A stretch of DNA of 64,000 bases, from assembly GCA_002831545.1 (NCBI GenBank), contig CP025095.1, positions 930,001 to 994,000 on the forward strand. The letters are read 5' to 3'. This DNA comes from Streptococcus suis (GTDB taxonomy: Bacteria; Bacillota; Bacilli; Lactobacillales; Streptococcaceae). Below are positions 1 to 64,000 of this stretch, piece after piece; position 1 is the stretch's first letter; each line of letters begins with the position of its first letter. The position numbers and the translations under genes were made by a program. Below the pieces are notes generated by a model. It ran no database searches. It saw only the letters and a program-made list of their open reading frames with translations, and was not told the DNA's origin.

Positions 1-272
1 AGATGATTGACCTAACCATCCGTGAGCAAGTCGTATCCACAGCACGAGATTGGTGTGTTGGCGAAGACGAACTCCAGTTTATCGTGGACAACTACCGAGT
101 CGGCAAGGACAAGCAAATCGGAGAAAAAGCCCTGGTCGATACCTACGACTATATAAGCTACAAGGAAAACAAGGGCGACCAAGCCCTCAACAAGCTCAAA
201 TACAAAAAAGCTCTCAAAGAGGACTATATGAACATGATTGCGGAAGAAATCCTGCCATTGAGGGGGAGGTAG
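1..272 (+). CDS. hsdR: Type I restriction enzyme R subunit, C-terminal end (5' truncated by window)
   Basis: Only the last 90 or so codons are visible; the frame is open to the left edge. HsdR is the ATP-dependent translocase and nuclease subunit of type I restriction systems. The visible tail (ARDWCVGEDELQFIVDNY, then a helical stretch ending MIAEEILPLRGR) matches the helical C-terminal domain by which HsdR docks onto the methyltransferase core. Context supports the call, because hsdS (1983) and hsdM (4124) lie downstream on the same strand. The gene order R-S-M, with other genes in between, is less usual than M-S-R. The call rests on both the tail sequence and the neighbours. Confidence 0.8.
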   Translation, partial: MIDLTIREQVVSTARDWCVGEDELQFIVDNYRVGKDKQIGEKALVDTYDYISYKENKGDQALNKLKYKKALKEDYMNMIAEEILPLRGR

Positions 273-485
273 GGTAGATGTATTTTGACAAAACCCTCAA
301 TTTGTCAAAATAGACCCTGAGATTTATTTTCTATCTGCTCAAAACAGCCATTTTGTCAAATTAGAATGAAAAAACTTAAGTCTATTTTATCAAAATCAGC
401 ATTTTGTCAAAATAGAAAATAATAATTAAGAGCTATTTCAACAAAATGTGGTATTTGAGAGAAATGAAAATAGAAAGGAGAATGA
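273..485. repeat. Intergenic array of TTTTGTCAAAATAGA-like repeats upstream of the AbiH family gene
   Basis: This AT-rich 213-bp gap contains at least five related partly palindromic words built on TTTTGTCAAAA, at about 281-293, 301-313, 350-363, 382-396 and 400-415, with a weaker one at 433-445. Several are followed by TAGA. The core is a near inverted repeat (TTTTG/CAAAA), as expected for a protein-binding site. The array lies directly in front of the AbiH family start codon, so an operator cluster is the simplest reading. No regulator is known from the sequence. Confidence 0.6.
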
Positions 486-1982
486 ATGGCGGAAAATATT
501 TTAATTTTAGGAAATGGTTTTGACCTTGCGATGGGTAGAAAGACCAGCTATGGAGATTTTTTGAAATTTTCAAGGTCTGTTAGTGTTTTGAAAAAGTATG
601 TTTTAAAAGATACAAATGATTACTCATTGGAAAATGTAAGTCAAAACTATCAAAGGATAATAACAAGAATTTCTGAAGCCTTAGATGATTTAAAATCGGA
701 ATTCTCAGACAAAGAGAATGAGAAAATTTTGAGCTTAAGTAATTTTAAAAAATTCTTTTTGATGTCAGATTATCTTTACTACGAAGTGAAAAACAGTTTA
801 CCAATAGACATTCTGGATTTTTCGTTATCCAATGACCCAATAGCTAATACTATACTCAGTCGAGGAGTGGTGACTATAAAAAATTCCTTAAAGACATCAC
901 AATTATATTTTGATGTCGAATCAATTGCCGAGATATTGTCAAATGTTGAAAAAAAGGATTTTGAATGGTTGTTTAAATTACCAGATAATATCTACGTTCG
1001 CTTTCTTGAAGAAAATAAAGATTTACTAGGCAAAAACTGGTCAAATATTGAACATGCTATTTCATCACTTGCAGAGGCAATAATGGAGCTTAAACATAGT
1101 GCATCCATTTTAACAGATGTGTTGGCGGAAGAAAATGTTATTCAGAGGAACTCTAAACTAGAGAGTGTAAAATCAAAGTTTGCTGATAGTGTAAATCATC
1201 TGGCAATATGTTGTGTTTTGGATTTATTGAAAAGTGAGTCTATTTGTAAAAGTTCAAAGTTATCCGTACTTCATCACCTTGATGCTATTAATGAATCTAT
1301 GATTTCTGAATTAGAGAAAATAACAGATTACCTGGAATTTTATTTAACCTATTTGGATAAGATTGATTTTGAAATTCAAAAGATTAGACCTGCTTCAACA
1401 GCATTGGATGCGATTCAAAATATTGAAAAATCTAAAGTTATCACTTTTAATTATACCAATACTGCTAGTGAAATGTTGGGTGTAACCGAGGAAAATACTC
1501 ACTTTATTCATGGAAGATGTCAATTCAATCGATCTGATGATGACATCAATACCATGGTTTTCGGTATTGAAGATAAGGAAGCAGAAACTGAAAATATCCA
1601 TCAAGATTTAATTCCATTTCAGAAATTCTATCAACGGGCTGTTAAAGAAACAGGAAGCAAGTTTGAGAATTTTTTTGAAAATACTTTAGAGTTTAGTGAC
1701 GATTGGGTGTATTCGGCTAGTAAAAATATTATCATCTTTGGTCATTCCGTAGATCCTCTTGATAAGGAAATTTTTAAAGCCTGTTTTGATTTAGCCCATG
1801 AAGGGGGCTATGCTTACAAGTTCATATTTACTTTCCTTGACGAGGTCACGAAACGAAATATTGTTAAAAATCTAGCAATTATTTTAGGAAAAAGAAAGTT
1901 AGTAGAGTTAACTGGTAGAGGAAATATTGTATTTGTGAAAAGTTATGATATAGATCAGATGAGAAAGGAGTTATTAAATTAA
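486..1982 (+). CDS. AbiH family abortive-infection-like protein
   Basis: A 498-residue protein. It begins with ILILGNGFDLAMGRKTSYGDFL (residues 5-26), the signature of the AbiH family, in which a nucleotide-binding-like GNGFDL motif is followed by a TSYxDFL segment. Further family blocks are VITFNYTNT (about 319), FIHG (about 341) and IIIFGHSVDPLDKEIF near 418-433. AbiH proteins were first described as phage abortive-infection factors in lactococci; their biochemical activity is not settled. The start follows AAAGGAG (474-480). The stop TAA abuts the hsdS ATG with no gap, and the hsdS ribosome site (AGAAAGGAG, 1962-1970) lies inside this gene, so the two are translationally linked. The gene is more AT-rich than hsdM, consistent with separate acquisition. 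Confidence 0.85.
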   Translation: MAENILILGNGFDLAMGRKTSYGDFLKFSRSVSVLKKYVLKDTNDYSLENVSQNYQRIITRISEALDDLKSEFSDKENEKILSLSNFKKFFLMSDYLYYEVKNSLPIDILDFSLSNDPIANTILSRGVVTIKNSLKTSQLYFDVESIAEILSNVEKKDFEWLFKLPDNIYVRFLEENKDLLGKNWSNIEHAISSLAEAIMELKHSASILTDVLAEENVIQRNSKLESVKSKFADSVNHLAICCVLDLLKSESICKSSKLSVLHHLDAINESMISELEKITDYLEFYLTYLDKIDFEIQKIRPASTALDAIQNIEKSKVITFNYTNTASEMLGVTEENTHFIHGRCQFNRSDDDINTMVFGIEDKEAETENIHQDLIPFQKFYQRAVKETGSKFENFFENTLEFSDDWVYSASKNIIIFGHSVDPLDKEIFKACFDLAHEGGYAYKFIFTFLDEVTKRNIVKNLAIILGKRKLVELTGRGNIVFVKSYDIDQMRKELLN

Positions 1983-3233
1983 ATGAAAACAAACAATAAT
2001 ATCCCAGCCTATCGTTTTCAAGGCTACACTGACGCTTGGGAACTGCGGAAGTTGGGGGAAGTGGCTAGATTTAGACGTGGTTCTTTTCCGCAACCTTACG
2101 GAAATAGCGAATGGTATGATGGTGACGGAGCAATGCCTTTTGTTCAAGTTGCAGATGTCACAGATGAGATGAATTTAGTAGGAGATACAAAACAAAAAAT
2201 TAGTAGAAAAGCACAACCACTAAGTGTCTTTGCTGAGGAAGGTTCTGTACTAGTTACTTTACAAGGTAGTATTGGTCGTGTTGCTATTACCCAATATGGG
2301 GCTTTTATTGATAGGACGGTACTGATTTTTGAAAACTTTAACTTACCAGTTGATAATTTGTTTTGGGCTTATATAATTAAACAAAAATTTATTGAAGAAG
2401 CAAAGTGTGCCCCCGGTGGAACAATCAAAACAATTACCAAGGAAGTTCTTAGTGACTTTGATATAAAGCTCCCCTCCCTCCCCGAACAAGAAACCATCGG
2501 CACCTTCTTCTCCACCCTGGACCGCCACATCACCCTTCATCAGCGTAAGTTGGACACGCTCAAGGAGCAGAAGAAGACCTATCTCAAACTCCTCTTTCCA
2601 GTCAAGGGACAAACCAAACCAGCCCTCCGTTTCCAAGGCTTTGAAGACGACTGGGAAGAAGTGAAGTTGGGGGAGATAATGGAAGTTACCTCGGTAAAAC
2701 GTATTCATCAATCTGATTGGACAGATTTTGGAGTAAGATTTTTGCGGGCAAGAGATATAGTTGCAGAATCAAAAAATGAGTCAGTCTCCGAGCCCTTATT
2801 CATATCACAAAAAAAATACGATGAATATACAGCAATTTCAGGAAAGGTTACAAAAGGTGATTTGCTTGTTACTGGAGTTGGTACAATTGGTATCCCTATG
2901 CTAATTGAAAAGAATGAACCAATTTATTTTAAGGATGGAAATATTATTTGGTTTAAGAATGAAAATCAAATTGATGGTCAGTTTTTCTACTATTCATTCA
3001 TTGGCAAAAATATTCAATCATTTATAAAAGAATCGGCTGGGATAGGAACAGTTGGAACATTTACAATAAACACAGGAAAAAATACACCTATAGATTTACC
3101 AATACTGAAGAAAGAACAATCCGCCATCGGCACCTTCTTCCAAACCCTTGACCAAGAGATTGCTCAGGTGGAGGACAAGCTGACTAGCTTGAAAGAGATG
3201 AAAAAGACTCTGCTCCGTAAATTATTTGTATAA
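1983..3233 (+). CDS. hsdS: Type I restriction-modification specificity subunit
   Basis: A 416-residue HsdS that sets the DNA target of the type I complex. It shows the usual duplicated layout. TRD1 starts at about residue 20 (WELRKLGEVARFRRG) and is followed by a first conserved helix (LPEQETIGTFFSTLDRHITL, about 160-180). TRD2 starts at about residue 223 (WEEVKLGEIMEV) and is followed by a second conserved helix (KKEQSAIGTFFQTLDQEIAQ, about 376-395). The conserved helices are visibly more GC-rich than the two AT-rich TRDs, which fits exchange of TRDs by recombination at the conserved segments. The ATG directly follows the AbiH family stop codon. Confidence 0.93.
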   Translation: MKTNNNIPAYRFQGYTDAWELRKLGEVARFRRGSFPQPYGNSEWYDGDGAMPFVQVADVTDEMNLVGDTKQKISRKAQPLSVFAEEGSVLVTLQGSIGRVAITQYGAFIDRTVLIFENFNLPVDNLFWAYIIKQKFIEEAKCAPGGTIKTITKEVLSDFDIKLPSLPEQETIGTFFSTLDRHITLHQRKLDTLKEQKKTYLKLLFPVKGQTKPALRFQGFEDDWEEVKLGEIMEVTSVKRIHQSDWTDFGVRFLRARDIVAESKNESVSEPLFISQKKYDEYTAISGKVTKGDLLVTGVGTIGIPMLIEKNEPIYFKDGNIIWFKNENQIDGQFFYYSFIGKNIQSFIKESAGIGTVGTFTINTGKNTPIDLPILKKEQSAIGTFFQTLDQEIAQVEDKLTSLKEMKKTLLRKLFV

Positions 3234-3552
3234 TTCAGGGAGTGGGAAAGAACTCGACTGGTCTAAAAAGAGTTCGTCAACAAGTCCTTATTTCCAGTTG
3301 TTGAGCTGAAACAGTCTATTCCCAGACTGTTTCAGTCCCACCCCCGCACAGCTCAAACTGTCTGGGAGACCGTTTGAGGTTGGAGATGAAGCGAACTTTG
3401 TTCGCAACAGTCGTAATGGTCGGATTTGGAGTGTGAAACACGAATAAATATGCCAATCAACCACTGCGCTGAGATGTTGACACGAACTCTAAGAAGTGGT
3501 GCTGGGCTTTTTGCCTAGCCTCTCGCCCTCCTAATTCCCATTATAATATTTC
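3234..3552. repeat. Intergenic repeat-like segment after hsdS with palindromes
   Basis: No credible gene. The stretch contains a strong 11-bp stem palindrome (TGAAACAGTCT/AGACTGTTTCA, 3307-3334). Its core recurs at 63721-63746 inside a broken transposase. It also holds the words CCCACCCCCGCACAGC and CAACCACTGCG and ends near GGGCTTTTTGCCTAGCCTC. I recall such words from dispersed intergenic repeats of S. suis genomes. Assignment to a named repeat family is not possible without a search. Confidence 0.45.
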
Positions 3553-3581
3553 TTGACGAACGGTTGATATTCTGATAGAAT
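3553..3581 (+). promoter_or_regulatory. Sigma-70 promoter of small RNA 1
   Basis: TTGACG (3553-3558), a 17-bp spacer, then TAGAAT (3576-3581) preceded by TGA as an extended -10. It is positioned so that transcription would start near 3588, just before the RNA with the GTTGGACGGCAATCCAAC hairpin. Confidence 0.75.
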
Positions 3582-3587
3582 GAGCAT

Positions 3588-3700
3588 AGAAAAAGAGTTG
3601 GACGGCAATCCAACTCTCAGTAGAACCGTTTAAGACGGTGGCTCATATTTACAGAAATAATCCGTTCAACTTGCCGAAAGTGGGGACGGATTATTTTTTG
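3588..3700 (+). ncRNA. Small RNA 1, antitoxin-like, apparently orphan copy
   Basis: A predicted ~113-nt RNA with its own promoter (3553-3581) and a strong terminator (stem AATAATCCGT/ACGGATTATT, 3656-3695, then T run). The 5' part carries the hairpin GTTGGACGGCAATCCAAC followed by AGTAGAACCG and GACGGTGGCTCA. A closely similar hairpin and layout recur about 193 bp downstream in small RNA 2. No toxin frame faces this copy: the opposite strand at 3690-3726 has only a GGGGGA ribosome-site-like word and a short terminal ACAAAAAATAA resembling the end of the toxin gene of copy 2. It is therefore likely a relic half of a duplicated cassette. Confidence 0.65.
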
Positions 3701-3745
3701 TTTTCATCAGGTGTTTCACTCCCCCTAAGTCACCATATAAAAATC

Positions 3746-3774
3746 TTGATTAACTGACGAAATTTTGTTAAAAT
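3746..3774 (+). promoter_or_regulatory. Sigma-70 promoter of small RNA 2
   Basis: TTGATT (3746-3751), a 17-bp spacer, then TAAAAT (3769-3774) with TGT as an extended -10. It gives a start near 3781. The geometry is the same as in the promoter of copy 1. Confidence 0.75.
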
Positions 3775-3780
3775 AAGCAT

Positions 3781-3899
3781 AGAAAAAGAGTTGGACGGCA
3801 ATCCAACTCCTAGTAGAGCCATTTCGGTGGTTCACAATGTTTGTTTTATATTAAAATAAAATCGTCAGTGTCCCAAAATATTGACGGTTTTATTTTTTG
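3781..3899 (+). ncRNA. Small RNA 2, candidate RNA antitoxin of a type I toxin-antitoxin pair
   Basis: A ~119-nt RNA that begins AGAAAAAGAGTTGGACGGCAA and ends in a terminator with stem AATAAAATCGTCA/TGACGGTTTTATT (3855-3894). The terminator works in both directions and overlaps the 3' end of the convergent toxin gene. The RNA also contains AGAGTTGGA, complementary to TCCAACTTT in the toxin leader (about 4055-4063 on the opposite strand). Overlapping 3' ends plus a second 5' pairing site is the arrangement of known Gram-positive type I systems such as par of pAD1 and txpA/ratA. Function is inferred. Confidence 0.7.
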
Positions 3900-3997
3900 T
3901 CTGCGAATGCTTTATAGATGATAATGACTAAATTGATGAGATTTAAGATAAATCCACCGAAGGCAATCATTACCATCAAAACATCAGTTAGAGACAT
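3890..3997 (-). CDS. Small hydrophobic membrane peptide, candidate type I toxin (35 aa, holin-like toxin type)
   Basis: A 35-codon gene on the minus strand, starting MSLTDVLMVMIAFGGFI and ending with IIIYKAFADKK. One transmembrane helix covers about residues 6-28 and is followed by a basic tail. This resembles the TxpA/holin-like toxin group (N-terminal Y/D-x-L-x-x-M-I-x-F pattern) more than Fst, since the Fst P-x-x-V-G and WL signatures are missing. The ribosome site AAAGGGGG sits 5-7 bases before the ATG. The leader has an extended -10 promoter (TGGTATAAT, minus strand, near 4091-4099). The gene converges with small RNA 2 onto a shared terminator. Toxicity is inferred, not shown. Confidence 0.7.
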   Translation of the reverse strand: MSLTDVLMVMIAFGGFILNLINLVIIIYKAFADKK

Positions 3998-4123
3998 TTG
4001 TTCCCCCTTTCTGTAAGATTTCGGACTTATTTCCATAAGCACCACCTCCAGTTAGAAAGTTGGAACCACCGTCATATTTCTCTACTTATCTATTATACCA
4101 TATTTTTAGAAAGAATCACAGAC

Positions 4124-5719
4124 ATGAACAATTCAAACAACTCACAATCCCTCTATCAGTCCCTTTGGAATGCGGCGGATATTCTCCGTGGCAAGATGGA
4201 CGCTAACGAATACAAGTCCTACCTTTTGGGCTTGATTTTCTACAAATACCTATCAGACAAGTTGCTTCTGGCAGTTTGTGATAACCTCGATGAAACCTTT
4301 GACAGTTTGTCACAGGCGCAAAGACTTTATGAAGAAAATTTTGCGGATCCAGATGTTAAGGAAGATTTGCTAGATGTCCTTGATGATGAGCTGGGTTACT
4401 TTATCGAGCCTGGTCTGACTTTTACGGCCTTGGTAGCAAAAGTCCACAATAGCAACTTCCAGTTGGAAGATTTGGCACAGGGCTTCCGAGACATTGAGCA
4501 GTCTAACGAGATTTTTGAAAACCTTTTTGAAGACATCGACCTCTACTCTAAAAAGCTGGGACCAACACCGCAAAAGCAGAATCAGGTCATTTCAGCCCTG
4601 ATCAAAGAACTCCATGAGCTCAACCTCAGCAACCATGATGGAGATGTCTTGGGAGATGCCTATGAATACCTGATTGGTCAGTTTGCCAGCGACTCTGGAA
4701 AGAAAGCGGGCGAGTTCTATACACCTCAAGCCGTTTCCCACCTCATGACCCAGATTGTCTTTCTTGGACGGGAACATCAAAAGGGCATGACCCTCTATGA
4801 CCCAACCATGGGGTCAGGCTCCCTCCTTCTTAACGCCAAACGTTACAGTAAAGAGTCTTCGACCGTTTCCTACTTTGGTCAGGAGATTAACACCTCGACC
4901 TACAACCTGGCCCGCATGAACATGATGCTCCACGGTGTTGCTATTGAGAACCAAAAACTTCATGTCGGTGACACTCTTGATGCGGACTGGCCAACGACGG
5001 AGCCGACAGACTTTGACGGTGTGCTTATGAACCCACCTTATTCTCAGAAGTGGAGTGGAGATGCTGGCTTCCTGCAAGATGCACGTTTCTCTAGCTATGG
5101 AGTATTAGCACCCAAGTCTAAGGCTGACTTCGCCTTTTTGCTACATGGTTTCTACCATCTCAAGCATTCAGGCGTTATGGCTATTGTCCTTCCTCACGGG
5201 GTTCTCTTTAGGGGAAATGCAGAGCAGAAAATCCGTCAGCATCTTCTAGAAGAAGGAGCCATTGACACCGTGATTGGCCTGCCAGCCAACATCTTTTATA
5301 ATACCTCCATTCCAACCACAGTCATCATTCTCAAGAAAAACCGCACCAGCAAAGATGTCCTCTTTATCGATGCCTCAAAAGAGTTTGACAAGGGCAAAAA
5401 CCAAAATATCATGACCGATGATCATATCGCCAAGATTTTGAAAGTCTATCAAGACCGTCAAGATGTGGACAAGTTTGCCCACCTAGCTAGCTTTGAGGAG
5501 ATTGTGGAAAACGACTACAACCTCAACATCCCTCGCTATGTCGATACCTTTGAGGAAGAGCCGGTCATTCCACTGACAGAGCTTGCGGATAAGCTTGCCC
5601 AGACCGATGAGGAAATCGCAGCAACCACAGCCCAGCTTGAAGCTATGCTTGGTCAGCTAGTCGGCACCACACCGGAAGCACAGGCAGAATTAACTAGCTT
5701 TCTGGAAAAATTGAAGTAG
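4124..5719 (+). CDS. hsdM: Type I restriction-modification DNA methyltransferase subunit M
   Basis: A 531-residue N6-adenine methyltransferase. An N-terminal HsdM domain (SLWNAADILRGKMDANEYK, residues about 10-28, then FYKYLSDKLL) precedes the Rossmann methylase fold. S-adenosylmethionine motif I is DPTMGSGSLLLNA from residue 226, and catalytic motif IV is NPPY at 303-306. The chosen start is ATG 4124 (MNNSNNSQ). An in-frame upstream ATG at 3998 would add 42 residues that overlap the toxin leader on the other strand and have no family similarity. The C-terminal coiled segment (about 480-531) is where HsdS would bind. The ribosome site is weak. Together with hsdS and the methyltransferase-dependent hsdR it completes a three-subunit system. 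Confidence 0.93.
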   Translation: MNNSNNSQSLYQSLWNAADILRGKMDANEYKSYLLGLIFYKYLSDKLLLAVCDNLDETFDSLSQAQRLYEENFADPDVKEDLLDVLDDELGYFIEPGLTFTALVAKVHNSNFQLEDLAQGFRDIEQSNEIFENLFEDIDLYSKKLGPTPQKQNQVISALIKELHELNLSNHDGDVLGDAYEYLIGQFASDSGKKAGEFYTPQAVSHLMTQIVFLGREHQKGMTLYDPTMGSGSLLLNAKRYSKESSTVSYFGQEINTSTYNLARMNMMLHGVAIENQKLHVGDTLDADWPTTEPTDFDGVLMNPPYSQKWSGDAGFLQDARFSSYGVLAPKSKADFAFLLHGFYHLKHSGVMAIVLPHGVLFRGNAEQKIRQHLLEEGAIDTVIGLPANIFYNTSIPTTVIILKKNRTSKDVLFIDASKEFDKGKNQNIMTDDHIAKILKVYQDRQDVDKFAHLASFEEIVENDYNLNIPRYVDTFEEEPVIPLTELADKLAQTDEEIAATTAQLEAMLGQLVGTTPEAQAELTSFLEKLK

Positions 5720-5760
5720 TTAATTTTATGTATTCGCTATCCTCTTAAACCAGTTCGTGG

Positions 5761-5766
5761 TATAAT
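5761..5766 (+). promoter_or_regulatory. -10 box of rpiA promoter
   Basis: TATAAT preceded by TGG (extended -10), 32 bases before the rpiA start and after the end of hsdM. It marks the boundary between the restriction locus and core metabolism. Confidence 0.6.
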
Positions 5767-5797
5767 TATTTCATGAATGACTTCAAAGGAGACAAAG

Positions 5798-6472
5798 ATG
5801 ACAAACCTAAAAGAGCAGGTTGGGATTAAGGCGGCGGAATTTGTGACGGACGGGATGATTGTTGGACTTGGAACTGGTTCGACTGCCTACTATTTCGTGC
5901 AGGAGATTGGCCGCCGGGTTGCAGAAGAAGGGCTACAGATCACAGGCGTAACGACCTCTCATGCTACGGCAGAACATGCTGCGTCCCTTGGGATTCCCCT
6001 AAAAAATATCGACGAAGTCGAATATGTGGACTTGACGGTGGATGGAGCCGATGAGGTGGACGGAGCCTTCAATGGTATCAAGGGTGGCGGTGCTGCACTG
6101 CTCATGGAGAAGGTGGTCGCTGTCAACAGCAAGGACTGCATCTGGATTGTGGATGAGTCCAAGGTGGTTCAAACCCTAGGTACCTTCAAGTTGCCGGTGG
6201 AAGTCGTGCAGTACGGTGCGGAAAATCTTTTCCGACTATTTGAGAAAAAAGGGTATCGTCCAAGTTTTCGTATGCGTAATGGAGAAAAACATATCACGGA
6301 TATGCAGAACTTTATCATTGACCTTGATTTGCGCAGAATAGACGACACATATGCATTGGCGGAAGAATTGGACCGGACCGTCGGTGTTGTAGAACACGGT
6401 CTCTTTATTGGATTGATTTCCAAGGTAATTGTTGGCACACCAGAAGGACCGAACATCATCGAAAAGAAATAA
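5798..6472 (+). CDS. rpiA: Ribose-5-phosphate isomerase A
   Basis: A 224-residue enzyme that interconverts ribose 5-phosphate and ribulose 5-phosphate in the cytosol. Family blocks are [12 protein letters not shown] (about 25-36), DGADEVD (about 81-87), with the phosphate- and sugar-binding acidic residues, and [12 protein letters not shown] (about 92-103), with the catalytic loop. Start ATG 5798 is preferred because AAAGGAG (5785-5791) sits correctly in front of it. The ATG at 5777 would add seven non-conserved residues. It leads a run of pentose and nucleoside genes: the ribose 5-phosphate it handles is the product of DeoB downstream. Confidence 0.96.
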
Positions 6473-6478
6473 ATTGAA

Positions 6479-6514
6479 AACGCTTCTCATTTTGGTACAA
6501 TGAGAGGCGTTTTT
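6479..6514 (+). terminator. Intrinsic terminator after rpiA
   Basis: Stem AACGCttCTCAT/ATGAGaggCGTT followed by TTTT, starting seven bases after the rpiA stop. Confidence 0.85.
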
Positions 6515-6798
6515 ATGGTATAATGAAAACACGAACGTTTAGACTCTTCAAAAATCTATCCCCTTACCTCGTAGCAGTCAGATGATAGGTACTGAAAAAG
6601 CGATAGCTGAACAGCAGGCAGTGAAGCGAGTAACAGTATCTAGTTTTGATGGTTAGGAAGTTTGATGCCGAGAGCTTTGACTGTATAGTATTGCACCCCA
6701 TTAAAATGTTTAGATGTGGTAACGATAATTTCCAGTCTAGCAACTTGGTTGGATGTTGATTTTGGTTGAATCTAACTATTCAAATAAAGGAGACAATT
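6515..6798 (+). promoter_or_regulatory. Leader region of the deoB operon
   Basis: A 284-bp gap without a gene. TGGTATAAT (6516-6524) gives an extended -10 promoter just after the rpiA terminator. The remaining ~260 bases before deoB would be a long untranslated leader. I see no convincing riboswitch or T-box motif in it. The deoB ribosome site AAAGGAG is at 6786-6792. Confidence 0.45.
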
Positions 6799-8010
6799 AT
6801 GCCTAAATTTAAACGTGTTCACTTGGTAGTTATGGACTCTGTCGGAATCGGCGCAGCACCAGACTCAGATAAATTTTTCAATGCGGGTGTAGCAGATACA
6901 GAATCTGACACTCTCGGTCACATCTCTGAAAAAGCAGGTCTTGCAGTGCCAAATATGGCAAAAATTGGTCTTGGAAATATCCCTCGAGATACAGCGCTTG
7001 CGACAGTTCCTGCTGAAAGTCATCCAACTGGCTACGTGACCAAGCTGGAAGAAGTGTCGCTCGGAAAAGACACCATGACAGGCCACTGGGAAATCATGGG
7101 CCTCAATATTACTGAGCCATTTGATACATTCTGGGATGGTTTCCCTGAAGAGATTTTGACAAAAATCGAAGAATTCTCAGGTCGTAAAATCATCCGCGAA
7201 GCAAACAAGCCGTATTCAGGTACAGCTGTCATTGATGACTTTGGCCCTCGCCAAATGGAAACTGGGGAGTTAATCGTCTATACCTCCGCAGACCCTGTGC
7301 TTCAGATTGCAGCCCACGAAGATATTATTCCACTTGATGAGTTGTATCGTATCTGTGAATACGCTCGTTCCATTACCCTTGAACGCCCAGCTCTTCTTGG
7401 TCGGATTATTGCCCGTCCATACGTTGGTGAGCCAGGCAATTTCTCACGGACTGCAAATCGTCATGACTATGCAGTATCACCGTTTGAAGCAACAGTACTC
7501 AACAAACTAGCAGATGCGGGTGTACCAACTTACTCAGTTGGTAAAATCAGTGATATTTTCAATGGTTCAGGTATTACAAATGATATGGGTCACACCAAGT
7601 CCAACATGCACGGTGTCGATGTCTTGCTTGAAACGTTGCAGTTGCCTGAATTCGAGGAAGGTTTTACTTTTACAAACCTAGTTGACTTTGATGCTGTCTA
7701 TGGTCATCGTCGCAATATCGAAGGTTATCGCGACTGCTTGCAAGAGTTTGATGCACGTATTCCAGAGATTATTGACAATATGCGTGAAGATGACCTGCTC
7801 TTGATTACAGCTGACCACGGAAATGATCCATCCTATGCTGGAACAGACCACACACGCGAATATGTGCCACTCTTAGCATACAGCAAGGCTTTCAAAGGTA
7901 GCGGTGTCTTGCCAGTAGGCCATTTTGCGGACATTTCAGCAACCGTTGCGGAAAACTTCGGAGTGGACACAGCAATGATTGGCGAAAGCTTCTTGGAGAA
8001 ACTAATTTAA
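6799..8010 (+). CDS. deoB: Phosphopentomutase
   Basis: A 403-residue alkaline-phosphatase-superfamily mutase that converts (deoxy)ribose 1-phosphate to the 5-phosphate, a key step in nucleoside catabolism and salvage. Metal-binding blocks are [13 protein letters not shown] at about residues 9-21, the phosphoacceptor region [11 protein letters not shown] (about 88-98), [16 protein letters not shown] (about 338-353) and GHF near 374. Start ATG 6799 follows AAAGGAG; an in-frame ATG at 6766 lacks a ribosome site. The stop overlaps the next start by one base (TAATG), so the genes are translationally coupled. Confidence 0.97.
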
Positions 8011-8366
8011 TGGAGAAGCTAACGGTCTATATCAATCCCGACTGTAGTAAGTGTAAGAAATTACAAGTCTTATTACCTAGTCAAAACTTAGATATCAAGT
8101 GGGTCAATTATTTAGAAAATCCTTTGACAGAGGCAGAATTGACAGCTCTTTTGAAAAAAATGGGCAGTCAACCTTCAGCAGTTACTCGATTGAAGGAAGA
8201 AGAACGACTAGCCTTGTCAGAAGAAGAAATCTTTGAGCGTTTAGTTAAAGAGCCTGCTCTTCTCAACCGTCCCATTATCGAGCGAGAGCAGACAGCCTTT
8301 CTCTGTCGTCCACTTGAAATCATTAAAGAAAAAATGCCAGAATATGACTGGTCGGATTATTTATAA
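8010..8366 (+). CDS. ArsC/Spx-like thioredoxin-fold protein
   Basis: A 118-residue protein of the arsenate reductase-related (ArsC/Spx/YffB) family. A thioredoxin-like start, VYINPDCSKCKKL, has a CxxC pair at residues 13-16. The family's NPLTEAEL segment follows at about 37-44, and a RPIIE motif near 88-92 corresponds to the RPI block of ArsC proteins. Spx-type regulators also carry an N-terminal CxxC, but the gene position points to a metabolic partner: it is sandwiched between deoB (one-base overlap) and punA (11-bp gap) in a nucleoside salvage operon. The substrate is not known from sequence. Confidence 0.75.
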   Translation: MEKLTVYINPDCSKCKKLQVLLPSQNLDIKWVNYLENPLTEAELTALLKKMGSQPSAVTRLKEEERLALSEEEIFERLVKEPALLNRPIIEREQTAFLCRPLEIIKEKMPEYDWSDYL

Positions 8367-8377
8367 AAGGAGAAAAT

Positions 8378-9187
8378 ATGAGTTTACTTGCAAAAATCAA
8401 TGAAACAAAAACGTTCTTAGAAGAAAAAGGTCTGGTAAAACCTGAATTCGGTTTGATTTTGGGTTCTGGCTTGGGTGAATTGGCCCAAGAAGTTGAAAAT
8501 GCCATTGTCATCGACTATGCAGATATTCCAAACTGGGGCAAGTCAACAGTTGTAGGTCATGCTGGTAAGTTGGTGTACGGTGATTTGGCAGGACGTAAGG
8601 TCTTGGCTCTTCAAGGTCGATTCCACTTCTACGAAGGAAATCCGATGGAAGTTGTGACTTTCCCAGTCCGTGTCATGAAAGCTCTTGGTTGTGAAGGCGT
8701 GATTGTTACTAATGCCGCAGGTGGTATCGGTTACGGTCCAGGTACTCTCATGGCCATTACAGACCACATCAACATGACTGGCCAAAATCCATTGATTGGC
8801 GAAAACTTGGAAGAATTTGGTCCACGTTTCCCAGATATGTCAAATGCCTATACAAAAGAATACCGTGAAAAAGCCCATGCCATTGCGGAAAAATTGGGTA
8901 TCAAGTTGGACGATGGTGTCTATCTCGGTGTGACAGGCCCTACCTATGAAACACCTGCTGAAATCTTGGCCTTCAAGACTATGGGTGCCCACGCAGTCGG
9001 TATGTCAACAGTACCAGAAGTTATCGTGGCAGCTCACTCAGGTATGAAAGTTTTGGGTATCTCTGCTATCACAAACTTTGCGGCTGGTTTCCAATCTGAA
9101 CTCAATCACGAAGAAGTTGTAGAAGTAACCGAGCAAATCAAGGGCAACTTCAAGGGCTTGGTGAAAGCTATCTTGGCTGAGTTATAA
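8378..9187 (+). CDS. punA: Purine nucleoside phosphorylase (inosine/guanosine type)
   Basis: A 269-residue trimeric-type PNP that splits inosine and guanosine with phosphate to base and ribose 1-phosphate. Motifs are LGSGLGELA (about 28-36, phosphate loop), GRFHFYEG (about 81-88, containing the active-site H and phosphate contacts), TNAAGG (about 110-115) and the substrate-contacting TGPTYETPAEI (about 187-197). The ribosome site AAAAGGAG is in front of the ATG. Its product feeds DeoB two genes upstream. Confidence 0.95.
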   Translation: MSLLAKINETKTFLEEKGLVKPEFGLILGSGLGELAQEVENAIVIDYADIPNWGKSTVVGHAGKLVYGDLAGRKVLALQGRFHFYEGNPMEVVTFPVRVMKALGCEGVIVTNAAGGIGYGPGTLMAITDHINMTGQNPLIGENLEEFGPRFPDMSNAYTKEYREKAHAIAEKLGIKLDDGVYLGVTGPTYETPAEILAFKTMGAHAVGMSTVPEVIVAAHSGMKVLGISAITNFAAGFQSELNHEEVVEVTEQIKGNFKGLVKAILAEL

Positions 9188-9219
9188 GCATTCGAAAATA
9201 GAACAAAGAGGTACATTAC

Positions 9220-9933
9220 ATGTCTATCCATATTTCCGCAAAACCAGGCGAAATCGCTGATAAGATTTTGCTTCCTGGTGATCCGCTTCGTGCTAAATTT
9301 ATCGCTGAAAACTTCCTTGAAAATGCAGTTTGCTTCAACGAAGTTCGCAATATGTTCGGCTACACAGGTACCTACAAGGGTCATCGTGTCTCTGTCATGG
9401 GAACAGGTATGGGAATGCCTTCTATCTCTATCTACGCCCACGAGCTTATCAATGACTATGGCGTGAAAAAGCTAATCCGTGTAGGAACTGCCGGTTCGCT
9501 CAACAAGGATGTCCATGTTCGTGAATTGGTTTTGGCGCAAGCAGCCGCAACTAATTCTCGTATGATCAATATTGACTGGCCAGAGTACGATTTGCCACAA
9601 ATCGCTGATTTTGGTCTTTTAGATAAGGCTTATCATATCGCCAAAGAACTCAACATGACAACGCATGTTGGCAATGTTTTATCATCAGATAGTTTCTATT
9701 CTCCAAAATTGTTTAGTCGCAACTTAGAATTAGGTCAACTAGGTGTCAAGGCAGTCGAAATGGAAGCAGCAGCCCTCTACTACTTGGGTGCTAAATTCGG
9801 CGTAGAAACGCTTGCCATTATGACTATTTCTGATAGTTTGGTCAATCCAGAAGAAGATACCACAGCAGAAGAGCGTCAAAACACCTTCACAGATATGATG
9901 AAAGTTGGTTTGGAAACTCTGATTGCAGAATAA
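9220..9933 (+). CDS. deoD: Purine nucleoside phosphorylase, DeoD type (adenosine-active hexameric type)
   Basis: A 237-residue NP-I family hexameric phosphorylase. Visible blocks are [14 protein letters not shown] (phosphate-binding loop, about 18-31), GTGMGMPS (about 67-74), the base-contacting VEMEAAALY (about 180-188) and the catalytic ISDSL (about 201-205). With PunA it covers both 6-oxo and 6-amino purine nucleosides. It is separated from punA by 32 bp and followed by a terminator, so it closes the operon deoB-ArsC-like-punA-deoD. Confidence 0.96.
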
Positions 9934-9971
9934 TTAAGAATAATTTTGATTGTAGTAACCTGCAATCGTTT

Positions 9972-10021
9972 AAAAGACGAACCAATTTCTATTTGTACGG
10001 GAGTTGGCTTGTCTTTTTTTT
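9972..10021 (+). terminator. Intrinsic terminator after deoD
   Basis: AAAAGACGAACCAA pairs with TTGGCTTGTCTTTT across a 21-base loop and is followed by a long T run. Confidence 0.7.
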
Positions 10022-10030
10022 ATAAATAGG

Positions 10031-10036
10031 GTATAA
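10031..10036 (+). promoter_or_regulatory. -10 box upstream of glgP
   Basis: GGGTATAATTAAG places a TATAAT about 70 bases before glgP. AAAACGTTTACA just downstream resembles half of a catabolite-responsive element, a weak hint of sugar control. Confidence 0.5.
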
Positions 10037-10106
10037 TTAAGAAAACGTTTACAAAGAAAGAGTGAAATCTTTCTGAATGATTACATTAATATACAGGAGA
10101 AACCTC

Positions 10107-12374
10107 ATGATAAATTTACAAAATTTTGTTCAATCCATGTATGCTAAACGTATTGAGGATTGTACAGACCAAGAACTCTATTACGCCTTGCTTGCTTTTA
10201 CAAAACAGCAAAGTGAAGCCAAATATACTAACGACCAGAAGAAAAAGGTTTACTATATTTCAGCAGAGTTCTTGATTGGTAAACTCTTGTCCAACAACCT
10301 GATTAACTTAGGTGTCTATGACGAGGTGAAGAGCCAGTTAGCTGCTGCTGGTAAGGACTTGATTGCCATTGAAGATGTGGAGATGGAGCCATCTCTAGGT
10401 AACGGTGGTTTGGGTCGTTTGGCTGCCTGCTTCCTTGATTCCATTGCTAGTCTGGGTCTTAACGGTGATGGGGTCGGCTTGAATTATCACTTTGGACTGT
10501 TTAGACAATTATTCGAATACCATCAGCAGTCAGCTGTGCCAAACGAGTGGATTACACCACGTTCATGGTTAACAGAGTCACCGATTTCTTATCAGGTGCC
10601 ATTTGCAAACTTTACCTTGACATCTAAGTTGTATGACATCGATGTACCTGGTTATAAAATGGAACGCAAGAATCGTCTACGTTTGTTTGACCTTGGTTCA
10701 GTTGATGATAATATCATCTACGATGGTATCGAGTTTGACAAGGAAGATATTTTCCGTAATTTGACCCTCTTCCTTTATCCAGATGATTCGACAGACGAGG
10801 GTAAAGTTCTCCGTATCTTCCAGCAGTATTTCATGGTGTCTAACGCTGCCCAACTCTTGATTGACGAAGCGGTTGCCAAAGGGTCAAACCTTCATGACTT
10901 GCCTGATTATGCAGTGGTTCAAATCAATGATACCCATCCATCACTTGTTATTCCAGAATTGATTCGTTTGTTGGAACTTCGTGGCATTTCATTTGATGAG
11001 GCAGTTGAAATTGTTAAGAAAATGACTGCTTATACCAACCATACCATCTTGTCAGAAGCTCTTGAAAAATGGCCGCTTGATTTCTTGAATCGTGTGGTTC
11101 CGCACTTGGTGCCATTTATTGAAGAGCTGGATCGTCGTGCCAAAGAAGTGAAGGATGATCCTGCTGTCAATATCATCGATGAGCATGGTCGTGTCCACAT
11201 GGCCCACATGGATATTCACTATGGCTACTCTATCAATGGTGTGGCAGCCCTTCATACTGAGATTTTGAAAACATCAGAGTTAAAAGCCTTCTATGAGCTC
11301 TATCCAGAGAAGTTTAACAACAAGACGAATGGTATCACCTTCCGTCGTTGGCTCATGCATGCCAACCCAAGTTTGGCAAGCTATCTTGATGGCCTACTTG
11401 GCCATGGTTATCACCATGATGCCAGCGAGTTGGAAAAACTTTTAGAATACAAGAATGACAAGGAATTGAAATCTTGGTTGGATAAAAACAAGCAACACAA
11501 CAAGCGTAAATTACAACGTCATATTGCTAAAACTCAAGGTGTTGAAGTTAATCCAGAGTCTATCTTTGACGTGCAAATCAAGCGTATGCACGAGTACAAG
11601 CGTCAACAGATGAATGTCCTCTATGTTATCCATAAGTATTTGGATATCAAGGCTGGGAATATCCCCGCGCGTCCATTGACTGTCTTCTTTGGAGGAAAAG
11701 CAGCACCAGCTTACACAACGGCTCAAGATATTATCCACTTGATTTTGGTCTTATCACAGGTTATCAAAAATGACCCAGAAGTGGCACCACATTTGCAGTT
11801 GGTCATGATTGAAAACTACAACGTAACGGAAGCCAGCTTCATCATTCCAGCGGCAGACATTTCAGAGCAAATTTCTCTTGCATCTAAAGAAGCATCTGGT
11901 ACTGGTAACATGAAATTCATGCTGAACGGCGCCCTGACCATCGGTACAGACGACGGTGCCAACGTGGAAATTCATGAATTGGTCGGCGATGAAAATATCT
12001 ACATCTTCGGTCAAGATAGCCAGACTGTTATCGACCACTATGCAAATGGAACCTACCATCCATATGCCTTATACGAACGTGAAGCCATCCGTCCATTGAT
12101 TGATTTCATCACTTCTGACACCATTCGTCAGGCTGGCGGTATTGATGAACGTCTATGGCGTTTACAGGATAACCTTAAGCACAATGACCACTTCATGACT
12201 TTGCTTGATTTGGAAGATTATATTGAAACCAAGGAAAGAATGTTGGCTGACTATGAAGACCGTGACAGCTGGTTGGAAAAGGTTATCGTCAACATTGCTA
12301 AAGCAGGATTCTTCTCATCAGACCGTACGATTCAACAGTACAACGAAGATATTTGGCATTTGGAAGCGAAATAG
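10107..12374 (+). CDS. glgP: Glycogen/maltodextrin phosphorylase
   Basis: A 755-residue PLP-dependent GT35 phosphorylase that releases glucose 1-phosphate from alpha-1,4-glucans. Visible blocks are [16 protein letters not shown] (about 94-109), INDTHPSL (about 273-280), the [14 protein letters not shown] segment (about 488-501) and the PLP-lysine motif [15 protein letters not shown] (about 593-607). Start ATG 10107 follows CAGGAGA; an ATG at 10077 lacks a ribosome site. It stands alone between terminators. No glycogen synthesis genes are visible here, so a role in maltodextrin use is as likely as glycogen use. Confidence 0.95.
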
Positions 12375-12380
12375 AAACTA

Positions 12381-12406
12381 AAAATGACCTTGCGGGGTCA
12401 TTTTTT
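12381..12406 (+). terminator. Intrinsic terminator after glgP
   Basis: AAAATGACC-TTGCG-GGTCATTTTTT hairpin with T run, seven bases after the stop. Confidence 0.9.
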
Positions 12407-12544
12407 GTGTTCTGACTTTGAAAGTATGAGTTGTTGTGGAATTGAAATTTGACTAACGTTTGAGAGTGTTATAACTCCCAAACTCGTGATTTTACTGGTT
12501 TTTTAAAAAATCGTATCTCTTTATATTTCCTTATGTTCCCCCTC

Positions 12545-12570
12545 AGGGTGAACAAAAAGGTGAACAAATT
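12545..12570. repeat. Left 26-bp direct repeat (att-like) of a degenerate integrative element
   Basis: AGGGTGAACAAAAAGGTGAACAAATT, with the word GGTGAACAAA repeated twice inside. It is identical over 26 bp to 14396-14421, which starts at the stop codon of the integrase remnant. The two copies bracket the HicAB, ArpU and integrase fragments, the layout expected of attL and attR. Confidence 0.65.
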
Positions 12571-12578
12571 TTACAATG

Positions 12579-12607
12579 AAAAAAAGGTTATCAAAGGGCG
12601 ATAACCT
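12579..12607 (-). terminator. Terminator for the hicAB operon (minus strand)
   Basis: On the minus strand AGGTTATC-GCCCTTT-GATAACCT is followed by TTTTTC. It lies about 90 bases beyond the hicB stop and inside the direct repeats. Confidence 0.7.
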
Positions 12608-12696
12608 CAAAAATTTTATGAGTTTAGCAGGCAAGTAACTAGCGTATCGAATTGATGCGCTTTTTTTTGATCGCTGGTACGTGTATTATATCATGT

Positions 12697-13074
12697 TTAC
12701 ACTTGTAATCGTGTTTCTAAAGCCGTTGTTAAAATTTCCGAATAGTTCAAACCCTCACGGTCTGCTAATTTTGTTAACCATTCAGGCACTGTCACATTCT
12801 TTCTAATTGCTTTATTATTCTTAATATACGGTGTTGGATCAGCTTGTATCATTGAAACAAAGCCATCAGGAGCGCTTAACTCCTTTATATCGCTTACTTT
12901 TGGTAACTCCATCCCCTCATCAATATAAAGGGCAATAGAGCTTTCTAAAAAATCACGGGCATTGTACATAGCTTCCTCAAGGTTATCCCCTTGAGTACCA
13001 CCACTAAACTCTGGGAACTCCACCCAATAACCTTGTTCATCTTTATGAAAAATAGCTGGGTAAGATTTTAACAT
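12697..13074 (-). CDS. hicB: HicB family antitoxin
   Basis: A 125-residue antitoxin of the HicAB type II system. Residues 1-50 form the HicB fold (YPAIFHKDEQGYWVEFPEF, then GDNLEEAMYNARDFLE). The C-terminal portion (about 95-125, VPEWLTKLADREGLNYSEIL) is a ribbon-helix-helix-like DNA-binding tail ending in LETRLQV. The start was placed at 13074 because GGAGG lies just before it; the longer open frame upstream overlaps hicA and is not conserved. HicB neutralises HicA and, through its tail, should repress the shared promoter. It lies 35 bp after hicA. Confidence 0.92.
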   Translation of the reverse strand: MLKSYPAIFHKDEQGYWVEFPEFSGGTQGDNLEEAMYNARDFLESSIALYIDEGMELPKVSDIKELSAPDGFVSMIQADPTPYIKNNKAIRKNVTVPEWLTKLADREGLNYSEILTTALETRLQV

Positions 13075-13109
13075 GTTTCTACCTCCAAAAGCGAAAAAGG
13101 AGGGGCATT

Positions 13110-13301
13110 TCAAAGTAGCCCCAAATCTCTCAGGATTTTCTTTTCTAGCCCTTTGCCCAAGTCCTTGTTTCCATGAACTGGGATTGTGACTATTTTTGAA
13201 AATCCTTCTTTTTTGAAATGGTGGTGACTTCCATTGACTCGGATTTCTTTCCACCCGTTAGCCTCTGCAAGTTTTGCCATTTCTTTTCCAGTAAGTGGCA
13301 T
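13110..13301 (-). CDS. hicA: HicA family toxin (mRNA interferase)
   Basis: A 63-residue double-stranded-RNA-binding-fold toxin that cleaves mRNA during translation. The family signature is complete: KLAEANGWKEIRVNGSHHHF (about 10-29) has the catalytic histidine in GSHHHF, and VTIPVHGNKDLGKG (about 38-51) has the conserved PxHxxKxL motif. The ribosome site AAGGAGG is upstream. It precedes hicB, the usual HicAB order. The pair may stabilise this remnant of an integrated element. Confidence 0.93.
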   Translation of the reverse strand: MPLTGKEMAKLAEANGWKEIRVNGSHHHFKKEGFSKIVTIPVHGNKDLGKGLEKKILRDLGLL

Positions 13302-13326
13302 AGCGCTCTACCTCCTTACATTATTT

Positions 13327-13355
13327 ATTATATACGCATTATGCGCATTTGTCAA
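13327..13355 (-). promoter_or_regulatory. hicAB promoter with palindromic operator in the spacer
   Basis: On the minus strand TTGACA (13355-13350), a 17-bp spacer and TATAAT (13332-13327) form a consensus promoter. Most of the spacer is taken up by the palindrome CGCATTATGCG (13335-13345, extendable to 17 bp with one mismatch pair). This is a fitting operator for the HicB C-terminal domain. Binding there would block RNA polymerase directly. Confidence 0.8.
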
Positions 13356-13444
13356 TAGATTATGCTATTTGTCTTACATTCCTAAAAAATTTCAAAAAGG
13401 GAAAATTGTGCACGGAAGAGGGCGGCGTCGTTGAACCCCGAACA

Positions 13445-13475
13445 AACCCACCCCCGTTGAAAAAAGATGGGGGTA
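13445..13475. terminator. Hairpin ACCCCC/GGGGGT between hicA promoter and ArpU remnant
   Basis: CACCCCCGTTGAAAAAAGATGGGGGTATTT forms a short GC-rich stem with a limited T run. It could terminate the rightward or leftward remnant transcripts; only weakly supported. Confidence 0.3.
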
Positions 13476-13485
13476 TTTACGAATT

Positions 13486-13742
13486 TTAGCCCTGACCGTC
13501 TTTATACTGCAATAGTTCCCCATTCTTAAATATACAAGCAAAGTCTAACAAAGCTGTTTGTAATGCTTCGTAAAACATAGACTTTCCCATGTAAAAACTT
13601 TCATAGAGTGCCAAACCTGTTTTCTGACGCTTGATATACTTCTCTGTAAGTATGTCACTGTGTAACTTATCCAAGTTTGAGATAGCTCGCTCTATTTCAT
13701 CCACTTCCTGACTTACTGCGATAGCATTCAGTAATCTATCTT
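13486..13742 (-). pseudogene. ArpU-like phage late-regulator fragment (C-terminal part)
   Basis: The minus-strand frame reads EDRLLNAIAVSQEVDEIERA, then LHSDILTEKYIKRQKTGLALYESFYMG, then MFYEALQTALLDFACIFKNGELL. This resembles the C-terminal half of ArpU-family phage transcriptional regulators (helices ending in ALLDFA-x-x-F/Y-KNGELL). The 15 or so residues before EDRLL are antisense to the integrase remnant and are not ArpU-like. The gene is therefore cut off at about 13742, where the integrase sequence begins on the other strand. Confidence 0.6.
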
Positions 13743-13743
13743 C

Positions 13744-14397
13744 TTGCGTGCTTCGGGTCGTCAGGCGGTCAGGTTTATCGAACCTGAACACTTAAAACAG
13801 TTTCTCGATTATGCTGAACAATTAGCAAGTAGGAACTTTACCAAGTATTACCAATATGTTATTTTTAAGTTATTACTTGCCACTGGTTGTCGTATTGGTG
13901 AATTGTCTGCCCTTGAATTGTCTGATATTGACCTAGAAGCTGGTACAATATCAATCAGTAAAACCTATAGCATGGAACTACACATTATCGGGACAACAAA
14001 GACAAAGGCGGGTACCCGTATTATCAGCATAGACAAAAAAACAGTTCTCTTGCTGAAACAATATCAAAATCGTCAACGCTTGATGTTTCTTGAGGTTGGC
14101 GCGTGTGCTCCTGGTGTTGTCTTTGCGACAACTTTAAGGGAATACCTCCCACAGGTTTCACTACAAGAAGTTATAAATTGTCGGTGTAAGGCTTTGGGTA
14201 TTCCTCGTTTTACTTGTCACGCATTCCGCCATACCCACGCTAGTTTACTGTTGAACGCTGGTATCACTTATAAGGAATTACAATATAGGATCGGTCATTC
14301 CAATATCGCTATGACTTTAGATACATATGGTCACCTATCCAAAGACAAGGAAAAAGAAGCGGTTTTATATTACGAAAAAGCCATGAATAGTCTTTAG
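13744..14397 (+). pseudogene. Tyrosine recombinase (phage/ICE integrase), N-terminal domain deleted
   Basis: A 217-codon frame starting at the catalytic domain. All expected residues are visible: R in TGCRIGELS (about 54), K in TKTKAGTRI (about 88), HAFRHTH (about 160-166), H in RIGHSN (about 184-189) and the nucleophile Y in TLDTYGHLS (about 197). The N-terminal arm-binding and SAM-like domains (usually ~150-170 residues) are missing, and the first codons derive from the junction with the ArpU fragment. Hence it is a deletion remnant, though the catalytic domain could still be expressed. The stop codon overlaps the right direct repeat. Confidence 0.8.
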
Positions 14398-14421
14398 GGT
14401 GAACAAAAAGGTGAACAAATT
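14396..14421. repeat. Right 26-bp direct repeat (att-like) at the integrase 3' end
   Basis: Identical over 26 bp to 12545-12570. Integrases often carry their attachment site right at the 3' end of the gene, as seen here. Confidence 0.65.
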
Positions 14422-14759
14422 ACAAAATCAACTAAATACAAGGTGCTAGAAACCGCATGAAATCAACGTTTGAAAGGATAAAAGAAAAAATATTATGAAA
14501 ATCTGTGGATTGGATAGTCTAGTGAATTAGAAATAGGACATATCTAATGCTCAATAAAAATCAAAAATAGAATACTAAGGTCAATTTCTATGTGTAAAAT
14601 TTCAATATCTAAGCTCAGATTGGAAATCATAGATTTTGACTAGCCATCTCATTTCGACAACTTCAAAATTGAAATTCTCTATATACAATTTGATTAGTAG
14701 ATAGCTAATTTTGATTTTAAATGAGTATTAAAATTACTAATCTCTAAAGTGAGTTGCAA
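14422..14759. other. AT-rich intergenic stretch without recognisable features
   Basis: 338 bp between the integrative remnant and a putative regulator remnant. Both strands are full of stops. I see no promoter or terminator pair that convinces. Confidence 0.5.
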
Positions 14760-14990
14760 TTAATTTGTGAATGATAATCGGCTCAATTCCTTGAGTTTTC
14801 GGCATTTTTGGTAGGTATCATCAGAATAGTGTCTGTCTACATGGCGATGTTTAAAAAGCAGATAAAGGAGTTCATGTAATTTTGCTTTTATCGTGATGTC
14901 GAAATAGATACCTTCTTCTTGGATTCTGGAACTCTAGTCATCAATGAACTTGTTGCACTTGACTTTACAACGTGCGGTACAAAGAATGTA
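14760..14990 (-). pseudogene. Degenerate gene remnant, possibly an AraC-type regulator
   Basis: On the minus strand a frame ending at TAA (14762-14760) reads SSRIQEEGIYFDITIKAKLH, then ELLYLLFKHRHVDRHYSDDTY, then QKCRKLKELSRLSFTN. An in-frame stop lies just upstream, preceded by KVKCNKFIDD. The helical IKAKLHELLYLLF segment is like the region linking the cupin and HTH domains of AraC-type sugar regulators, but the HTH is absent. Identification is tentative; that it is a decayed coding segment is more likely than its family. Confidence 0.35.
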
Positions 14991-14999
14991 CTAAAATAC

Positions 15000-15028
15000 T
15001 TGAAAATCGGGGGGGGGTGAGGTATAAT
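15000..15028 (+). promoter_or_regulatory. Promoter of the giant adhesin with a G9 tract in the -35/-10 spacer
   Basis: TTGAAA (15000-15005), then ATC, nine G (15009-15017), TGAGG, then TATAAT (15023-15028). The spacer is exactly 17 bp with nine Gs. Gain or loss of a G would move it away from the optimum. This is the geometry of known phase-variable promoters with homopolymer spacers. The transcript would have a leader of about 90 nt before ATG 15123. Confidence 0.8.
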
Positions 15029-15122
15029 TAACTCAGAGTCTTGGTGACTTGAAACTAGGGAAAACTGATTTTTTGAACGCTTCTTTTTTCTCTGGTAATA
15101 TTTATTCAAAAGGAGTGACGAT

Positions 15123-18100
15123 ATGAATCGTTCGAAAAAGAAATCATTTGATTGGTATGGAGCGCGCCAGCGTTTCTCTATCCGTAAATATCATATTGGT
15201 GCTGCAAGTGTTCTGTTAGGTACGACCTTGGTTCTTGGTACAGGAACGATTGTAGGCGCTGAAACAGGAGTCAATGGGGATGGAGCTTCAAACGGGCAAA
15301 TTGTACCTGGAAATGGTACTGGAACATCCGATGGCACGCAGCCACAAGGGGATAATCAAGGAGACAATAGCTCAGGAGTTCAGACTGGTAATACAACAAA
15401 CTCAACTGCGAATGTCCAGCCTGCAGATGATACAGGTTCAGCAAGTAGCCAACCAGTAGGAACCTCACGTTCAGCAAATACTGGAACACAAGGAGATGGT
15501 TCGACTAACCAACCAGTAGATGAACCGATTATCAAATTTCCGACTCAAGATGACCAAAGACAACCTGCTGGTTACCAGAAAGTAGAGTTTTCCACTTATT
15601 TTTCGACATTGGTTTTTGAAGGAAAACCTGGTGAAATTCAAAATGGAAAATCTAAAAAATTTGTTTTTTGGGTTAAGACTGGAACTACATGGGGAGCATT
15701 AAAGAGGGACCCGCAATTTAGAATGCCTAAATATACAGTAGGCGACGGCGATTTTATTTTAGGTTATGCTAGAAGTGTTAGCGGAAACCTACAGTACATT
15801 GATTTCAATTCTCTCGATGACACTGCTATTGTAGACACATGGCAGATCAATACCGTTGTGGATTACATTGTTGGCGATGTTAAAGACGGAAAAACATTTG
15901 AAGAATACATGAACTCGGGGTCGTATGCTAAATTCCATATTCCTCAATTCCACGGAATTACATTGAATGCTAACGGTGGCACAATTGACGGCAAAGCGAA
16001 AAAAGCTTTTTATGTGGCTCATGAGCATGTACAATGGGGTAATCCGCGAGTAACTTCAAAAATTGATGCTGCATCCAATAAAGCATCCAGAGATGGTTAT
16101 ACTTTTGTTCGTTGGCAAACAGCTACAGGAGGAGGAATACCTACTTCGGGACAAATTGACACGATTGAATTTACTGCTGTATGGTTAAAACATCCAGAAG
16201 AAGCGGTAAAAGTTTTTAACCCAGCACAACTGAGTGAGACTGATAAAACAGAAGTTGCAGACCTGATTCGTAGTGTCAATACTGACTTAAAGGATAGCAT
16301 TCAAGAAATAACTGTAGCGAATAATGGTGATGCTACGGTTAGATTTACAACGGGTGAAGAGCGGACTATTTCAGGAGCGAGTTTGGTATCGGACAACTCT
16401 GCAGAACAACGCGCTAAAGCTGAGGAAGCTATCTCCGATGCAGTATTGCAAAAACAGGATGATATTGCAAAAAGTCAGCTAACGGCAAAAGAGCAACAAG
16501 ATAAGTTAGATAAATTGAGAGAACTTCAAGAATCTATAGAAGAGCAGATTGATGGAGCGACCTCTGAAGATGCTCTTGATAAGATCGTTGAAGATGGTAA
16601 GAATAGCATTGAAAACTTTGATTTAACGAGTGCTACTAAGAAAACAGCTGCTAAGCAAGACTTGGAAACAGCCTACAATGCTGAGAAAGCAGAAATTGAA
16701 AATTCTGTACTTACAGCTGACGAAAAAGCCACTAAACAAGCTGAGTTGACTACAGCTAAGGAAAATGCTATAAAAGCAGTTGATGATGCAAAAACAGATT
16801 CGGCTGTTGAAGGGGCTCTTAAAAATGGTAAAGCGACTATTGAGTCTACATACACAGCGATTATTAAAATCCCAAGTTCTGCGTCGGAACAAGCACCTAA
16901 GGGCTACGTAACTGTAACATTCGGCAAACATGATTATACTCGAGGTTTCACATTAGGTACTCAAACTGGCGAATCGGTAAAAGTATTTGTCAAAGAGAAT
17001 GTGAAATGGGGAGAATTGTTAGATGACCCTGCTTGGCAATGGCCGACTGTAAAAACAGATGAAGGCGACACGGTTGTTGGTTGGTCTGTGAATGATTATA
17101 ATTATAAACCAGGAAATGCTTTTGCACGTGACAATTATAAGGATACTGATGTCACTAATATAACCTTGTATCCAAACGTCGTTTTTGAAGTTGAAGATGT
17201 AGGAGGAAACGGGACTAAAGAAGGTTATTTAGCACAATATGGTCCAGATGAGCAAGATAAATGGATTTTTATCACGTTTGATGCTGATCAAGGTCAACTC
17301 AGTGGCTCAAAACAATCTAAAATGGTAGCTGTGAGCAAAAATCTCTATTCTATTGATTTTAGTAATAAAAAGTTTAAAGAAAAAGTTGAGTCGCCTACTC
17401 TTCAGGGACATACCTTTGTGCGTTGGCAAACAGATGCAGGTGAAGTATTACCTAAGAGTGGTGAAATCACAACTGACACAACCTATAAGGCACTGTATCT
17501 TGCCCATCCAACAGACAAGACTGTCGTCTTTGATGCCAATAAACTAACTGATACTGAGAAGGATAGTTTAAAACAAGCGATTAACAACGCGAATACAGAT
17601 AGCGCTAACCTCATTCAAAGCATTACCGTATCTGATACAGGTGAAGCAACAGTAACCTATAATGACGGTACTGTCGTAACAGTTCCAGCATCACACCTCA
17701 TCAATGAAGATAAAGCGCCTGCAAGAAATCTTGCGAAAGCGGAAATTGATAAAGCATCAAAAGAGAAGGTTGCTGAAATCAATGCTTCTGCCCTTACTGA
17801 TGAGGAGAAAGCAGCCAAACTGACGGAAGTTCAAGAAGCAAAAGACCGAGCTAATAATGCAATTGATAATGCTACTACTACTGAAGACTTAACTAAGGCT
17901 ATTTCGGATGGTACAGCAGCGATTGAAGCTATCAATACAACTACAAGTCCTAAGAAAACAGCTGCTAAGCAAGCTCTTCAAGATGCCTACAATGCTAAGA
18001 AAGATGAGATTGCTAAGTCAGCCTTGACCGCAGAAGAAAAAGCAGTGAAACAGGCAGAATTGGATAAGGCTAAAGAAGATGCTGAAAATGCTATTGTCAC

Positions 18101-21100
18101 AGCAACAGATAATGCAGGAGTAGACACAGCACTAACTAACGGTCAATCCGCAATTTCTGGTATCGACACAAGCACAAGTGCTAAGAAGGATCAAGCTAAG
18201 GAAGAACTTAAAGCGGCAGCAGACGATGCTAAGAAAGCTATCGAAGCTAACGACAATTTGACAGATGCTGAGAAACAAGCAGCTAAGAAAGCCGTAGATG
18301 ATGAAGTAGCGAAAGCAGAAAAAGCCATCGACGCAGCAACCAAAGCTGATGAAGTAGATGCAGCAACTCTTGCAGGCACGAAAGCTATCGCAGAAGATGT
18401 TGTTGACGCAGCTAAACTAGACGCTAAGAACAAGATTGACAAAGATGTAGAAGCAGCTAATGCAGCTATTGAGTCAAATCCAAACTTGTCAGAAAAAGAA
18501 ATTGCATACGCTAAGACAGAAGTAGCTAAAGCAGCAGAAGACGCTAAGAAAGCTATCGATGCAGCAACAACTCCAGAAGCAGCTCAAGCAGCAGAAGAAG
18601 CTGGTACGGCAGCTATCGCCGCAGATGTTCTTGACGCAGCTAAGCAAGACGCTAAGAACAAGATAGCTAAAGACTTGGCAACTGTAGAAGCAGCAATCGA
18701 TGCTAACTCAAACTTGTCAGAAGACGAAAAAGATGCAGCGAAACTTGCAGCTCAGGCTAAGGCAGCGGAAGCAGTAGCAAACATCGAAAAAGCAACGACA
18801 CCAGAAGCAGCTCAAACCTTAGAAGATGCAGCTGTAAAAGACCTTGCAAATATCGAGATTAAAGCGGCTTACGATGACGCAGTGAAAGCAATCGAAGCAG
18901 CGGACAACTTGTCAACAGCAGCTAAAACACAAGCCTTAGAAGACTTGAAGAAAGCTCGCCAAGCAGCAGAAGAAGCTATTAAGACGGCATCAACGGCTGA
19001 TGAAGTTGCCAAAGGTGCACTTGATGGTTTGAAATCTATTGCTAAAGTTGAAGCTAAAGCAGCAGCTGACGATGCAAAAGCAGCTATCGCACAAAATTCA
19101 AACCTGACAGATGCAGAGAAGAAAGTCTACACAGATGCAATCGATAATGCGTTGAAAGATACAGAAACTAAGATTGACGCTGCAACGGATGCAGATACTG
19201 TTGATGCTGAAACAGTTCTTGCTCAAAAAGATATCGCTAAGCAAGAAGTAGCCGCAGCTACAGCTGATGCTGTGAAAGGTATTGAAGCAAATACCAACTT
19301 GACAGATGCTGAAAAAGATGAATACAAAGCAACTGTTACCAAAGCAGCTGAAACAGCTGAAAAAGCTATTACAGATGCAACAACAGCAGCTGACATTCAA
19401 AGCAAGACCTTCGATGCTACTCAAGATGTTGCTAAAGAAGAAGTAAAAGCTGACGCAGCTGATGCAATCGCGGGTATCAAGGCCAACGACAACTTGTCAG
19501 ATACTGCCAAAGAAGAAGCAATTGCAGCCATTGAGGAAGCAAGAGATACCACTCTTGAAAACATCGAAAACGCGAAAACAGCAGCAGATGTTGACACAGC
19601 GACACTTGACGCTGAAAAAGCAAATGCTAAAGCAGAAATCAAGGCAGCAGCCGATGACGCTAAGAAAGCCATCGACGAAAACGCAAACTTGCCTGAGTCT
19701 GATAAGAACGCTCTTAAATTAGCGATTGATGCAGAAGTTGCAGCAACAAACCTTGAGATTGACAATGCTAAGACAGCAGAAGAAATCGACGCAGCAACTC
19801 TTGCAACAGAAAAATCAATTGCTAAGGCAGAAGTCAAAGCCGCTGCAGAAGATGCATTGCAAGCTATCGATGAAAATGCTAACTTGACAGACGCTGAGAA
19901 AGCAAAAGCGAAAGCAGATGTCTACGTTGAATTGAGCAAGGCTGAAAAAGCAATCGATAAAGCAACTACAGCAGATGCTATCGACAATGCAACGCTTGTA
20001 GGTGAAAAAGCATTCGCTACTGCAGAACTTGAAGCAGCCGCAGAAGATGCTAAGAAAGCCATCGATGCCAACACTCACTTGACAGACGACCAGAAGCAAG
20101 CTGCTAAGGATGCAGTCGATGCTGAATTGGCAAAAGCTAAGGAAGCCGTTGTAGCAGCGAAAACAGCTGATGAAGTTGACGCAGCTACACTTGTAGGTGA
20201 GAAAGCAGTCGCTAAGGAAGAAATCAAGGCAGCCGCAGAAGATGCTAAGAAAGCTATCGATGCTAACAGCAACTTGACAGACGACGAGAAAGCAGCCGCT
20301 AAGGCAGCTGTAGATACTGAAGTAGCGAAAGCTAACGAAGCTATCGACAAGGCAGCAACAGCCGATGCAGTAGACACAGCTACACTCGTAGGTGAGAAAG
20401 CAGTCGCTAAAGAAGAACTTAAAGCGGCAGCGGACGATGCTAAGAAAGCTATCGACGAAAACGCAAACTTGACACCAGAAGAAAAAGCAGCAGCTAAGAA
20501 AGCCGTAGATGATGAAGTTGCTAAGGCAGAAAAAGCCATCGACGCAGCAACTAAAGCAGAAGAAGTAGACGCAGCAACTCTTGTAGGTGAAAAAGCAGTC
20601 GCTAAAGAAGAGCTTAAAGCGGCAGCCGACGATGCTAAGAAAGCCATCGACGCAAACGCAAACTTGCCTGAGTCTGAGAAGACTGCTCTTAAATTAGCGA
20701 TTGATGCAGAAGTTGCAGCAACAAACCTTGAGATTGACAATGCTAAGACAGCAGAAGAAATCGACGCAGCAACTCTTGTAGGTGAAAAAGCAGTCGCTAA
20801 AGAAGAAGTCAAAGCCGCTGCAGAAGATGCATTGCGAGCTATCGATGAAAATGCAAACTTGACAGACGATGAGAAAGCAAAAGCGAAAGCAGATGTCTAC
20901 GTTGAATTGAGCAAGGCTGAAAAAGCAATCGATAAAGCAACTACAGCAGATGCTATCGACAATGCAACGCTTGTAGGTGAAAAAGCAGTCGCTAAAGAAG
21001 AACTTAAAGCGGCAGCGGACGATGCTAAGAAAGCTATCGACGCAAACGCAAACTTGACACCAGAAGAAAAAGCAGCAGCTAAGAAAGCCGTAGATGATGA

Positions 21101-24100
21101 AGTTGCTAAGGCAGAAAAAGCCATCGACGCAGCAACCAAAGCTGAAGAAGTAGACGCAGCAACTCTTGTAGGTGAAAAAGCAGTCGCTAAAGAAGAGCTT
21201 AAAGCGGCAGCAGAAGATGCTAAGAAAGCCATCGACGCAAACGCAAACTTGCCTGAGTCTGAGAAGACTGCTCTTAAATTAGCGATTGATGCAGAAGTTG
21301 CAGCAACAAACCTTGAGATTGACAATGCTAAGACAGCAGAAGAAATCGACGCAGCAACTCTTGTAGGTGAGAAAGCAGTCGCTAAAGAAGAAGTCAAAGC
21401 CGCTGCAGAAGATGCATTGCGAGCTATCGATGAAAATGCAAACTTGACAGACGATGAGAAAGCAAAAGCGAAAGCAGATGTCTACGTTGAATTGAGCAAG
21501 GCTGAAAAAGCAATCGATAAAGCAACTACAGCAGATGCTATCGACAATGCAACGCTTGTAGGTGAAAAAGCATTCGCTAAGGAAGAACTTGAAGCCGCAG
21601 CTGACGATGCTAAAGCAGCTATCGACGCCAACGACAACTTGACACCAGAAGAGAAAGCAGCCGCTAAAGATGCAGTAGATGCAGAAGTAGCGAAAGCTAA
21701 CGACGCCATCGACGCAGCAACTAAAGCAGACGAAGTAGATGCAGCAACTCTTGTAGGTGAGAAAGCAGTTGCTAAGGAAGAACTTAAAGCGGCAGCGGAC
21801 GATGCGAAAGCAGCTATCGACGCCAACGACAACTTGACAGATGCTGAGAAACAAGCGGCTAAAGATGCAGTAGATGCAGAAGTAGCGAAAGCTAACGAAG
21901 CCATCGACGCAGCAACCAAGGCTGACGAAGTTGAGACAGCAACTCTTGCAGGTGAGAAAGCAGTCGCTAAAGAAGAACTTAAAGCGGCAGCAGAAGATGC
22001 TAAGAAAGCTATCGATGCCAACGACAACTTGACGCCAGAAGAGAAAGCAGCAGCTACGAAAGCCGTAGATGCAGAAGTAGCTAAGGCTAACGACGCAATT
22101 GATGCCGCAACTAAGGCTGACGAAGTAGATGCCGCAACTCTTGCAGGTGAGAAAGCAGTCGCTAAAGAAGAAGTCAAGGCAGCCGCAGAAGATGCTAAGA
22201 AAGCAATCGAAGCTAACGACAACTTGACACCAGAAGAGAAAGCAGCCGCTAAGGCAGCAGTAGATGCAGAAGTAGCGAAAGCTAACGACGCAATCGATGC
22301 AGCAACTAAGGCTGACGAAGTAGACGCCGCAACTCTTGCAGGTGAGAAAGCAGTTGCTAAGGAAGAACTTAAAGCGGCAGCCGACGATGCTAAAGCAGCC
22401 ATCGATGCCAACGACAACTTGACAGACGCTGAGAAACAAGCCGCTAAAGATGCAGTAGATGCAGAAGTAGCTAAAGCTAACGAAGCCATCGACGCAGCAA
22501 CTAAAGCAGACGAAGTTGACGCAGCAACTCTTGCAGGTGAGAAAGCAGTTGCTAAAGAAGAAGTCAAAGCCGCAGCCGACGATGCTAAGAAAGCCATCGA
22601 TGCTAACGACAACTTGACAGACGCTGAGAAACAAGCAGCTAAAGATGCCGTAGATGCAGAAGTAGCGAAAGCTAACGAAGCTATCGATGCAGCAACTAAA
22701 GCTGATGAAGTAGATGCCGCAACTCTTGCAGGTGAGAAAGCAGTCGCTAAGGAAGAACTTAAAGCCGCAGCCGACGATGCTAAGAAAGCAATCGATGCTA
22801 ACGACAACTTGACAGACGCTGAGAAAGCAGCCGCTAAGGCAGCAGTAGATACTGAAGTAGCGAAAGCTAACGACGCCATCGATGCAGCAACTAAGGCTGA
22901 CGAAGTTGACGCAGCAACTCTTGCAGGTGAGAAAGCGGTCGCTAAGGAAGAACTTAAAGCTGCAGCCGACGATGCTAAGAAAGCAATCGACGCCAACGAC
23001 AACTTGACACCAGAAGAGAAAGCAGCAGCTAAAGATGCAGTAGATGTAGAAGTAGCGAAAGCAAACGACGCCATCGATGCAGCAACTAAAGCAGACGAAG
23101 TTGACGCAGCAACTCTTGCAGGTGAAAAAGCAGTCGCTAAGGAAGAGCTTAAAGCGGCAGCAGCCGATGCGAAAGTAGCAATCGATGCCAACGACAACTT
23201 GACAGACGCTGAGAAACAAGCAGCTAAAGATGCAGTAGATGCAGAAGTAGCTAAAGCTAACGAAGCTATCGATGCAGCAACTAAAGCAGACGAAGTTGAC
23301 GCAGCAACTCTTGCAGGTGAGAAAGCAGTTGCTAAGGAAGAACTCAAAGCAGCAGCAGAAGATGCTAAGAAAGCCATCGACGCCAACGACAACTTGACAC
23401 CAGAAGAGAAAGCAGCCGCTAAGGCAGCAGTAGATGCAGAAGTAGCGAAAGCAAACGAGGCAATCGATGCAGCAACTAAAGCTGACGAAGTTGAGACAGC
23501 AACTCTTGCAGGTGAGAAAGCAGTCGCTAAGGAAGAACTTAAGGCAGCAGCAGACGATGCTAAGAAAGCAATTGACGCCAACGACAACTTGACAGACGCT
23601 GAGAAACAAGCAGCTAAAGATGCCGTAGATGCAGAAGTAGCTAAGGCAGAAGAAGCCATCGATGCAGCAACATCAGCTGACGAAGTTGAGACAGCAACTC
23701 TTGTAGGTGAGAAAGCAGTCGCTAAAGAAGAACTTAAAGCGGCAGCAGAAGATGCGAAAGCAGCTATCGATGCTAACGACAACTTGACACCAGAAGAGAA
23801 AGCAGCCGCTAAGGCAGCAGTAGATGCAGAAGTAGCGAAAGCTAATGACGCAATCGACGCAGCAACTAAAGCAGACGAAGTTGAGACAGCAACTCTTGTA
23901 GGTGAGAAAGCAGTCGCTAAGGAAGAGCTTAAAGCGGCAGCAGAAGATGCGAAAGCAGCTATCGATGCTAACGACAACTTGACACCAGAAGAGAAAGCAG
24001 CCGCTAAGGCAGCAGTAGATGCAGAAGTAGCTAAGGCAGAAGAAGCCATCGATGCAGCAACTAAGGCTGACGAAGTTGACGCAGCAACTCTTGCAGGTGA

Positions 24101-25241
24101 GAAAGCAGTCGCTAAGGAAGAACTTAAGGCAGCAGCAGACGATGCTAAGAAAGCAATTGACGCCAACGACAACTTGACAGACGCTGAGAAACAAGCAGCT
24201 AAAGATGCAGTAGATGCATCAGCAGCAGCGGCAAATAAAGCAATTGACGGTTCAACATCTTCAGTTGAAGTTCAAGCTGCTAAAGATAAGGGCAACGCTG
24301 CTATTGCAGAAAATGTTCTTGATGCAGCTAAGCAAGGTGCTAAGAACAAGCTTATGGAAGAAGCAGATAAAGCGAAAGCAGCTATCGATGCAAATCCAAA
24401 CTTGACACCAGAAGAGAAAGCAGCAGCTAAGGCTGAAATCGATAAAGCTGTTGAAGAAGCAATTATTGCTATCAATGGTGCTGGAACTCATCATGCATTG
24501 GGTGAAATCAAACTTCCACTTTCAGCTCTTATCAAACCAGTTGTAACAGTAACACCAGTACTTGATCCAAACAACTTGACTGAAGAAGAAATTGCTCGCA
24601 TCAAGGCTCTCCTTGAAGAGAACAATACATTCCCAGAAGGAACTGAAATCATCGTTTCTAAAGATGCTTCTGTGTCAATCAAGTACCCAGATGGTACTAT
24701 CGACTTGGTATTGCCAGCAGAGATTGTGAAACAGGCAGATACAACTGCTCCTGCGATTACAGACGATGCTAAAGGTAATATTGTAGTTGCTCCAACTAAA
24801 GAGGCTGTTGAATTTGTTGTTACCTACGTAGATAACAATGGTAAGGCTCAACTTGTTGTTGTTACTAAGGGTGCAGATGGTAAATGGACAACAACTGCTA
24901 AAGCTGTGATTGTAGATCCTGTTACTGGTCAAGTTATCATTCCAGGTTCTGCTATCAAGCCAGGAACAGTTGTGACAGCTTACTCTAAAGATATGGCTGG
25001 AAATGTTTCAGACTTGAATTCGGCAGAAGTTGAAGCAGTAGATGCAAATAATCCTGCAGCAGGAGTGAAAGTGAAATCAGTTACTTCTACTTCAAATGCC
25101 AACAAGTCAACTAAGAAAGCTAAGCAATTGCCAAATACAGGTGAAAAAGCAACTTCAGCAACTTCACTTGGATTAGCAGTTCTTGGAATGGGATTAGCAC
25201 TTTTCGCAGCAAAGAGAAAAAAAGACGAAGAAGAAGCTTAA
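15123..25241 (+). CDS. Giant LPXTG-anchored surface protein with ~30 DUF1542-like repeats (3372 aa)
   Basis: A YSIRK-type signal peptide (RFSIRKYHIGAASVLLG, residues 17-33; cleavage near 48) is followed by a low-complexity G/T/S linker to about 135. Two related N-terminal modules each end in a bacterial Ig/InlB-B-repeat-like element (GYTFVRWQTATGG near 327, GHTFVRWQTDAGE near 763). A long helical stalk from about residue 1025 to 3035 has 65-residue units such as ELKAAADDAKKAIDANDNLT and AEVAKANEAIDAATKADE. These match DUF1542/FIVAR-type rods of Ebh-like adhesins. A beta-rich domain follows (about 3120-3320), then the sortase signal LPNTG at 3336-3340, a hydrophobic helix and a KRKKDEEEA tail. 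The ribosome site AAAGGAG precedes the ATG. Role: a long fibrous wall-linked adhesin; ligand unknown. Confidence 0.9.
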   Translation: MNRSKKKSFDWYGARQRFSIRKYHIGAASVLLGTTLVLGTGTIVGAETGVNGDGASNGQIVPGNGTGTSDGTQPQGDNQGDNSSGVQTGNTTNSTANVQPADDTGSASSQPVGTSRSANTGTQGDGSTNQPVDEPIIKFPTQDDQRQPAGYQKVEFSTYFSTLVFEGKPGEIQNGKSKKFVFWVKTGTTWGALKRDPQFRMPKYTVGDGDFILGYARSVSGNLQYIDFNSLDDTAIVDTWQINTVVDYIVGDVKDGKTFEEYMNSGSYAKFHIPQFHGITLNANGGTIDGKAKKAFYVAHEHVQWGNPRVTSKIDAASNKASRDGYTFVRWQTATGGGIPTSGQIDTIEFTAVWLKHPEEAVKVFNPAQLSETDKTEVADLIRSVNTDLKDSIQEITVANNGDATVRFTTGEERTISGASLVSDNSAEQRAKAEEAISDAVLQKQDDIAKSQLTAKEQQDKLDKLRELQESIEEQIDGATSEDALDKIVEDGKNSIENFDLTSATKKTAAKQDLETAYNAEKAEIENSVLTADEKATKQAELTTAKENAIKAVDDAKTDSAVEGALKNGKATIESTYTAIIKIPSSASEQAPKGYVTVTFGKHDYTRGFTLGTQTGESVKVFVKENVKWGELLDDPAWQWPTVKTDEGDTVVGWSVNDYNYKPGNAFARDNYKDTDVTNITLYPNVVFEVEDVGGNGTKEGYLAQYGPDEQDKWIFITFDADQGQLSGSKQSKMVAVSKNLYSIDFSNKKFKEKVESPTLQGHTFVRWQTDAGEVLPKSGEITTDTTYKALYLAHPTDKTVVFDANKLTDTEKDSLKQAINNANTDSANLIQSITVSDTGEATVTYNDGTVVTVPASHLINEDKAPARNLAKAEIDKASKEKVAEINASALTDEEKAAKLTEVQEAKDRANNAIDNATTTEDLTKAISDGTAAIEAINTTTSPKKTAAKQALQDAYNAKKDEIAKSALTAEEKAVKQAELDKAKEDAENAIVTATDNAGVDTALTNGQSAISGIDTSTSAKKDQAKEELKAAADDAKKAIEANDNLTDAEKQAAKKAVDDEVAKAEKAIDAATKADEVDAATLAGTKAIAEDVVDAAKLDAKNKIDKDVEAANAAIESNPNLSEKEIAYAKTEVAKAAEDAKKAIDAATTPEAAQAAEEAGTAAIAADVLDAAKQDAKNKIAKDLATVEAAIDANSNLSEDEKDAAKLAAQAKAAEAVANIEKATTPEAAQTLEDAAVKDLANIEIKAAYDDAVKAIEAADNLSTAAKTQALEDLKKARQAAEEAIKTASTADEVAKGALDGLKSIAKVEAKAAADDAKAAIAQNSNLTDAEKKVYTDAIDNALKDTETKIDAATDADTVDAETVLAQKDIAKQEVAAATADAVKGIEANTNLTDAEKDEYKATVTKAAETAEKAITDATTAADIQSKTFDATQDVAKEEVKADAADAIAGIKANDNLSDTAKEEAIAAIEEARDTTLENIENAKTAADVDTATLDAEKANAKAEIKAAADDAKKAIDENANLPESDKNALKLAIDAEVAATNLEIDNAKTAEEIDAATLATEKSIAKAEVKAAAEDALQAIDENANLTDAEKAKAKADVYVELSKAEKAIDKATTADAIDNATLVGEKAFATAELEAAAEDAKKAIDANTHLTDDQKQAAKDAVDAELAKAKEAVVAAKTADEVDAATLVGEKAVAKEEIKAAAEDAKKAIDANSNLTDDEKAAAKAAVDTEVAKANEAIDKAATADAVDTATLVGEKAVAKEELKAAADDAKKAIDENANLTPEEKAAAKKAVDDEVAKAEKAIDAATKAEEVDAATLVGEKAVAKEELKAAADDAKKAIDANANLPESEKTALKLAIDAEVAATNLEIDNAKTAEEIDAATLVGEKAVAKEEVKAAAEDALRAIDENANLTDDEKAKAKADVYVELSKAEKAIDKATTADAIDNATLVGEKAVAKEELKAAADDAKKAIDANANLTPEEKAAAKKAVDDEVAKAEKAIDAATKAEEVDAATLVGEKAVAKEELKAAAEDAKKAIDANANLPESEKTALKLAIDAEVAATNLEIDNAKTAEEIDAATLVGEKAVAKEEVKAAAEDALRAIDENANLTDDEKAKAKADVYVELSKAEKAIDKATTADAIDNATLVGEKAFAKEELEAAADDAKAAIDANDNLTPEEKAAAKDAVDAEVAKANDAIDAATKADEVDAATLVGEKAVAKEELKAAADDAKAAIDANDNLTDAEKQAAKDAVDAEVAKANEAIDAATKADEVETATLAGEKAVAKEELKAAAEDAKKAIDANDNLTPEEKAAATKAVDAEVAKANDAIDAATKADEVDAATLAGEKAVAKEEVKAAAEDAKKAIEANDNLTPEEKAAAKAAVDAEVAKANDAIDAATKADEVDAATLAGEKAVAKEELKAAADDAKAAIDANDNLTDAEKQAAKDAVDAEVAKANEAIDAATKADEVDAATLAGEKAVAKEEVKAAADDAKKAIDANDNLTDAEKQAAKDAVDAEVAKANEAIDAATKADEVDAATLAGEKAVAKEELKAAADDAKKAIDANDNLTDAEKAAAKAAVDTEVAKANDAIDAATKADEVDAATLAGEKAVAKEELKAAADDAKKAIDANDNLTPEEKAAAKDAVDVEVAKANDAIDAATKADEVDAATLAGEKAVAKEELKAAAADAKVAIDANDNLTDAEKQAAKDAVDAEVAKANEAIDAATKADEVDAATLAGEKAVAKEELKAAAEDAKKAIDANDNLTPEEKAAAKAAVDAEVAKANEAIDAATKADEVETATLAGEKAVAKEELKAAADDAKKAIDANDNLTDAEKQAAKDAVDAEVAKAEEAIDAATSADEVETATLVGEKAVAKEELKAAAEDAKAAIDANDNLTPEEKAAAKAAVDAEVAKANDAIDAATKADEVETATLVGEKAVAKEELKAAAEDAKAAIDANDNLTPEEKAAAKAAVDAEVAKAEEAIDAATKADEVDAATLAGEKAVAKEELKAAADDAKKAIDANDNLTDAEKQAAKDAVDASAAAANKAIDGSTSSVEVQAAKDKGNAAIAENVLDAAKQGAKNKLMEEADKAKAAIDANPNLTPEEKAAAKAEIDKAVEEAIIAINGAGTHHALGEIKLPLSALIKPVVTVTPVLDPNNLTEEEIARIKALLEENNTFPEGTEIIVSKDASVSIKYPDGTIDLVLPAEIVKQADTTAPAITDDAKGNIVVAPTKEAVEFVVTYVDNNGKAQLVVVTKGADGKWTTTAKAVIVDPVTGQVIIPGSAIKPGTVVTAYSKDMAGNVSDLNSAEVEAVDANNPAAGVKVKSVTSTSNANKSTKKAKQLPNTGEKATSATSLGLAVLGMGLALFAAKRKKDEEEA
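18196..24210 (+). repeat. About 30 tandem 195-bp repeats encoding 65-residue helical units
   Basis: The period is exactly 195 bp over much of the block (for example GCAGTCGCTAAGGAAGAACTT at 22740 and the next unit at 22935). The sub-repeat ANDNLT followed by PEEK or DAEK alternates. A higher-order 585-bp (three-unit) duplication is visible: 20400-20984 and 20985-21569 are nearly identical. Units from about 21570 on are more homogeneous than those before 20000, indicating recent expansion at the 3' end. Confidence 0.9.
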
Positions 25242-25298
25242 AATAAGCCATTCATCGAAATCTTTTTGATAAGAAACTATCTTTTCTCGAAAAGTTGA

Positions 25299-25337
25299 GT
25301 ACAGATGGATATCCCTTGGTAAGTCATCCATCTGTAC
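25299..25337. terminator. 12-bp inverted repeat after the giant adhesin
   Basis: GTACAGATGGAT (25299-25310) and ATCCATCTGTAC (25326-25337) form a perfect 12-bp stem without a T run. It may be an mRNA 3' stabilising hairpin. Confidence 0.5.
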
Positions 25338-25347
25338 AGTTCAAAAT

Positions 25348-25384
25348 AAAAAGGATCTGAAGTCATTAGACTTTAGGTCCTTTT
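25348..25384 (+). terminator. Intrinsic terminator of the giant adhesin
   Basis: AAAAAGGATCTGAAGTC pairs with GACTTTAGGTCCTTTT. A good stem with flanking A and T runs, so it may work in both directions. Confidence 0.8.
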
Positions 25385-25419
25385 GTTGTTTTGCTAAAAA
25401 CATAAAAAGTCTAATAGTG

Positions 25420-25428
25420 TGCTATAAT
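25420..25428 (+). promoter_or_regulatory. Extended -10 promoter placing the hemW start codon at the transcript 5' end
   Basis: TGCTATAAT (25420-25428) ends seven bases before ATG 25436. A start site 6-8 bases after the -10 box would make the hemW mRNA leaderless. No Shine-Dalgarno word exists between them. Confidence 0.65.
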
Positions 25429-25435
25429 AGTTGGT

Positions 25436-26572
25436 ATGAAAAAACGACCGACATCTGCCTATATCCACATTCCATTTTGTACCCAGATTTGTTACTACTG
25501 TGACTTTTCTAAGGTCTTTATCAAGAACCAGCCTGTTGATGAGTATTTGGCTGCCCTCATGGAAGAGGTCAAGTTTTACGACCTGCCAGCCCTCCGCACA
25601 CTTTATATCGGAGGTGGAACACCGTCGGCTCTCTCGGCAGACCAGCTAGATTATCTCCTGACCAATCTGGAGGACTTGCTGGACTTGTCACAGGTGGAAG
25701 AATTCACTATCGAGGCCAATCCAGGTGACTTGACGGCGGATAAGATTGCGGTTCTGAAAAAGTCCAAGTGCAATCGAGTGTCGCTGGGGGTCCAGACCTT
25801 TGATGACCGTATGTTGAAAAAAATTGGTCGTAGCCACAATCAGGCCCAGATTTATGAAACCATTGCTGCCCTCAAGGAAGCGGGCTTCCACAACATTTCT
25901 ATTGACTTGATTTATGCCCTTCCTGGTCAGACCATGGAGCAGGTGGTCGATAATGTCGCAAAGGCCTTGGAGCTGGATATTCCCCACATGAGCCTTTATA
26001 GCTTGATTTTGGAGAATCACACGGTCTTCATGAACCGCCAACGCCGTGGCAACCTCCACCTGCCCAACGAAGATGTGGAGTCCGATATGTTCGACTACAT
26101 CCTGCAAGAGTTGGAGAAAAACGGCTTCGAACACTACGAAATCTCCAACTTCACCAAACCTGGTTTTGAAAGTCGCCACAATCTCATGTACTGGGACAAT
26201 TCCGAGTATTACGGCTTGGGGGCAGGAGCTTCAGGCTACATCGACGGCATGCGCTATCGCAACCGCGGCCCCATTCAGCACTACCTCAAATCCATCCGCG
26301 AAAAAGGCCATTCCCGCTTACACGAAGAATTCCTCAGCCAGACTGAGCAGATGGAAGAAGAGATGTTTTTAGGGCTACGGAAAAAAACTGGCGTGTCCAT
26401 TGAGCGATTCGAGGAAAAGTTTGGCATTTCCTTTGAAGATCGCTACGGTCAGGTGGTCAGAGACTTGAAAAATGAAGGTCTCTTGCAAGAAGAAGACCGT
26501 TGGCTTCGGATGACCAAAAAAGGATTGTTTCTTGGCGATACAGTTGCTGAACGATTTATTATTACAGATTAG
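25436..26572 (+). CDS. hemW: HemW-type radical SAM protein (coproporphyrinogen oxidase-like)
   Basis: A 378-residue radical SAM enzyme. The 4Fe-4S site is CTQICYYC (residues 16-23, C-x3-C-x2-C) with the HemW-typical fourth Cys missing from the HemN pattern. It is followed by YIGGGTPSAL (about 59-68), EANPGDLT (about 94-101) and the HemW C-terminal domain. HemW proteins act as heme chaperones rather than coproporphyrinogen oxidases. Streptococci lack heme synthesis, so that assignment fits better than HemN. The gene appears to be translated from a leaderless transcript and precedes the thioesterase by 15 bp. Confidence 0.9.
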   Translation: MKKRPTSAYIHIPFCTQICYYCDFSKVFIKNQPVDEYLAALMEEVKFYDLPALRTLYIGGGTPSALSADQLDYLLTNLEDLLDLSQVEEFTIEANPGDLTADKIAVLKKSKCNRVSLGVQTFDDRMLKKIGRSHNQAQIYETIAALKEAGFHNISIDLIYALPGQTMEQVVDNVAKALELDIPHMSLYSLILENHTVFMNRQRRGNLHLPNEDVESDMFDYILQELEKNGFEHYEISNFTKPGFESRHNLMYWDNSEYYGLGAGASGYIDGMRYRNRGPIQHYLKSIREKGHSRLHEEFLSQTEQMEEEMFLGLRKKTGVSIERFEEKFGISFEDRYGQVVRDLKNEGLLQEEDRWLRMTKKGLFLGDTVAERFIITD

Positions 26573-26587
26573 AAAAGAGCAAAAACG

Positions 26588-27328
26588 ATGGGCTTAACCT
26601 ACCAAGAAGAGTTCACCATTCCCTTTGATATGGTGGATGTTAAACAAGAAATTAAACTGCCTGACTTTATTTCCTACTGTCTCGGTGTGTCAGGTCGGCA
26701 GTCGGAAGAACTGGGTCGCAGTGACCTCTATGTTTTTCAGGAATTTGGCTTGATTTGGGTCGTGACAGATTATGAACTGACCATTCAAGGCCTACCCAAG
26801 TATAATGAAACCATCACGATAAAAACAGAAGCAGTTGCCTACAACAAGTTTTTCTGTCATCGGATGTTCTACATCTACGATGAGGCAGGTAATCTTTTGC
26901 TGGATATTCTCTGTTATTTTGTCTTGATTGATTTTGAGAGTCGCAAGGTGGCACCTGTGCCAGAGGCCTTGATTGCTCCCTATCAGTCTGAGCAGGTCAA
27001 GAAATTGCCTCGGGCTCCTAAGTATCAGTTCTTGGAAAATCCATCTGTTCAAGAATTTCCTGTTCGCTATTTTGACTTGGATATGAATGGGCATGTCAAT
27101 AATGGCAAGTATCTGGAATGGATGTATGAAGCACTAGGCTATGATTTTCTGCTCTGCCATGTCCCTAAAAAAATCCAACTCAAGTATCTTAAGGAGGTAG
27201 AGGCGACTAGCTTGGTAAGTTCACGCATGGTGTCTAATGCTTGTGTCAGCCAGCATGAGATTGTGGTAGATGGGCATATTCATGCGCAAGCTGTCATAGA
27301 ATGGAGGGAACGTTATGTCGCAGGATAA
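26588..27328 (+). CDS. Acyl-ACP thioesterase (FatA/FatB-like double hotdog)
   Basis: A 246-residue protein of the acyl-ACP thioesterase family, which hydrolyses acyl-ACP to free fatty acid. The first hotdog shows LPDFISYCLGVSGRQSEELG (about 18-37). The second carries the catalytic-region motif RYFDLDMNGHVNNGKYLEWM (about 159-178), with the N-x-H-x-N-N-x-x-Y pattern. Its 3' end overlaps the start of a Nudix gene fragment (ATG 27314), as expected if the ancestral order was thioesterase-Nudix before an island was inserted. Confidence 0.88.
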   Translation: MGLTYQEEFTIPFDMVDVKQEIKLPDFISYCLGVSGRQSEELGRSDLYVFQEFGLIWVVTDYELTIQGLPKYNETITIKTEAVAYNKFFCHRMFYIYDEAGNLLLDILCYFVLIDFESRKVAPVPEALIAPYQSEQVKKLPRAPKYQFLENPSVQEFPVRYFDLDMNGHVNNGKYLEWMYEALGYDFLLCHVPKKIQLKYLKEVEATSLVSSRMVSNACVSQHEIVVDGHIHAQAVIEWRERYVAG

Positions 27329-27465
27329 GTGGTTGGAATGGGCCGTACGTTTACAAGCCTTGGCTCAGACTGGTTTGTAAAGATGTCTATGATATGGAGC
27401 GTTTCGAAGAAATCAGACAGATTGCGGCGGAAATGTTGATAGAGCTGTCTGGGCAGCTTGAGAAA
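27314..27465 (+). pseudogene. 5' remnant of a Nudix hydrolase gene (duplicate of 38048 start)
   Basis: From ATG 27314 the sequence reads MSQDKWLEWAVRLQALAQTGL, then a stop (TAA) where the intact gene has GCCTATGGAAAA. After a short deletion it continues in similarity to the intact gene as DVYDMERFEEIRQIAAEML. Homology to 38048-38195 is high and ends at about 27465. It is followed by a GGGGC/GCCCC terminator. The fragment marks the left junction of the island that separates the thioesterase from its Nudix neighbour. Confidence 0.85.
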
Positions 27466-27470
27466 GAAAT

Positions 27471-27493
27471 AAGGGGCAGTGCGCCCCTTTTTC
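27471..27493 (+). terminator. Terminator at the left edge of the island
   Basis: AAGGGGC-AGTGC-GCCCCTT followed by TTT. It ends the hemW-thioesterase transcript just after the Nudix remnant. Confidence 0.75.
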
Positions 27494-27553
27494 TATTTGC
27501 GAGCTATCTCAACCCCCAAAAAATGAAAGAACATTTTGTAGTTTTTTGAAATA

Positions 27554-27659
27554 TATAGTCGAATGAATTAGCTTTCAGACAAGGAACTGAGGTGCAGGCT
27601 ATACTAGAGTACGGCAAGCCGAAAGTGACGATGTATCAAAGTTAATTCAAATGACTATA
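27554..27659. repeat. MITE-like repeat, copy 1 (106 bp with imperfect terminal inverted repeats)
   Basis: It begins TATAGTCGAATGAATTAGCTTTC and ends GTTAATTCAAATGACTATA, so its ends are ~18-bp imperfect inverted repeats. An inverted copy lies at 37784-37879. No coding potential. The structure fits a miniature inverted-repeat element mobilised in trans. Confidence 0.75.
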
Positions 27660-27949
27660 GTTGTTTGAATTAGAAGTAGGACGACCTTAAGTTATAGTGT
27701 TAGTAGCCCATTCTCAAAATAGTTTTAGAGTTCTCAAATTGATAAGTTTAGATATGCCTTATTTTTAATACGTATCGCTATATTAAGTGATTATTATTTC
27801 TGAAAAAATAAACGAATATTTTTCATAAAATGTATGTTTTTACTGGAGTTTTTATTTTAAATATGCTAAAGTTAAATTGTGTATACTTTTTTTACGAGGT
27901 CTTATAATCCTTGTGAAAAAGGGATATTTTATAAAAAGGATAGCCTCCG
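27660..27949. other. AT-rich upstream region of the island glycosyltransferase
   Basis: 290 bp without a gene. TATAAT at 27903-27908 and an extended -10-like TGTGTATACT near 27879-27888 are possible promoter elements for the glycosyltransferase. The spacing to -35-like words is not ideal, so the promoter is not fixed. Confidence 0.35.
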
Positions 27950-27975
27950 ATATATATATATATATATATATATAT
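27950..27975. repeat. (AT)13 dinucleotide repeat upstream of the glycosyltransferase
   Basis: An uninterrupted 26-bp AT dinucleotide tract, 40 bases before the TTG start at 28015. The reading frame that continues into the glycosyltransferase is open through the tract, so a length change could alter either transcription or an upstream-initiated frame. Confidence 0.9.
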
Positions 27976-28014
27976 GCTGTTTATTTATTGTTTTTTTGGA
28001 GAGGAGGAGATGTT

Positions 28015-28920
28015 TTGACAGAGAAAACTCAACCATCTGTAACGGTGCTTATTCCTGTTTATAACGGGGAGGAACACATCGGAGATTGTTTGGATAGTCT
28101 GCTAAATCAAAGCTATGATAATTATCAGATACTGGTTGTTAACGATGGTAGTAGGGATAAAACTTTAGAAAAGTTGCAACAATATCCCGTGAAAATTCTT
28201 TCCTATGAGGAGAACAAAGGCATTTCCTATGCTCTCAACTATGGCATTGACCATATTGATACAGATTATATCATCCGTATGGATGCAGATGATTTGGCTC
28301 ATTATGACCGTATTCGGATACAGGTCAATTTTATGGAAAATAACCCACGGGTCTTTATGAGTGGCTGTACCAGCTATCCAGGCCCTGTTCATGGCAACAA
28401 GTGGGAGGTGGCTTTTGGTGAAAGACGCTTGACCACCTTTAATGAATTGAGGACGTTCTATCTTTTTCATCCCTACCTCCTACACCCTGGCGTGATTTTT
28501 AGGACAAAGAGCTGGAAGGAGAAAGGGTACCGCTATGACTCCCGCTTCGATGGGGTTGAGGACTTTGAGCTTCACAGGCGAATCATCATGGAAGAGGAGG
28601 TCTACCTGCTTCACCTCCATCTGATCCATGTTCGTTCCAGAGAAGGCAGTGCTTCGTCAGTCCCTCAGTCTGTCACCCTCGAGCGACTGAATCGGGCCAA
28701 TCGCCATTTTTACCAGAGCCATGGAGTGCCCTACGAGGGAGATATGCTCTATCTGGGCAAGACCATGTTCCCTGCTACCTACTCAACCAGTAGAGCAGAG
28801 CTAGAAAAAGCAGAGAACTTTGCCTGCCAGCTACTGGAAGTAGACTATTTCAAACAACGGCTGAAGAGGGACATCATCAAGCCACTCTTTGCCTATCTCT
28901 ATCAAATTGCTAGAGAATAA
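28015..28920 (+). CDS. Family 2 glycosyltransferase
   Basis: A 301-residue GT-A fold transferase. The N-terminus VTVLIPVYNGEEHIGDCLDS (about 9-28), VVNDGSRDKT (about 41-50) and the metal-binding DMDADD-like IRMDADD (about 90-96) are typical of GT2. ED-like GVEDFELHRR (about 179-188) would be the acceptor-side base region. I chose the TTG start at 28015 because GAGGAGGAGA (28001-28010) lies at correct distance; the ATG at 28010 is out of frame. It lies 53 bp upstream of the MucBP surface protein and may glycosylate that protein or a cell-surface glycan. The target is not deducible. Confidence 0.85.
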   Translation: MTEKTQPSVTVLIPVYNGEEHIGDCLDSLLNQSYDNYQILVVNDGSRDKTLEKLQQYPVKILSYEENKGISYALNYGIDHIDTDYIIRMDADDLAHYDRIRIQVNFMENNPRVFMSGCTSYPGPVHGNKWEVAFGERRLTTFNELRTFYLFHPYLLHPGVIFRTKSWKEKGYRYDSRFDGVEDFELHRRIIMEEEVYLLHLHLIHVRSREGSASSVPQSVTLERLNRANRHFYQSHGVPYEGDMLYLGKTMFPATYSTSRAELEKAENFACQLLEVDYFKQRLKRDIIKPLFAYLYQIARE

Positions 28921-28973
28921 GATTTACTTGTCTCTTCAGACCATTCAATTAAGATTCAAAAGAGGAAAATAAA

Positions 28974-31900
28974 ATGTTAGATAAGAAAAAAATAAATTTT
29001 CGTCGTAAGCGGATGACGACACCTGATAAACATTACCGCTACTCGATTCGTAAGTTTAATGTGGGCATCGCTTCGGTAGCCATCGCAGCCTTCATGTTTT
29101 TAGGTAATGGTGCGGTATCTGTTTCTGCAAATGATTTGGCTTCTAACGAGGAAGTGATTCCTACTAGTGGTCCAGTAAGTGAGGAAGATCTGTCATCTTC
29201 CGCTGAGATAAAAGAATCGGAGCTAGTGCCTTCGTCTACACCTAATACTGGAACTCCTGCGGAAACACCTGCACAGTCGGAAAAGGTTGTTACAGAAGAG
29301 ACAGTTCCAGTGGCCGAGAATGCAGATTCCCTTCCAACAAACGAATCACAGCAAGAAAGCTTGAGCACAAAAGAAAGTGACGATGCCTTAGCAGCAGCCA
29401 AGAAAGTTCTCGAAGAAGTCATCTCAGAAGCGGAAGTCTTGTCAGCCGATGCTCTTCGCAAAGCAGCTAAGTCAACAGCAGACACAAGCTCGCTTCAATC
29501 AGCAGCTAATGCAACCAAAGCAGCAGCAGAAGCAGCCAACCAAGTCTTTGCGGATGAACATGCCAGTCTTGAAGATATCAATGCCCAAATCACAGCTATC
29601 CGTACCGCAGTAGGAAACTTGGTTCCAGAGCTGACAAGCTTTACAGGAACGGAAGAAGTGACGGTTATGCTAGCTGCAACGACATCGGGGGCAGCAGATG
29701 CCAACCAAAGCGGTATTGACGCTATTTCTGCTAATAACGGACAATACACCGTTACCAGTGAGCATACAAACTTTAAGTGGACGGATATACTGAAAAATCC
29801 TATCATTGCACTAAAGATGACGGATGGAACCTATAAGTATAAGAAGTTTAGCGGTACGGTTACCATGGATATTGCAAAGGCGGCATATGTGGCAGACGAA
29901 TTTGTAGATGCTGCGACATACAAAACGGCAAACGGTGCATTGCAGGCAACCGATAAAGTATATATTATTCAGGAATCGGACTTTACCTCCGATCCGACTT
30001 CTACCTCTATTGAGGAAAGCTATGACCTGACGAAATTCCACCATAGACAAAATCTGGTTTTAGGTGGAGATAATTTTTTTGAAGGGGCTACTATTGAAGA
30101 TGCGGCGTCTGATAGTGTACTTATAGCATTGGCACGACCGGGCTCCTTTGTATCGGAGATTGAGTTTAAGAATGCGAGTAATCCGGGTACCCCATCGATA
30201 TATTTGCCGGAAGAAAATAATACGTTGTTGGTGGTGGACAATATCCGTGAAGCTGTGGAGCAGTCAGGACCAAATGACCAGTCTTATACGAATTTTGGTT
30301 TGTTCTTGTCGCATATAGCTGTAAGCGATGATAAGGTCAATAAGCCAAATACCGTCATGAATTTACCGAAAGGCGTGGAGGTGATCTTTGCAAATTCGAG
30401 TGGTCAGCAGACAACCTTTGCTGGGGCTATGAACGAGATGATGGATAGACTCAAATATAATGATGCTGAGTGGACGGTTTTAAATCCTCAACAGAAATTA
30501 AAATTTAAGTTTATCGTAAAAAAAGATGAACAAATTATCCAAGAAGATAAAAACTGGAGAGAAATTACATTACATGTGTATAATACTCTCGATGCAGTGA
30601 AGAATCTGGTGAAAACAACGCTCGAAAACACAGAAAATAACTTTGCAGAGGGCATCGTAGACAATATCGATTTCTCTGGCTTGCCAGAAGTTATGAAAAA
30701 TGAAGCGGTAGAGATGGAGATAAAATATCCGAATGTGGACGGAAGTACACCGCAAGACGGAGCAATGCCACAATTTTCGAATCTGGGAAATAAGCGATAT
30801 GACTGGGTAAATAAGGACGGAGAAACAAGCAACGGTAATCACGCTACATCACCAGCACGATATTTCCCGTATGACATGGATTTATTCCAGGGAGATGGCG
30901 ATGACATTACTGAAGCGCTGCTGGGATATACACCTTATATCACAGATTACAAGCCTCCTAGGGATTCTGGGGAGACTGCGAAGATTAAACCTAGTGATCA
31001 TGATCAGGAATTGATAGACTATTACAGCCTAGGTCCTATCTTTACAAAAACCATGTTTACTCATTATTTTACTCCGGAACCGGGAGGCGTGAATGAAAGT
31101 TATTGGAACTCGTTGGTACAGGATATACCTATCCCGCAGCTTGACTTTGAGCCTAAGGTTAATCTGGATATCGTAACCCTTTCCGATAATCCACAACCGA
31201 ATCCAAAGGGAACAGTGAAGATTGTCTACAAGGCTTTGAATGCTGATGGTACAGATGTAGATAGCAGTGTGGTTCTAAGAGCAGATGTCACTGACACAGA
31301 GGATGCAGCGGTAGGTACACCATGGAATGCCAAAGAGACGGGTGTTGACCATGATAAGGATACTGCTACAGATTCTATCGACGAAAGACCTGAAACATTT
31401 ACGACGCAAGCGACAGAAACAAATCCAAGTCGTGAATATAAACTGGTATCTGCAAAAACAACGGTACAAACACCGACAGATGCAGCTCCAGTTACTGTTA
31501 CAGATGATGCACAACTCGAAGGTCAAGTAATAGAAGGAACCACTACCGTAACCTATTATTATGCCTTGGTGCAGGAACAACCAGCCACTTCAAGAGAAGT
31601 GAAAGGTGATGTTGTCATCAAGTATGAGGATACTGCTGGAACAGAAATCAAAGGTCAGTTGAAAGATACTGATCAAGGAGTGGTGGCGACGTACACCACC
31701 CCAAGTCGTCGCTATATCAAGGTTGACAATCAAGTAACCTACCTGGACTCAGAACCAGCTGAAACAGTGGAGTTGTCTAATCTTGCATACAATGCCGACC
31801 AGACTCGTGAGGATGGAACGGTTGAGAAACCAGCTACAATTGAATCTGCTGGTAAGACCTACCGCTTTATCAAGCTCAAGGACGATTCAGCAACAGTAAC

Positions 31901-34900
31901 AGGTTTAGTCACAGAAGCGACAAAAACGGTAACCTATGTCTATGCCCCAGAACAGACACGTGAAGTACCAACCGAAAAAACTGGTAGTGTTATTGTGGAG
32001 TACAAGTTGGAGGGCAGTGAAACACCTGAAAAACCAGAAGGTACAAAACTTCAGGCTGACTTCAAAGACACAACGGATCAATTGGTATCGACTTCAACCG
32101 TTACTGAAACCTACTACGTGGATGCAAATGGTGTGGAAAAGGTAACCAATACCAGCGAACCTGTTGTAACGCTAACAAATGCGACCTATGAAGTGACTAA
32201 GGCCGAAGCGCCAGATGTCTTGACAATTGGTGGGAAGACGTACCACAAAGTTCGTGTAAATGGCACAGAAAATGGCACACTTCCAGCAGGTGAGACAAAA
32301 GTTACTTACTACTATGCGGAAGAGCAAGTAGAGGAAGGTGTAATCGAAGAAAAAGGGAACGTCACAGTCAAATATGAGACAGAAGGTGGCGCACCCTTGA
32401 AACCAGCCTATAAGGATAGTGAAAACGTCCTTGTCTCAAGCACTCCAACGACAAGACGTTATTACCTAAAAGATGGCAATAAGGTTTACTTAGATGAGCA
32501 ACCAGTTCGTGGCACAACAACAAAAACTGATGCGACATACGATACTCGTGAAGACAAATCAGAAACGGGTGGAGTAAACGAAAAACCAGCTACTCTTACA
32601 GATGAATCAGGTAAGAAATACCACCTCATCAAGACTAAGGACAAAACCCCAGAGAATGGAACCTTGCCAGCAGGTGATACAGTCGTAACCTATGTCTATG
32701 CCCCAGAACAGACACGTGAAGTACCAACCGAAAAAACTGGTAGTGTTATTGTAGAGTACAAGTTGGAGGGCAGTGAAACACCTGAAAAACCAGAAGGTAC
32801 AAAACTTCAGGCTGACTTCAATGACACAACGGATCAATTGGTATCGACTTCAACCGTTACTGAAACCTATTACGTGGATGCAAATGGTGTGGAAAAGGTA
32901 ACCAATACCAGCGAACCTGTTGTAACAAATACAAATGCGACCTATGAAGTGACTAAGGACGAAGCGCCAGATGTCTTGACAATTGGTGGGAAGACGTACC
33001 ACAAAGTTCGTGTAAATGGCACAGAAAACGGCACACTTCCAGCAGGTGAGACAAAAGTTACTTACTACTATGCGGAAGAGCAAGTAGAGGAAGGTGTAAT
33101 CGAAGAAAAAGGGAACGTCACAGTCAAATATGAGACAGAAGGTGGCACAACCTTGAAACCAGCCTATAAGGATAGTGAAAACGTCCTTGTCTCAAGCACT
33201 CCAACGACACGCCGTTATTACCTAAAAGATGGCAATAAAGTTTACCTAGATGAGCAACCAGTTCGTGGCACAACAACAAAAACTGATGCGACATACGATA
33301 CTCGTGAAGACAAATCAGCAACGGGTGGAGTAAACGAAAAACCAGCTACTCTTACAGATGAATCAGGTACTACGTATCACCTCATCAAGACTAAGGACGA
33401 AACTCCAGAGAATGGAACCTTGCCAGCAGGTGATACAGTCGTAACCTATGTCTATGCCCCAGAACAGACACGTGAAGTACCAACCCCATCAAATGGTAGT
33501 GTCATTGTGGAGTACAAGTTGGAAGGTAGTGAAACCACTGAAAATCCAGAAGGTACAAAACTTCAGGCTGACTTCAAAGACACAACGGATCAATTGGTAT
33601 CGACTTCAACCGTTACTGAAACCTACTACGTGGATGAAAATGGTGAGGAGCAGGTAACCAATACCAGCGAACCTGTTGTAACGCTAACAAATGCGACCTA
33701 TGAAGTAACTAAGGACGAAGCGCCAGATGTCTTGACAATTGGTGGGAAGACGTACCACAAAGTTCGTGTAAATGGTACAGAAAACGGCACACTTCCAGCA
33801 GGTGAGACAAAAGTTACTTACTACTATGCGGAAGAGCAAGTAGAGGAAGGTGTGATCGAAGAAAAAGGGAACGTCACAGTCAAATATGAGACAGAAAGTG
33901 GCACAACCTTGAAACCATCCTATAAGGATAGTGAAAACGTCCTTGTCTCAAGCACTCCAACGACAAGACGTTATTACCTAAAAGATGGCAATAAGGTTTA
34001 CTTAGATGAGCAACCAGTTCGTGGCACAACAACAAAAACTGATGCGACATACGATACTCGTGAAGACAAATCAGAAACGGGTGGAGTAAACGAAAAACCA
34101 GCTACTCTTACAGATGAATCAGGTACTACGTATCACCTCATCAAGACTAAGGACAAAACTCCAGAGAATGGAACCTTGCCAGCAGGTGATACAGTCGTAA
34201 CCTATGTCTATGCCCCAGAACAGACTGAAATAATCCCTACAGAGAACAAAGCCAAGGTAACTGTAAATTACTATATCTTGGGTACAAGCACACCTCTTCA
34301 ACCAAGCTATGAAGATACTCCGGCTACTAAGATTTCGGAGACGGTAACAACCAACACCTATTATCTAGATGCCAATAATGAGCGTGTGCCAGTAGGTAAT
34401 CCGGCTGTAGTAATCAATCCAGTTGATCCAGCGGTGTCTTATGATACAACTGAAACCAAGAATGGTAAAGAAGAACGTCCAACCACACTTGAGTCAGGTG
34501 GCAAGACCTACCACTTGGTAGAGGCAGCGACAACCTTCACGGAAGGTACAGGCGTCAGCGGAACCTTGACCAAGGATACAGTTGTAAATTACTACTATGC
34601 GGAAATCAAGGAAGAAGTCACAACCGAACCAACTAACGGTTCTGTAACGATTAAGTACGAAACAGTTGACGGCAAAGAGCTTCAGAGTCCATTCCTAGAT
34701 ACACCAAGTACTGAAATCAGTAGCATCACAACTAAGCGGAAGTACTATGAGTACAATGGCGTGAAGACCTATGTAGGTGAAGCTGAAGTTACTCCAAGTA
34801 CAAAGGATGTTCCATATAACACGACAGAAGACAATGAGAAACCTGAAACCTTGCAAAAAGGTGGTAAGACTTACCAACTTGTTGCAGTGAAAGCTGGCTC

Positions 34901-36077
34901 AGCAGACGAGAAAGGTAACGTCTCAGGTGAGCTCGTCGTAACCTATGTCTATGCGGAAGTGCCAGAGGAGCCTAAACCAGAGGAACCTAAGCCAGAGGAA
35001 CCTAAGCCAGGTGAGCCAACCCCACCGACCGACGGCGGCACTACCCCGCCAACAGATGGCGGCACTACCCCGCCAACAGACGGCGGCACCACCCCGCCAA
35101 CGGATGGCGGCACCACCCCGCCGACAGACGGCGGCACCACCCCACCAACAGATGGCGGCACTACCCCACCAACGGACGGAGGAGTTAATCCACCAACGGA
35201 CGGCGGCACCACCCCGCCGATAGACGGCGGCACCACTCCGCCAACGGACGGAGGAGTTAATCCGCCAACGGACGGCGGCACCACCCCACCAACAGATGGT
35301 GGCACCACCCCACCGACCGACGGAGGAGTTAATCCGCCAACGGACGGCGGCACCACCCCGCCAACAGACGGCGGCACCACCCCACCGACCGACGGCGGCA
35401 CTACCCCGCCAACAGACGGCGGCACCACCCCGCCAACAGACGGCGGCACCACCCCACCAACGGACGGCGGCACCACCCCACCAACAGATGGAGGCACTAC
35501 CCCGCCAACAGACGGCGGCACCATCCCACCGACAGACGGCGGCACCACCCCGCCGACGGACGGAGGCACTACCCCGCCAACGGACGGCGGCACCACCCCA
35601 CCAACAGATGGAGGCACCACCCCGCCAACAGATGGAGGTACTACCCCGTCAACCGACGGCGGCACCACCCCACCGACGGACGGAGGAGTTAATCCGCCAA
35701 CCGACGGCGGCACCACCCCACCAACAGATGGAGGCACTACCCCACCGACAGACGGCGGCACCACCCCGCCAACAGACGGAGGAGTTAATCCGCCAACAGA
35801 CGGCGGCACCACCCCGCCAACAGATGGAGGCACTACCCCACCGACGGACGGAGGAGTTAATCCGCCAACAGACGGCGGCACCACTCCGCCAACGGACGGC
35901 GGCACCACCCCAACTCCAACGACTGGTACAATCACTGTTACACCAAAAGCAGGCACTGCACAGTTGCCAAATACTGGTGAAGCCAGCACCAGTCCTCTAT
36001 ATGGAGTACTAGCCTTTGCTACAGGTCTAGCAGGACTCTTTGGTTTGGTGAAGAAGAAAAAAGAAGAAGACCAATAG
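28974..36077 (+). CDS. LPXTG-anchored MucBP/proline-rich repeat surface protein (2367 aa)
   Basis: A YSIRK signal (YSIRKFNVGIASVAIAAFMF, about 23-42) is followed by an acidic S/E/T-rich linker to about 140 and a helical segment to ~225. A folded N-terminal head (about 240-730) comes next. Then come MucBP-like modules (for example VTVKYETEGGAPLKPAYKDS), including three near-identical 252-residue blocks. A (TTPPTDGG)n stalk of roughly 300 residues follows, then LPNTG at 2331-2335 and a hydrophobic helix with a KKKKEEDQ tail. MucBP domains bind mucin-type glycans in related proteins. The head (29740-31160) uses more AT-ending rare-looking codons (ATA, CGA, GGA) than the repeats, suggesting mosaic origin. 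The ribosome site is AGAGGA. Confidence 0.9.
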   Translation: MLDKKKINFRRKRMTTPDKHYRYSIRKFNVGIASVAIAAFMFLGNGAVSVSANDLASNEEVIPTSGPVSEEDLSSSAEIKESELVPSSTPNTGTPAETPAQSEKVVTEETVPVAENADSLPTNESQQESLSTKESDDALAAAKKVLEEVISEAEVLSADALRKAAKSTADTSSLQSAANATKAAAEAANQVFADEHASLEDINAQITAIRTAVGNLVPELTSFTGTEEVTVMLAATTSGAADANQSGIDAISANNGQYTVTSEHTNFKWTDILKNPIIALKMTDGTYKYKKFSGTVTMDIAKAAYVADEFVDAATYKTANGALQATDKVYIIQESDFTSDPTSTSIEESYDLTKFHHRQNLVLGGDNFFEGATIEDAASDSVLIALARPGSFVSEIEFKNASNPGTPSIYLPEENNTLLVVDNIREAVEQSGPNDQSYTNFGLFLSHIAVSDDKVNKPNTVMNLPKGVEVIFANSSGQQTTFAGAMNEMMDRLKYNDAEWTVLNPQQKLKFKFIVKKDEQIIQEDKNWREITLHVYNTLDAVKNLVKTTLENTENNFAEGIVDNIDFSGLPEVMKNEAVEMEIKYPNVDGSTPQDGAMPQFSNLGNKRYDWVNKDGETSNGNHATSPARYFPYDMDLFQGDGDDITEALLGYTPYITDYKPPRDSGETAKIKPSDHDQELIDYYSLGPIFTKTMFTHYFTPEPGGVNESYWNSLVQDIPIPQLDFEPKVNLDIVTLSDNPQPNPKGTVKIVYKALNADGTDVDSSVVLRADVTDTEDAAVGTPWNAKETGVDHDKDTATDSIDERPETFTTQATETNPSREYKLVSAKTTVQTPTDAAPVTVTDDAQLEGQVIEGTTTVTYYYALVQEQPATSREVKGDVVIKYEDTAGTEIKGQLKDTDQGVVATYTTPSRRYIKVDNQVTYLDSEPAETVELSNLAYNADQTREDGTVEKPATIESAGKTYRFIKLKDDSATVTGLVTEATKTVTYVYAPEQTREVPTEKTGSVIVEYKLEGSETPEKPEGTKLQADFKDTTDQLVSTSTVTETYYVDANGVEKVTNTSEPVVTLTNATYEVTKAEAPDVLTIGGKTYHKVRVNGTENGTLPAGETKVTYYYAEEQVEEGVIEEKGNVTVKYETEGGAPLKPAYKDSENVLVSSTPTTRRYYLKDGNKVYLDEQPVRGTTTKTDATYDTREDKSETGGVNEKPATLTDESGKKYHLIKTKDKTPENGTLPAGDTVVTYVYAPEQTREVPTEKTGSVIVEYKLEGSETPEKPEGTKLQADFNDTTDQLVSTSTVTETYYVDANGVEKVTNTSEPVVTNTNATYEVTKDEAPDVLTIGGKTYHKVRVNGTENGTLPAGETKVTYYYAEEQVEEGVIEEKGNVTVKYETEGGTTLKPAYKDSENVLVSSTPTTRRYYLKDGNKVYLDEQPVRGTTTKTDATYDTREDKSATGGVNEKPATLTDESGTTYHLIKTKDETPENGTLPAGDTVVTYVYAPEQTREVPTPSNGSVIVEYKLEGSETTENPEGTKLQADFKDTTDQLVSTSTVTETYYVDENGEEQVTNTSEPVVTLTNATYEVTKDEAPDVLTIGGKTYHKVRVNGTENGTLPAGETKVTYYYAEEQVEEGVIEEKGNVTVKYETESGTTLKPSYKDSENVLVSSTPTTRRYYLKDGNKVYLDEQPVRGTTTKTDATYDTREDKSETGGVNEKPATLTDESGTTYHLIKTKDKTPENGTLPAGDTVVTYVYAPEQTEIIPTENKAKVTVNYYILGTSTPLQPSYEDTPATKISETVTTNTYYLDANNERVPVGNPAVVINPVDPAVSYDTTETKNGKEERPTTLESGGKTYHLVEAATTFTEGTGVSGTLTKDTVVNYYYAEIKEEVTTEPTNGSVTIKYETVDGKELQSPFLDTPSTEISSITTKRKYYEYNGVKTYVGEAEVTPSTKDVPYNTTEDNEKPETLQKGGKTYQLVAVKAGSADEKGNVSGELVVTYVYAEVPEEPKPEEPKPEEPKPGEPTPPTDGGTTPPTDGGTTPPTDGGTTPPTDGGTTPPTDGGTTPPTDGGTTPPTDGGVNPPTDGGTTPPIDGGTTPPTDGGVNPPTDGGTTPPTDGGTTPPTDGGVNPPTDGGTTPPTDGGTTPPTDGGTTPPTDGGTTPPTDGGTTPPTDGGTTPPTDGGTTPPTDGGTIPPTDGGTTPPTDGGTTPPTDGGTTPPTDGGTTPPTDGGTTPSTDGGTTPPTDGGVNPPTDGGTTPPTDGGTTPPTDGGTTPPTDGGVNPPTDGGTTPPTDGGTTPPTDGGVNPPTDGGTTPPTDGGTTPTPTTGTITVTPKAGTAQLPNTGEASTSPLYGVLAFATGLAGLFGLVKKKKEEDQ
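31931..34198 (+). repeat. Three 756-bp tandem repeats (252 aa, two MucBP-like modules each)
   Basis: The phrase AACCTATGTCTATGCCCCAGA begins at 31931, 32687, 33443 and 34199, exactly 756 bp apart each time. The three units differ by only scattered substitutions, so they arose by recent duplication and can expand or shrink by recombination. Confidence 0.92.
35026..35910 (+). repeat. About 37 tandem 24-bp repeats encoding TTPPTDGG/VNPPTDGG
   Basis: A 24-bp unit (ACCACCCCGCCAACAGACGG plus CGGC and variants) is repeated for nearly 0.9 kb. VN replaces TT in several units. The region forms a proline-rich rigid stalk across the cell wall before the sortase signal. Very GC-rich compared with the window, so it is also a difficult region for assembly. 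Confidence 0.93.
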
Positions 36078-36118
36078 TAAATAATGACTAGTCTTCTACG
36101 GGCTTGTCAGCATACTTG

Positions 36119-36149
36119 ACCCTCGAGATTTCATATCTTGAGGGTCTTT
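36119..36149 (+). terminator. Terminator of the MucBP surface protein
   Basis: ACCCTCGAGAT/ATCTTGAGGGT stem (one mismatch pair) followed by CTTTG; the T run is short. Confidence 0.65.
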
Positions 36150-36290
36150 GTATATTGTAAGTAACGTAACCGCCCAATATAGACAATATGTAAAGACCCC
36201 CAGTTGAGAATTCGTGGATTTACCTGTACACTAGAATAAAAAAACAATCAACTTCTAACAGGAATTACCACACTCAATTGGAGGTCTTAT

Positions 36291-37412
36291 ATGTTTCATT
36301 TTACCACACTTTTCATCGGAATGGATGTTCACAAAGAAAGTTTTTCACTCTGCTATTATGATATGATGGCGAATCAATTCAAACATAGCACTAAAGTTGG
36401 TCCAAATGTTAGCTATATTGTGAACTATGTGAATGAGCTTCGTCGTTTATATGGTCAAGATGCAGAAGTGTTATGTGGCTACGAAGCCGGATGTCTTGGA
36501 TTTACCCTATATCACCAGCTACAAGCTCACGGGATTCCCTGTATCGTGATGGCGCCTACAACGGTGATGAAGGAAGGATCTAAGCGTGTTAAGACTGATA
36601 AAAAAGATGCAGCTCAGCTCGCAAAAGCTCTGGCCTTTCGTAGCTATCGGCCTGTTCATATTCCTACTGTTGAGGATGAACAAGTCAAAGAATATATCCG
36701 CATGAGAACAGACCACAAAGTGGCTCTGAAGAAAATCAAACAACAAATTCTTGCCTTCTGTCTCCGACATGATTTTCGCTATACCGAGGGAAGCAGTAAT
36801 TGGACACAGAAACATGTTCGCTGGCTCCGTTCCCTAAATCCTGATGGACTTTACGCAGAGATTTTGACAGAATATCTATTGACCTATGAGAAATTAGTAG
36901 ATCAAATAGAACGGTATGATGCACGAATTGAGCAACTGGGTCAAAGCGACAGTTACCAAGAGAAGGTCTCACGGCTTTCTTGCTTTATTGGCATTAAAAC
37001 ACTAACTGCTCTTTCCATTGTGACAGAAATCGGTGATTTTAATCGCTTTGCGACAGCTCAACATTTTGCTTCTTATCTTGGGCTAACTCCTAGCGAAAAT
37101 TCTAGCGGCGACAAGGAGAGAAGAGGTGCTATCACCAAAGCTGGGAATAGCCATGTGAGACGACTTCTGATAGAAGCTGCACAATCATTGGCTAAGGGGA
37201 CGATTGGGTATAAATCCAAAGAATTGAAACGGAGACAAAGTGGAAACCGAGTGGAGGTGATTGCTTATGCGGATAAGGCTAATGAACGCTTAAGAAGACG
37301 TTATCGCACACTTGTTCTAGGAAAAAATAAGAAACAAAATGTTGCTAAAACAGCTATTGCACGAGAATTGTCTGGTTTTATTTGGGGGATGATGACAGGA
37401 AGAATAGCTTGA
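36291..37412 (+). CDS. IS110/IS1111-family DEDD transposase
   Basis: A 373-residue recombinase. The N-terminal RuvC-like domain has GMDVHKE (about 10-16; first D), then GYEAGCLGF (about 63-71; E) and KTDKKDAAQLAKAL (about 100-113; the DxxDA/DD pair). The C-terminal transposase_20 domain runs IGIKTLTALSIVTEIGDF (about 229-246), then the serine-containing GLTPSENSSGDKERRGAI (about 263-280), then GNSHVRRLLIEAA. All catalytic landmarks are present and the frame is intact, so the element may be active. The ribosome site TTGGAGG precedes the ATG. Confidence 0.9.
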   Translation: MFHFTTLFIGMDVHKESFSLCYYDMMANQFKHSTKVGPNVSYIVNYVNELRRLYGQDAEVLCGYEAGCLGFTLYHQLQAHGIPCIVMAPTTVMKEGSKRVKTDKKDAAQLAKALAFRSYRPVHIPTVEDEQVKEYIRMRTDHKVALKKIKQQILAFCLRHDFRYTEGSSNWTQKHVRWLRSLNPDGLYAEILTEYLLTYEKLVDQIERYDARIEQLGQSDSYQEKVSRLSCFIGIKTLTALSIVTEIGDFNRFATAQHFASYLGLTPSENSSGDKERRGAITKAGNSHVRRLLIEAAQSLAKGTIGYKSKELKRRQSGNRVEVIAYADKANERLRRRYRTLVLGKNKKQNVAKTAIARELSGFIWGMMTGRIA

Positions 37413-37672
37413 AGTTAGCGCTTGTTTTCATGTACACTTTTGACCATTAAGTTTTATCATCGCAGAGCGATGAGGAATCCCTATTTCTATCCAAAATCAC
37501 TGGGTGAATTTGGACAGAAATAAGGATTGAAATCATGTTTGAATGGAAAGTATCTTGAAGGAGTTTAGGACTTCAAGGTTTGAGTCATCTACGAAACGAC
37601 TAAGTGGCACAATTGTGATCCACGCTTATAGAGAGTAGGACTCGCGGCAGAACCATTGACCTGTAGGTAACC
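37413..37672 (+). ncRNA. Candidate IS1111 guide (seek/bridge) RNA region
   Basis: About 260 nt between the transposase stop and the right sub-terminal repeat, with several strong hairpins. CATCGC-AGA-GCGATG is at about 37457-37471. CCTATTTCTATCCAAA pairs with TTTGGACAGAAATAAGG (about 37479-37526). CTTGAAG pairs with CTTCAAG (about 37553-37579). GTGGCACAATTGTGATCCAC is at about 37605-37624. IS110-family elements carry a structured RNA that guides target choice, and in the IS1111 branch it lies downstream of the transposase. This is position and fold inference only. Confidence 0.5.
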
Positions 37673-37783
37673 AATCCACGAATATCAGAGTGGCCAATGC
37701 CCGAAGCTAAGAACTAGGCTCTTTCTAGATACTTTTCATTTTTTAATCAGTTCGATTGTTTTTACTTGACAAAGGGCTTTACA

Positions 37784-37879
37784 TATCAGTCATTTGAATT
37801 AACTTTGATACATCGTCACTTTCGGATTAGTACTGCCTGCCCTCAGTTACTTGTCTGAAAGCTAATTCATTTGACTATA
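37784..37879. repeat. MITE-like repeat, copy 2 (inverted relative to copy 1)
   Basis: The stretch CATTTGAATTAACTTTGATAC to GCTAATTCATTTGACTATA is the reverse complement of 27554-27659 with a few changes and a ~10-bp deletion. The two copies lie at either end of the island in opposite orientation. Confidence 0.75.
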
Positions 37880-38047
37880 ACGGTTCTTTGTCAACTGTAG
37901 CGGTGGATATTACTCACTACAGAAATTATAGAGCCTTTCTTCATGCGTATGACCTGTCGTATACAGCTGGTTTCTTTCTCGCTGATTCGGTTTGTGGTAT
38001 AATGTTGATTATTAAGCAAGTTAGGTAAACATTGAATGGAGAATGTC
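37880..38047. promoter_or_regulatory. Region upstream of the intact Nudix gene
   Basis: It contains TGTGGTATAATG, an extended -10 at about 37993-38002, 46 bases before the Nudix ATG. This gives the Nudix-HAD-membrane gene cluster its own promoter after it was separated from the thioesterase. Confidence 0.55.
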
Positions 38048-38665
38048 ATGTCGCAGGATAAGTGGTTGGAATGGGCCGTACGTTTACAAGCTTTGGCTCA
38101 GACAGGCTTGGCCTATGGAAAAGATGTTTATGATATGGAACGATTTGAGGAAATCCGTCAGATTGCAGCGGAAATGTTGGTAGAGCCATCTGGACAGCCC
38201 TTGGAGGTGGTGAAAGACTTGTTTTGCAATGAAACAGGCTATCAGACACCCAAGCTGGATACCCGCGCAGCTATTTTTCAAGAGGATAAAATCCTACTGG
38301 TTCAGGAAAACGATGGGCTCTGGTCCTTACCTGGAGGTTGGTGCGATGTGAATCAATCCGTCAAGGACAATGTGGTCAAGGAAGTAAAGGAAGAAGCGGG
38401 GCTGGATGTGGAGGCTCAACGTGTGGTGGCGATTTTGGACAAACACAAGAACAATCCTGCCAAGTCAGCCCACCGCGTGACCAAGGTCTTCATTTTATGT
38501 CGTCTCCTTGGCGGGGAGTTTCAGCCCAATTCGGAAACAGTTGCCAGTGGATTTTTCAGTTTAGACGATTTACCGCCACTTTCACTTGGGAAAAACACAG
38601 TAGAGCAGTTAGCACTTTGCTTGGAAGCTAGTCGGTCTGAGCATTGGGAAACACGATTTGATTAA
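38048..38665 (+). CDS. Nudix hydrolase with N-terminal Nudix_N domain
   Basis: A 205-residue protein. An N-terminal helical domain (about 1-60: DKWLEWAVRLQALAQTGL, then YDMERFEEIRQIAAEML) precedes the Nudix fold. The Nudix box reads GGWCDVNQS (about 96-104) followed by VKEVKEEAGL (about 111-120). The E of the G-x5-E position is Q and the R is K, common variants in the GGW-xDV subgroup. Nucleoside-diphosphate-linked substrates are typical of this subgroup; the exact one is unknown. The start at 38048 matches the conserved MSQDKW. A truncated duplicate lies at 27314. Confidence 0.88.
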   Translation: MSQDKWLEWAVRLQALAQTGLAYGKDVYDMERFEEIRQIAAEMLVEPSGQPLEVVKDLFCNETGYQTPKLDTRAAIFQEDKILLVQENDGLWSLPGGWCDVNQSVKDNVVKEVKEEAGLDVEAQRVVAILDKHKNNPAKSAHRVTKVFILCRLLGGEFQPNSETVASGFFSLDDLPPLSLGKNTVEQLALCLEASRSEHWETRFD

Positions 38666-38674
38666 GGAGGAAAA

Positions 38675-39448
38675 ATGACATATACAGGTTATTTGATTGA
38701 TTTGGATGGTACCATTTATGAAGGGAAAAAGCGGATTCCTGCTGGTGAACGTTTTATTCATCGCTTGCAAGAACGTCAGATTCCCTATTTATTCGTGACC
38801 AACAATACCACACGCCGTCCTGAAACGGTACAGGCTATGTTGGCGGAGCATTTTAATATCGAGACACCACTTGAAACTATCTACACGGCCAGTCTGGCGA
38901 CAGTAGATTATATGAATGACTTGGGCAAGGAAAAGACAGTCTATGTCATTGGAGAAGATGGGCTCAAGTCTGCCATTTTTGAGGCAGGTTATGTGGAAGA
39001 CACGGAAAATCCAGCCTATGTTGTCGTAGGTTTGGATACTCAGTTGACCTATGAAAAACTGACCATTGCCACCTTGGCCATTCAAAAGGGAGCGACTTTT
39101 ATCGGTACCAATCCTGACTTGAACATTCCGACGGAGCGTGGTCACTTGCCAGGTGCGGGTTCACTGATTTCCCTCCTGAAAGCAGCTACACGAGTAGATC
39201 CGACCTTTATCGGCAAGCCTGAAGCCATTATCATGGACAAGGCTCTGGAGATTTTGGGGACAGAACGCAGCCAAACGGTTATGGTGGGGGATAACTACTT
39301 GACGGATATTCGTGCAGGGATTGACAATGGATTTCCAACTCTTTTAGTCCTGACTGGATTTACCAAGCCAGAAGAAGTAGCAGACTTACCCCTGGCTCCA
39401 ACCCATGTCCTCAACAGCCTAGATGAATGGAGTTTTGATGAGAACTAA
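38675..39448 (+). CDS. HAD-superfamily subfamily IIA phosphatase (NagD-like)
   Basis: A 257-residue hydrolase. Motif I is [10 protein letters not shown] (about 6-15) with the nucleophile D, motif II is [10 protein letters not shown] (about 41-50), motif III lies around GKPEA (about 180-184), and motif IV is [13 protein letters not shown] (about 203-215). The C2-type cap in the middle places it in IIA with NagD/PNPase-like proteins; the substrate is unknown. It overlaps the next gene by 11 bp and follows the Nudix gene by 9 bp, so the three form an operon. Confidence 0.92.
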
Positions 39449-40067
39449 GTTACAGATTATCGGAACGATTTTATTTGTCTTGTCGGCAGCAGTTCTAGGT
39501 ACCATCTACCTAGCTTGGCTAGTTTATCCGCTTGAGATTTCTTTTTTGGGGTTGGAAAAAGTGGTCTACATGAAAGCGGCAGATATTTCCTATAATTTTA
39601 ATATCTTGATGAACTATCTGACCAATCCTTTTGCAAGTGTTTTAGACATGCCAAATTTTTCATCCTCAGCTGATGGTCTGAAACATTTTGCGGATGTGAA
39701 ACATTTATTCCATCTAACTCAGGTTATTTTCCTGATTAGTTTGCCTGCGGTTTTCTATTTTTGGAAAGAAGTGGTGCGAAAAGGATATGGAAAATTGTAT
39801 CAAGCCGTCTTTCTATGGATGGCAGCAGTACCCTTATTCATTGCTGTACTAGGTTTGTTGATTGGTTTCGATTCTTTCTTTACTCTCTTTCATCAAGTTC
39901 TTTTTCCTGGTGACTCGACCTGGCTCTTCAACCCAAATACGGATCCGGTTATCTACATCTTACCAGCAGAATTCTTCCTGCATTGTTTTCTCCTATTCTT
40001 TGTCTTGTATGAAATCATCTGTGGAGCTTGGCTATTGCTCCTAAGGAAAAAGGGGAAAAAGTCGTGA
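39438..40067 (+). CDS. TIGR01906-family integral membrane protein (DUF1461-like)
   Basis: A 209-residue membrane protein with four predicted helices: about 5-27, 95-116, 127-150 and 178-203. A large extracytoplasmic loop lies between the first two and contains [18 protein letters not shown]. Such proteins sit next to the NagD-like phosphatase in many streptococci. No function is established. The start at 39438 overlaps the phosphatase stop; an upstream in-frame ATG at 39423 doubles as the region holding its ribosome site (AATGGAG). Confidence 0.85.
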
Positions 40068-40083
40068 TTATGTAAAAAAGTTC

Positions 40084-40112
40084 TTGACAATCCTTTTGAT
40101 TGCAGTTATAAT
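40084..40112 (+). promoter_or_regulatory. rpsU promoter
   Basis: TTGACA (40084-40089), 17-bp spacer and TATAAT (40107-40112): a full consensus sigma-70 promoter, as expected for a ribosomal protein gene. Confidence 0.92.
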
Positions 40113-40146
40113 AGTATGTAATTTGAAATTGAGGGGAGTGAAAAAA

Positions 40147-40323
40147 ATGTCAAAAACAGTAGTACGCAAGAACGAATCACTTGATGATGCTCTTCGTCGT
40201 TTCAAACGTGCGGTTACTAAAGCTGGTACTCTTCAAGAAACACGCAAACGCGAATTCTACGAAAAACCATCTGTAAAACGTAAACGTAAATCAGAAGCAG
40301 CTCGCAAGCGTAAAAAATTCTAA
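40147..40323 (+). CDS. rpsU: 30S ribosomal protein S21
   Basis: A 58-residue basic protein. The start [20 protein letters not shown] and the terminal [14 protein letters not shown] are diagnostic of S21, which sits near the 3' end of 16S rRNA in the small subunit. The ribosome site GAGGGGAG precedes the ATG at 40147; earlier in-frame starts overlap the promoter and are excluded. It has its own promoter and terminator. In many Gram-positives it is linked to dnaG and rpoD; here galE and mscL intervene. Confidence 0.97.
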
Positions 40324-40332
40324 TTGAATTTG

Positions 40333-40356
40333 AAAACGGCCGAAAGGCTGTTTTTT
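40333..40356 (+). terminator. rpsU terminator
   Basis: AAAACGGCC-GAAA-GGCTGTTTTTT hairpin directly after the stop. Confidence 0.88.
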
Positions 40357-40357
40357 G

Positions 40358-40386
40358 TTTACATTTTACAACAAGTAACATATAAT
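40358..40386 (+). promoter_or_regulatory. galE promoter
   Basis: TTTACA (40358-40363), 17-bp spacer, TATAAT (40381-40386), immediately after the rpsU terminator. Confidence 0.85.
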
Positions 40387-40427
40387 AGGGATATAGAATT
40401 TTTGTCCAAGTGAAAAGGAGTAAAGAG

Positions 40428-41441
40428 ATGAGTATCTTAGTTACTGGTGGTGCAGGTTATATTGGTAGTCATACGGTTGTCGAATTGTTGAAGTTGGGGA
40501 AAGAAGTGGTTATCGTGGATAATCTTTCAAACTCAAGTATTTTGGTTTTAGATCGCATTGAAACCATCACTGGCAAGCGCCCAACTTTCTATGAGTTGGA
40601 CGTGGCAGATAAGGAAGCCTTGCGCCAAGTTTTTGAAAATGAAAACATTGAGGCAGCCATTCACTTTGCTGGCTACAAGGCAGTCGGTGAGTCCGTAGCT
40701 AAGCCAATTATGTACTATGAAAACAATATCATGTCAACCCTAGCTTTGGTAGAAGTCATGGCAGAATTTGGTGTTAAGAAAATTGTCTTCTCCTCAAGTG
40801 CGACTGTTTATGGCCTCAATAATCCATCGCCTTTGGTTGAAACTATGCCAACTAGCGCAACGAATCCGTACGGCTATACCAAAGTTATGTTGGAACAAAT
40901 CTTGCGTGATGTGGAAGTAGCAGACAAGGGGTGGAGTATTGCATTGCTCCGTTATTTCAATCCAATCGGTGCCCATGAATCTGGCTTGATTGGGGAAGAT
41001 CCGGCTGGTATTCCTAATAATTTGATGCCGTTTATTGCACAAGTAGCCGTTGGTAAACGTGAGGAACTCAGCGTTTTTGGTAACGATTATGATACAGTTG
41101 ATGGTACTGGAGTGCGTGATTATATCCATGTGATTGATTTGGCGCTCGGTCATATTAAGGCGCTTGAAAAAATTTCAACTACTACAGGTGTACATACTTA
41201 CAATCTTGGTTCAGGTCAAGGAACTAGTGTCTTAGAACTTGTTCAAGCTTTTGAAAAAGTGAATGGTGTACCGGTACCTTATAAAATCGTTGACCGTCGT
41301 CCGGGTGATGTGGCGACCTGCTATGCTAATGCAGACAAGGCTCTAGCTGAACTCAATTGGAAAACAGAGAAAACGATTGAGGATATGTGCCGTGACACAT
41401 GGAACTGGCAGTCTAAAAATCCAAATGGATATGAAGGATAA
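40428..41441 (+). CDS. galE: UDP-glucose 4-epimerase
   Basis: A 337-residue short-chain dehydrogenase-like epimerase interconverting UDP-glucose and UDP-galactose. The NAD-binding GGAGYIGSH is at 6-14, catalytic S/T in FSSSATVYG (about 119-127), and the YGYTK motif with catalytic Y and K at about 147-151. Start ATG 40428 follows AAAAGGAG; the 40410 ATG would lie in the ribosome site. It is a stand-alone gene, with no Leloir partner adjacent. It probably supplies UDP-galactose for surface polysaccharide. Confidence 0.95.
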   Translation: MSILVTGGAGYIGSHTVVELLKLGKEVVIVDNLSNSSILVLDRIETITGKRPTFYELDVADKEALRQVFENENIEAAIHFAGYKAVGESVAKPIMYYENNIMSTLALVEVMAEFGVKKIVFSSSATVYGLNNPSPLVETMPTSATNPYGYTKVMLEQILRDVEVADKGWSIALLRYFNPIGAHESGLIGEDPAGIPNNLMPFIAQVAVGKREELSVFGNDYDTVDGTGVRDYIHVIDLALGHIKALEKISTTTGVHTYNLGSGQGTSVLELVQAFEKVNGVPVPYKIVDRRPGDVATCYANADKALAELNWKTEKTIEDMCRDTWNWQSKNPNGYEG

Positions 41442-41448
41442 AACAATA

Positions 41449-41475
41449 AGGGAAGCCGATTGGCTCCCTTTTTTT
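41449..41475 (+). terminator. galE terminator
   Basis: AAGGGAAGCC-GAT-TGGCTCCCTT followed by TTTTT, with one bulged A in the stem. Confidence 0.85.
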
Positions 41476-41485
41476 GACAAGAAGA

Positions 41486-41515
41486 AAACAGGTATGGAGA
41501 CCTGTTTTTCAATAT
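41486..41515 (-). terminator. mscL terminator
   Basis: The ACAGGT/ACCTGT hairpin lies between convergent galE and mscL and carries T runs on the minus-strand side and, weaker, on the plus-strand side. Confidence 0.6.
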
Positions 41516-41523
41516 ATTATTGA

Positions 41524-41907
41524 TTATTTTTTCAATAAATCGCGGATTTCTGCAAGCAACTCTTCTTGAGTTGGACCAGCAGGTGTAGCTTCTTCAACAG
41601 CAGCTTCTTCTTTCTTAGCCAAGCTTTGAGCTTTTTCCGCAGCCTTAACGATGAAGAAGAGAACAGTACCAACAATCAAGAAGTTGATAACAGCACTCAA
41701 GAAGTTACCGTATGCTACACCGTTCCATGACAAGTCAGCGATTTTTTCTGCACCAGCAGCTTTCAAAGCTGGCGTCAAGAACAATGGAGTAATTACATCT
41801 TCAACCAATGATTTAACGATTGCACCAAATGCAGATGCAATAATCACACCGACAGCCAAATCAATCACGTTTCCACGGAACAAAAAGGCTTTTAAATCTT
41901 TCAACAT
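41524..41907 (-). CDS. mscL: Large-conductance mechanosensitive channel MscL
   Basis: A 127-residue homopentameric channel subunit that opens at high membrane tension to relieve hypo-osmotic shock. The N-terminal helix and TM1 read FLFRGNVIDLAVGVIIASAF (about 8-27), the family signature. A periplasmic loop follows, then TM2 (FLSAVINFLIVGTVLFFIVK, about 69-88) and a charged cytoplasmic helix (EELLAEIRDLLKK) at the C-terminus. It is monocistronic and convergent with galE. Confidence 0.97.
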   Translation of the reverse strand: MLKDLKAFLFRGNVIDLAVGVIIASAFGAIVKSLVEDVITPLFLTPALKAAGAEKIADLSWNGVAYGNFLSAVINFLIVGTVLFFIVKAAEKAQSLAKKEEAAVEEATPAGPTQEELLAEIRDLLKK

Positions 41908-42088
41908 ATCCTAAATATGTCCTTTCATAAATATTTTACTCTATATATAGTAACCGTTAAAAATTATTTTACAAGTAATTTGTTTCAGAAATTTTACATT
42001 TTCCTTCTTTTAGTATAAAATAGAGTATGTTAAACTAAGGGAAGAGTGTTCACTTTTTAAATTAGCTAGTATGATATGAGGAGGGAAT

Positions 42089-43879
42089 GTGCTTTCAAAG
42101 GATAAAATTACTGAAATAAAACAAGCTCTCAATATCGTTGATGTTATTGGTGAAACGGTTGCTTTGACTAAGGCCGGACGTAATTATGTCGGTCTTTGCC
42201 CTTTTCATAGGGAGAAAACCCCGTCTTTCAATGTGATTGAAGATAAGCAGTTCTATCATTGTTTTGGATGTGGGAAGTCTGGCGATGTATTTAAGTTTGT
42301 CGAAGAAGTTCGTGGTGTTTCTTTTGCAGATGCGGCAGCTATCTTAGCTGAGAAGGCAGGGTTTCAAGTAGATGTAACTCCTTCCTATCATCAAGAGGAG
42401 AAAAGGGTTAGTCCGCATCAGGTACTGTATGATATTCATCGGGATGCTGCAAAGTTTTATCATGCCCTTTTGATGACAACCAAAATGGGTGAGGAAGCTA
42501 GAGCTTATCTACACCAACGTGGCTTGACAGATGATGTCATAAAAACATTCCAGCTAGGCTTAGCTCCTGCCGAACAGAATATTCTTTACCAAAAACTATC
42601 AGGTCAATATGACGAAGAAAGTCTATTGAATTCGGGTTTGTTCAATCCAAGTGAGAATAATATTATTTATGACGCCTTTCAAGCGAGGATTATTTTCCCC
42701 TTGGCGGATGAATATGGTCGAATTGTAGCTTTTTCAGGTCGGATTTGGACCGAAGAAGATCGAAACAATAAACAATTAGCTAAGTATAAAAACTCTCGTA
42801 GTACTGCGATTTTCAATAAAAGCTATGAATTGTATCATTTGGACAAGGCTAAAGCGGTTATTAAGAAGCAACGTGAAGCCTATCTCATGGAAGGTTTTCT
42901 AGATGTCATTGCTGCTCATCGTGTAGGGATTGATAATGCAGTGGCTTCCATGGGAACAGCTTTGACAAGAGAGCATGTTGCACATCTAGCTAAGTTTTGT
43001 AAGAAAATTGTTCTGACTTATGATGGGGATAAGGCTGGACAGGCAGCTACCATGAAGGTGCTGGACGAACTACAAGATTTTCAGGTTGAAATCGTGAGTT
43101 TGCCAGATAATATGGACCCAGATGAATTTTTGCAGAAAAATTCGGAAGAAGCCTTGCAACAGGTTTTAACCAAGTCACGAATCAGCGATGTAGAATTTTT
43201 GATTCAATACTTGAAGCCTGAAAATCCTGACAATCTACAAATGCAGATTGAGTTTGTAGATAAGATTGCACCAATTATTGCCAAAGTATCATCCATTACA
43301 GCTCAAAATTCTTATATTTATAAGGTGGCGGATTTACTTTCTGATTTTGATTATAATCAGGTGGAACAGGCAGTAAATGCTGTTCGTCTGAACCAGCGCC
43401 AGGAGAGAACACAACAGGTATTTCAATCACAGACTGGTCAGTCTTATTTGCCACCAGTCCAAACGATTGCTCGTATAACGAGTCTAATTCGAACAGAAAA
43501 CCATTTACTTTATCGGATGGTTGAACATCCTTATATTCTCAATGAGTTCCGTTTACGAGAAGATTTTTATTTTGCGACGCCAGAATTGCAAGCTATTTAT
43601 GATATGTTAAAAAAATCTGGGGAAATTACCAGTTTTGAACTATCACAGTTGAACGATTCCGCTCAACAGGCTTGGTATCGTATGCAGGAAGAACGTTTAC
43701 CTAATGAAGTATCTCCACACGAAATCGAAGAATTAGAAATTCGGCGAGACAAGGAATTGTTGAAGAAGGAGAACCAGCATCTAGCACGGAAAATCCGTGA
43801 ACATTCCCATGTGGGAAATGCAGATATTGCCCTCGATGAGTTGCAAAAACTCCTCGATAGAAGAAGACAAATGGAGTAA
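42089..43879 (+). CDS. dnaG: DNA primase
   Basis: A 596-residue primase that makes RNA primers at the fork. The N-terminal zinc-binding domain shows [11 protein letters not shown] (about 38-48) and [15 protein letters not shown] [11 protein letters not shown] (about 58-68), giving the CHC2 zinc ligands. The TOPRIM domain has [10 protein letters not shown] (about 269-278) and YDGDKAG (about 311-317). The C-terminal helicase-binding part is short and helical. I chose the GTG start at 42089 behind GAGGAGGG; the ATG two bases earlier is in another frame. The stop is two bases before rpoD. Confidence 0.96.
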
Positions 43880-43881
43880 AT

Positions 43882-45000
43882 ATGACAAATAAAAAAGATA
43901 AAAAAACAGAAGTAACTACTTTTGATGTACAAGTTGCCGAATTTATCCGTAACCATAAAAAACAAGGTTCAGCTACAGACGATGAAATCAATGACCAACT
44001 GGTTATTCCGTTTACGCTTGATGCTGATGGGATTGATGATTTGCTCCAACGTATTCAAGATGCCGGGATTTCGATTGTTGACAAGGATGGTAATCCTTCT
44101 GCGCGTGCTATGCAGGTAGAGGAAGAACCAGAATTATCTGATGAAGAATTGCTCGGAAGCACTTCTGCAAAAGTGAACGACCCAGTCCGCATGTATTTGA
44201 AAGAAATTGGTGTTGTACCTCTTTTGACCAACGAGGAAGAGCAAGAATTGGCTCTGGCAGTCGAAGCAGGGGACCCAGAAGCGAAACAACGTTTGGCTGA
44301 AGCCAACTTGCGTTTGGTTGTATCCATTGCCAAACGCTATGTCGGCCGTGGTATGCAGTTCCTTGATCTTATCCAAGAAGGAAACATGGGCTTGATGAAG
44401 GCCGTTGATAAGTTTGACTATTCAAAAGGTTTCAAGTTTTCAACCTATGCAACTTGGTGGATTCGTCAGGCTATCACTCGTGCCATTGCGGACCAAGCGC
44501 GTACAATCCGTATCCCTGTTCACATGGTAGAAACCATTAACAAATTGGTCCGTGAACAACGCAATCTCTTGCAGGAATTGGGCCAAGATCCAACTCCTGA
44601 GCAAATCGCTGAGCGTATGGATATGACGCCTGAGAAAGTTCGTGAAATCCTCAAGATTGCACAAGAGCCTGTTTCACTCGAGACCCCAATTGGTGAAGAA
44701 GATGATAGTCATCTTGGAGATTTTATCGAAGACGAAGTCATTGAAAATCCAGTTGATTACACAACTCGTGTCGTTCTTCGTGAACAGTTAGATGAGGTAT
44801 TGGATACTCTTACTGACCGTGAGGAAAACGTATTGCGTCTTCGTTTTGGTTTAGATGATGGTAAAATGCGTACGCTTGAAGATGTTGGTAAAGTCTTTAA
44901 CGTAACCCGTGAACGCATCCGCCAAATTGAAGCCAAAGCCCTCCGTAAACTCCGCCACCCATCCCGCAGCAAACCACTCAGAGATTTTATTGAGGATTGA
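43882..45000 (+). CDS. rpoD: Primary sigma factor RpoD (SigA)
   Basis: A 372-residue sigma-70 factor, the short Gram-positive form lacking the long non-conserved insert. Region 1.2 is [15 protein letters not shown] (about 97-111). Region 2 is [20 protein letters not shown] and [14 protein letters not shown] (about 191-204, -10 recognition). Region 3 and the region 4.2 helix-turn-helix [17 protein letters not shown] (about 339-355, -35 recognition) complete it. It directly follows dnaG in a classical macromolecular-synthesis pair. The consensus promoters found across this window fit its specificity. Confidence 0.98.
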
Positions 45001-45128
45001 TTTTGTCTGGGAGACAAAATCAACCGCTCGCTGAAAACAGGAAACGAGCGAGAGTTCGGGGAGGTTTTGACACAAACTTCGTTTGGTTCTTTTCTAGTAT
45101 TGAACTTGTGAAAAAGAAAGAGAGAAAA

Positions 45129-45452
45129 ATGACGTACACAGAAGATCAAATTAAAGACATTCAGGAGCGTGTTTTTCATGCTCTTGAAGATGTGATTGAC
45201 CCTGAGCTAGGTATTGATATTATCAATTTAGGGCTAATTTATGAAATCCGATTTATTGAGGGCAAGGCTGAAATTGATATGACCTTGACGACCATGGGTT
45301 GTCCATTAGCTGATCTAATTACCGATCAAATTCATGATGTACTGAAGGATGTCCCTGAAGTAACAGAAGTAGATGTGAGACTGGTTTGGTCACCAGCTTG
45401 GACCATTCAAAAAATGAGTCGTTATGCTCGAATTGCATTAGGAATTAAATAA
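45129..45452 (+). CDS. MIP18-family (DUF59) metal-sulfur cluster assembly factor
   Basis: A 107-residue protein of the SufT/PaaD/MIP18 family, involved in Fe-S cluster maturation. The motif DPELGIDIINLGLIYEI (about 23-39) and the invariant TTMGCPLADLI (about 56-66), with its cysteine, define the family. The tail W-x-P-A-W (about 89-93) is also typical. The ATG at 45129 sits behind a weak GAGAGAA site. It follows rpoD by 128 bp. That gap has two hairpins (GATTTTGTC/GACAAAATC and CGCTCG/CGAGCG) and may be read through. Confidence 0.88.
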   Translation: MTYTEDQIKDIQERVFHALEDVIDPELGIDIINLGLIYEIRFIEGKAEIDMTLTTMGCPLADLITDQIHDVLKDVPEVTEVDVRLVWSPAWTIQKMSRYARIALGIK

Positions 45453-45458
45453 AAAAAC

Positions 45459-45493
45459 AAAATGGTTTCGAACGTTTGAAGCCATTTTTTTAT
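45459..45493 (+). terminator. Terminator after the MIP18-family gene
   Basis: AAAATGGTTTC/GAAGCCATTTTTTT hairpin with a strong T run. Confidence 0.85.
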
Positions 45494-45533
45494 TAATGTT
45501 TGGATTTTTTGTAAAAAATATTAAAAATTATAC

Positions 45534-45562
45534 TTGTCAAAGAGAAATTTCCGTGTTACAAT
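45534..45562 (+). promoter_or_regulatory. Strong promoter of an unidentified RNA gene
   Basis: TTGTCA (45534-45539), 17-bp spacer ending in TGT (extended -10), and TACAAT (45557-45562). Transcription would start near 45569. Confidence 0.85.
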
Positions 45563-45568
45563 AAACAG

Positions 45569-45921
45569 GCCTAGGAAAAGTAGTCATACCTATTCTAGCA
45601 AATATCAGACCTATATGGGATGGGTAGCTCTGCTATTTATCATAACCAAAGCCTACGGACAGGCGGGTCGAATGCCGAAGCGTGGCGTAAGCCACATTAT
45701 TGATAGGGTTAAAAGCCTACATTTTATAAGTTGATTTTAGGGTTCATCCCTAATTCGTATATCAAATTTAGTGTGGTGAAAGCACACGTCATCTTGTGAA
45801 ACGGTCAATAAAGTACGTATATATTTGCACTGGAGAGTAGGAAACGGTAGGCACATAAACTCAAGAGAAGAATAAAAAGCGTCGATTTGGATTGTAGAGC
45901 AGGATGAACCCTGCTCTTTTT
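45569..45921 (+). ncRNA. Unidentified structured non-coding RNA (~350 nt)
   Basis: A transcription unit with a near-consensus promoter (45534-45562) and a perfect terminator (GAGCAGG-ATGAAC-CCTGCTC-TTTTT, 45897-45921) but no convincing coding frame. Internal helices include GCGTGGCGTAAGCCAC-type pairing (about 45680-45696), GGGTT-CAT-CCC (about 45741-45751), GTGTGGTGAAAGCACAC (about 45770-45788) and a T-loop-like GGTCGAAT. It lacks the RNase P core words (GAGGAAAGTCC, ACAGAA), and tmRNA is elsewhere (47388). I cannot name the family. A 66-codon frame over 45534-45734 has no ribosome site and is judged spurious. Confidence 0.6.
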
Positions 45922-45939
45922 GCTTTGTTATGTGACTTT

Positions 45940-46684
45940 TAGTCCGTTACGCTCCATAAGGTGCGTGACAAATAAACCACCCGCTATGCGGGTGCGCGAC
46001 GAAGGTTATACCAAAAAAACTCCAAACGCGATACAATAAAGGTGTTCAAGCCTATTGTAAAGCGAAAGGAGAAAAATATGGCGCAAAAGGCACATAGTTT
46101 ATCACATACAAAGTGGCTGTGTTCTACCACATTGTCTTCACCCCTAAGTATAGACGAAAAATTATCTATAATCAATATCGAAGTAGTCTTGGAGAGATAT
46201 TTCGACGATTGTGTAGTTATAAAGGTGTTGAAATTATCGAAGGTCATCTGATGCTGGATCATGTTCATATGTTAGTCAATATTCCCCCGCGGTTAAGTGT
46301 ATCCAGTTTTATGGGCTATTTAAAAGGCAAGAGTGCTCTTATGATGTTTGATAAACACGCCAATCTCAAATATAAATTTGGCAATCGTCATTTCTGGGCA
46401 GAGGGATATTATGTAAGTACGGTTGGACTTAATGAAGCCACAATTAAGAAATATATACAAGAACAGGAAAAACATGATCTAGCACTTGATAAATTGAGTG
46501 TAAAAGAGTATGAAGATTCCTTTAGGGATAATGGCAAGTAGTACGAATGCCTCTTTAAGAGGCTAGTGACGAGTCAAAAGCAGTGAGGCTTGAACAAAGT
46601 GAAAGCCAGCGTCTTTAGGCGCTGGCTGGTGATGTGGGCTTATAGCCCTTGTTCAAACCACCCGTTTTCACGGGTGGTTATGAC
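45940..46684 (+). mobile_element. IS200-type (IS200/IS605 family) insertion sequence
   Basis: A single HUH transposase gene is flanked by sub-terminal hairpins rather than inverted repeats. The left one is CCACCCGC-TAT-GCGGGTG-type (about 45978-45995) and the right one is AACCACCCG-TTTTCA-CGGGTGGTT (46656-46679). The RE also contains a large GCCAGCGTC/GGCGCTGGC hairpin (about 46602-46628). Ends are approximate. The element lies just past the stop codon of the converging TVP38-like gene without damaging it. Confidence 0.75.
46078..46541 (+). pseudogene. tnpA: IS200-family HUH transposase TnpA, frameshifted
   Basis: The start MAQKAHSLSHTKW follows GAAAGGAG. After about residue 14 the frame is lost; the expected continuation (YHIVFTPKYRRKIIYNQYRS) is in the next frame from about 46121, and the whole span of 464 bp is one base short of a multiple of three. 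Downstream are the family's HUH-type pattern (EGHLMLDHVHMLVNIPP, with HVH) and the catalytic-tyrosine helix (FWAEGYYVSTVGLNEATI). One base is missing near 46114-46121, so the gene is probably inactive unless the frameshift is a sequencing error. Confidence 0.88.
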
Positions 46685-47278
46685 TTATCCTAACAATTGC
46701 TGCAACCATTGGCTGCCATAGATCCAAAAGAAGCTATAGGCCACAACTGAGAAAGGGCGACAAAGTAAAGTAATCATAATAAATTTCCGATAGCTCATGC
46801 TTGTTAATCCAGTAATCATCACCACTATGTCAGCTGGAGAAATGGGAGAAAGCATACAAAGAACAAAGAAAATTTCATAACTACGTTTATTATCAATTTT
46901 GCTTTCATATTTGTAAAACGTATCTTCAGACATGAAGAGGAGACAAAATTTCTTTCCATAGCGACGAGCCAACCAGAAAAGGATGATACTACCGATTGAA
47001 ATTCCAAGATAATTGAGAAAGAATCCCCACCAAAAATGAAATACGAGGAAACCTACAACAGTCGTAACACCGCCTGGAATAATCGGAAATACAACTTGAA
47101 TAATCTGAATAGCTAAAAAAGAGAGGCTACCTAAAGCACCTTGGCTTTTGATTAAATCGCTTAAGACATTTTGGTCGTTCAAAATGCCAATCTTATAGAG
47201 CCAAAACAGAAAAATAGCAGTCCCGATAAGGGTCAAAATACTTAATACTTGAATGGTTTTTTGCCAAAATTTATACAT
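46685..47278 (-). CDS. TVP38/TMEM64 (VTT/DedA-like) membrane protein
   Basis: A 197-residue integral membrane protein with the VTT-domain core. Re-entrant loop and helices include FPIIPGGVTTVVGFLVFHFW (about 63-82), ARRYGKKF (about 104-111), and LCMLSPISPADIVVMITGLT (about 139-158), with a conserved PxxPxD-like motif. DedA-superfamily proteins act in lipid (undecaprenyl-phosphate) flipping or membrane homeostasis; the specific role here is unknown. A minus-strand extended -10 (TGGTAAAAT, 47293-47285) lies six bases before the ATG, so the mRNA may be leaderless. It is divergent from ssrA. Confidence 0.88.
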   Translation of the reverse strand: MYKFWQKTIQVLSILTLIGTAIFLFWLYKIGILNDQNVLSDLIKSQGALGSLSFLAIQIIQVVFPIIPGGVTTVVGFLVFHFWWGFFLNYLGISIGSIILFWLARRYGKKFCLLFMSEDTFYKYESKIDNKRSYEIFFVLCMLSPISPADIVVMITGLTSMSYRKFIMITLLCRPFSVVAYSFFWIYGSQWLQQLLG

Positions 47279-47337
47279 ACTTTCATTTTACCATATTTCA
47301 AAATTTTTTTAAATTGTAAGGAAAATGTAAAATAATT

Positions 47338-47366
47338 TTGCTATTTATAAAAAATTCTGCTATAAT
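47338..47366 (+). promoter_or_regulatory. ssrA promoter
   Basis: TTGCTA (47338-47343), 17-bp spacer, TATAAT (47361-47366), 21 bases before the mature tmRNA 5' end. Confidence 0.8.
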
Positions 47367-47387
47367 AATTCCTGTATCAAATCCTAC

Positions 47388-47732
47388 GGGGTTGTTACGG
47401 ATTCGACAGGCATTATGAGGCTTGTTCTGCAACTCATCGGCAGATGTAAAAATGCCAGTTAAATATAACTGCAAAAAATACAAACACTTACGCATTAGCA
47501 GCTTAATAACCTGCCTGCGTGACCATTCGCGAATTGCTTGTGTTTGCTGATTGGTCTTAAAATAACAAGCTACGTTGGGATTGAGTCAGGCTGTTCCAAA
47601 AGAGATTTACTGACTCGCTTGGTCTAGGTTTGAGTTATGTATCGAGCCCAAGTTAAAGCAAGACATAACCTATGGTTGTAGACGAATAAGTTAGCAGGTG
47701 TTTGGACGTGGGTTCGACTCCCACCAGCTCCA
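47388..47732 (+). ncRNA. ssrA: tmRNA (transfer-messenger RNA)
   Basis: It begins GGGGTTGTTACGGATTCGAC, the universal tmRNA 5' end. The 3' end CGTGGGTTCGACTCCCACCAG plus CTCCA forms the T arm and acceptor, with GGGGTTG pairing CAGCTCC. The reading frame GCAAAAAATACAAACACTTA and onward encodes the proteolysis tag AKNTNTYALAA followed by TAA, a typical streptococcal tag. tmRNA rescues stalled ribosomes with SmpB. The terminal CCA is not encoded. tRNA-Ser follows directly. Confidence 0.97.
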
Positions 47733-47737
47733 TATAT

Positions 47738-47825
47738 GGAAGATTACTCAAGAGGCTCAAGAGGCCGTGTTGGAAACGCGGTAGGCGTGTAACAGCGTGC
47801 GTGGGTTCGAATCCCATGTCTTCCG
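47738..47825 (+). tRNA. tRNA-Ser (anticodon GGA)
   Basis: An 88-nt class II tRNA. Acceptor GGAAGAT/GTCTTCC with discriminator G, anticodon loop TTGGAAA (anticodon GGA), a long variable arm (TAGGCGTGTAACAGCGTGC) and T arm GTGGGTTCGAATCCCAT. CCA is not encoded. It lies six bases after tmRNA and shares a terminator with it. Confidence 0.96.
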
Positions 47826-47831
47826 TATGGC

Positions 47832-47857
47832 AAGAACGATGAAAATCGTTCTTTTTT
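47832..47857 (+). terminator. Terminator after ssrA-tRNA-Ser
   Basis: AAGAACGAT-GAAA-ATCGTTCTTTTTT hairpin with T run. Confidence 0.9.
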
Positions 47858-47973
47858 CTTGCACTTGAAATTATCTAATAAGAATAATGTTCATTTTTTG
47901 TGGAGATTGTCTTGTATTTTGTCAAAAATATGATATGATAGTTAACAATCTACTTACGAAAGAGGAAGTGTTG

Positions 47974-48982
47974 ATGTTGAATGTACAAGAATTAGCCAAG
48001 ACAGAATTGCATTGCCATTTGGATGGTTCCCTATCTTTATCGGCAATCCGACAACTTGCCCAACTGGCAGAAATTTCCATTCCAGACAAGGATGAGGAAC
48101 TCAGAAAATTGGTCAGTATCGAAGGCAAGGTGGATAGCCTGATGACCTATTTGAAAACTTTTGACTTTATCCGTCCACTCTTACAAACCCCAGAAGCATT
48201 GGAATTAGCTGCCTACGATGTTCTAGGTCAAGCATCAGAGGATGGAGTCCTCTATATTGAACTTCGCTTTGCACCAGAACTGTCGACGGATCAAGACTTG
48301 ACTATTTTAGAAGCGGTCTCAGCAGTTTTAGTTGGACTAAACAGGGGGCAGGAAGATTTTGGAGTGGTTGCTAAACTTCTGGTTTGTGGTTTAAAGCAAA
48401 CGAATACGAATCAAACGAAGGAACTCTTTTCGGCTATTGCTGATTTGGCACCGAAAGGATTGGTTGGCTTTGATTTTGCTGGAAACGAGGCAGACTACCC
48501 AACTCATGAGCTGGCTGAGTTGATTGACTACACACAATCTCTGGGTTACCCCATGACCTTCCATGCTGGTGAGTGTGGTTGCGTGACCAATGTAGCCCAA
48601 GCTCTGGCCTTGGGTATCAAGCGGATTGGACATGGAACGGCTCTTAGCGGTCACGCTGAGGCTATTCAGGCTTTTTGTCAATAGCGGAGCAACGCTTGAG
48701 ATGTGCCTGACTTCAAATCTCCAGACCGGAGCTGCCCAAACTCTAGCAGACTTCCCCTATGAACAGCTGGTTCAAGCGGGAGCAAAGATTACCATCAATA
48801 CAGATAATCGAACGGTTTCCAATACAAATCTAAATAAAGAATATCAGCTATTTGTAGAGTATTTTGGAACGACCAAGGAAGAATTTTATCAATTCAACAG
48901 AAATGCTATTCAAGCAAGCTTTGCCAGTGAAGAAGAAAAGGCAAACTTACTTGATGTCCTAGCCCAAAAGTATAATTTGTAA
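47974..48982 (+). pseudogene. add: Adenosine deaminase gene with a +1 frameshift in a T5 tract
   Basis: The first frame encodes 236 residues with the metal site ELHCHLDGS (about 11-19), FHAGECG (substrate/metal H and catalytic E, about 202-208) and GHGTALS. It stops prematurely at TAG after QAFCQ. The remaining domain, from [10 protein letters not shown] to the end and including the metal-binding TINTDN, continues in another frame to 48982. Removing one T from TTTTT at 48672-48676 restores a ~335-residue adenosine deaminase. The span (1009 bp) is one base over a multiple of three. It is either a real inactivation of adenosine-to-inosine conversion or a homopolymer sequencing error. Confidence 0.92.
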
Positions 48983-48986
48983 AAAG

Positions 48987-49027
48987 AAAGCTCTAGGCCA
49001 TGTCAGAACGACCGGCAAAGAGCTTTT
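48987..49027. terminator. Bidirectional terminator between add and the ABC operon
   Basis: AAAGCTCT...AGAGCTTTTT, with complementary GGCC/GGC words inside the loop. It serves both convergent units. Confidence 0.7.
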
Positions 49028-49029
49028 TC

Positions 49030-49812
49030 TTATTGCAAATTCAATTTCTTGGTCATGATAAAGTGTGTACCAAAATAGTAGGCAAAGGCCAGAATGATAT
49101 TGACCAAGGCCAAGATAGGACTTGGGTATAATGGTAGCGCGGCATTATAAAGATTCTCTAGATAATTGGTAAAAACGAGAGCTCCAAACACACCGAGAAC
49201 AATTGAAATTCCGATATAGGTTAAAATGGCAAACAGTAGACGGTGATCTTTAAACAGTTGACCAACAGAGATGGAGAAGTAGATCAGCAAGATTCCCATT
49301 GTTGACTCAATCAGCACATAGAATAGATGTGCAAATATGACAGGCCAGTCTAATGCTTGTACAACAGTATGCAATTCAGGAATCATGATTTCCTCAGTTC
49401 CGAGCATGAGAACAGCTAAAATGATTCCGATTGAAAGAACAGTGGTAACTCCTGCCAAAAAGTACCAAACCAATGAAGCTACAAGTTTGCTGAGGATAAT
49501 TTGGTGGCTGGAGACAGGTAAGGTCATGGTTAAATAGCCCTGACGACCATAGACATTTTTTCTAAATCGGTTAATAACCATGAAAAAGGTGGATAAACCG
49601 AGTGCTGCAATTAAGATACCGAAGGTCATGAAGGATGTACCGAAAAGAACCATTTCAGCACCACCAGGTTCAGTGCTTCCAGCTTGTGCCCGTAGGGTCA
49701 AAGCTTGTAACCAGAATCCAAGTATTGCAGACAGGACCAATGCCCCGGCATAAATTCCTAAATACCATTTTCCAACGGATTGAAATTCATATTTGAGTAA
49801 TTTCTTAAACAT
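49030..49812 (-). CDS. ABC-2-type transporter permease
   Basis: A 260-residue membrane protein with six predicted helices: about 17-37, 52-78, 108-133, 150-180, 190-215 and 227-250. It is the membrane partner of the ATPase encoded immediately upstream (16-bp gap). An amphipathic start (MFKKLLKYEFQSVGKWYLG) is typical of ABC-2 permeases such as those of YtrA-type operons. The ribosome site AGAAGGAG is well placed. Its substrate is unknown; in related operons the transporters respond to cell-wall antibiotics. Confidence 0.85.
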   Translation of the reverse strand: MFKKLLKYEFQSVGKWYLGIYAGALVLSAILGFWLQALTLRAQAGSTEPGGAEMVLFGTSFMTFGILIAALGLSTFFMVINRFRKNVYGRQGYLTMTLPVSSHQIILSKLVASLVWYFLAGVTTVLSIGIILAVLMLGTEEIMIPELHTVVQALDWPVIFAHLFYVLIESTMGILLIYFSISVGQLFKDHRLLFAILTYIGISIVLGVFGALVFTNYLENLYNAALPLYPSPILALVNIILAFAYYFGTHFIMTKKLNLQ

Positions 49813-49828
49813 AGCAATCTCCTTCTAA

Positions 49829-50536
49829 CTAAGCCTTAAAGTCTTGGCGGAAGAGTTCGTCAATGGACTCGCCACTTTCAATACGGAGGTCATCCACGTT
49901 TTCATGGCGAATAACACTTCCGTAGTGTAGGAAAATAACCTCATCCAAAATTTGCTCGACATCTGAAATTAAGTGAGTAGAGATAATAACAGAGGCAGTC
50001 GGAGAGTAGTTGTTGACGATGGTTTTTAAAATGTAGTCTCGAGCGGCAGGGTCAACACCACCAATTGGCTCATCTAAAACATACAGCTGCGCTTGACGGC
50101 TCATTACCAAGATCAGCTGAACCTTTTCCTTGTTCCCTTTTGACAGGTGTTTCATGCGGCTGTTCAAATCAATTCCTAAGTCTTGCAAGAGGTGAAGAGC
50201 TCGTTCTTTATCGAAGTCCGCATAGAAATCTGTAAAGAAGGTGATAGCATCAGAAACCTTCATGCTTTCATCAAGATAGGTCGTATCTGGCAAATAGGAT
50301 ACGATTGCCTTGGTTTCAGGTGAAGGAGTGCGACCGTTGATAAGGACTTGACCATACTCAGGTTGCAATAGTCCATTGATGAGTTTGATTAACGTCGTCT
50401 TACCAGAACCATTTGGTCCCAAAAGTCCAATAATCTTACCAGCAGTCAATTTTAAGTTAACATTATTGAGAGCTACAGCACCGCCATAGGATTTTGAAAC
50501 CTGTTGTAATTCGACCAGGGTATATGCATTATTCAT
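49829..50536 (-). CDS. ABC transporter ATP-binding protein
   Basis: A 235-residue ATPase. Walker A is LLGPNGSGKTTLIKL (about 34-48), the Q-loop region is YLPDT, the signature is LSKGNKEKVQLIL (about 132-144; LSKGN in place of LSGGQ), and Walker B is LYVLDEPIGGVDP (about 154-166). The H-loop is ISTHLISD (about 187-194). It overlaps the GntR regulator gene by 8 bp, so regulator, ATPase and permease are one operon. Confidence 0.93.
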   Translation of the reverse strand: MNNAYTLVELQQVSKSYGGAVALNNVNLKLTAGKIIGLLGPNGSGKTTLIKLINGLLQPEYGQVLINGRTPSPETKAIVSYLPDTTYLDESMKVSDAITFFTDFYADFDKERALHLLQDLGIDLNSRMKHLSKGNKEKVQLILVMSRQAQLYVLDEPIGGVDPAARDYILKTIVNNYSPTASVIISTHLISDVEQILDEVIFLHYGSVIRHENVDDLRIESGESIDELFRQDFKA

Positions 50537-50903
50537 AAGACACTCCTTTCAAATAATCATCTAACTGGTGGGTTAATTCATCTTGATTGAAGCCCAAGTC
50601 CAGCATATTGGTCACAAAGTTTTCAAGTTCTTTCTGTGCCAAATGCAGGCGGGTCTGTGAAATCAATTCTTGATTGTCTGTGACGAAACGTCCTGTTGTG
50701 CGGACTGAGTAAACAAATCCTTCCGTTTCCAAATCAGACAGGGCCCGTTGCACCGTGTTTGGATTGACGCCAGCTATTTCAGCCAAGTCACGCACGGTTG
50801 GCAATTTATCTCCCGATTTCAATTGATTGGTCACAATCTGTAATTTTATAGTATTACTGATTTGAATATATATGGGCATATTGTTGTCAAATTTCCAAGC
50901 CAT
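50529..50903 (-). CDS. GntR-family transcriptional regulator (YtrA type)
   Basis: A 124-residue short GntR protein with the winged helix at the N-terminus. The sequence IYIQISNTIKLQIVTNQLKS (about 11-30), GDKLPTVRDLAEIAGVNPNT (about 31-50) and VQRALSDLETEGFVYSVRTT (about 51-70) is the family pattern. The small C-terminal helical tail is characteristic of the YtrA subgroup, which represses an adjacent ABC transporter operon. The start at 50903 follows GAAAGGAAAG; a longer open frame from 50933 is not family-like. Confidence 0.92.
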   Translation of the reverse strand: MAWKFDNNMPIYIQISNTIKLQIVTNQLKSGDKLPTVRDLAEIAGVNPNTVQRALSDLETEGFVYSVRTTGRFVTDNQELISQTRLHLAQKELENFVTNMLDLGFNQDELTHQLDDYLKGVSYE

Positions 50904-51055
50904 TATTCTTTCCTTTCTAGGCATTTTTGCCAATACCTATGTTCTAACAAAATAATACAATAAAACATGATAAATTGCAAGTCTTTTGATTGCATTTCTT
51001 GAAAAAATTTTCCTAGAATATTTGGTATAATAGAAGAAATAAAAAGGAGAAGACC
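50904..51055. promoter_or_regulatory. Divergent promoter region between the GntR operon and dnaE
   Basis: TTTGGTATAATAG (about 51020-51032) gives an extended -10 for dnaE, with AAAAAGGAG as ribosome site. On the other strand, the AT-rich stretch around 50940-50970 (TTGTTAGAAC and TATTGTATTATTTT) likely holds the operon promoter and the YtrA-type operator. Confidence 0.5.
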
Positions 51056-54000
51056 ATGCTGGCACAACTAGATACAAAAACCGTCTATACCTTTATGGAT
51101 AGCATGGTGACCATTGAAGAATATGTAAAGAGAGCCAAGTCGCTGGGCTACCAAGCCTTGGGGATGATGGATAAGAATAGTCTATATGCGGCTTACAGTT
51201 TTATGGAAACTTGTCAGAAGGCAGGAATACAGCCAATCATCGGCTGTGAATTGGACTGGCAGTTGGAGGGGCAGGAGCGAGAAGTGACAACTCAGTTGAT
51301 TGCCTTGACCACCAAGGGCTATCGAAATCTCTTGAAAATATCGACTGCAAAAATGACTGGACAGGATAACTTTGAAGATATTCGCCAGTATTTAGTGGAT
51401 ATCGCTATCATCATTCCCTACTTTTCAGGGATTGAGCAGCTGGATATTGGGCTGGATTATTATGTCGGAGTGACTAGGGATACACCTATTCAAGATTTTC
51501 ATGGTCCTATTCTGCCCATCCATACGGTTCGTTTTTTCGAGGAGAAACAGTTGGAGAGCTTGCAGGTTCTACATGCTATTCGAGATAATATTCCACTTAA
51601 TCAAGTTGCAGATATAGATAGTCGACAAAAGCTTTTATCGGCTGATAGCTTAACCAATCTATTTTCTAATCGGTTTCCGCAAGCAGTTGATAATTTACGT
51701 GACTTGGTTGCAGGGATTTCTTATCAATTAAATACAGATTTAAAATTGCCACGTTTTAATCGTGACAGACCTGCAGTGGAAGAATTGCAGGAGAAAGCCT
51801 ATCAGGGCTTGGAAGAAAAGGGGGTGACGGGGCCTGTCTATCAGGAGCGCCTGGAAAGAGAGTTGTCCATTATTCATGAGATGGGCTTTGATGATTATTT
51901 CTTGATTGTCTGGGACCTGCTCCGATTTGGACGTAGCCAGGGCTACTATATGGGTATGGGTCGTGGTTCTGCGGTAGGGAGTTTGGTTGCCTATGCCTTG
52001 AATATTACGGGCATTGACCCCGTTAAACATCAGCTGCTCTTTGAACGCTTTTTAAATAATGAACGCTATAGCATGCCGGATATTGATATCGATATTCCAG
52101 ATATTCATCGCCCTGACTTTATTCGTTATGTGCGGGACCGCTATGGTACGACTCACGCTGCTCAAATCGTGACCTATTCAACCTTTGGTGCCAAGCAGGC
52201 TATTCGTGATGTTTTCAAACGGTTTGGAACGCCTGAGTATGAGTTGACTAATATTACCAAGAAAATCTCATTTAAGGATAATCTTTCTTCAGCATATCAA
52301 CGTAATGCAGCCTTCCGACAGATTATCAATAGTAAGATTGAGTACCAAAAAGCCTTTGCCATTGCCCAGCAAATCGAGGGACAACCTCGCCAGACCTCTA
52401 TTCATGCAGCCGGCGTGGTCATGAGTGACGAGGACTTGACTGATACCATTCCACTGAAAATGGGTGATGATATGCTGGTGACCCAGTATGATGCCCATGC
52501 AGTAGAGGCCAATGGCTTGCTCAAGATGGACTTTCTTGGTCTGCGAAATCTGACCTTTGTACAAAAAATGGCGGAAGGGGTTCTAGAGCGTTACCAGAAA
52601 GAAATTGACATTGCCCAGATTGATTTAGAAGATAGAAAAACCTTGGAACTTTTTGCGGCAGGTAAGACCAAGGGAATTTTCCAATTTGAACAACCGGGTG
52701 CCATTAGCCTTCTACAACGGGTTCGACCAGAGCGTTTTGAGGATGTGGTAGCCACCACCAGTTTGAACCGACCTGGTGCCAGTGATTACTCGGATAATTT
52801 TGTCAAACGCAAACATGGACAAGAGACAGTTGATTTGTTGGACCCAACCATTGCTCCTATTTTACAACCGACTTATGGTATCATGCTTTATCAGGAACAG
52901 GTCATGCAGATTGCACAGGTCTATGCAGGATTTACGCTTGGCAAGGCGGATTTACTCCGCAGGGCGATGTCTAAAAAGAATGCCCAGGAAATGCAGGCAA
53001 TGGAAGCGGAATTTTTACAGGGAGCACTGAAAAACGGACATGCTGAAGAGAATGCAAGGGAAATATTTGGCATGATGGCTAAGTTCGCTGGTTATGGTTT
53101 TAACCGTAGCCACGCCTATGCTTATTCAGCCTTAGCCTTTCAAATGGCCTATTTCAAGAGTCACTATACGGATGTCTTTTTTGATGTCATGCTCAATCAT
53201 TCTAGCAGTGCTTATATTGAAGATGCGATGCAGTTTGACTTTGAGGTAGCTCGACTCACGATTAACAATATTCCTTATCACGATAAGTTTGATAAAAGTA
53301 AGGTCTACCTAGGATTAAAAACACTGAAAGGTTTGCCTAAAGATTTAGCTTTATGGATATTGGATCATCGTCCCTATAAGTCTGTAGAAGATTTTATTTT
53401 GCGCTTGCCAGATAATTTCAAGAAAAAAGATTTACTAATTCCTCTTATTCAGATTGGTTTATTTGATGATTTTGACGCCAATCGTAAAAAGATTATTGAA
53501 AATCTAGACAATCTCTTTGTCTTTGCAGAGGCAATTGGTACATTTTTTGCAGAGGAGAGTTATAGTTGGACAGATGCAGAAGATTACAGCGACAGCGAAA
53601 AATTTATGCTAGAGCAAGAATTGCTAGGTGTTGGTATTAGTCCGCATCCTTTAGTCAATATTTGTCGAGAGTCTAAGCGTAGTTTTACAGATTTGGCTGA
53701 TTTAGCGGTTGGCAATCGAGCAACCGTTCTTGTGCAGATTCAAGCTATTCGATTGATTCGTACCAAAAAGACTGGGGAGCAGATGGCGTTTCTTCGAGTG
53801 ACAGATACCAAGAGGACGCTTGATGTGACTCTTTTCCCAGAATCTTATCGCCAATACGCTTCTGTTTTGGAAGAAGGGGGAATGGGGTACATCACAGGTA
53901 GAGTGCAAGAGCGCGATGGACAGTTGCAATTAGTTCTAGAAAAATTAGAGCCTGTCAGTTTGGAGAAATTTTGGATTCTTTTGGAAAATCGAGAACACGA

Positions 54001-54166
54001 TTATGCCGTTGCTCGTATTTTGGATAAATATAGAGGAAGCATTCCAGTAGTACTTCATTATCAAGATAGTAATCAGACAATTCAGGCTGAGCACCACATG
54101 GTTATGAAAACGCCTCAATTAGAAGAAGAGTTAAGTGAATTTGTTATGAAAACGATTTTTCGATAA
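51056..54166 (+). CDS. dnaE: DNA polymerase III alpha subunit DnaE
   Basis: A 1036-residue replicative polymerase of the DnaE type, used with PolC in Firmicutes for lagging-strand primer extension. The N-terminal PHP domain starts at QLDTKTVYTFMDSMVTIEEY (4-23) and lacks some of the classic metal residues. The polymerase active-site block PDIDIDIPD (about 342-350) supplies the catalytic aspartates, with GRGSAVGSLVAYAL (about 303-316) upstream. A helix-hairpin-helix-like region and an OB-fold near the C-terminus (VLVQIQAIRLIRTKKTGEQM) follow. The ribosome site AAAAAGGAG is optimal. Confidence 0.96.
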   Translation: MLAQLDTKTVYTFMDSMVTIEEYVKRAKSLGYQALGMMDKNSLYAAYSFMETCQKAGIQPIIGCELDWQLEGQEREVTTQLIALTTKGYRNLLKISTAKMTGQDNFEDIRQYLVDIAIIIPYFSGIEQLDIGLDYYVGVTRDTPIQDFHGPILPIHTVRFFEEKQLESLQVLHAIRDNIPLNQVADIDSRQKLLSADSLTNLFSNRFPQAVDNLRDLVAGISYQLNTDLKLPRFNRDRPAVEELQEKAYQGLEEKGVTGPVYQERLERELSIIHEMGFDDYFLIVWDLLRFGRSQGYYMGMGRGSAVGSLVAYALNITGIDPVKHQLLFERFLNNERYSMPDIDIDIPDIHRPDFIRYVRDRYGTTHAAQIVTYSTFGAKQAIRDVFKRFGTPEYELTNITKKISFKDNLSSAYQRNAAFRQIINSKIEYQKAFAIAQQIEGQPRQTSIHAAGVVMSDEDLTDTIPLKMGDDMLVTQYDAHAVEANGLLKMDFLGLRNLTFVQKMAEGVLERYQKEIDIAQIDLEDRKTLELFAAGKTKGIFQFEQPGAISLLQRVRPERFEDVVATTSLNRPGASDYSDNFVKRKHGQETVDLLDPTIAPILQPTYGIMLYQEQVMQIAQVYAGFTLGKADLLRRAMSKKNAQEMQAMEAEFLQGALKNGHAEENAREIFGMMAKFAGYGFNRSHAYAYSALAFQMAYFKSHYTDVFFDVMLNHSSSAYIEDAMQFDFEVARLTINNIPYHDKFDKSKVYLGLKTLKGLPKDLALWILDHRPYKSVEDFILRLPDNFKKKDLLIPLIQIGLFDDFDANRKKIIENLDNLFVFAEAIGTFFAEESYSWTDAEDYSDSEKFMLEQELLGVGISPHPLVNICRESKRSFTDLADLAVGNRATVLVQIQAIRLIRTKKTGEQMAFLRVTDTKRTLDVTLFPESYRQYASVLEEGGMGYITGRVQERDGQLQLVLEKLEPVSLEKFWILLENREHDYAVARILDKYRGSIPVVLHYQDSNQTIQAEHHMVMKTPQLEEELSEFVMKTIFR

Positions 54167-54247
54167 AAAAATAGCAAAAAGTCAAGCAAGTTTAGGTTAA
54201 GTATGTTATAATAGGGCAGTTAAAATGAAAAGTTAAAGGAGCATTAA

Positions 54248-55261
<1,014 letters not shown>

Positions 55262-55327
55262 TTTGACAATTTCATTATTTGTTATTAAGGGTCAAAAGAC
55301 CATTAAATATAAAGGAGTTTTGTTAAG

Positions 55328-56833
55328 ATGAATAAACGTGTAAAAATCGTTGCAACCCTCGGACCTGCGGTAGAAATCCGTGGTGGAAAAAAATTCGGTG
55401 ATGATGGTTATTGGGGTGAAAACCTTGATGTTGAAGCATCAGCACAGAAAATTGCTCAATTGATCACTGAAGGTGCAAACGTATTCCGTTTCAACTTCTC
55501 ACATGGTGACCACCAAGAGCAAGGTGAGCGTATGGCAACTGTACGTCGTGCGGAAGAAATTGCTGGTAAAAAAGTTGGTTTCTTGTTGGATACAAAAGGT
55601 CCAGAAATCCGTACTGAGTTGTTTGCTGACGATGCTAAAGAGTTTTCATACACAACTGGTGAAAAAATCCGCGTAGCAACTAAACAAGGCATTAAGTCAA
55701 CTCGCGAAGTGATTGCATTGAACGTTGCAGGTGGTTTGGATGTATTTGATGATGTTGAAGTTGGTAAACAAGTTCTTGTTGACGATGGTAAACTAGGTCT
55801 TAAAGTCATCGAAAAAGATGCTGAAAAACGTGAATTTATTGTTGAAGTTGAAAACGACGGTGTTATCGCTAAACAAAAAGGTGTAAACATTCCTTATACT
55901 AAAATTCCTTTCCCAGCTCTTGCTGACCGCGACAACGCTGATATCCGTTTCGGTTTGGAACAAGGTTTGAACTTCATCGCAATTTCATTCGTTCGTTCAG
56001 CAAAAGATGTTGAAGAAGTTCGTAACATTCTTAAAGAAACTGGTAATGAGCACGTTCAATTGTTCTCAAAAATCGAAAACCAACAAGGTATCGACAATAT
56101 TGATGAAATCATTGAAGCTTCAGATGGTATCATGATTGCTCGTGGTGACATGGGTATCGAAGTACCATTTGAAATGGTTCCAGTTTACCAAAAAATGATT
56201 ATCACTAAAGTGAATGCAGCTGGTAAAGCAGTTATCACAGCAACAAACATGTTGGAAACAATGACTGAAAAACCACGTGCAACTCGTTCTGAAGTATCTG
56301 ACGTATTCAACGCAGTTATCGACGGTACTGACGCAACAATGCTTTCAGGTGAGTCTGCAAACGGTAAATATCCAGTTGAATCAGTTCGTACAATGGCAAC
56401 TATTGCTAAAAACGCACAAACTCTTCTTAACGAATACGGTCGTTTGAACTCTGATCACTTTAACCGTGCATCTAAAACAGAAGTTATTGCATCAGCAGTA
56501 AAAGATGCTTGTCACTCAATGAACATCAAGTTGGTTGTAACAGTTACTGAAACTGGTTACTCAGCTCGTTCAATCTCTAAATACCGTCCAGATGCTGACA
56601 TCTTGGCAGTAACATTTACTGAGAAAGTACAAAAATCATTGATGCTTAACTGGGGTGTTATCCCGGTTGTAACAAACCGTCCAGATTCAACTGACGATAT
56701 GTTTGATTTGGCTGAACGCATTGCCAAAGAACAAGGTCTTGTTGAAGCAGGAGATGATATTGTTATCGTTGCTGGTGTGCCTGTAGGTGTTGCAGGTTCA
56801 ACAAACACTATGCGTGTTCGTACAGTAAAATAA
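55328..56833 (+). CDS. pyk: Pyruvate kinase
   Basis: A 501-residue glycolytic enzyme that makes pyruvate and ATP from phosphoenolpyruvate. It has RVKIVATLGPA (about 3-13), NVFRFNFSHGDHQEQ (about 51-65), LLDTKGPEIRT (about 82-92), the metal and substrate site FSKIENQQGI (about 246-255), MIARGDMGIE (about 275-284) and TATNMLETM (about 322-330). The C-terminal regulatory domain is present. A strong terminator follows. Confidence 0.97.
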   Translation: MNKRVKIVATLGPAVEIRGGKKFGDDGYWGENLDVEASAQKIAQLITEGANVFRFNFSHGDHQEQGERMATVRRAEEIAGKKVGFLLDTKGPEIRTELFADDAKEFSYTTGEKIRVATKQGIKSTREVIALNVAGGLDVFDDVEVGKQVLVDDGKLGLKVIEKDAEKREFIVEVENDGVIAKQKGVNIPYTKIPFPALADRDNADIRFGLEQGLNFIAISFVRSAKDVEEVRNILKETGNEHVQLFSKIENQQGIDNIDEIIEASDGIMIARGDMGIEVPFEMVPVYQKMIITKVNAAGKAVITATNMLETMTEKPRATRSEVSDVFNAVIDGTDATMLSGESANGKYPVESVRTMATIAKNAQTLLNEYGRLNSDHFNRASKTEVIASAVKDACHSMNIKLVVTVTETGYSARSISKYRPDADILAVTFTEKVQKSLMLNWGVIPVVTNRPDSTDDMFDLAERIAKEQGLVEAGDDIVIVAGVPVGVAGSTNTMRVRTVK

Positions 56834-56835
56834 TC

Positions 56836-56861
56836 AAAAAGGTCCTTTTGGACCTTTTTGG
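56836..56861 (+). terminator. pyk terminator
   Basis: AAAAAGGTCC-TTTT-GGACCTTTTT perfect hairpin with T run. Confidence 0.93.
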
Positions 56862-56997
56862 CGTGATTATGGAAATAGACTATATCTGAATTTCTTTCAA
56901 ACGCTTGTTTAGAAATATTTTCTTGGGGGATGTGGAAATAAAAATAAGTCGTAAATAGAATAGTTTATTCAAATTTTTGATGATAAACGGAGGAAAG

Positions 56998-59900
56998 ATG
57001 AATATTCAAGAACGATTTTCTTTGAGAAAATCAGCGGTTGGTTTGGTCTCAGTCTCTTTGCTATGTGCTATTTATACATCCACTGTTGCTGCAGATACAG
57101 TTGTTACAGGAATGAATGAAATAATTGAAGAATCACAAGTCAAGGATGAGGCATCTATTGAATCAGAAAAAAATAAATCCCTAGAGGGTTCTAATCTTGA
57201 AATTGTAGAGGAAATAGCAGATAACATCCCATCACCTGTTATCGCTGAAGGGGAAGTAGCGGTAGAGATGAAAGTTGATGGAGGGACCGAGAATGTAGTT
57301 TCTAGAAATGATAAAGAAGTTACGACGAGTGAGCAAAATCAGATAGAGGTTACTGAGACAAAAGAAATTTTGAATCAGACTAGTTATCAAACGGAGAGTA
57401 GCGAGCAACGACAAATTGTATGGGCCCATGGAATTACTCCTCCTGTAATGGAACAAAGCGGTGGTTTTGTAAAGGAAAAGTATGGAGACTATTTAAACTA
57501 TACAGCGCCATTTGAGGCAGGAAAAGGCTATTATGATACCAATAAAAGTCTCAATGCTTCATTTATTGACCTTAACCTATGTTTTGCAGCCGTGTCTTCC
57601 AACATGGTACATTGGTGGTTGGAACAGAATAGTTCCTATGTTGAGCGATATCTTAAAGAAAAAAATAGTACAGTAAATGTTGGGGAAAACTATGCAATAA
57701 CGGACCTGCGTCGTTATATTGATTCGTTCCAGGATCAGCAAAATAGTCGAGTCTTTGACATGTTCAAAACTTACTACGGTTATCGTACAAATGGCTTTGT
57801 GTCAGATGCCTTAGTTGACTTGTTTATTAATGGATATAAACCTAAGGTACAGGGTGGTGTCAATCTGGAAGATAGCCAGTTAGTACCAGATAGTAGGGGT
57901 GGCTTTTTCTACGACGTTTTCAAAGAGAAAAAACTGACAAATCGTCTTTTCAGTGGTAGCTATGAGCGTTTTGGTGAGGATGTTCGAACTGTTTTGGAGA
58001 GCAAAGGATTACTCGGTCTAACTTATAGAACATTAGGCTATGCAACGCATATTGTGACGGTATGGGGTGCTGAGTACGATAATCAAGGTAAGATTAGGGC
58101 TGTCTATATCACTGATTCTGATGATCAACAAGAACAAATTGGTTTGAAGCGTATGGGCATCACTCGTGATGCTTCTGGAAATCCACGTTTAAATAATCAT
58201 GTGAAAAATAATTCAGCTGGGGCGCTTTTGGATTATGTTCATACGATTCGTCTTGGTCAAGACTTATGGGAAGAATATTTCAATCCGCTTGCAAAAGCCA
58301 AAGAAACAGCTAGTCAGACATTAGCCGATACAAAGAAGGCGTTGGATTTGTCTATTCAAGGACAATCTGAATTGCCAGAATCAATGCGACTGATTTATCT
58401 TGAAAAACTAAATAATCTCTATAATCAAGGAATTCTATCTATTCAAAAGGCAGAAAGTTCTGAGATGCTAAGTGGTGCATTGGAAAATGGTTTAAATAGT
58501 TTAAAGAGTTTAGATTTTCCTATTTCAAAAGTTGGAAATGCTTTGGCACCAGATTTACCAGTAGGTAATCGTTCAACGGTTTCAGATGTTGATTCTCTAT
58601 CATCTCAAGAAACAAGTTCCACAAATTTGGAAGTAGACCCAGAGAATGCAAGTCTTATTGCAGATGGTACCAATCAATTGCATTTTCCAGTGGAGGTCCA
58701 AACGACATCTTCTGTAGAGGCTGAGGGAGATAATGTTTTTGAACAAGAGGCAGATACATTACCAATAATTATTGAAAACAAGGATGAATTTGGTTCAGAA
58801 CTATCAAGAAACATGCAAACGTCAGAAACGGATTCGCTAGTAGTAGTTGTTGAAGAAGATGTGAAAAATGATGAGGTAGTCCCTGTGGAAGAACTTCTTG
58901 AATCAGAAACAGTTGAGAATCAGAGGTCAGAACTTCTATCAGGTCCCATAGGCATGGAGGAGGTAAATGTAAAAGAAGAAACTCAAGTTGCGCCCGTCGT
59001 TACTGAACAACCAGCCACCTCCAAAACCACAACAGTCGAAGCATCTTTCGACGAATCAGCTAGTGTAGAAAGCGAAACAGTCGCCCAACCAGCCCCAACT
59101 TCGTCTCCAGGCAGGTCAGCTCTTCCCGTTCAACCAGAAGTCACAGAAGTCGCTTCTCAGGAAGAAGATCAAGTTGCGACGACCGCTACTGAACAACCAG
59201 CCACCTCCAAAACCACAACAGTCGAAGCATCTCTCGACGAACCAGCTAGTGCAGAAAGCGAAACAGTCGCCCAACCAGCCCCAACTTCGTCTCCAGGTAG
59301 GTCAGCTATTCCTGTTCAACCAGAAGTCACAGAAGTCGCTTCCCAGGAAGAAGATCAAGTTGCGACGACTGTTACTGAACAACCAGCCACCTCCAAAACC
59401 ACAACAGTCGAAGCATCTCTCGACGAACCAGCTAGTGCAGAAAGCGAAACAGTCGCCCAACCAGCCCCAACTTCGTCTCCAGGTAGGTCAGCTATTCCTG
59501 TTCAACCAGAAGTCACAGAAGTCGCTTCCCAGGAAGAAGATCAAGTTGCGACGATTGTTACTGAACAATCAGCCACCGCCAAAACTCTGACTGTCGAATC
59601 CTCAGATGAACCAGTGGGTGTAGAAAGTGAGAGTGTCGCTAAAACTGAACTAACTTCGTCTCCAGGCAGGTCAGCTCTTCCCGTTCAACCAGAAGTCACA
59701 GAAGTCGCTTCTCAGGAAGAAGATCAAGTTGCGACGACTGTTACTGAACAATCAGCCACCGCCAAAACTCTGACTGTCGAATCCTCAGATGAACCAGTTG
59801 GTGTAGAAAGTGAGACTGTAGTTAAAACTGAACTAACTTCGTCTCCAGGCAGGTCAGCTCTTCCCGTTCAACCAGAAGTCACAGAAGTCGCTTCTCAGGA

Positions 59901-62136
59901 AGAAGATCAAGTTGCGACGACCGCTACTGAACAACCAGCCACCGCCAAAACTCTGACTGTCGAATCCTCAGATGAACCAGTTGGTGTAGAAAGTGAGACT
60001 GTAGTTAAAACTGAACTAACTTCGTCTCCAGGCAGGTCAGCTCTTCCCGTTCAACCAGAAGTCACAGAAGTCGCTTCTCAGGAAGAAGATCAAGTTGCGA
60101 CGACTGCTACTGAACAACCAGCCACCTCCAAAACCACAACAGTCGAAGCATCTCTCGACGAACCAGCTAGTGCAGAAAGCGAAACAGTCGCCCAACCAGC
60201 CCCAACTTCGTCTCCAGGTAGGTCAGCTATTCCTGTTCAACCAGAAGTCACAGAAGTCGCTTCCCAGGAAGAAGATCAAGTTGCGACGACTGTTACTGAA
60301 CAATCAGCCACCGCCAAAACTCTGACTGTCGAATCCTCAGATGAACCAGTTGGTGTAGAAAGTGAGACTGTAGTTAAAACTGAACTAACTTCGTCTCCAG
60401 GCAGGTCAGCTCTTCCCGTTCAACCAGAAGTCACAGAAGTCGCTTCTCAGGAAGAAACTCAAGTTGCGACGACCGCTACTGAACAACCAGCCACCTCCAA
60501 AACCACAACAGTCGAAGCATCTCTCGACGAACCAGCTAGTGCAGAAAGCGAAACAGTCGCCCAACCAGCCCCAACTTCGTCTCCAGGTAGGTCAGCTATT
60601 CCTGTTCAACCAGAAGTCACAGAAGTCGCTTTCCAGGAAGAAGATCAAGTTGCGACGATTGTTACTGAACAATCAGCCACCGCCAAAACTCTGACTGTCG
60701 AATCCTCAGATGAACCAGTGGGTGTAGAAAGTGAGAGTGTCGCTAAAACTGAACTAACTTCGTCTCCAGGCAGGTCAGCTCTTCCCGTTCAACCAGAAGT
60801 CACAGAAGTCGCTTCTCAGGAAGAAACTCAAGTTGCGACGACCGTTACTGAACAACCAGCCACCTCCAAAACCACAACAGTCGAAGCATCTTTCGACGAA
60901 TCAGCTAGTGTAGAAAGCGAAACAGTCGCCCAACCAGCCCCAACTTCGTCTCCAGGCAGGTCAGCTCTTCCCGTTCAACCAGAAGTCACAGAAGTCGCTT
61001 CCCAGGAAGAAGATCAAGTTGCGACGACTGTTACTGAACAATCAGCCACCGCCAAAACTCTGACTGTCGAATCCTCAGATGAACCAGTGGGTGTAGAAAG
61101 TGAGAGTGTCGCTAAAACTGAACTAACTTCGTCTCCAGGCAGGTCAGCTCTTCCCGTTCAACCAGAAGTCACAGAAGTCGCTTCTCAGGAAGAAACTCAA
61201 GTTGCGACGACCGTTACTGAACAACCAGCCACCGCCAAAACTCTGACTGTCGAATCCTCAGATGAACCAGTTGGTGTAGAAAGTGAGACTGTAGCTAAAC
61301 CAGCCCCAACTTCGTCTCCAGGCAGGTCAGCTATTCCTGTTCAACCAGAAGTCGCTTCTCAGGAAGAAACTCAAGTTGCGACGACCGTTACTGAACAACC
61401 AGCCACCGCCAAAACTCTAACTGTCGAATCCTCAGATGAACCAGTGGGTGTAGAAAGTGAGAGTGTCGCCAAAAATGAAGCCACTTTAGTTCCTGTTGCT
61501 GAGGATATTCCAGTTTTACCTGGGCATTCAGCAATTCGTGTGGCCGAATCAGTAGCTAAATTATCTACTATTTCTGAAAAAAACAAGTTTGTAGATGCCG
61601 AAGTTTCTTCCACATTGAAAGTGGGTTCTGAGGAGGTTGCCAATGAGTCGAATGCTCCTCAAATTGAATTTTTGACAGAAGCAACGACAGAAAGCATACT
61701 GGCTGAAGCAGATAGTTCTTCAATTCTAACAGGAACAAAGGTGACTCAGCCGAATAAATTGATGAGTGATTTGGAGAGTACAGAAAGAATCTTGGTTCCT
61801 GAATCCAGATTATTGGCTAATGTTAAAATAGGTATAAGTTCTCAGGAGATTGTATTGCCAGAAGTTCCAGAGAGAGAGCCTCAGATGTCCAGTATAGAAA
61901 TGGACAAGGGCTACAAAGAGACTGATCTAGACGAGTCAGCTGAACCTAAGGTAATTAATAATACGAGAAAATATGGTCAGAATTCGGCTGCTCACTCCAA
62001 AATAGATACAAAGCAAGTTTTAAGTGTGGAACAATCTTCAACAACAATGACAAATGCTTCTGGGAAGATTGTTGGAATTAGCCTATTAACTCTTGTACTT
62101 GGTAGTGTTTGGGCACTATTAAAAAAAAGCAAGTAA
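56998..62136 (+). CDS. ideSsuis: IgM-specific cysteine protease IdeSsuis (Mac-1/IdeS family), 1712 aa
   Basis: A YSIRK-like signal (FSLRKSAVGLVSVSLLCAI, residues 6-24) is followed by the IdeS/Mac domain (about 130-435). The catalytic Cys is C195 in NLCFAAVSSNMVHWW, His is H351 in ATHIVTVWGAEYD, and the Asp pair lies in YITDSDD (D373/D375). C195 agrees with the residue reported as catalytic in IdeSsuis of S. suis. The protease cleaves porcine IgM and helps complement evasion. After a helical linker come about 13 tandem 61-62-residue repeats with TSSPGRSA and PVQPEVTEVASQEE. The C-terminus has a hydrophobic helix (IVGISLLTLVLGSVWALL) with basic tail but no LPXTG. The start at 56998 follows CGGAGGA. 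Confidence 0.95.
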   Translation: MNIQERFSLRKSAVGLVSVSLLCAIYTSTVAADTVVTGMNEIIEESQVKDEASIESEKNKSLEGSNLEIVEEIADNIPSPVIAEGEVAVEMKVDGGTENVVSRNDKEVTTSEQNQIEVTETKEILNQTSYQTESSEQRQIVWAHGITPPVMEQSGGFVKEKYGDYLNYTAPFEAGKGYYDTNKSLNASFIDLNLCFAAVSSNMVHWWLEQNSSYVERYLKEKNSTVNVGENYAITDLRRYIDSFQDQQNSRVFDMFKTYYGYRTNGFVSDALVDLFINGYKPKVQGGVNLEDSQLVPDSRGGFFYDVFKEKKLTNRLFSGSYERFGEDVRTVLESKGLLGLTYRTLGYATHIVTVWGAEYDNQGKIRAVYITDSDDQQEQIGLKRMGITRDASGNPRLNNHVKNNSAGALLDYVHTIRLGQDLWEEYFNPLAKAKETASQTLADTKKALDLSIQGQSELPESMRLIYLEKLNNLYNQGILSIQKAESSEMLSGALENGLNSLKSLDFPISKVGNALAPDLPVGNRSTVSDVDSLSSQETSSTNLEVDPENASLIADGTNQLHFPVEVQTTSSVEAEGDNVFEQEADTLPIIIENKDEFGSELSRNMQTSETDSLVVVVEEDVKNDEVVPVEELLESETVENQRSELLSGPIGMEEVNVKEETQVAPVVTEQPATSKTTTVEASFDESASVESETVAQPAPTSSPGRSALPVQPEVTEVASQEEDQVATTATEQPATSKTTTVEASLDEPASAESETVAQPAPTSSPGRSAIPVQPEVTEVASQEEDQVATTVTEQPATSKTTTVEASLDEPASAESETVAQPAPTSSPGRSAIPVQPEVTEVASQEEDQVATIVTEQSATAKTLTVESSDEPVGVESESVAKTELTSSPGRSALPVQPEVTEVASQEEDQVATTVTEQSATAKTLTVESSDEPVGVESETVVKTELTSSPGRSALPVQPEVTEVASQEEDQVATTATEQPATAKTLTVESSDEPVGVESETVVKTELTSSPGRSALPVQPEVTEVASQEEDQVATTATEQPATSKTTTVEASLDEPASAESETVAQPAPTSSPGRSAIPVQPEVTEVASQEEDQVATTVTEQSATAKTLTVESSDEPVGVESETVVKTELTSSPGRSALPVQPEVTEVASQEETQVATTATEQPATSKTTTVEASLDEPASAESETVAQPAPTSSPGRSAIPVQPEVTEVAFQEEDQVATIVTEQSATAKTLTVESSDEPVGVESESVAKTELTSSPGRSALPVQPEVTEVASQEETQVATTVTEQPATSKTTTVEASFDESASVESETVAQPAPTSSPGRSALPVQPEVTEVASQEEDQVATTVTEQSATAKTLTVESSDEPVGVESESVAKTELTSSPGRSALPVQPEVTEVASQEETQVATTVTEQPATAKTLTVESSDEPVGVESETVAKPAPTSSPGRSAIPVQPEVASQEETQVATTVTEQPATAKTLTVESSDEPVGVESESVAKNEATLVPVAEDIPVLPGHSAIRVAESVAKLSTISEKNKFVDAEVSSTLKVGSEEVANESNAPQIEFLTEATTESILAEADSSSILTGTKVTQPNKLMSDLESTERILVPESRLLANVKIGISSQEIVLPEVPEREPQMSSIEMDKGYKETDLDESAEPKVINNTRKYGQNSAAHSKIDTKQVLSVEQSSTTMTNASGKIVGISLLTLVLGSVWALLKKSK
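58975..61480 (+). repeat. About 13 tandem repeats of 183-186 bp in the IgM protease, two variant types
   Basis: The unit is bounded by CTTCGTCTCCAGGCAGGTCAG (TSSPGRS). Two interchangeable central versions occur. Type A has TTTVEASLDEPASAESETVA. Type B has TLTVESSDEPVGVESE. They alternate irregularly (A-A-A-B-B-B-A-B-A-B-A-B-B order, then a B end copy). The last units are shortened. This shows recombination between modules. Confidence 0.9.
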
Positions 62137-62348
62137 AAAGCAATAATCAAGGGTTAGAGAGTGAATAATTAGCGACCATCTGCGGAGAATTCAATTAAAA
62201 TTATCTTGTAACAATCAATAGAGTGCATTCGAAAAAATTGTTACGGACTAAGGAAACTATTCCAGTAGGATTAGTTCATCATATTGCTATTTTATAGTTT
62301 GAGTTTAAATGATATAAATACAAGATAATAGAAATTGGAGAAACTGTT
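62137..62348. other. Intergenic region after the IgM protease
   Basis: 212 bp. ATCAAGGGTTAGAGAG and GATTAGTTCATC occur but no clear terminator or promoter. AATTGGAGAAACTGTT gives the ribosome site for the next gene. Confidence 0.4.
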
Positions 62349-62800
62349 ATGAACTTTTCAAAGAAAATGAAAAATTTTGCCATGCTTTCAGTAGCCTGCA
62401 TGAGTACAGGACTTACAGCGCTTGCTCCTGTTGTTAGCGCCAATACATCTGAATCAAATACTTACGTAAAATATAATACAAAAGAAACAGTTACTTACTG
62501 CCGCAGCTCAGCTGTGGATGTGACATTGTCACAAAAAACAGGTATTCCAGGTGAACGAGTAGTTGTAAAACTAAAACAAAAATATGCAGAAGCACCAGAT
62601 GTTTACTTTATTTTGGGTGAAAACTATGTTATCCGCTCGATCAAACACCATCTGGAGACTATGCAGCTAATTTGACGGATGCAGATTTAAAAGGTGCAAA
62701 GAAATTCCGCATTGAGATAATTAGTAAAATTCCTTACGGTTCAGCGAAGAACATTGTAGAGAATAAATCATTCAAATTAGACCCAAGTTTCCGTCGCTAG
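62349..62800 (+). pseudogene. Small secreted protein of unknown function, frameshifted
   Basis: A signal peptide (MNFSKKMKNFAMLSVACMST to VVSANTS, cleavage near 32) is followed by a short beta-rich domain. The frame from 62349 runs to VIRS and then out of frame (SIKHHLETMQLI, stop 62673-62675). From about 62641 the next frame reads DQTPSGDYAANLTDADLKGA and on to KSFKLDPSFRR, ending at TAG 62798-62800. One missing base near 62638-62641 explains this; a repaired protein would be about 150 residues. I do not recognise the family. Confidence 0.8.
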
Positions 62801-62839
62801 GATAAGGTTTAAAATTTGTTAAAAATTAGCTCATTTTAA

Positions 62840-64000
62840 TATGATTGTTAATGGAAACGAGGCTGGGCAAAAACTAGCCAGTAAATAAAAAAACACAGAT
62901 AGATTGAGCTGCTTCAGATGAAATCCAGCTGAACCGTCTGTGTTTTTCTTTTTATTTCTCTTATCTTGGACTATTTTCTTAGCCAATTTCGTGAGATTCA
63001 TGCTCATTAGGAGGAATCCTATCTCAGTTTCAACCACTTTTTGTCCTCTGACATGCACTCTGCGCACGCCAAAAACACCCTTCATCCTACCAAATGCAGG
63101 TTCGACATCCACCTTACGTTTGGCATAAATGCGGGCCCCCTCTTTACTTGTCAATTTATCTTTGACTAAGTTCTTGAAATAGTTCTACGTAGGATTATAC
63201 TGAATTTGTTTGAGGTTACCTTTTTCTGTCCGTGCTAACTGGTCCAATTCCTCGCTAGCTTGTACTGGATCAGCTTCGTAAATCTTAATATCTTTCTCAA
63301 ATCCATTCTGCTCCGTTCTTCGTGAATAATTCTTAAACGAGTAGACAACCCCATCTGGTTTTATCCACTGGTCAGAATCTTCTAAGTAGGTCCAGTTTTC
63401 AGGATTGGCATCACTCTTCTTGTAGCTTTTCTTCTGCTCTTTCTGATATGTTCCGTAGGGAATCAGAGGTGTTTTCTCCAGGTCATCAACGATAAAGCTA
63501 TAATTTTCTTCACTACCATAACCTGCATCTGCGACAATGTGTTGAAAGAGTTCTAGGGTTTGGATGGATTGAAGAAAAGGCTTGAGTGTACGAGTGTCAG
63601 TTGGATTCGGAAACAGTCCGTAAGCTAAGGCAAACTGGCTGTTTGTGCCAAGTTGGAGGTTGTAACCAGGCTTGAGCTGGCCATTCTTCATACTCGCTCT
63701 TTTATTTCAAGGCTCGTGAAGAAACAGTCTATCCCCAGACTGTTTCTTTCTTCTTTCATTTTCATGAATGTTGCATCATGATCCGTTTTAGAATAGGAAT
63801 TTCGCTCTTGTAGAATCTGTTTATCCCGTTCGTACTTCTGTTTCCGAACAAGAAAATCCTCTTTCAACTTTCTCTTGAGTTTCTTAATTCTTCTTCGTTT
63901 CTGTCTGTTGGCTGAGCCACCTTTGATGACTTTAGGCTCTTGTGAGATAGCTTCTTCCACCTCGTCCAATACTTGTTCGGTTTCTTGTAGGAGTTGGGTC
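62840..64000 (-). pseudogene. IS1182-type transposase, degenerate, running off the right edge
   Basis: Three collinear minus-strand pieces are visible. The piece open to the right edge has a basic coiled segment (RQKRRRIKKLKRKLKEDFLV) and ends HDATFMKMKEE. The middle piece reads MKNGQLKPGYNLQLGTNSQF, then AYGLFPNPTDTRTL, then the catalytic-type HIVADAGYGSEENY. The last piece reads VEPAFGRMKGVFGVRRVHVR with the DDE-region E. They are separated by an inserted palindromic segment (about 63700-63750) and by a nonsense codon (TAG, 63187-63185) where NPT-W-NYFKNLV would be expected. The element is therefore dead. Confidence 0.82.
63721..63746. repeat. Palindromic repeat inserted in the transposase remnant
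   Basis: GAAACAGTCTATCCCCAGACTGTTTC: 10-bp stem, 6-base loop. The same stem with one loop change is present at 3308-3333. It interrupts the transposase frame, so it likely inserted here. Confidence 0.75.

What the first reader, a model, noticed from the sequence alone, without database searches (positions are those of the whole stretch)
15000..15028. G9 tract exactly fills the promoter spacer of a 3372-residue adhesin gene
Nine Gs lie between TTGAAA and TATAAT with a 17-bp spacer, the optimal length. Homopolymeric G slips during replication, and a change of one or more would weaken the promoter. The gene downstream is a huge surface protein, a typical phase-variation target. This is direct sequence geometry, although switching itself is an inference.
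Basis: partly seen in the sequence, partly recalled or inferred. Interest (0 to 1): 0.85.

Follow-up and report, generated by a model that had tools for sequence, protein, structure and literature searches.

The report
Slippery G-tract promoters for streptococcal surface genes
A run of nine Gs sits inside the promoter of a giant Streptococcus suis surface protein, and the same design with other run lengths recurs in front of surface-protein and capsule genes of other streptococci, which suggests that these bacteria vary their coats at random by copying errors in the run.

Summary
In detail: TTGAAA (15000-15005), a 17-bp spacer holding G9 (15009-15017), TATAAT (15023-15028), 94 bp before a 3372-aa YSIRK/LPXTG DUF1542 protein of S. 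suis. The Gs fill 9 of 17 spacer bases. It is not isolated. In this 2.72-Mb genome the 4 tracts of G9 or more all lie outside long ORFs, just upstream of surface-protein genes; two of the other three show the same -35/G-tract/TATAAT layout (G11, G15). In 284 Streptococcus genomes (one per species) the layout occurs 55 times in 37 genomes; the reversed pattern and a poly-C version occur 0 times. By my reading 43 of 55 precede surface or secreted proteins and 3 precede capsule operons. Of 14 promoter pairs with both 150-bp flanks at least 90% identical, 11 differ in tract length (G9 here, G14 in a relative with 99%/100% identical flanks). Spacers scatter over 15-27 bp. Best explanation: slipped-strand transcriptional phase variation by spacer length, like Neisseria porA and fetA. 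Length variation between species is shown; switching within a clone and its effect on transcription are inferred. Ten full-text searches of an open library listed no paper on such promoters in Streptococcus.

The parts
15000..15005 (+). -35 hexamer TTGAAA
   Evidence: sequence; consensus scan 11 of 12 with its -10
15006..15022 (+). 17-bp spacer ATC-G9-TGAGG
   Evidence: sequence
15009..15017 (+). G9 homopolymer, length-variable element (G9 here; G10, G10 and G14 in three copies with the same ATC-G(n)-TGAGG spacer)
15023..15028 (+). -10 hexamer TATAAT
15029..15122 (+). presumed transcription start and 5' leader, with ribosome-binding site AGGAG 7 bases before the ATG
   Evidence: sequence; start site inferred
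15123..25241 (+). 3372-aa cell-wall-anchored giant protein: YSIRK signal, aRib (3 stretches), DUF1542 (30 stretches), GA module, LPXTG anchor; closest relatives are named DUF1542 domain-containing protein of Streptococcus suis

Best explanation
The G9 tract is a contingency element. Slipped-strand mispairing during replication adds or removes Gs, which changes the -35/-10 spacing of a sigma-A promoter and the helical phase of its two hexamers. Transcription of the giant adhesin is strongest near 17 bp (G9, the state in this assembly) and weaker at other lengths, so a clonal population carries cells with different amounts of the protein. The same device stands at several loci of this genome (YSIRK proteins, a pilus-type gene, an epimerase gene) and at surface-protein and capsule operons of other streptococci, so coats are varied combinatorially. 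Shown: promoter layout, recurrence above controls, length variation at conserved loci between species, surface-gene bias. Inferred: within-clone slippage, reversibility, and the size and direction of the transcriptional effect.
For: (1) 55 matches in 37 of 284 Streptococcus genomes, 0 for the reversed control. (2) Of the 14 pairs with both 150-bp flanks at least 90% identical, 11 differ in G-run length and 11 in spacer length (not the same 11; pairs share members): window G9 against L214 G14, 99%/100%; L184 G10 against L192 G8, 100%/100%; L185 G8 against L218 G11, 97%/95%; L209 G14 against L011 G15, 100%/96%; alignment. (3) Spacers of the 55 range over 15-27 (15:4, 16:4, 17:10, 18:11, 19:10, 20:10, 21:2, 22:3, 27:1), whereas ordinary TTGACA/TATAAT sites of this genome cluster at 16-17 (24 of 27 within 15-20, against 14 of 49 for poly-G; p about 6e-7, rows not independent). 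(4) 4 of 4 own tracts of G9 or more are outside long ORFs and before surface genes, whereas 19 of 27 tracts of G7-G8 lie inside ORFs of 120 aa or more on either strand. (5) Downstream proteins have a hydrophobic N-terminus in 36 of 45 cases against 31 of 149 neighbouring ORFs (10 of 55 sites gave no ORF by the rule used and were dropped). (6) In 30 tracts of G10 or more, one per genome, 11 have promoter hexamers around them against 0 of 30 mirrored. (7) Precedent: fetA poly-C between -10 and -35, and the porA T-C-G tract (PMC5320596, passages, table and a reference title).
Against: No reads and no strain series were available: the copies compared are one genome per species, and assemblies can miscount homopolymers, which weakens one-base differences more than differences of two to five. 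Three of the 14 close pairs have equal G runs, and in one other pair (L213, L010) the G12/G11 difference is a substitution, not a length change. Only 10 of 55 promoters have the 17-bp spacer and lengths 17-20 are about equally common, so either many assemblies carry weak states or the optimum with a G spacer is not 17. Poly-C was not found in the same place (0 of 284), which pure spacer slippage does not predict, since the duplex is the same; the ten own, G084 and G161 promoter tracts set against local GC skew all have G on the leading strand, so replication-strand bias may explain it. In the sample of 30 long tracts, 19 did not have promoter flanks. The own tract at 190972 (G9) lacks clear hexamers. 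247 of 284 genomes had no match. No promoter activity was measured.
Confidence: 0.8

Rival explanations
1. The G tract serves a sequence- or structure-specific role (binding site of a regulator, or a G-rich non-template strand that affects open-complex formation), and length variation is a by-product of its repetitiveness.
For: Strand restriction: 55 poly-G against 0 poly-C in the same spacer position; a TC dinucleotide precedes the tract in 40 of 55; 28 of 55 tracts abut the -10 directly.
Against: Lengths from 8 to 18 and spacers from 15 to 27 do not fit one fixed binding geometry; leading-strand bias offers a simpler reason for G on the coding strand.
Confidence: 0.12
2. Chance: a homopolymer that happens to lie in a promoter, fixed in length and without regulatory use.
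For: For the single window, the G7 match count is not unusual.
Against: 55 against 0 in 284 genomes; 4 of 4 longest own tracts before surface genes; length differences with near-identical flanks.
Confidence: 0.02
3. The tract is unstable but transcription hardly changes, because another promoter drives the gene or sigma-A tolerates the spacer changes.
For: No expression data; spacers of 18-20 are common in the class.
Against: The other promoter-like sites of the region match only 9 of 12, and the total is at the shuffled level (5 found, 3.7 expected); both hexamers are kept in the six aligned copies although the sequence from about 12 to 30 bp upstream of the -35 onward is unrelated in two of them (L215, L220).
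Confidence: 0.06

Closest known systems
Neisseria porA and fetA (transcriptional phase variation by a homopolymer between -35 and -10)
   Same: Homopolymer in the promoter spacer of a surface-protein gene; length differs between strains. The gonococcal porA repeat is tabulated as (T)8-11 C (G)6-8 T (PMC5320596, passages), much like the TTTTTC-G(n)-T seen here.
   Different: Gram-positive host; many unrelated loci in one genus; only G on the coding strand in the search made here (fetA uses poly-C); capsule operons included.
Cutibacterium acnes HPT_37
   Same: Gram-positive; a homopolymer between -10 and -35 changes spacer length between two strains, with a 2-fold expression difference that its authors say it might explain (PMC4746626, passages).
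   Different: Short C5/C7 tract at one locus, before a metabolic gene.
Streptococcus gallolyticus pil1 phase variation (PMC3894217, passages)
   Same: Slipped-strand repeat that switches a streptococcal surface structure.
   Different: GCAGA repeats in a leader-peptide gene acting by attenuation, not promoter spacing.
Phase-variable type I and III methyltransferases of S. suis (PMC8125046, PMC6265453; search listing and abstract starts only)
   Same: Known phase variation in S. suis.
   Different: Methyltransferase switching with genome-wide effects, not local promoter slippage.
Group A Streptococcus mga poly-C tract (PMC10330708; seen only as a reference in PMC11868660)
   Same: Homopolymer slippage in a streptococcus affecting a surface protein.
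   Different: By its title the tract lies in the regulator mga and changes Mga length, so it is taken as coding; not a promoter spacer.

Membership tests
Promoter-spacer homopolymer phase variation (porA/fetA type) | Homopolymer lies between recognisable -35 and -10 hexamers | tested here: met
Promoter-spacer homopolymer phase variation (porA/fetA type) | Tract length varies between close relatives with conserved flanks | tested here: met
   (between species representatives; 11 of 14 close pairs)
Promoter-spacer homopolymer phase variation (porA/fetA type) | Length varies reversibly within a clone at high rate | not testable with these tools
   no reads or strain series
Promoter-spacer homopolymer phase variation (porA/fetA type) | Transcription level follows tract length | not testable with these tools
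   no expression data
Promoter-spacer homopolymer phase variation (porA/fetA type) | Target is surface exposed | tested here: met
   YSIRK signal and LPXTG anchor by Pfam, by sequence only; class-wide hydrophobic N-terminus 36 of 45 against 31 of 149
Repeat-in-leader attenuation (S. gallolyticus pil1 type) | Short repeat inside a leader-peptide frame followed by a terminator | tested here: not met
   the tract lies upstream of the -10; no terminator-like site in 14390-15130
Giant DUF1542 YSIRK/LPXTG surface proteins | YSIRK signal, DUF1542 repeats, LPXTG anchor | tested here: met

The most novel reading that the evidence does not exclude
Streptococcus carries a so far undescribed phasome in which poly-G tracts inside promoter spacers, with G on the coding strand, vary transcription of giant adhesins, pili, serine-rich-repeat-type proteins and even whole capsule operons; and the same device has arisen or been kept in many unrelated host-associated bacteria (uncultured Bacilli and Clostridia, Saccharibacteria, Treponema) mainly in front of secreted proteins, so that it is a general bacterial route to coat diversity.
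Probability: 0.45. Interest if true: 0.85.

Novelty: new member of a known kind. Interest (0 to 1): 0.66.

Why it matters
If the tracts switch expression, a streptococcal culture is a mixture of cells with different adhesins, pili or capsule amounts, and one genome sequence records only one state. This bears on antigen choice for vaccines, on why surface-protein expression differs between isolates of the same genotype, and on how zoonotic S. suis colonises. It also makes an open question testable from existing data: tract lengths can be counted in deposited reads and set against expression data.

Tried and rejected
Literature: ten full-text searches of the open PMC library (one search was aimed at Neisseria) listed no paper on poly-G promoter spacers in Streptococcus, judging by titles and abstract starts; subscription papers are not held.

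Considered: that the strand restriction (poly-C 0 of 284) shows a non-template-strand function. Weakened, because in the three genomes whose skew was sampled (own, G084, G161) the ten promoter tracts considered (five, three, two) all lie with G on the leading strand.

Considered: that the layout is common to the whole order. Rejected: outside Streptococcus 1 of 249 Lactobacillales genomes had a match, while the reversed control matched in 4. In a sample of the phylum, 7 of 398 genomes (own included) matched a stricter pattern and 2 matched the control. At least two of those 120 stretches (L135, L161) repeat Streptococcus loci by sequence.

Tried without gain: copies of this promoter in phage and plasmid records gave one short match each, to the region upstream of it. 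The DNA search with 281 bp around the promoter matched 77 of 284 genomes, but six places in five genomes cover nearly the whole query; most others match only the leader or the signal-peptide coding part.

Full report
WHAT IS THERE. The window lies at 930001-994000 of a 2,719,245-bp genome held as one contig. It belongs to Streptococcus suis or a close sister: the best-matching relatives of the adhesin are named S. suis, and the five phage records that match the neighbouring part of the window come from S. suis hosts. At 15000-15028 stands TTGAAA-ATC-G9-TGAGG-TATAAT, a 17-bp spacer with nine Gs. It is the strongest promoter-like site of 14390-15130 (11 of 12; the other four 9 of 12). Ninety-four bases after the -10 begins a 3372-aa protein with a YSIRK signal, aRib (3 stretches), DUF1542 (30 stretches), a GA module and an LPXTG anchor. 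The Gs fill 9 of the 17 bases, not the whole spacer.

THE REST OF THE GENOME. The genome has 31 tracts of G7 or longer (53 overlapping 7-mers; 30 tracts read plus this one): 21 G7, 6 G8, 2 G9, 1 G11 and 1 G15. In a 400-kb sample, G or C runs number 688, 109, 9 and 1 at lengths 4, 5, 6 and 7, so the four longest are well outside that decay. All 4 tracts of G9 or more are outside ORFs (of 120 aa or more; of 80 aa or more for the window) and in front of surface-protein genes: 190972 (G9, YSIRK-type protein, hexamers unclear), 945009 (this one), 1489871 (TTGAAA-ATCT-G11-TAGGG-TATAAT, YSIRK-type protein) and 1577369 (TTGATT-TTTC-G15-TATAAT, a 3230-aa protein of what I read as a pilus cluster; no family search was made on it). 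Of the 27 tracts of G7-G8, 19 lie inside ORFs of 120 aa or more on either strand; one G8 (1049641) sits in a 15-bp promoter spacer before a gene of the NAD-dependent epimerase family (GalE-like by my reading).

THE GENUS. The pattern TTGA-N4-14-G7-N0-9-TATAAT has 55 matches in 37 of 284 Streptococcus genomes, one genome per species; the same pattern read backwards has 0, and the pattern with C7 instead of G7 has 0. 247 genomes have no match. All 55 loci were read (51 fetched own). Tract lengths run from 8 to 18 (8, 14, 11, 6, 7, 1, 5, 1 and 2 cases of G8, G9, G10, G11, G12, G13, G14, G15 and G18) and spacers from 15 to 27. By my reading, 43 of 55 precede proteins with surface or secretion signals (YSIRK, LPXTG, pilin-like, plain signal peptides, or the long signal of serine-rich-repeat proteins, that name recalled), 3 precede capsule operons (L188 and L202 begin with CpsA, L175 with a CpsB-type gene that passes the Pfam cut-off but scores 382.6 against an NCBIfam cut-off of 400), and 9 precede other or unclear genes (L182, L195, L200, L201, L207, L210, L216, L219, L012). 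A mechanical test agrees: a hydrophobic N-terminus in 36 of 45 downstream ORFs against 31 of 149 neighbouring ORFs; 10 sites gave no ORF by the rule used, and target ORFs could be open or shorter than the control ORFs. Taking the long tracts without any promoter condition, 92 of 284 genomes have a tract of G10 or more; of 30 such tracts (one each from the first 30 genomes with a fetched locus), 11 have -35 and -10 hexamers around them (at most 2 and 1 mismatches, spacer 14-28) against 0 of 30 mirrored. The other 19 do not, so promoter spacers are a large class of long G tracts but not the only one.

LENGTH VARIATION. Six copies of this promoter exist in five genomes. The copy L214 (G252) is 99% and 100% identical over 150 bp on either side, yet has G14 instead of G9. 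Other pairs: G10 against G8 with 100% and 100% identical flanks; G8 against G11 with 97% and 95%; G14 against G15 with 100% and 96%. Counted over the 14 pairs with both flanks at least 90% identical, 11 differ in G-run length and 3 do not (L192/L194, L208/window, L221/L010); 11 differ in spacer length and 3 do not (L192/L194, L208/L217, L213/L010). In L213/L010 the difference is a substitution beside the run, not an indel. Pairs share members and are not independent. In two copies (L215, L220) the sequence from about 12 to 30 bp upstream of the -35 onward is unrelated while promoter and gene are kept, as if promoter and gene move as one cassette. Ordinary TTGACA/TATAAT sites of this genome cluster at 16-17 bp (24 of 27 within 15-20), the poly-G class does not (14 of 49; p about 6e-7, although rows are related). 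About 11 of the 41 ordinary-pattern matches are expected by chance from the reversed control.

MECHANISM. The simplest reading is slipped-strand change of a promoter spacer, as reported for Neisseria fetA and porA (PMC5320596, passages): shorter or longer spacers weaken sigma-A contact, so transcription changes in steps as Gs are gained or lost. Shown here are layout, recurrence, length variation between relatives and target bias. Inferred are switching within a clone and the direction and size of the effect. Two features do not follow from spacing alone: G only on the coding strand, and TC before the tract in 40 of 55. The first may reflect replication: in the own genome, G084 and G161 the ten promoter tracts considered (five, three, two; 190972 included) lie with G on the leading strand by local GC skew. 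The second is unexplained; the gonococcal porA repeat has the same T-C-G order.

EXTENT. Outside Streptococcus the order shows no excess (1 of 249 genomes, control 4), and the phylum sample only a slight one (7 of 398 with the own genome, control 2). Of the 80 whose titles were shown, many are uncultured Bacilli and Clostridia, with a few cases from Saccharibacteria, Treponema and others. Tract lengths peak at G9 rather than falling from G8, and N-termini downstream are hydrophobic in 62 of 80 against 153 of 511. This points to further lineages with the same device and needs a full, controlled scan.

NOVELTY. The kind is known (homopolymer in a promoter spacer). What the searches of the open library did not list is its use in Streptococcus, at many loci and at capsule operons.

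Noticed in passing
L188:1479-1508 (+); L202 and L175 (promoters on their - strands): Poly-G spacer promoters (G10, G9, G8) stand in front of capsule operons in three Streptococcus genomes: CpsA then CpsB-type genes in L188 and L202, a CpsB-type gene in L175.
   Followed up: partly
L013 (own genome about 1079889): A G8 tract lies in the 5' part of what looks like a coding region whose short upstream frame and long downstream frame (465 aa, membrane-protein-like by eye) are in different phases; possibly a translational contingency tract.
   Followed up: no
window 28974-36077: A second giant YSIRK/LPXTG protein (2367 aa, MucBP) in the same window has no G7 tract before it.
   Followed up: no
window 13382-14397: Phage-type integrase gene (13744-14397) and a stretch similar to an ArpU-type gene of an S. 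suis plasmid record (83% identity, 13382-13761) directly upstream of the adhesin: it may sit next to a remnant of a mobile element.
   Followed up: no
L352, L353: Long G tracts flanked by short inverted repeats (TGAAAATTC-G10/11-TATTTTCA), i.e. in a possible hairpin loop rather than in a promoter; several other 'TTC-G(n)-TA' tracts lack promoter hexamers.
   Followed up: no
L052-L171: Poly-G spacer promoters, often before proteins with hydrophobic N-termini, in many unrelated, mostly uncultured bacteria, sometimes two in one stretch (for example L083, L145, L151).
   Followed up: partly
window 21279-24172 (-): Long open frames of 776 and 896 codons on the strand opposite the DUF1542 repeats, probably a by-product of repeat composition.
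   Followed up: no
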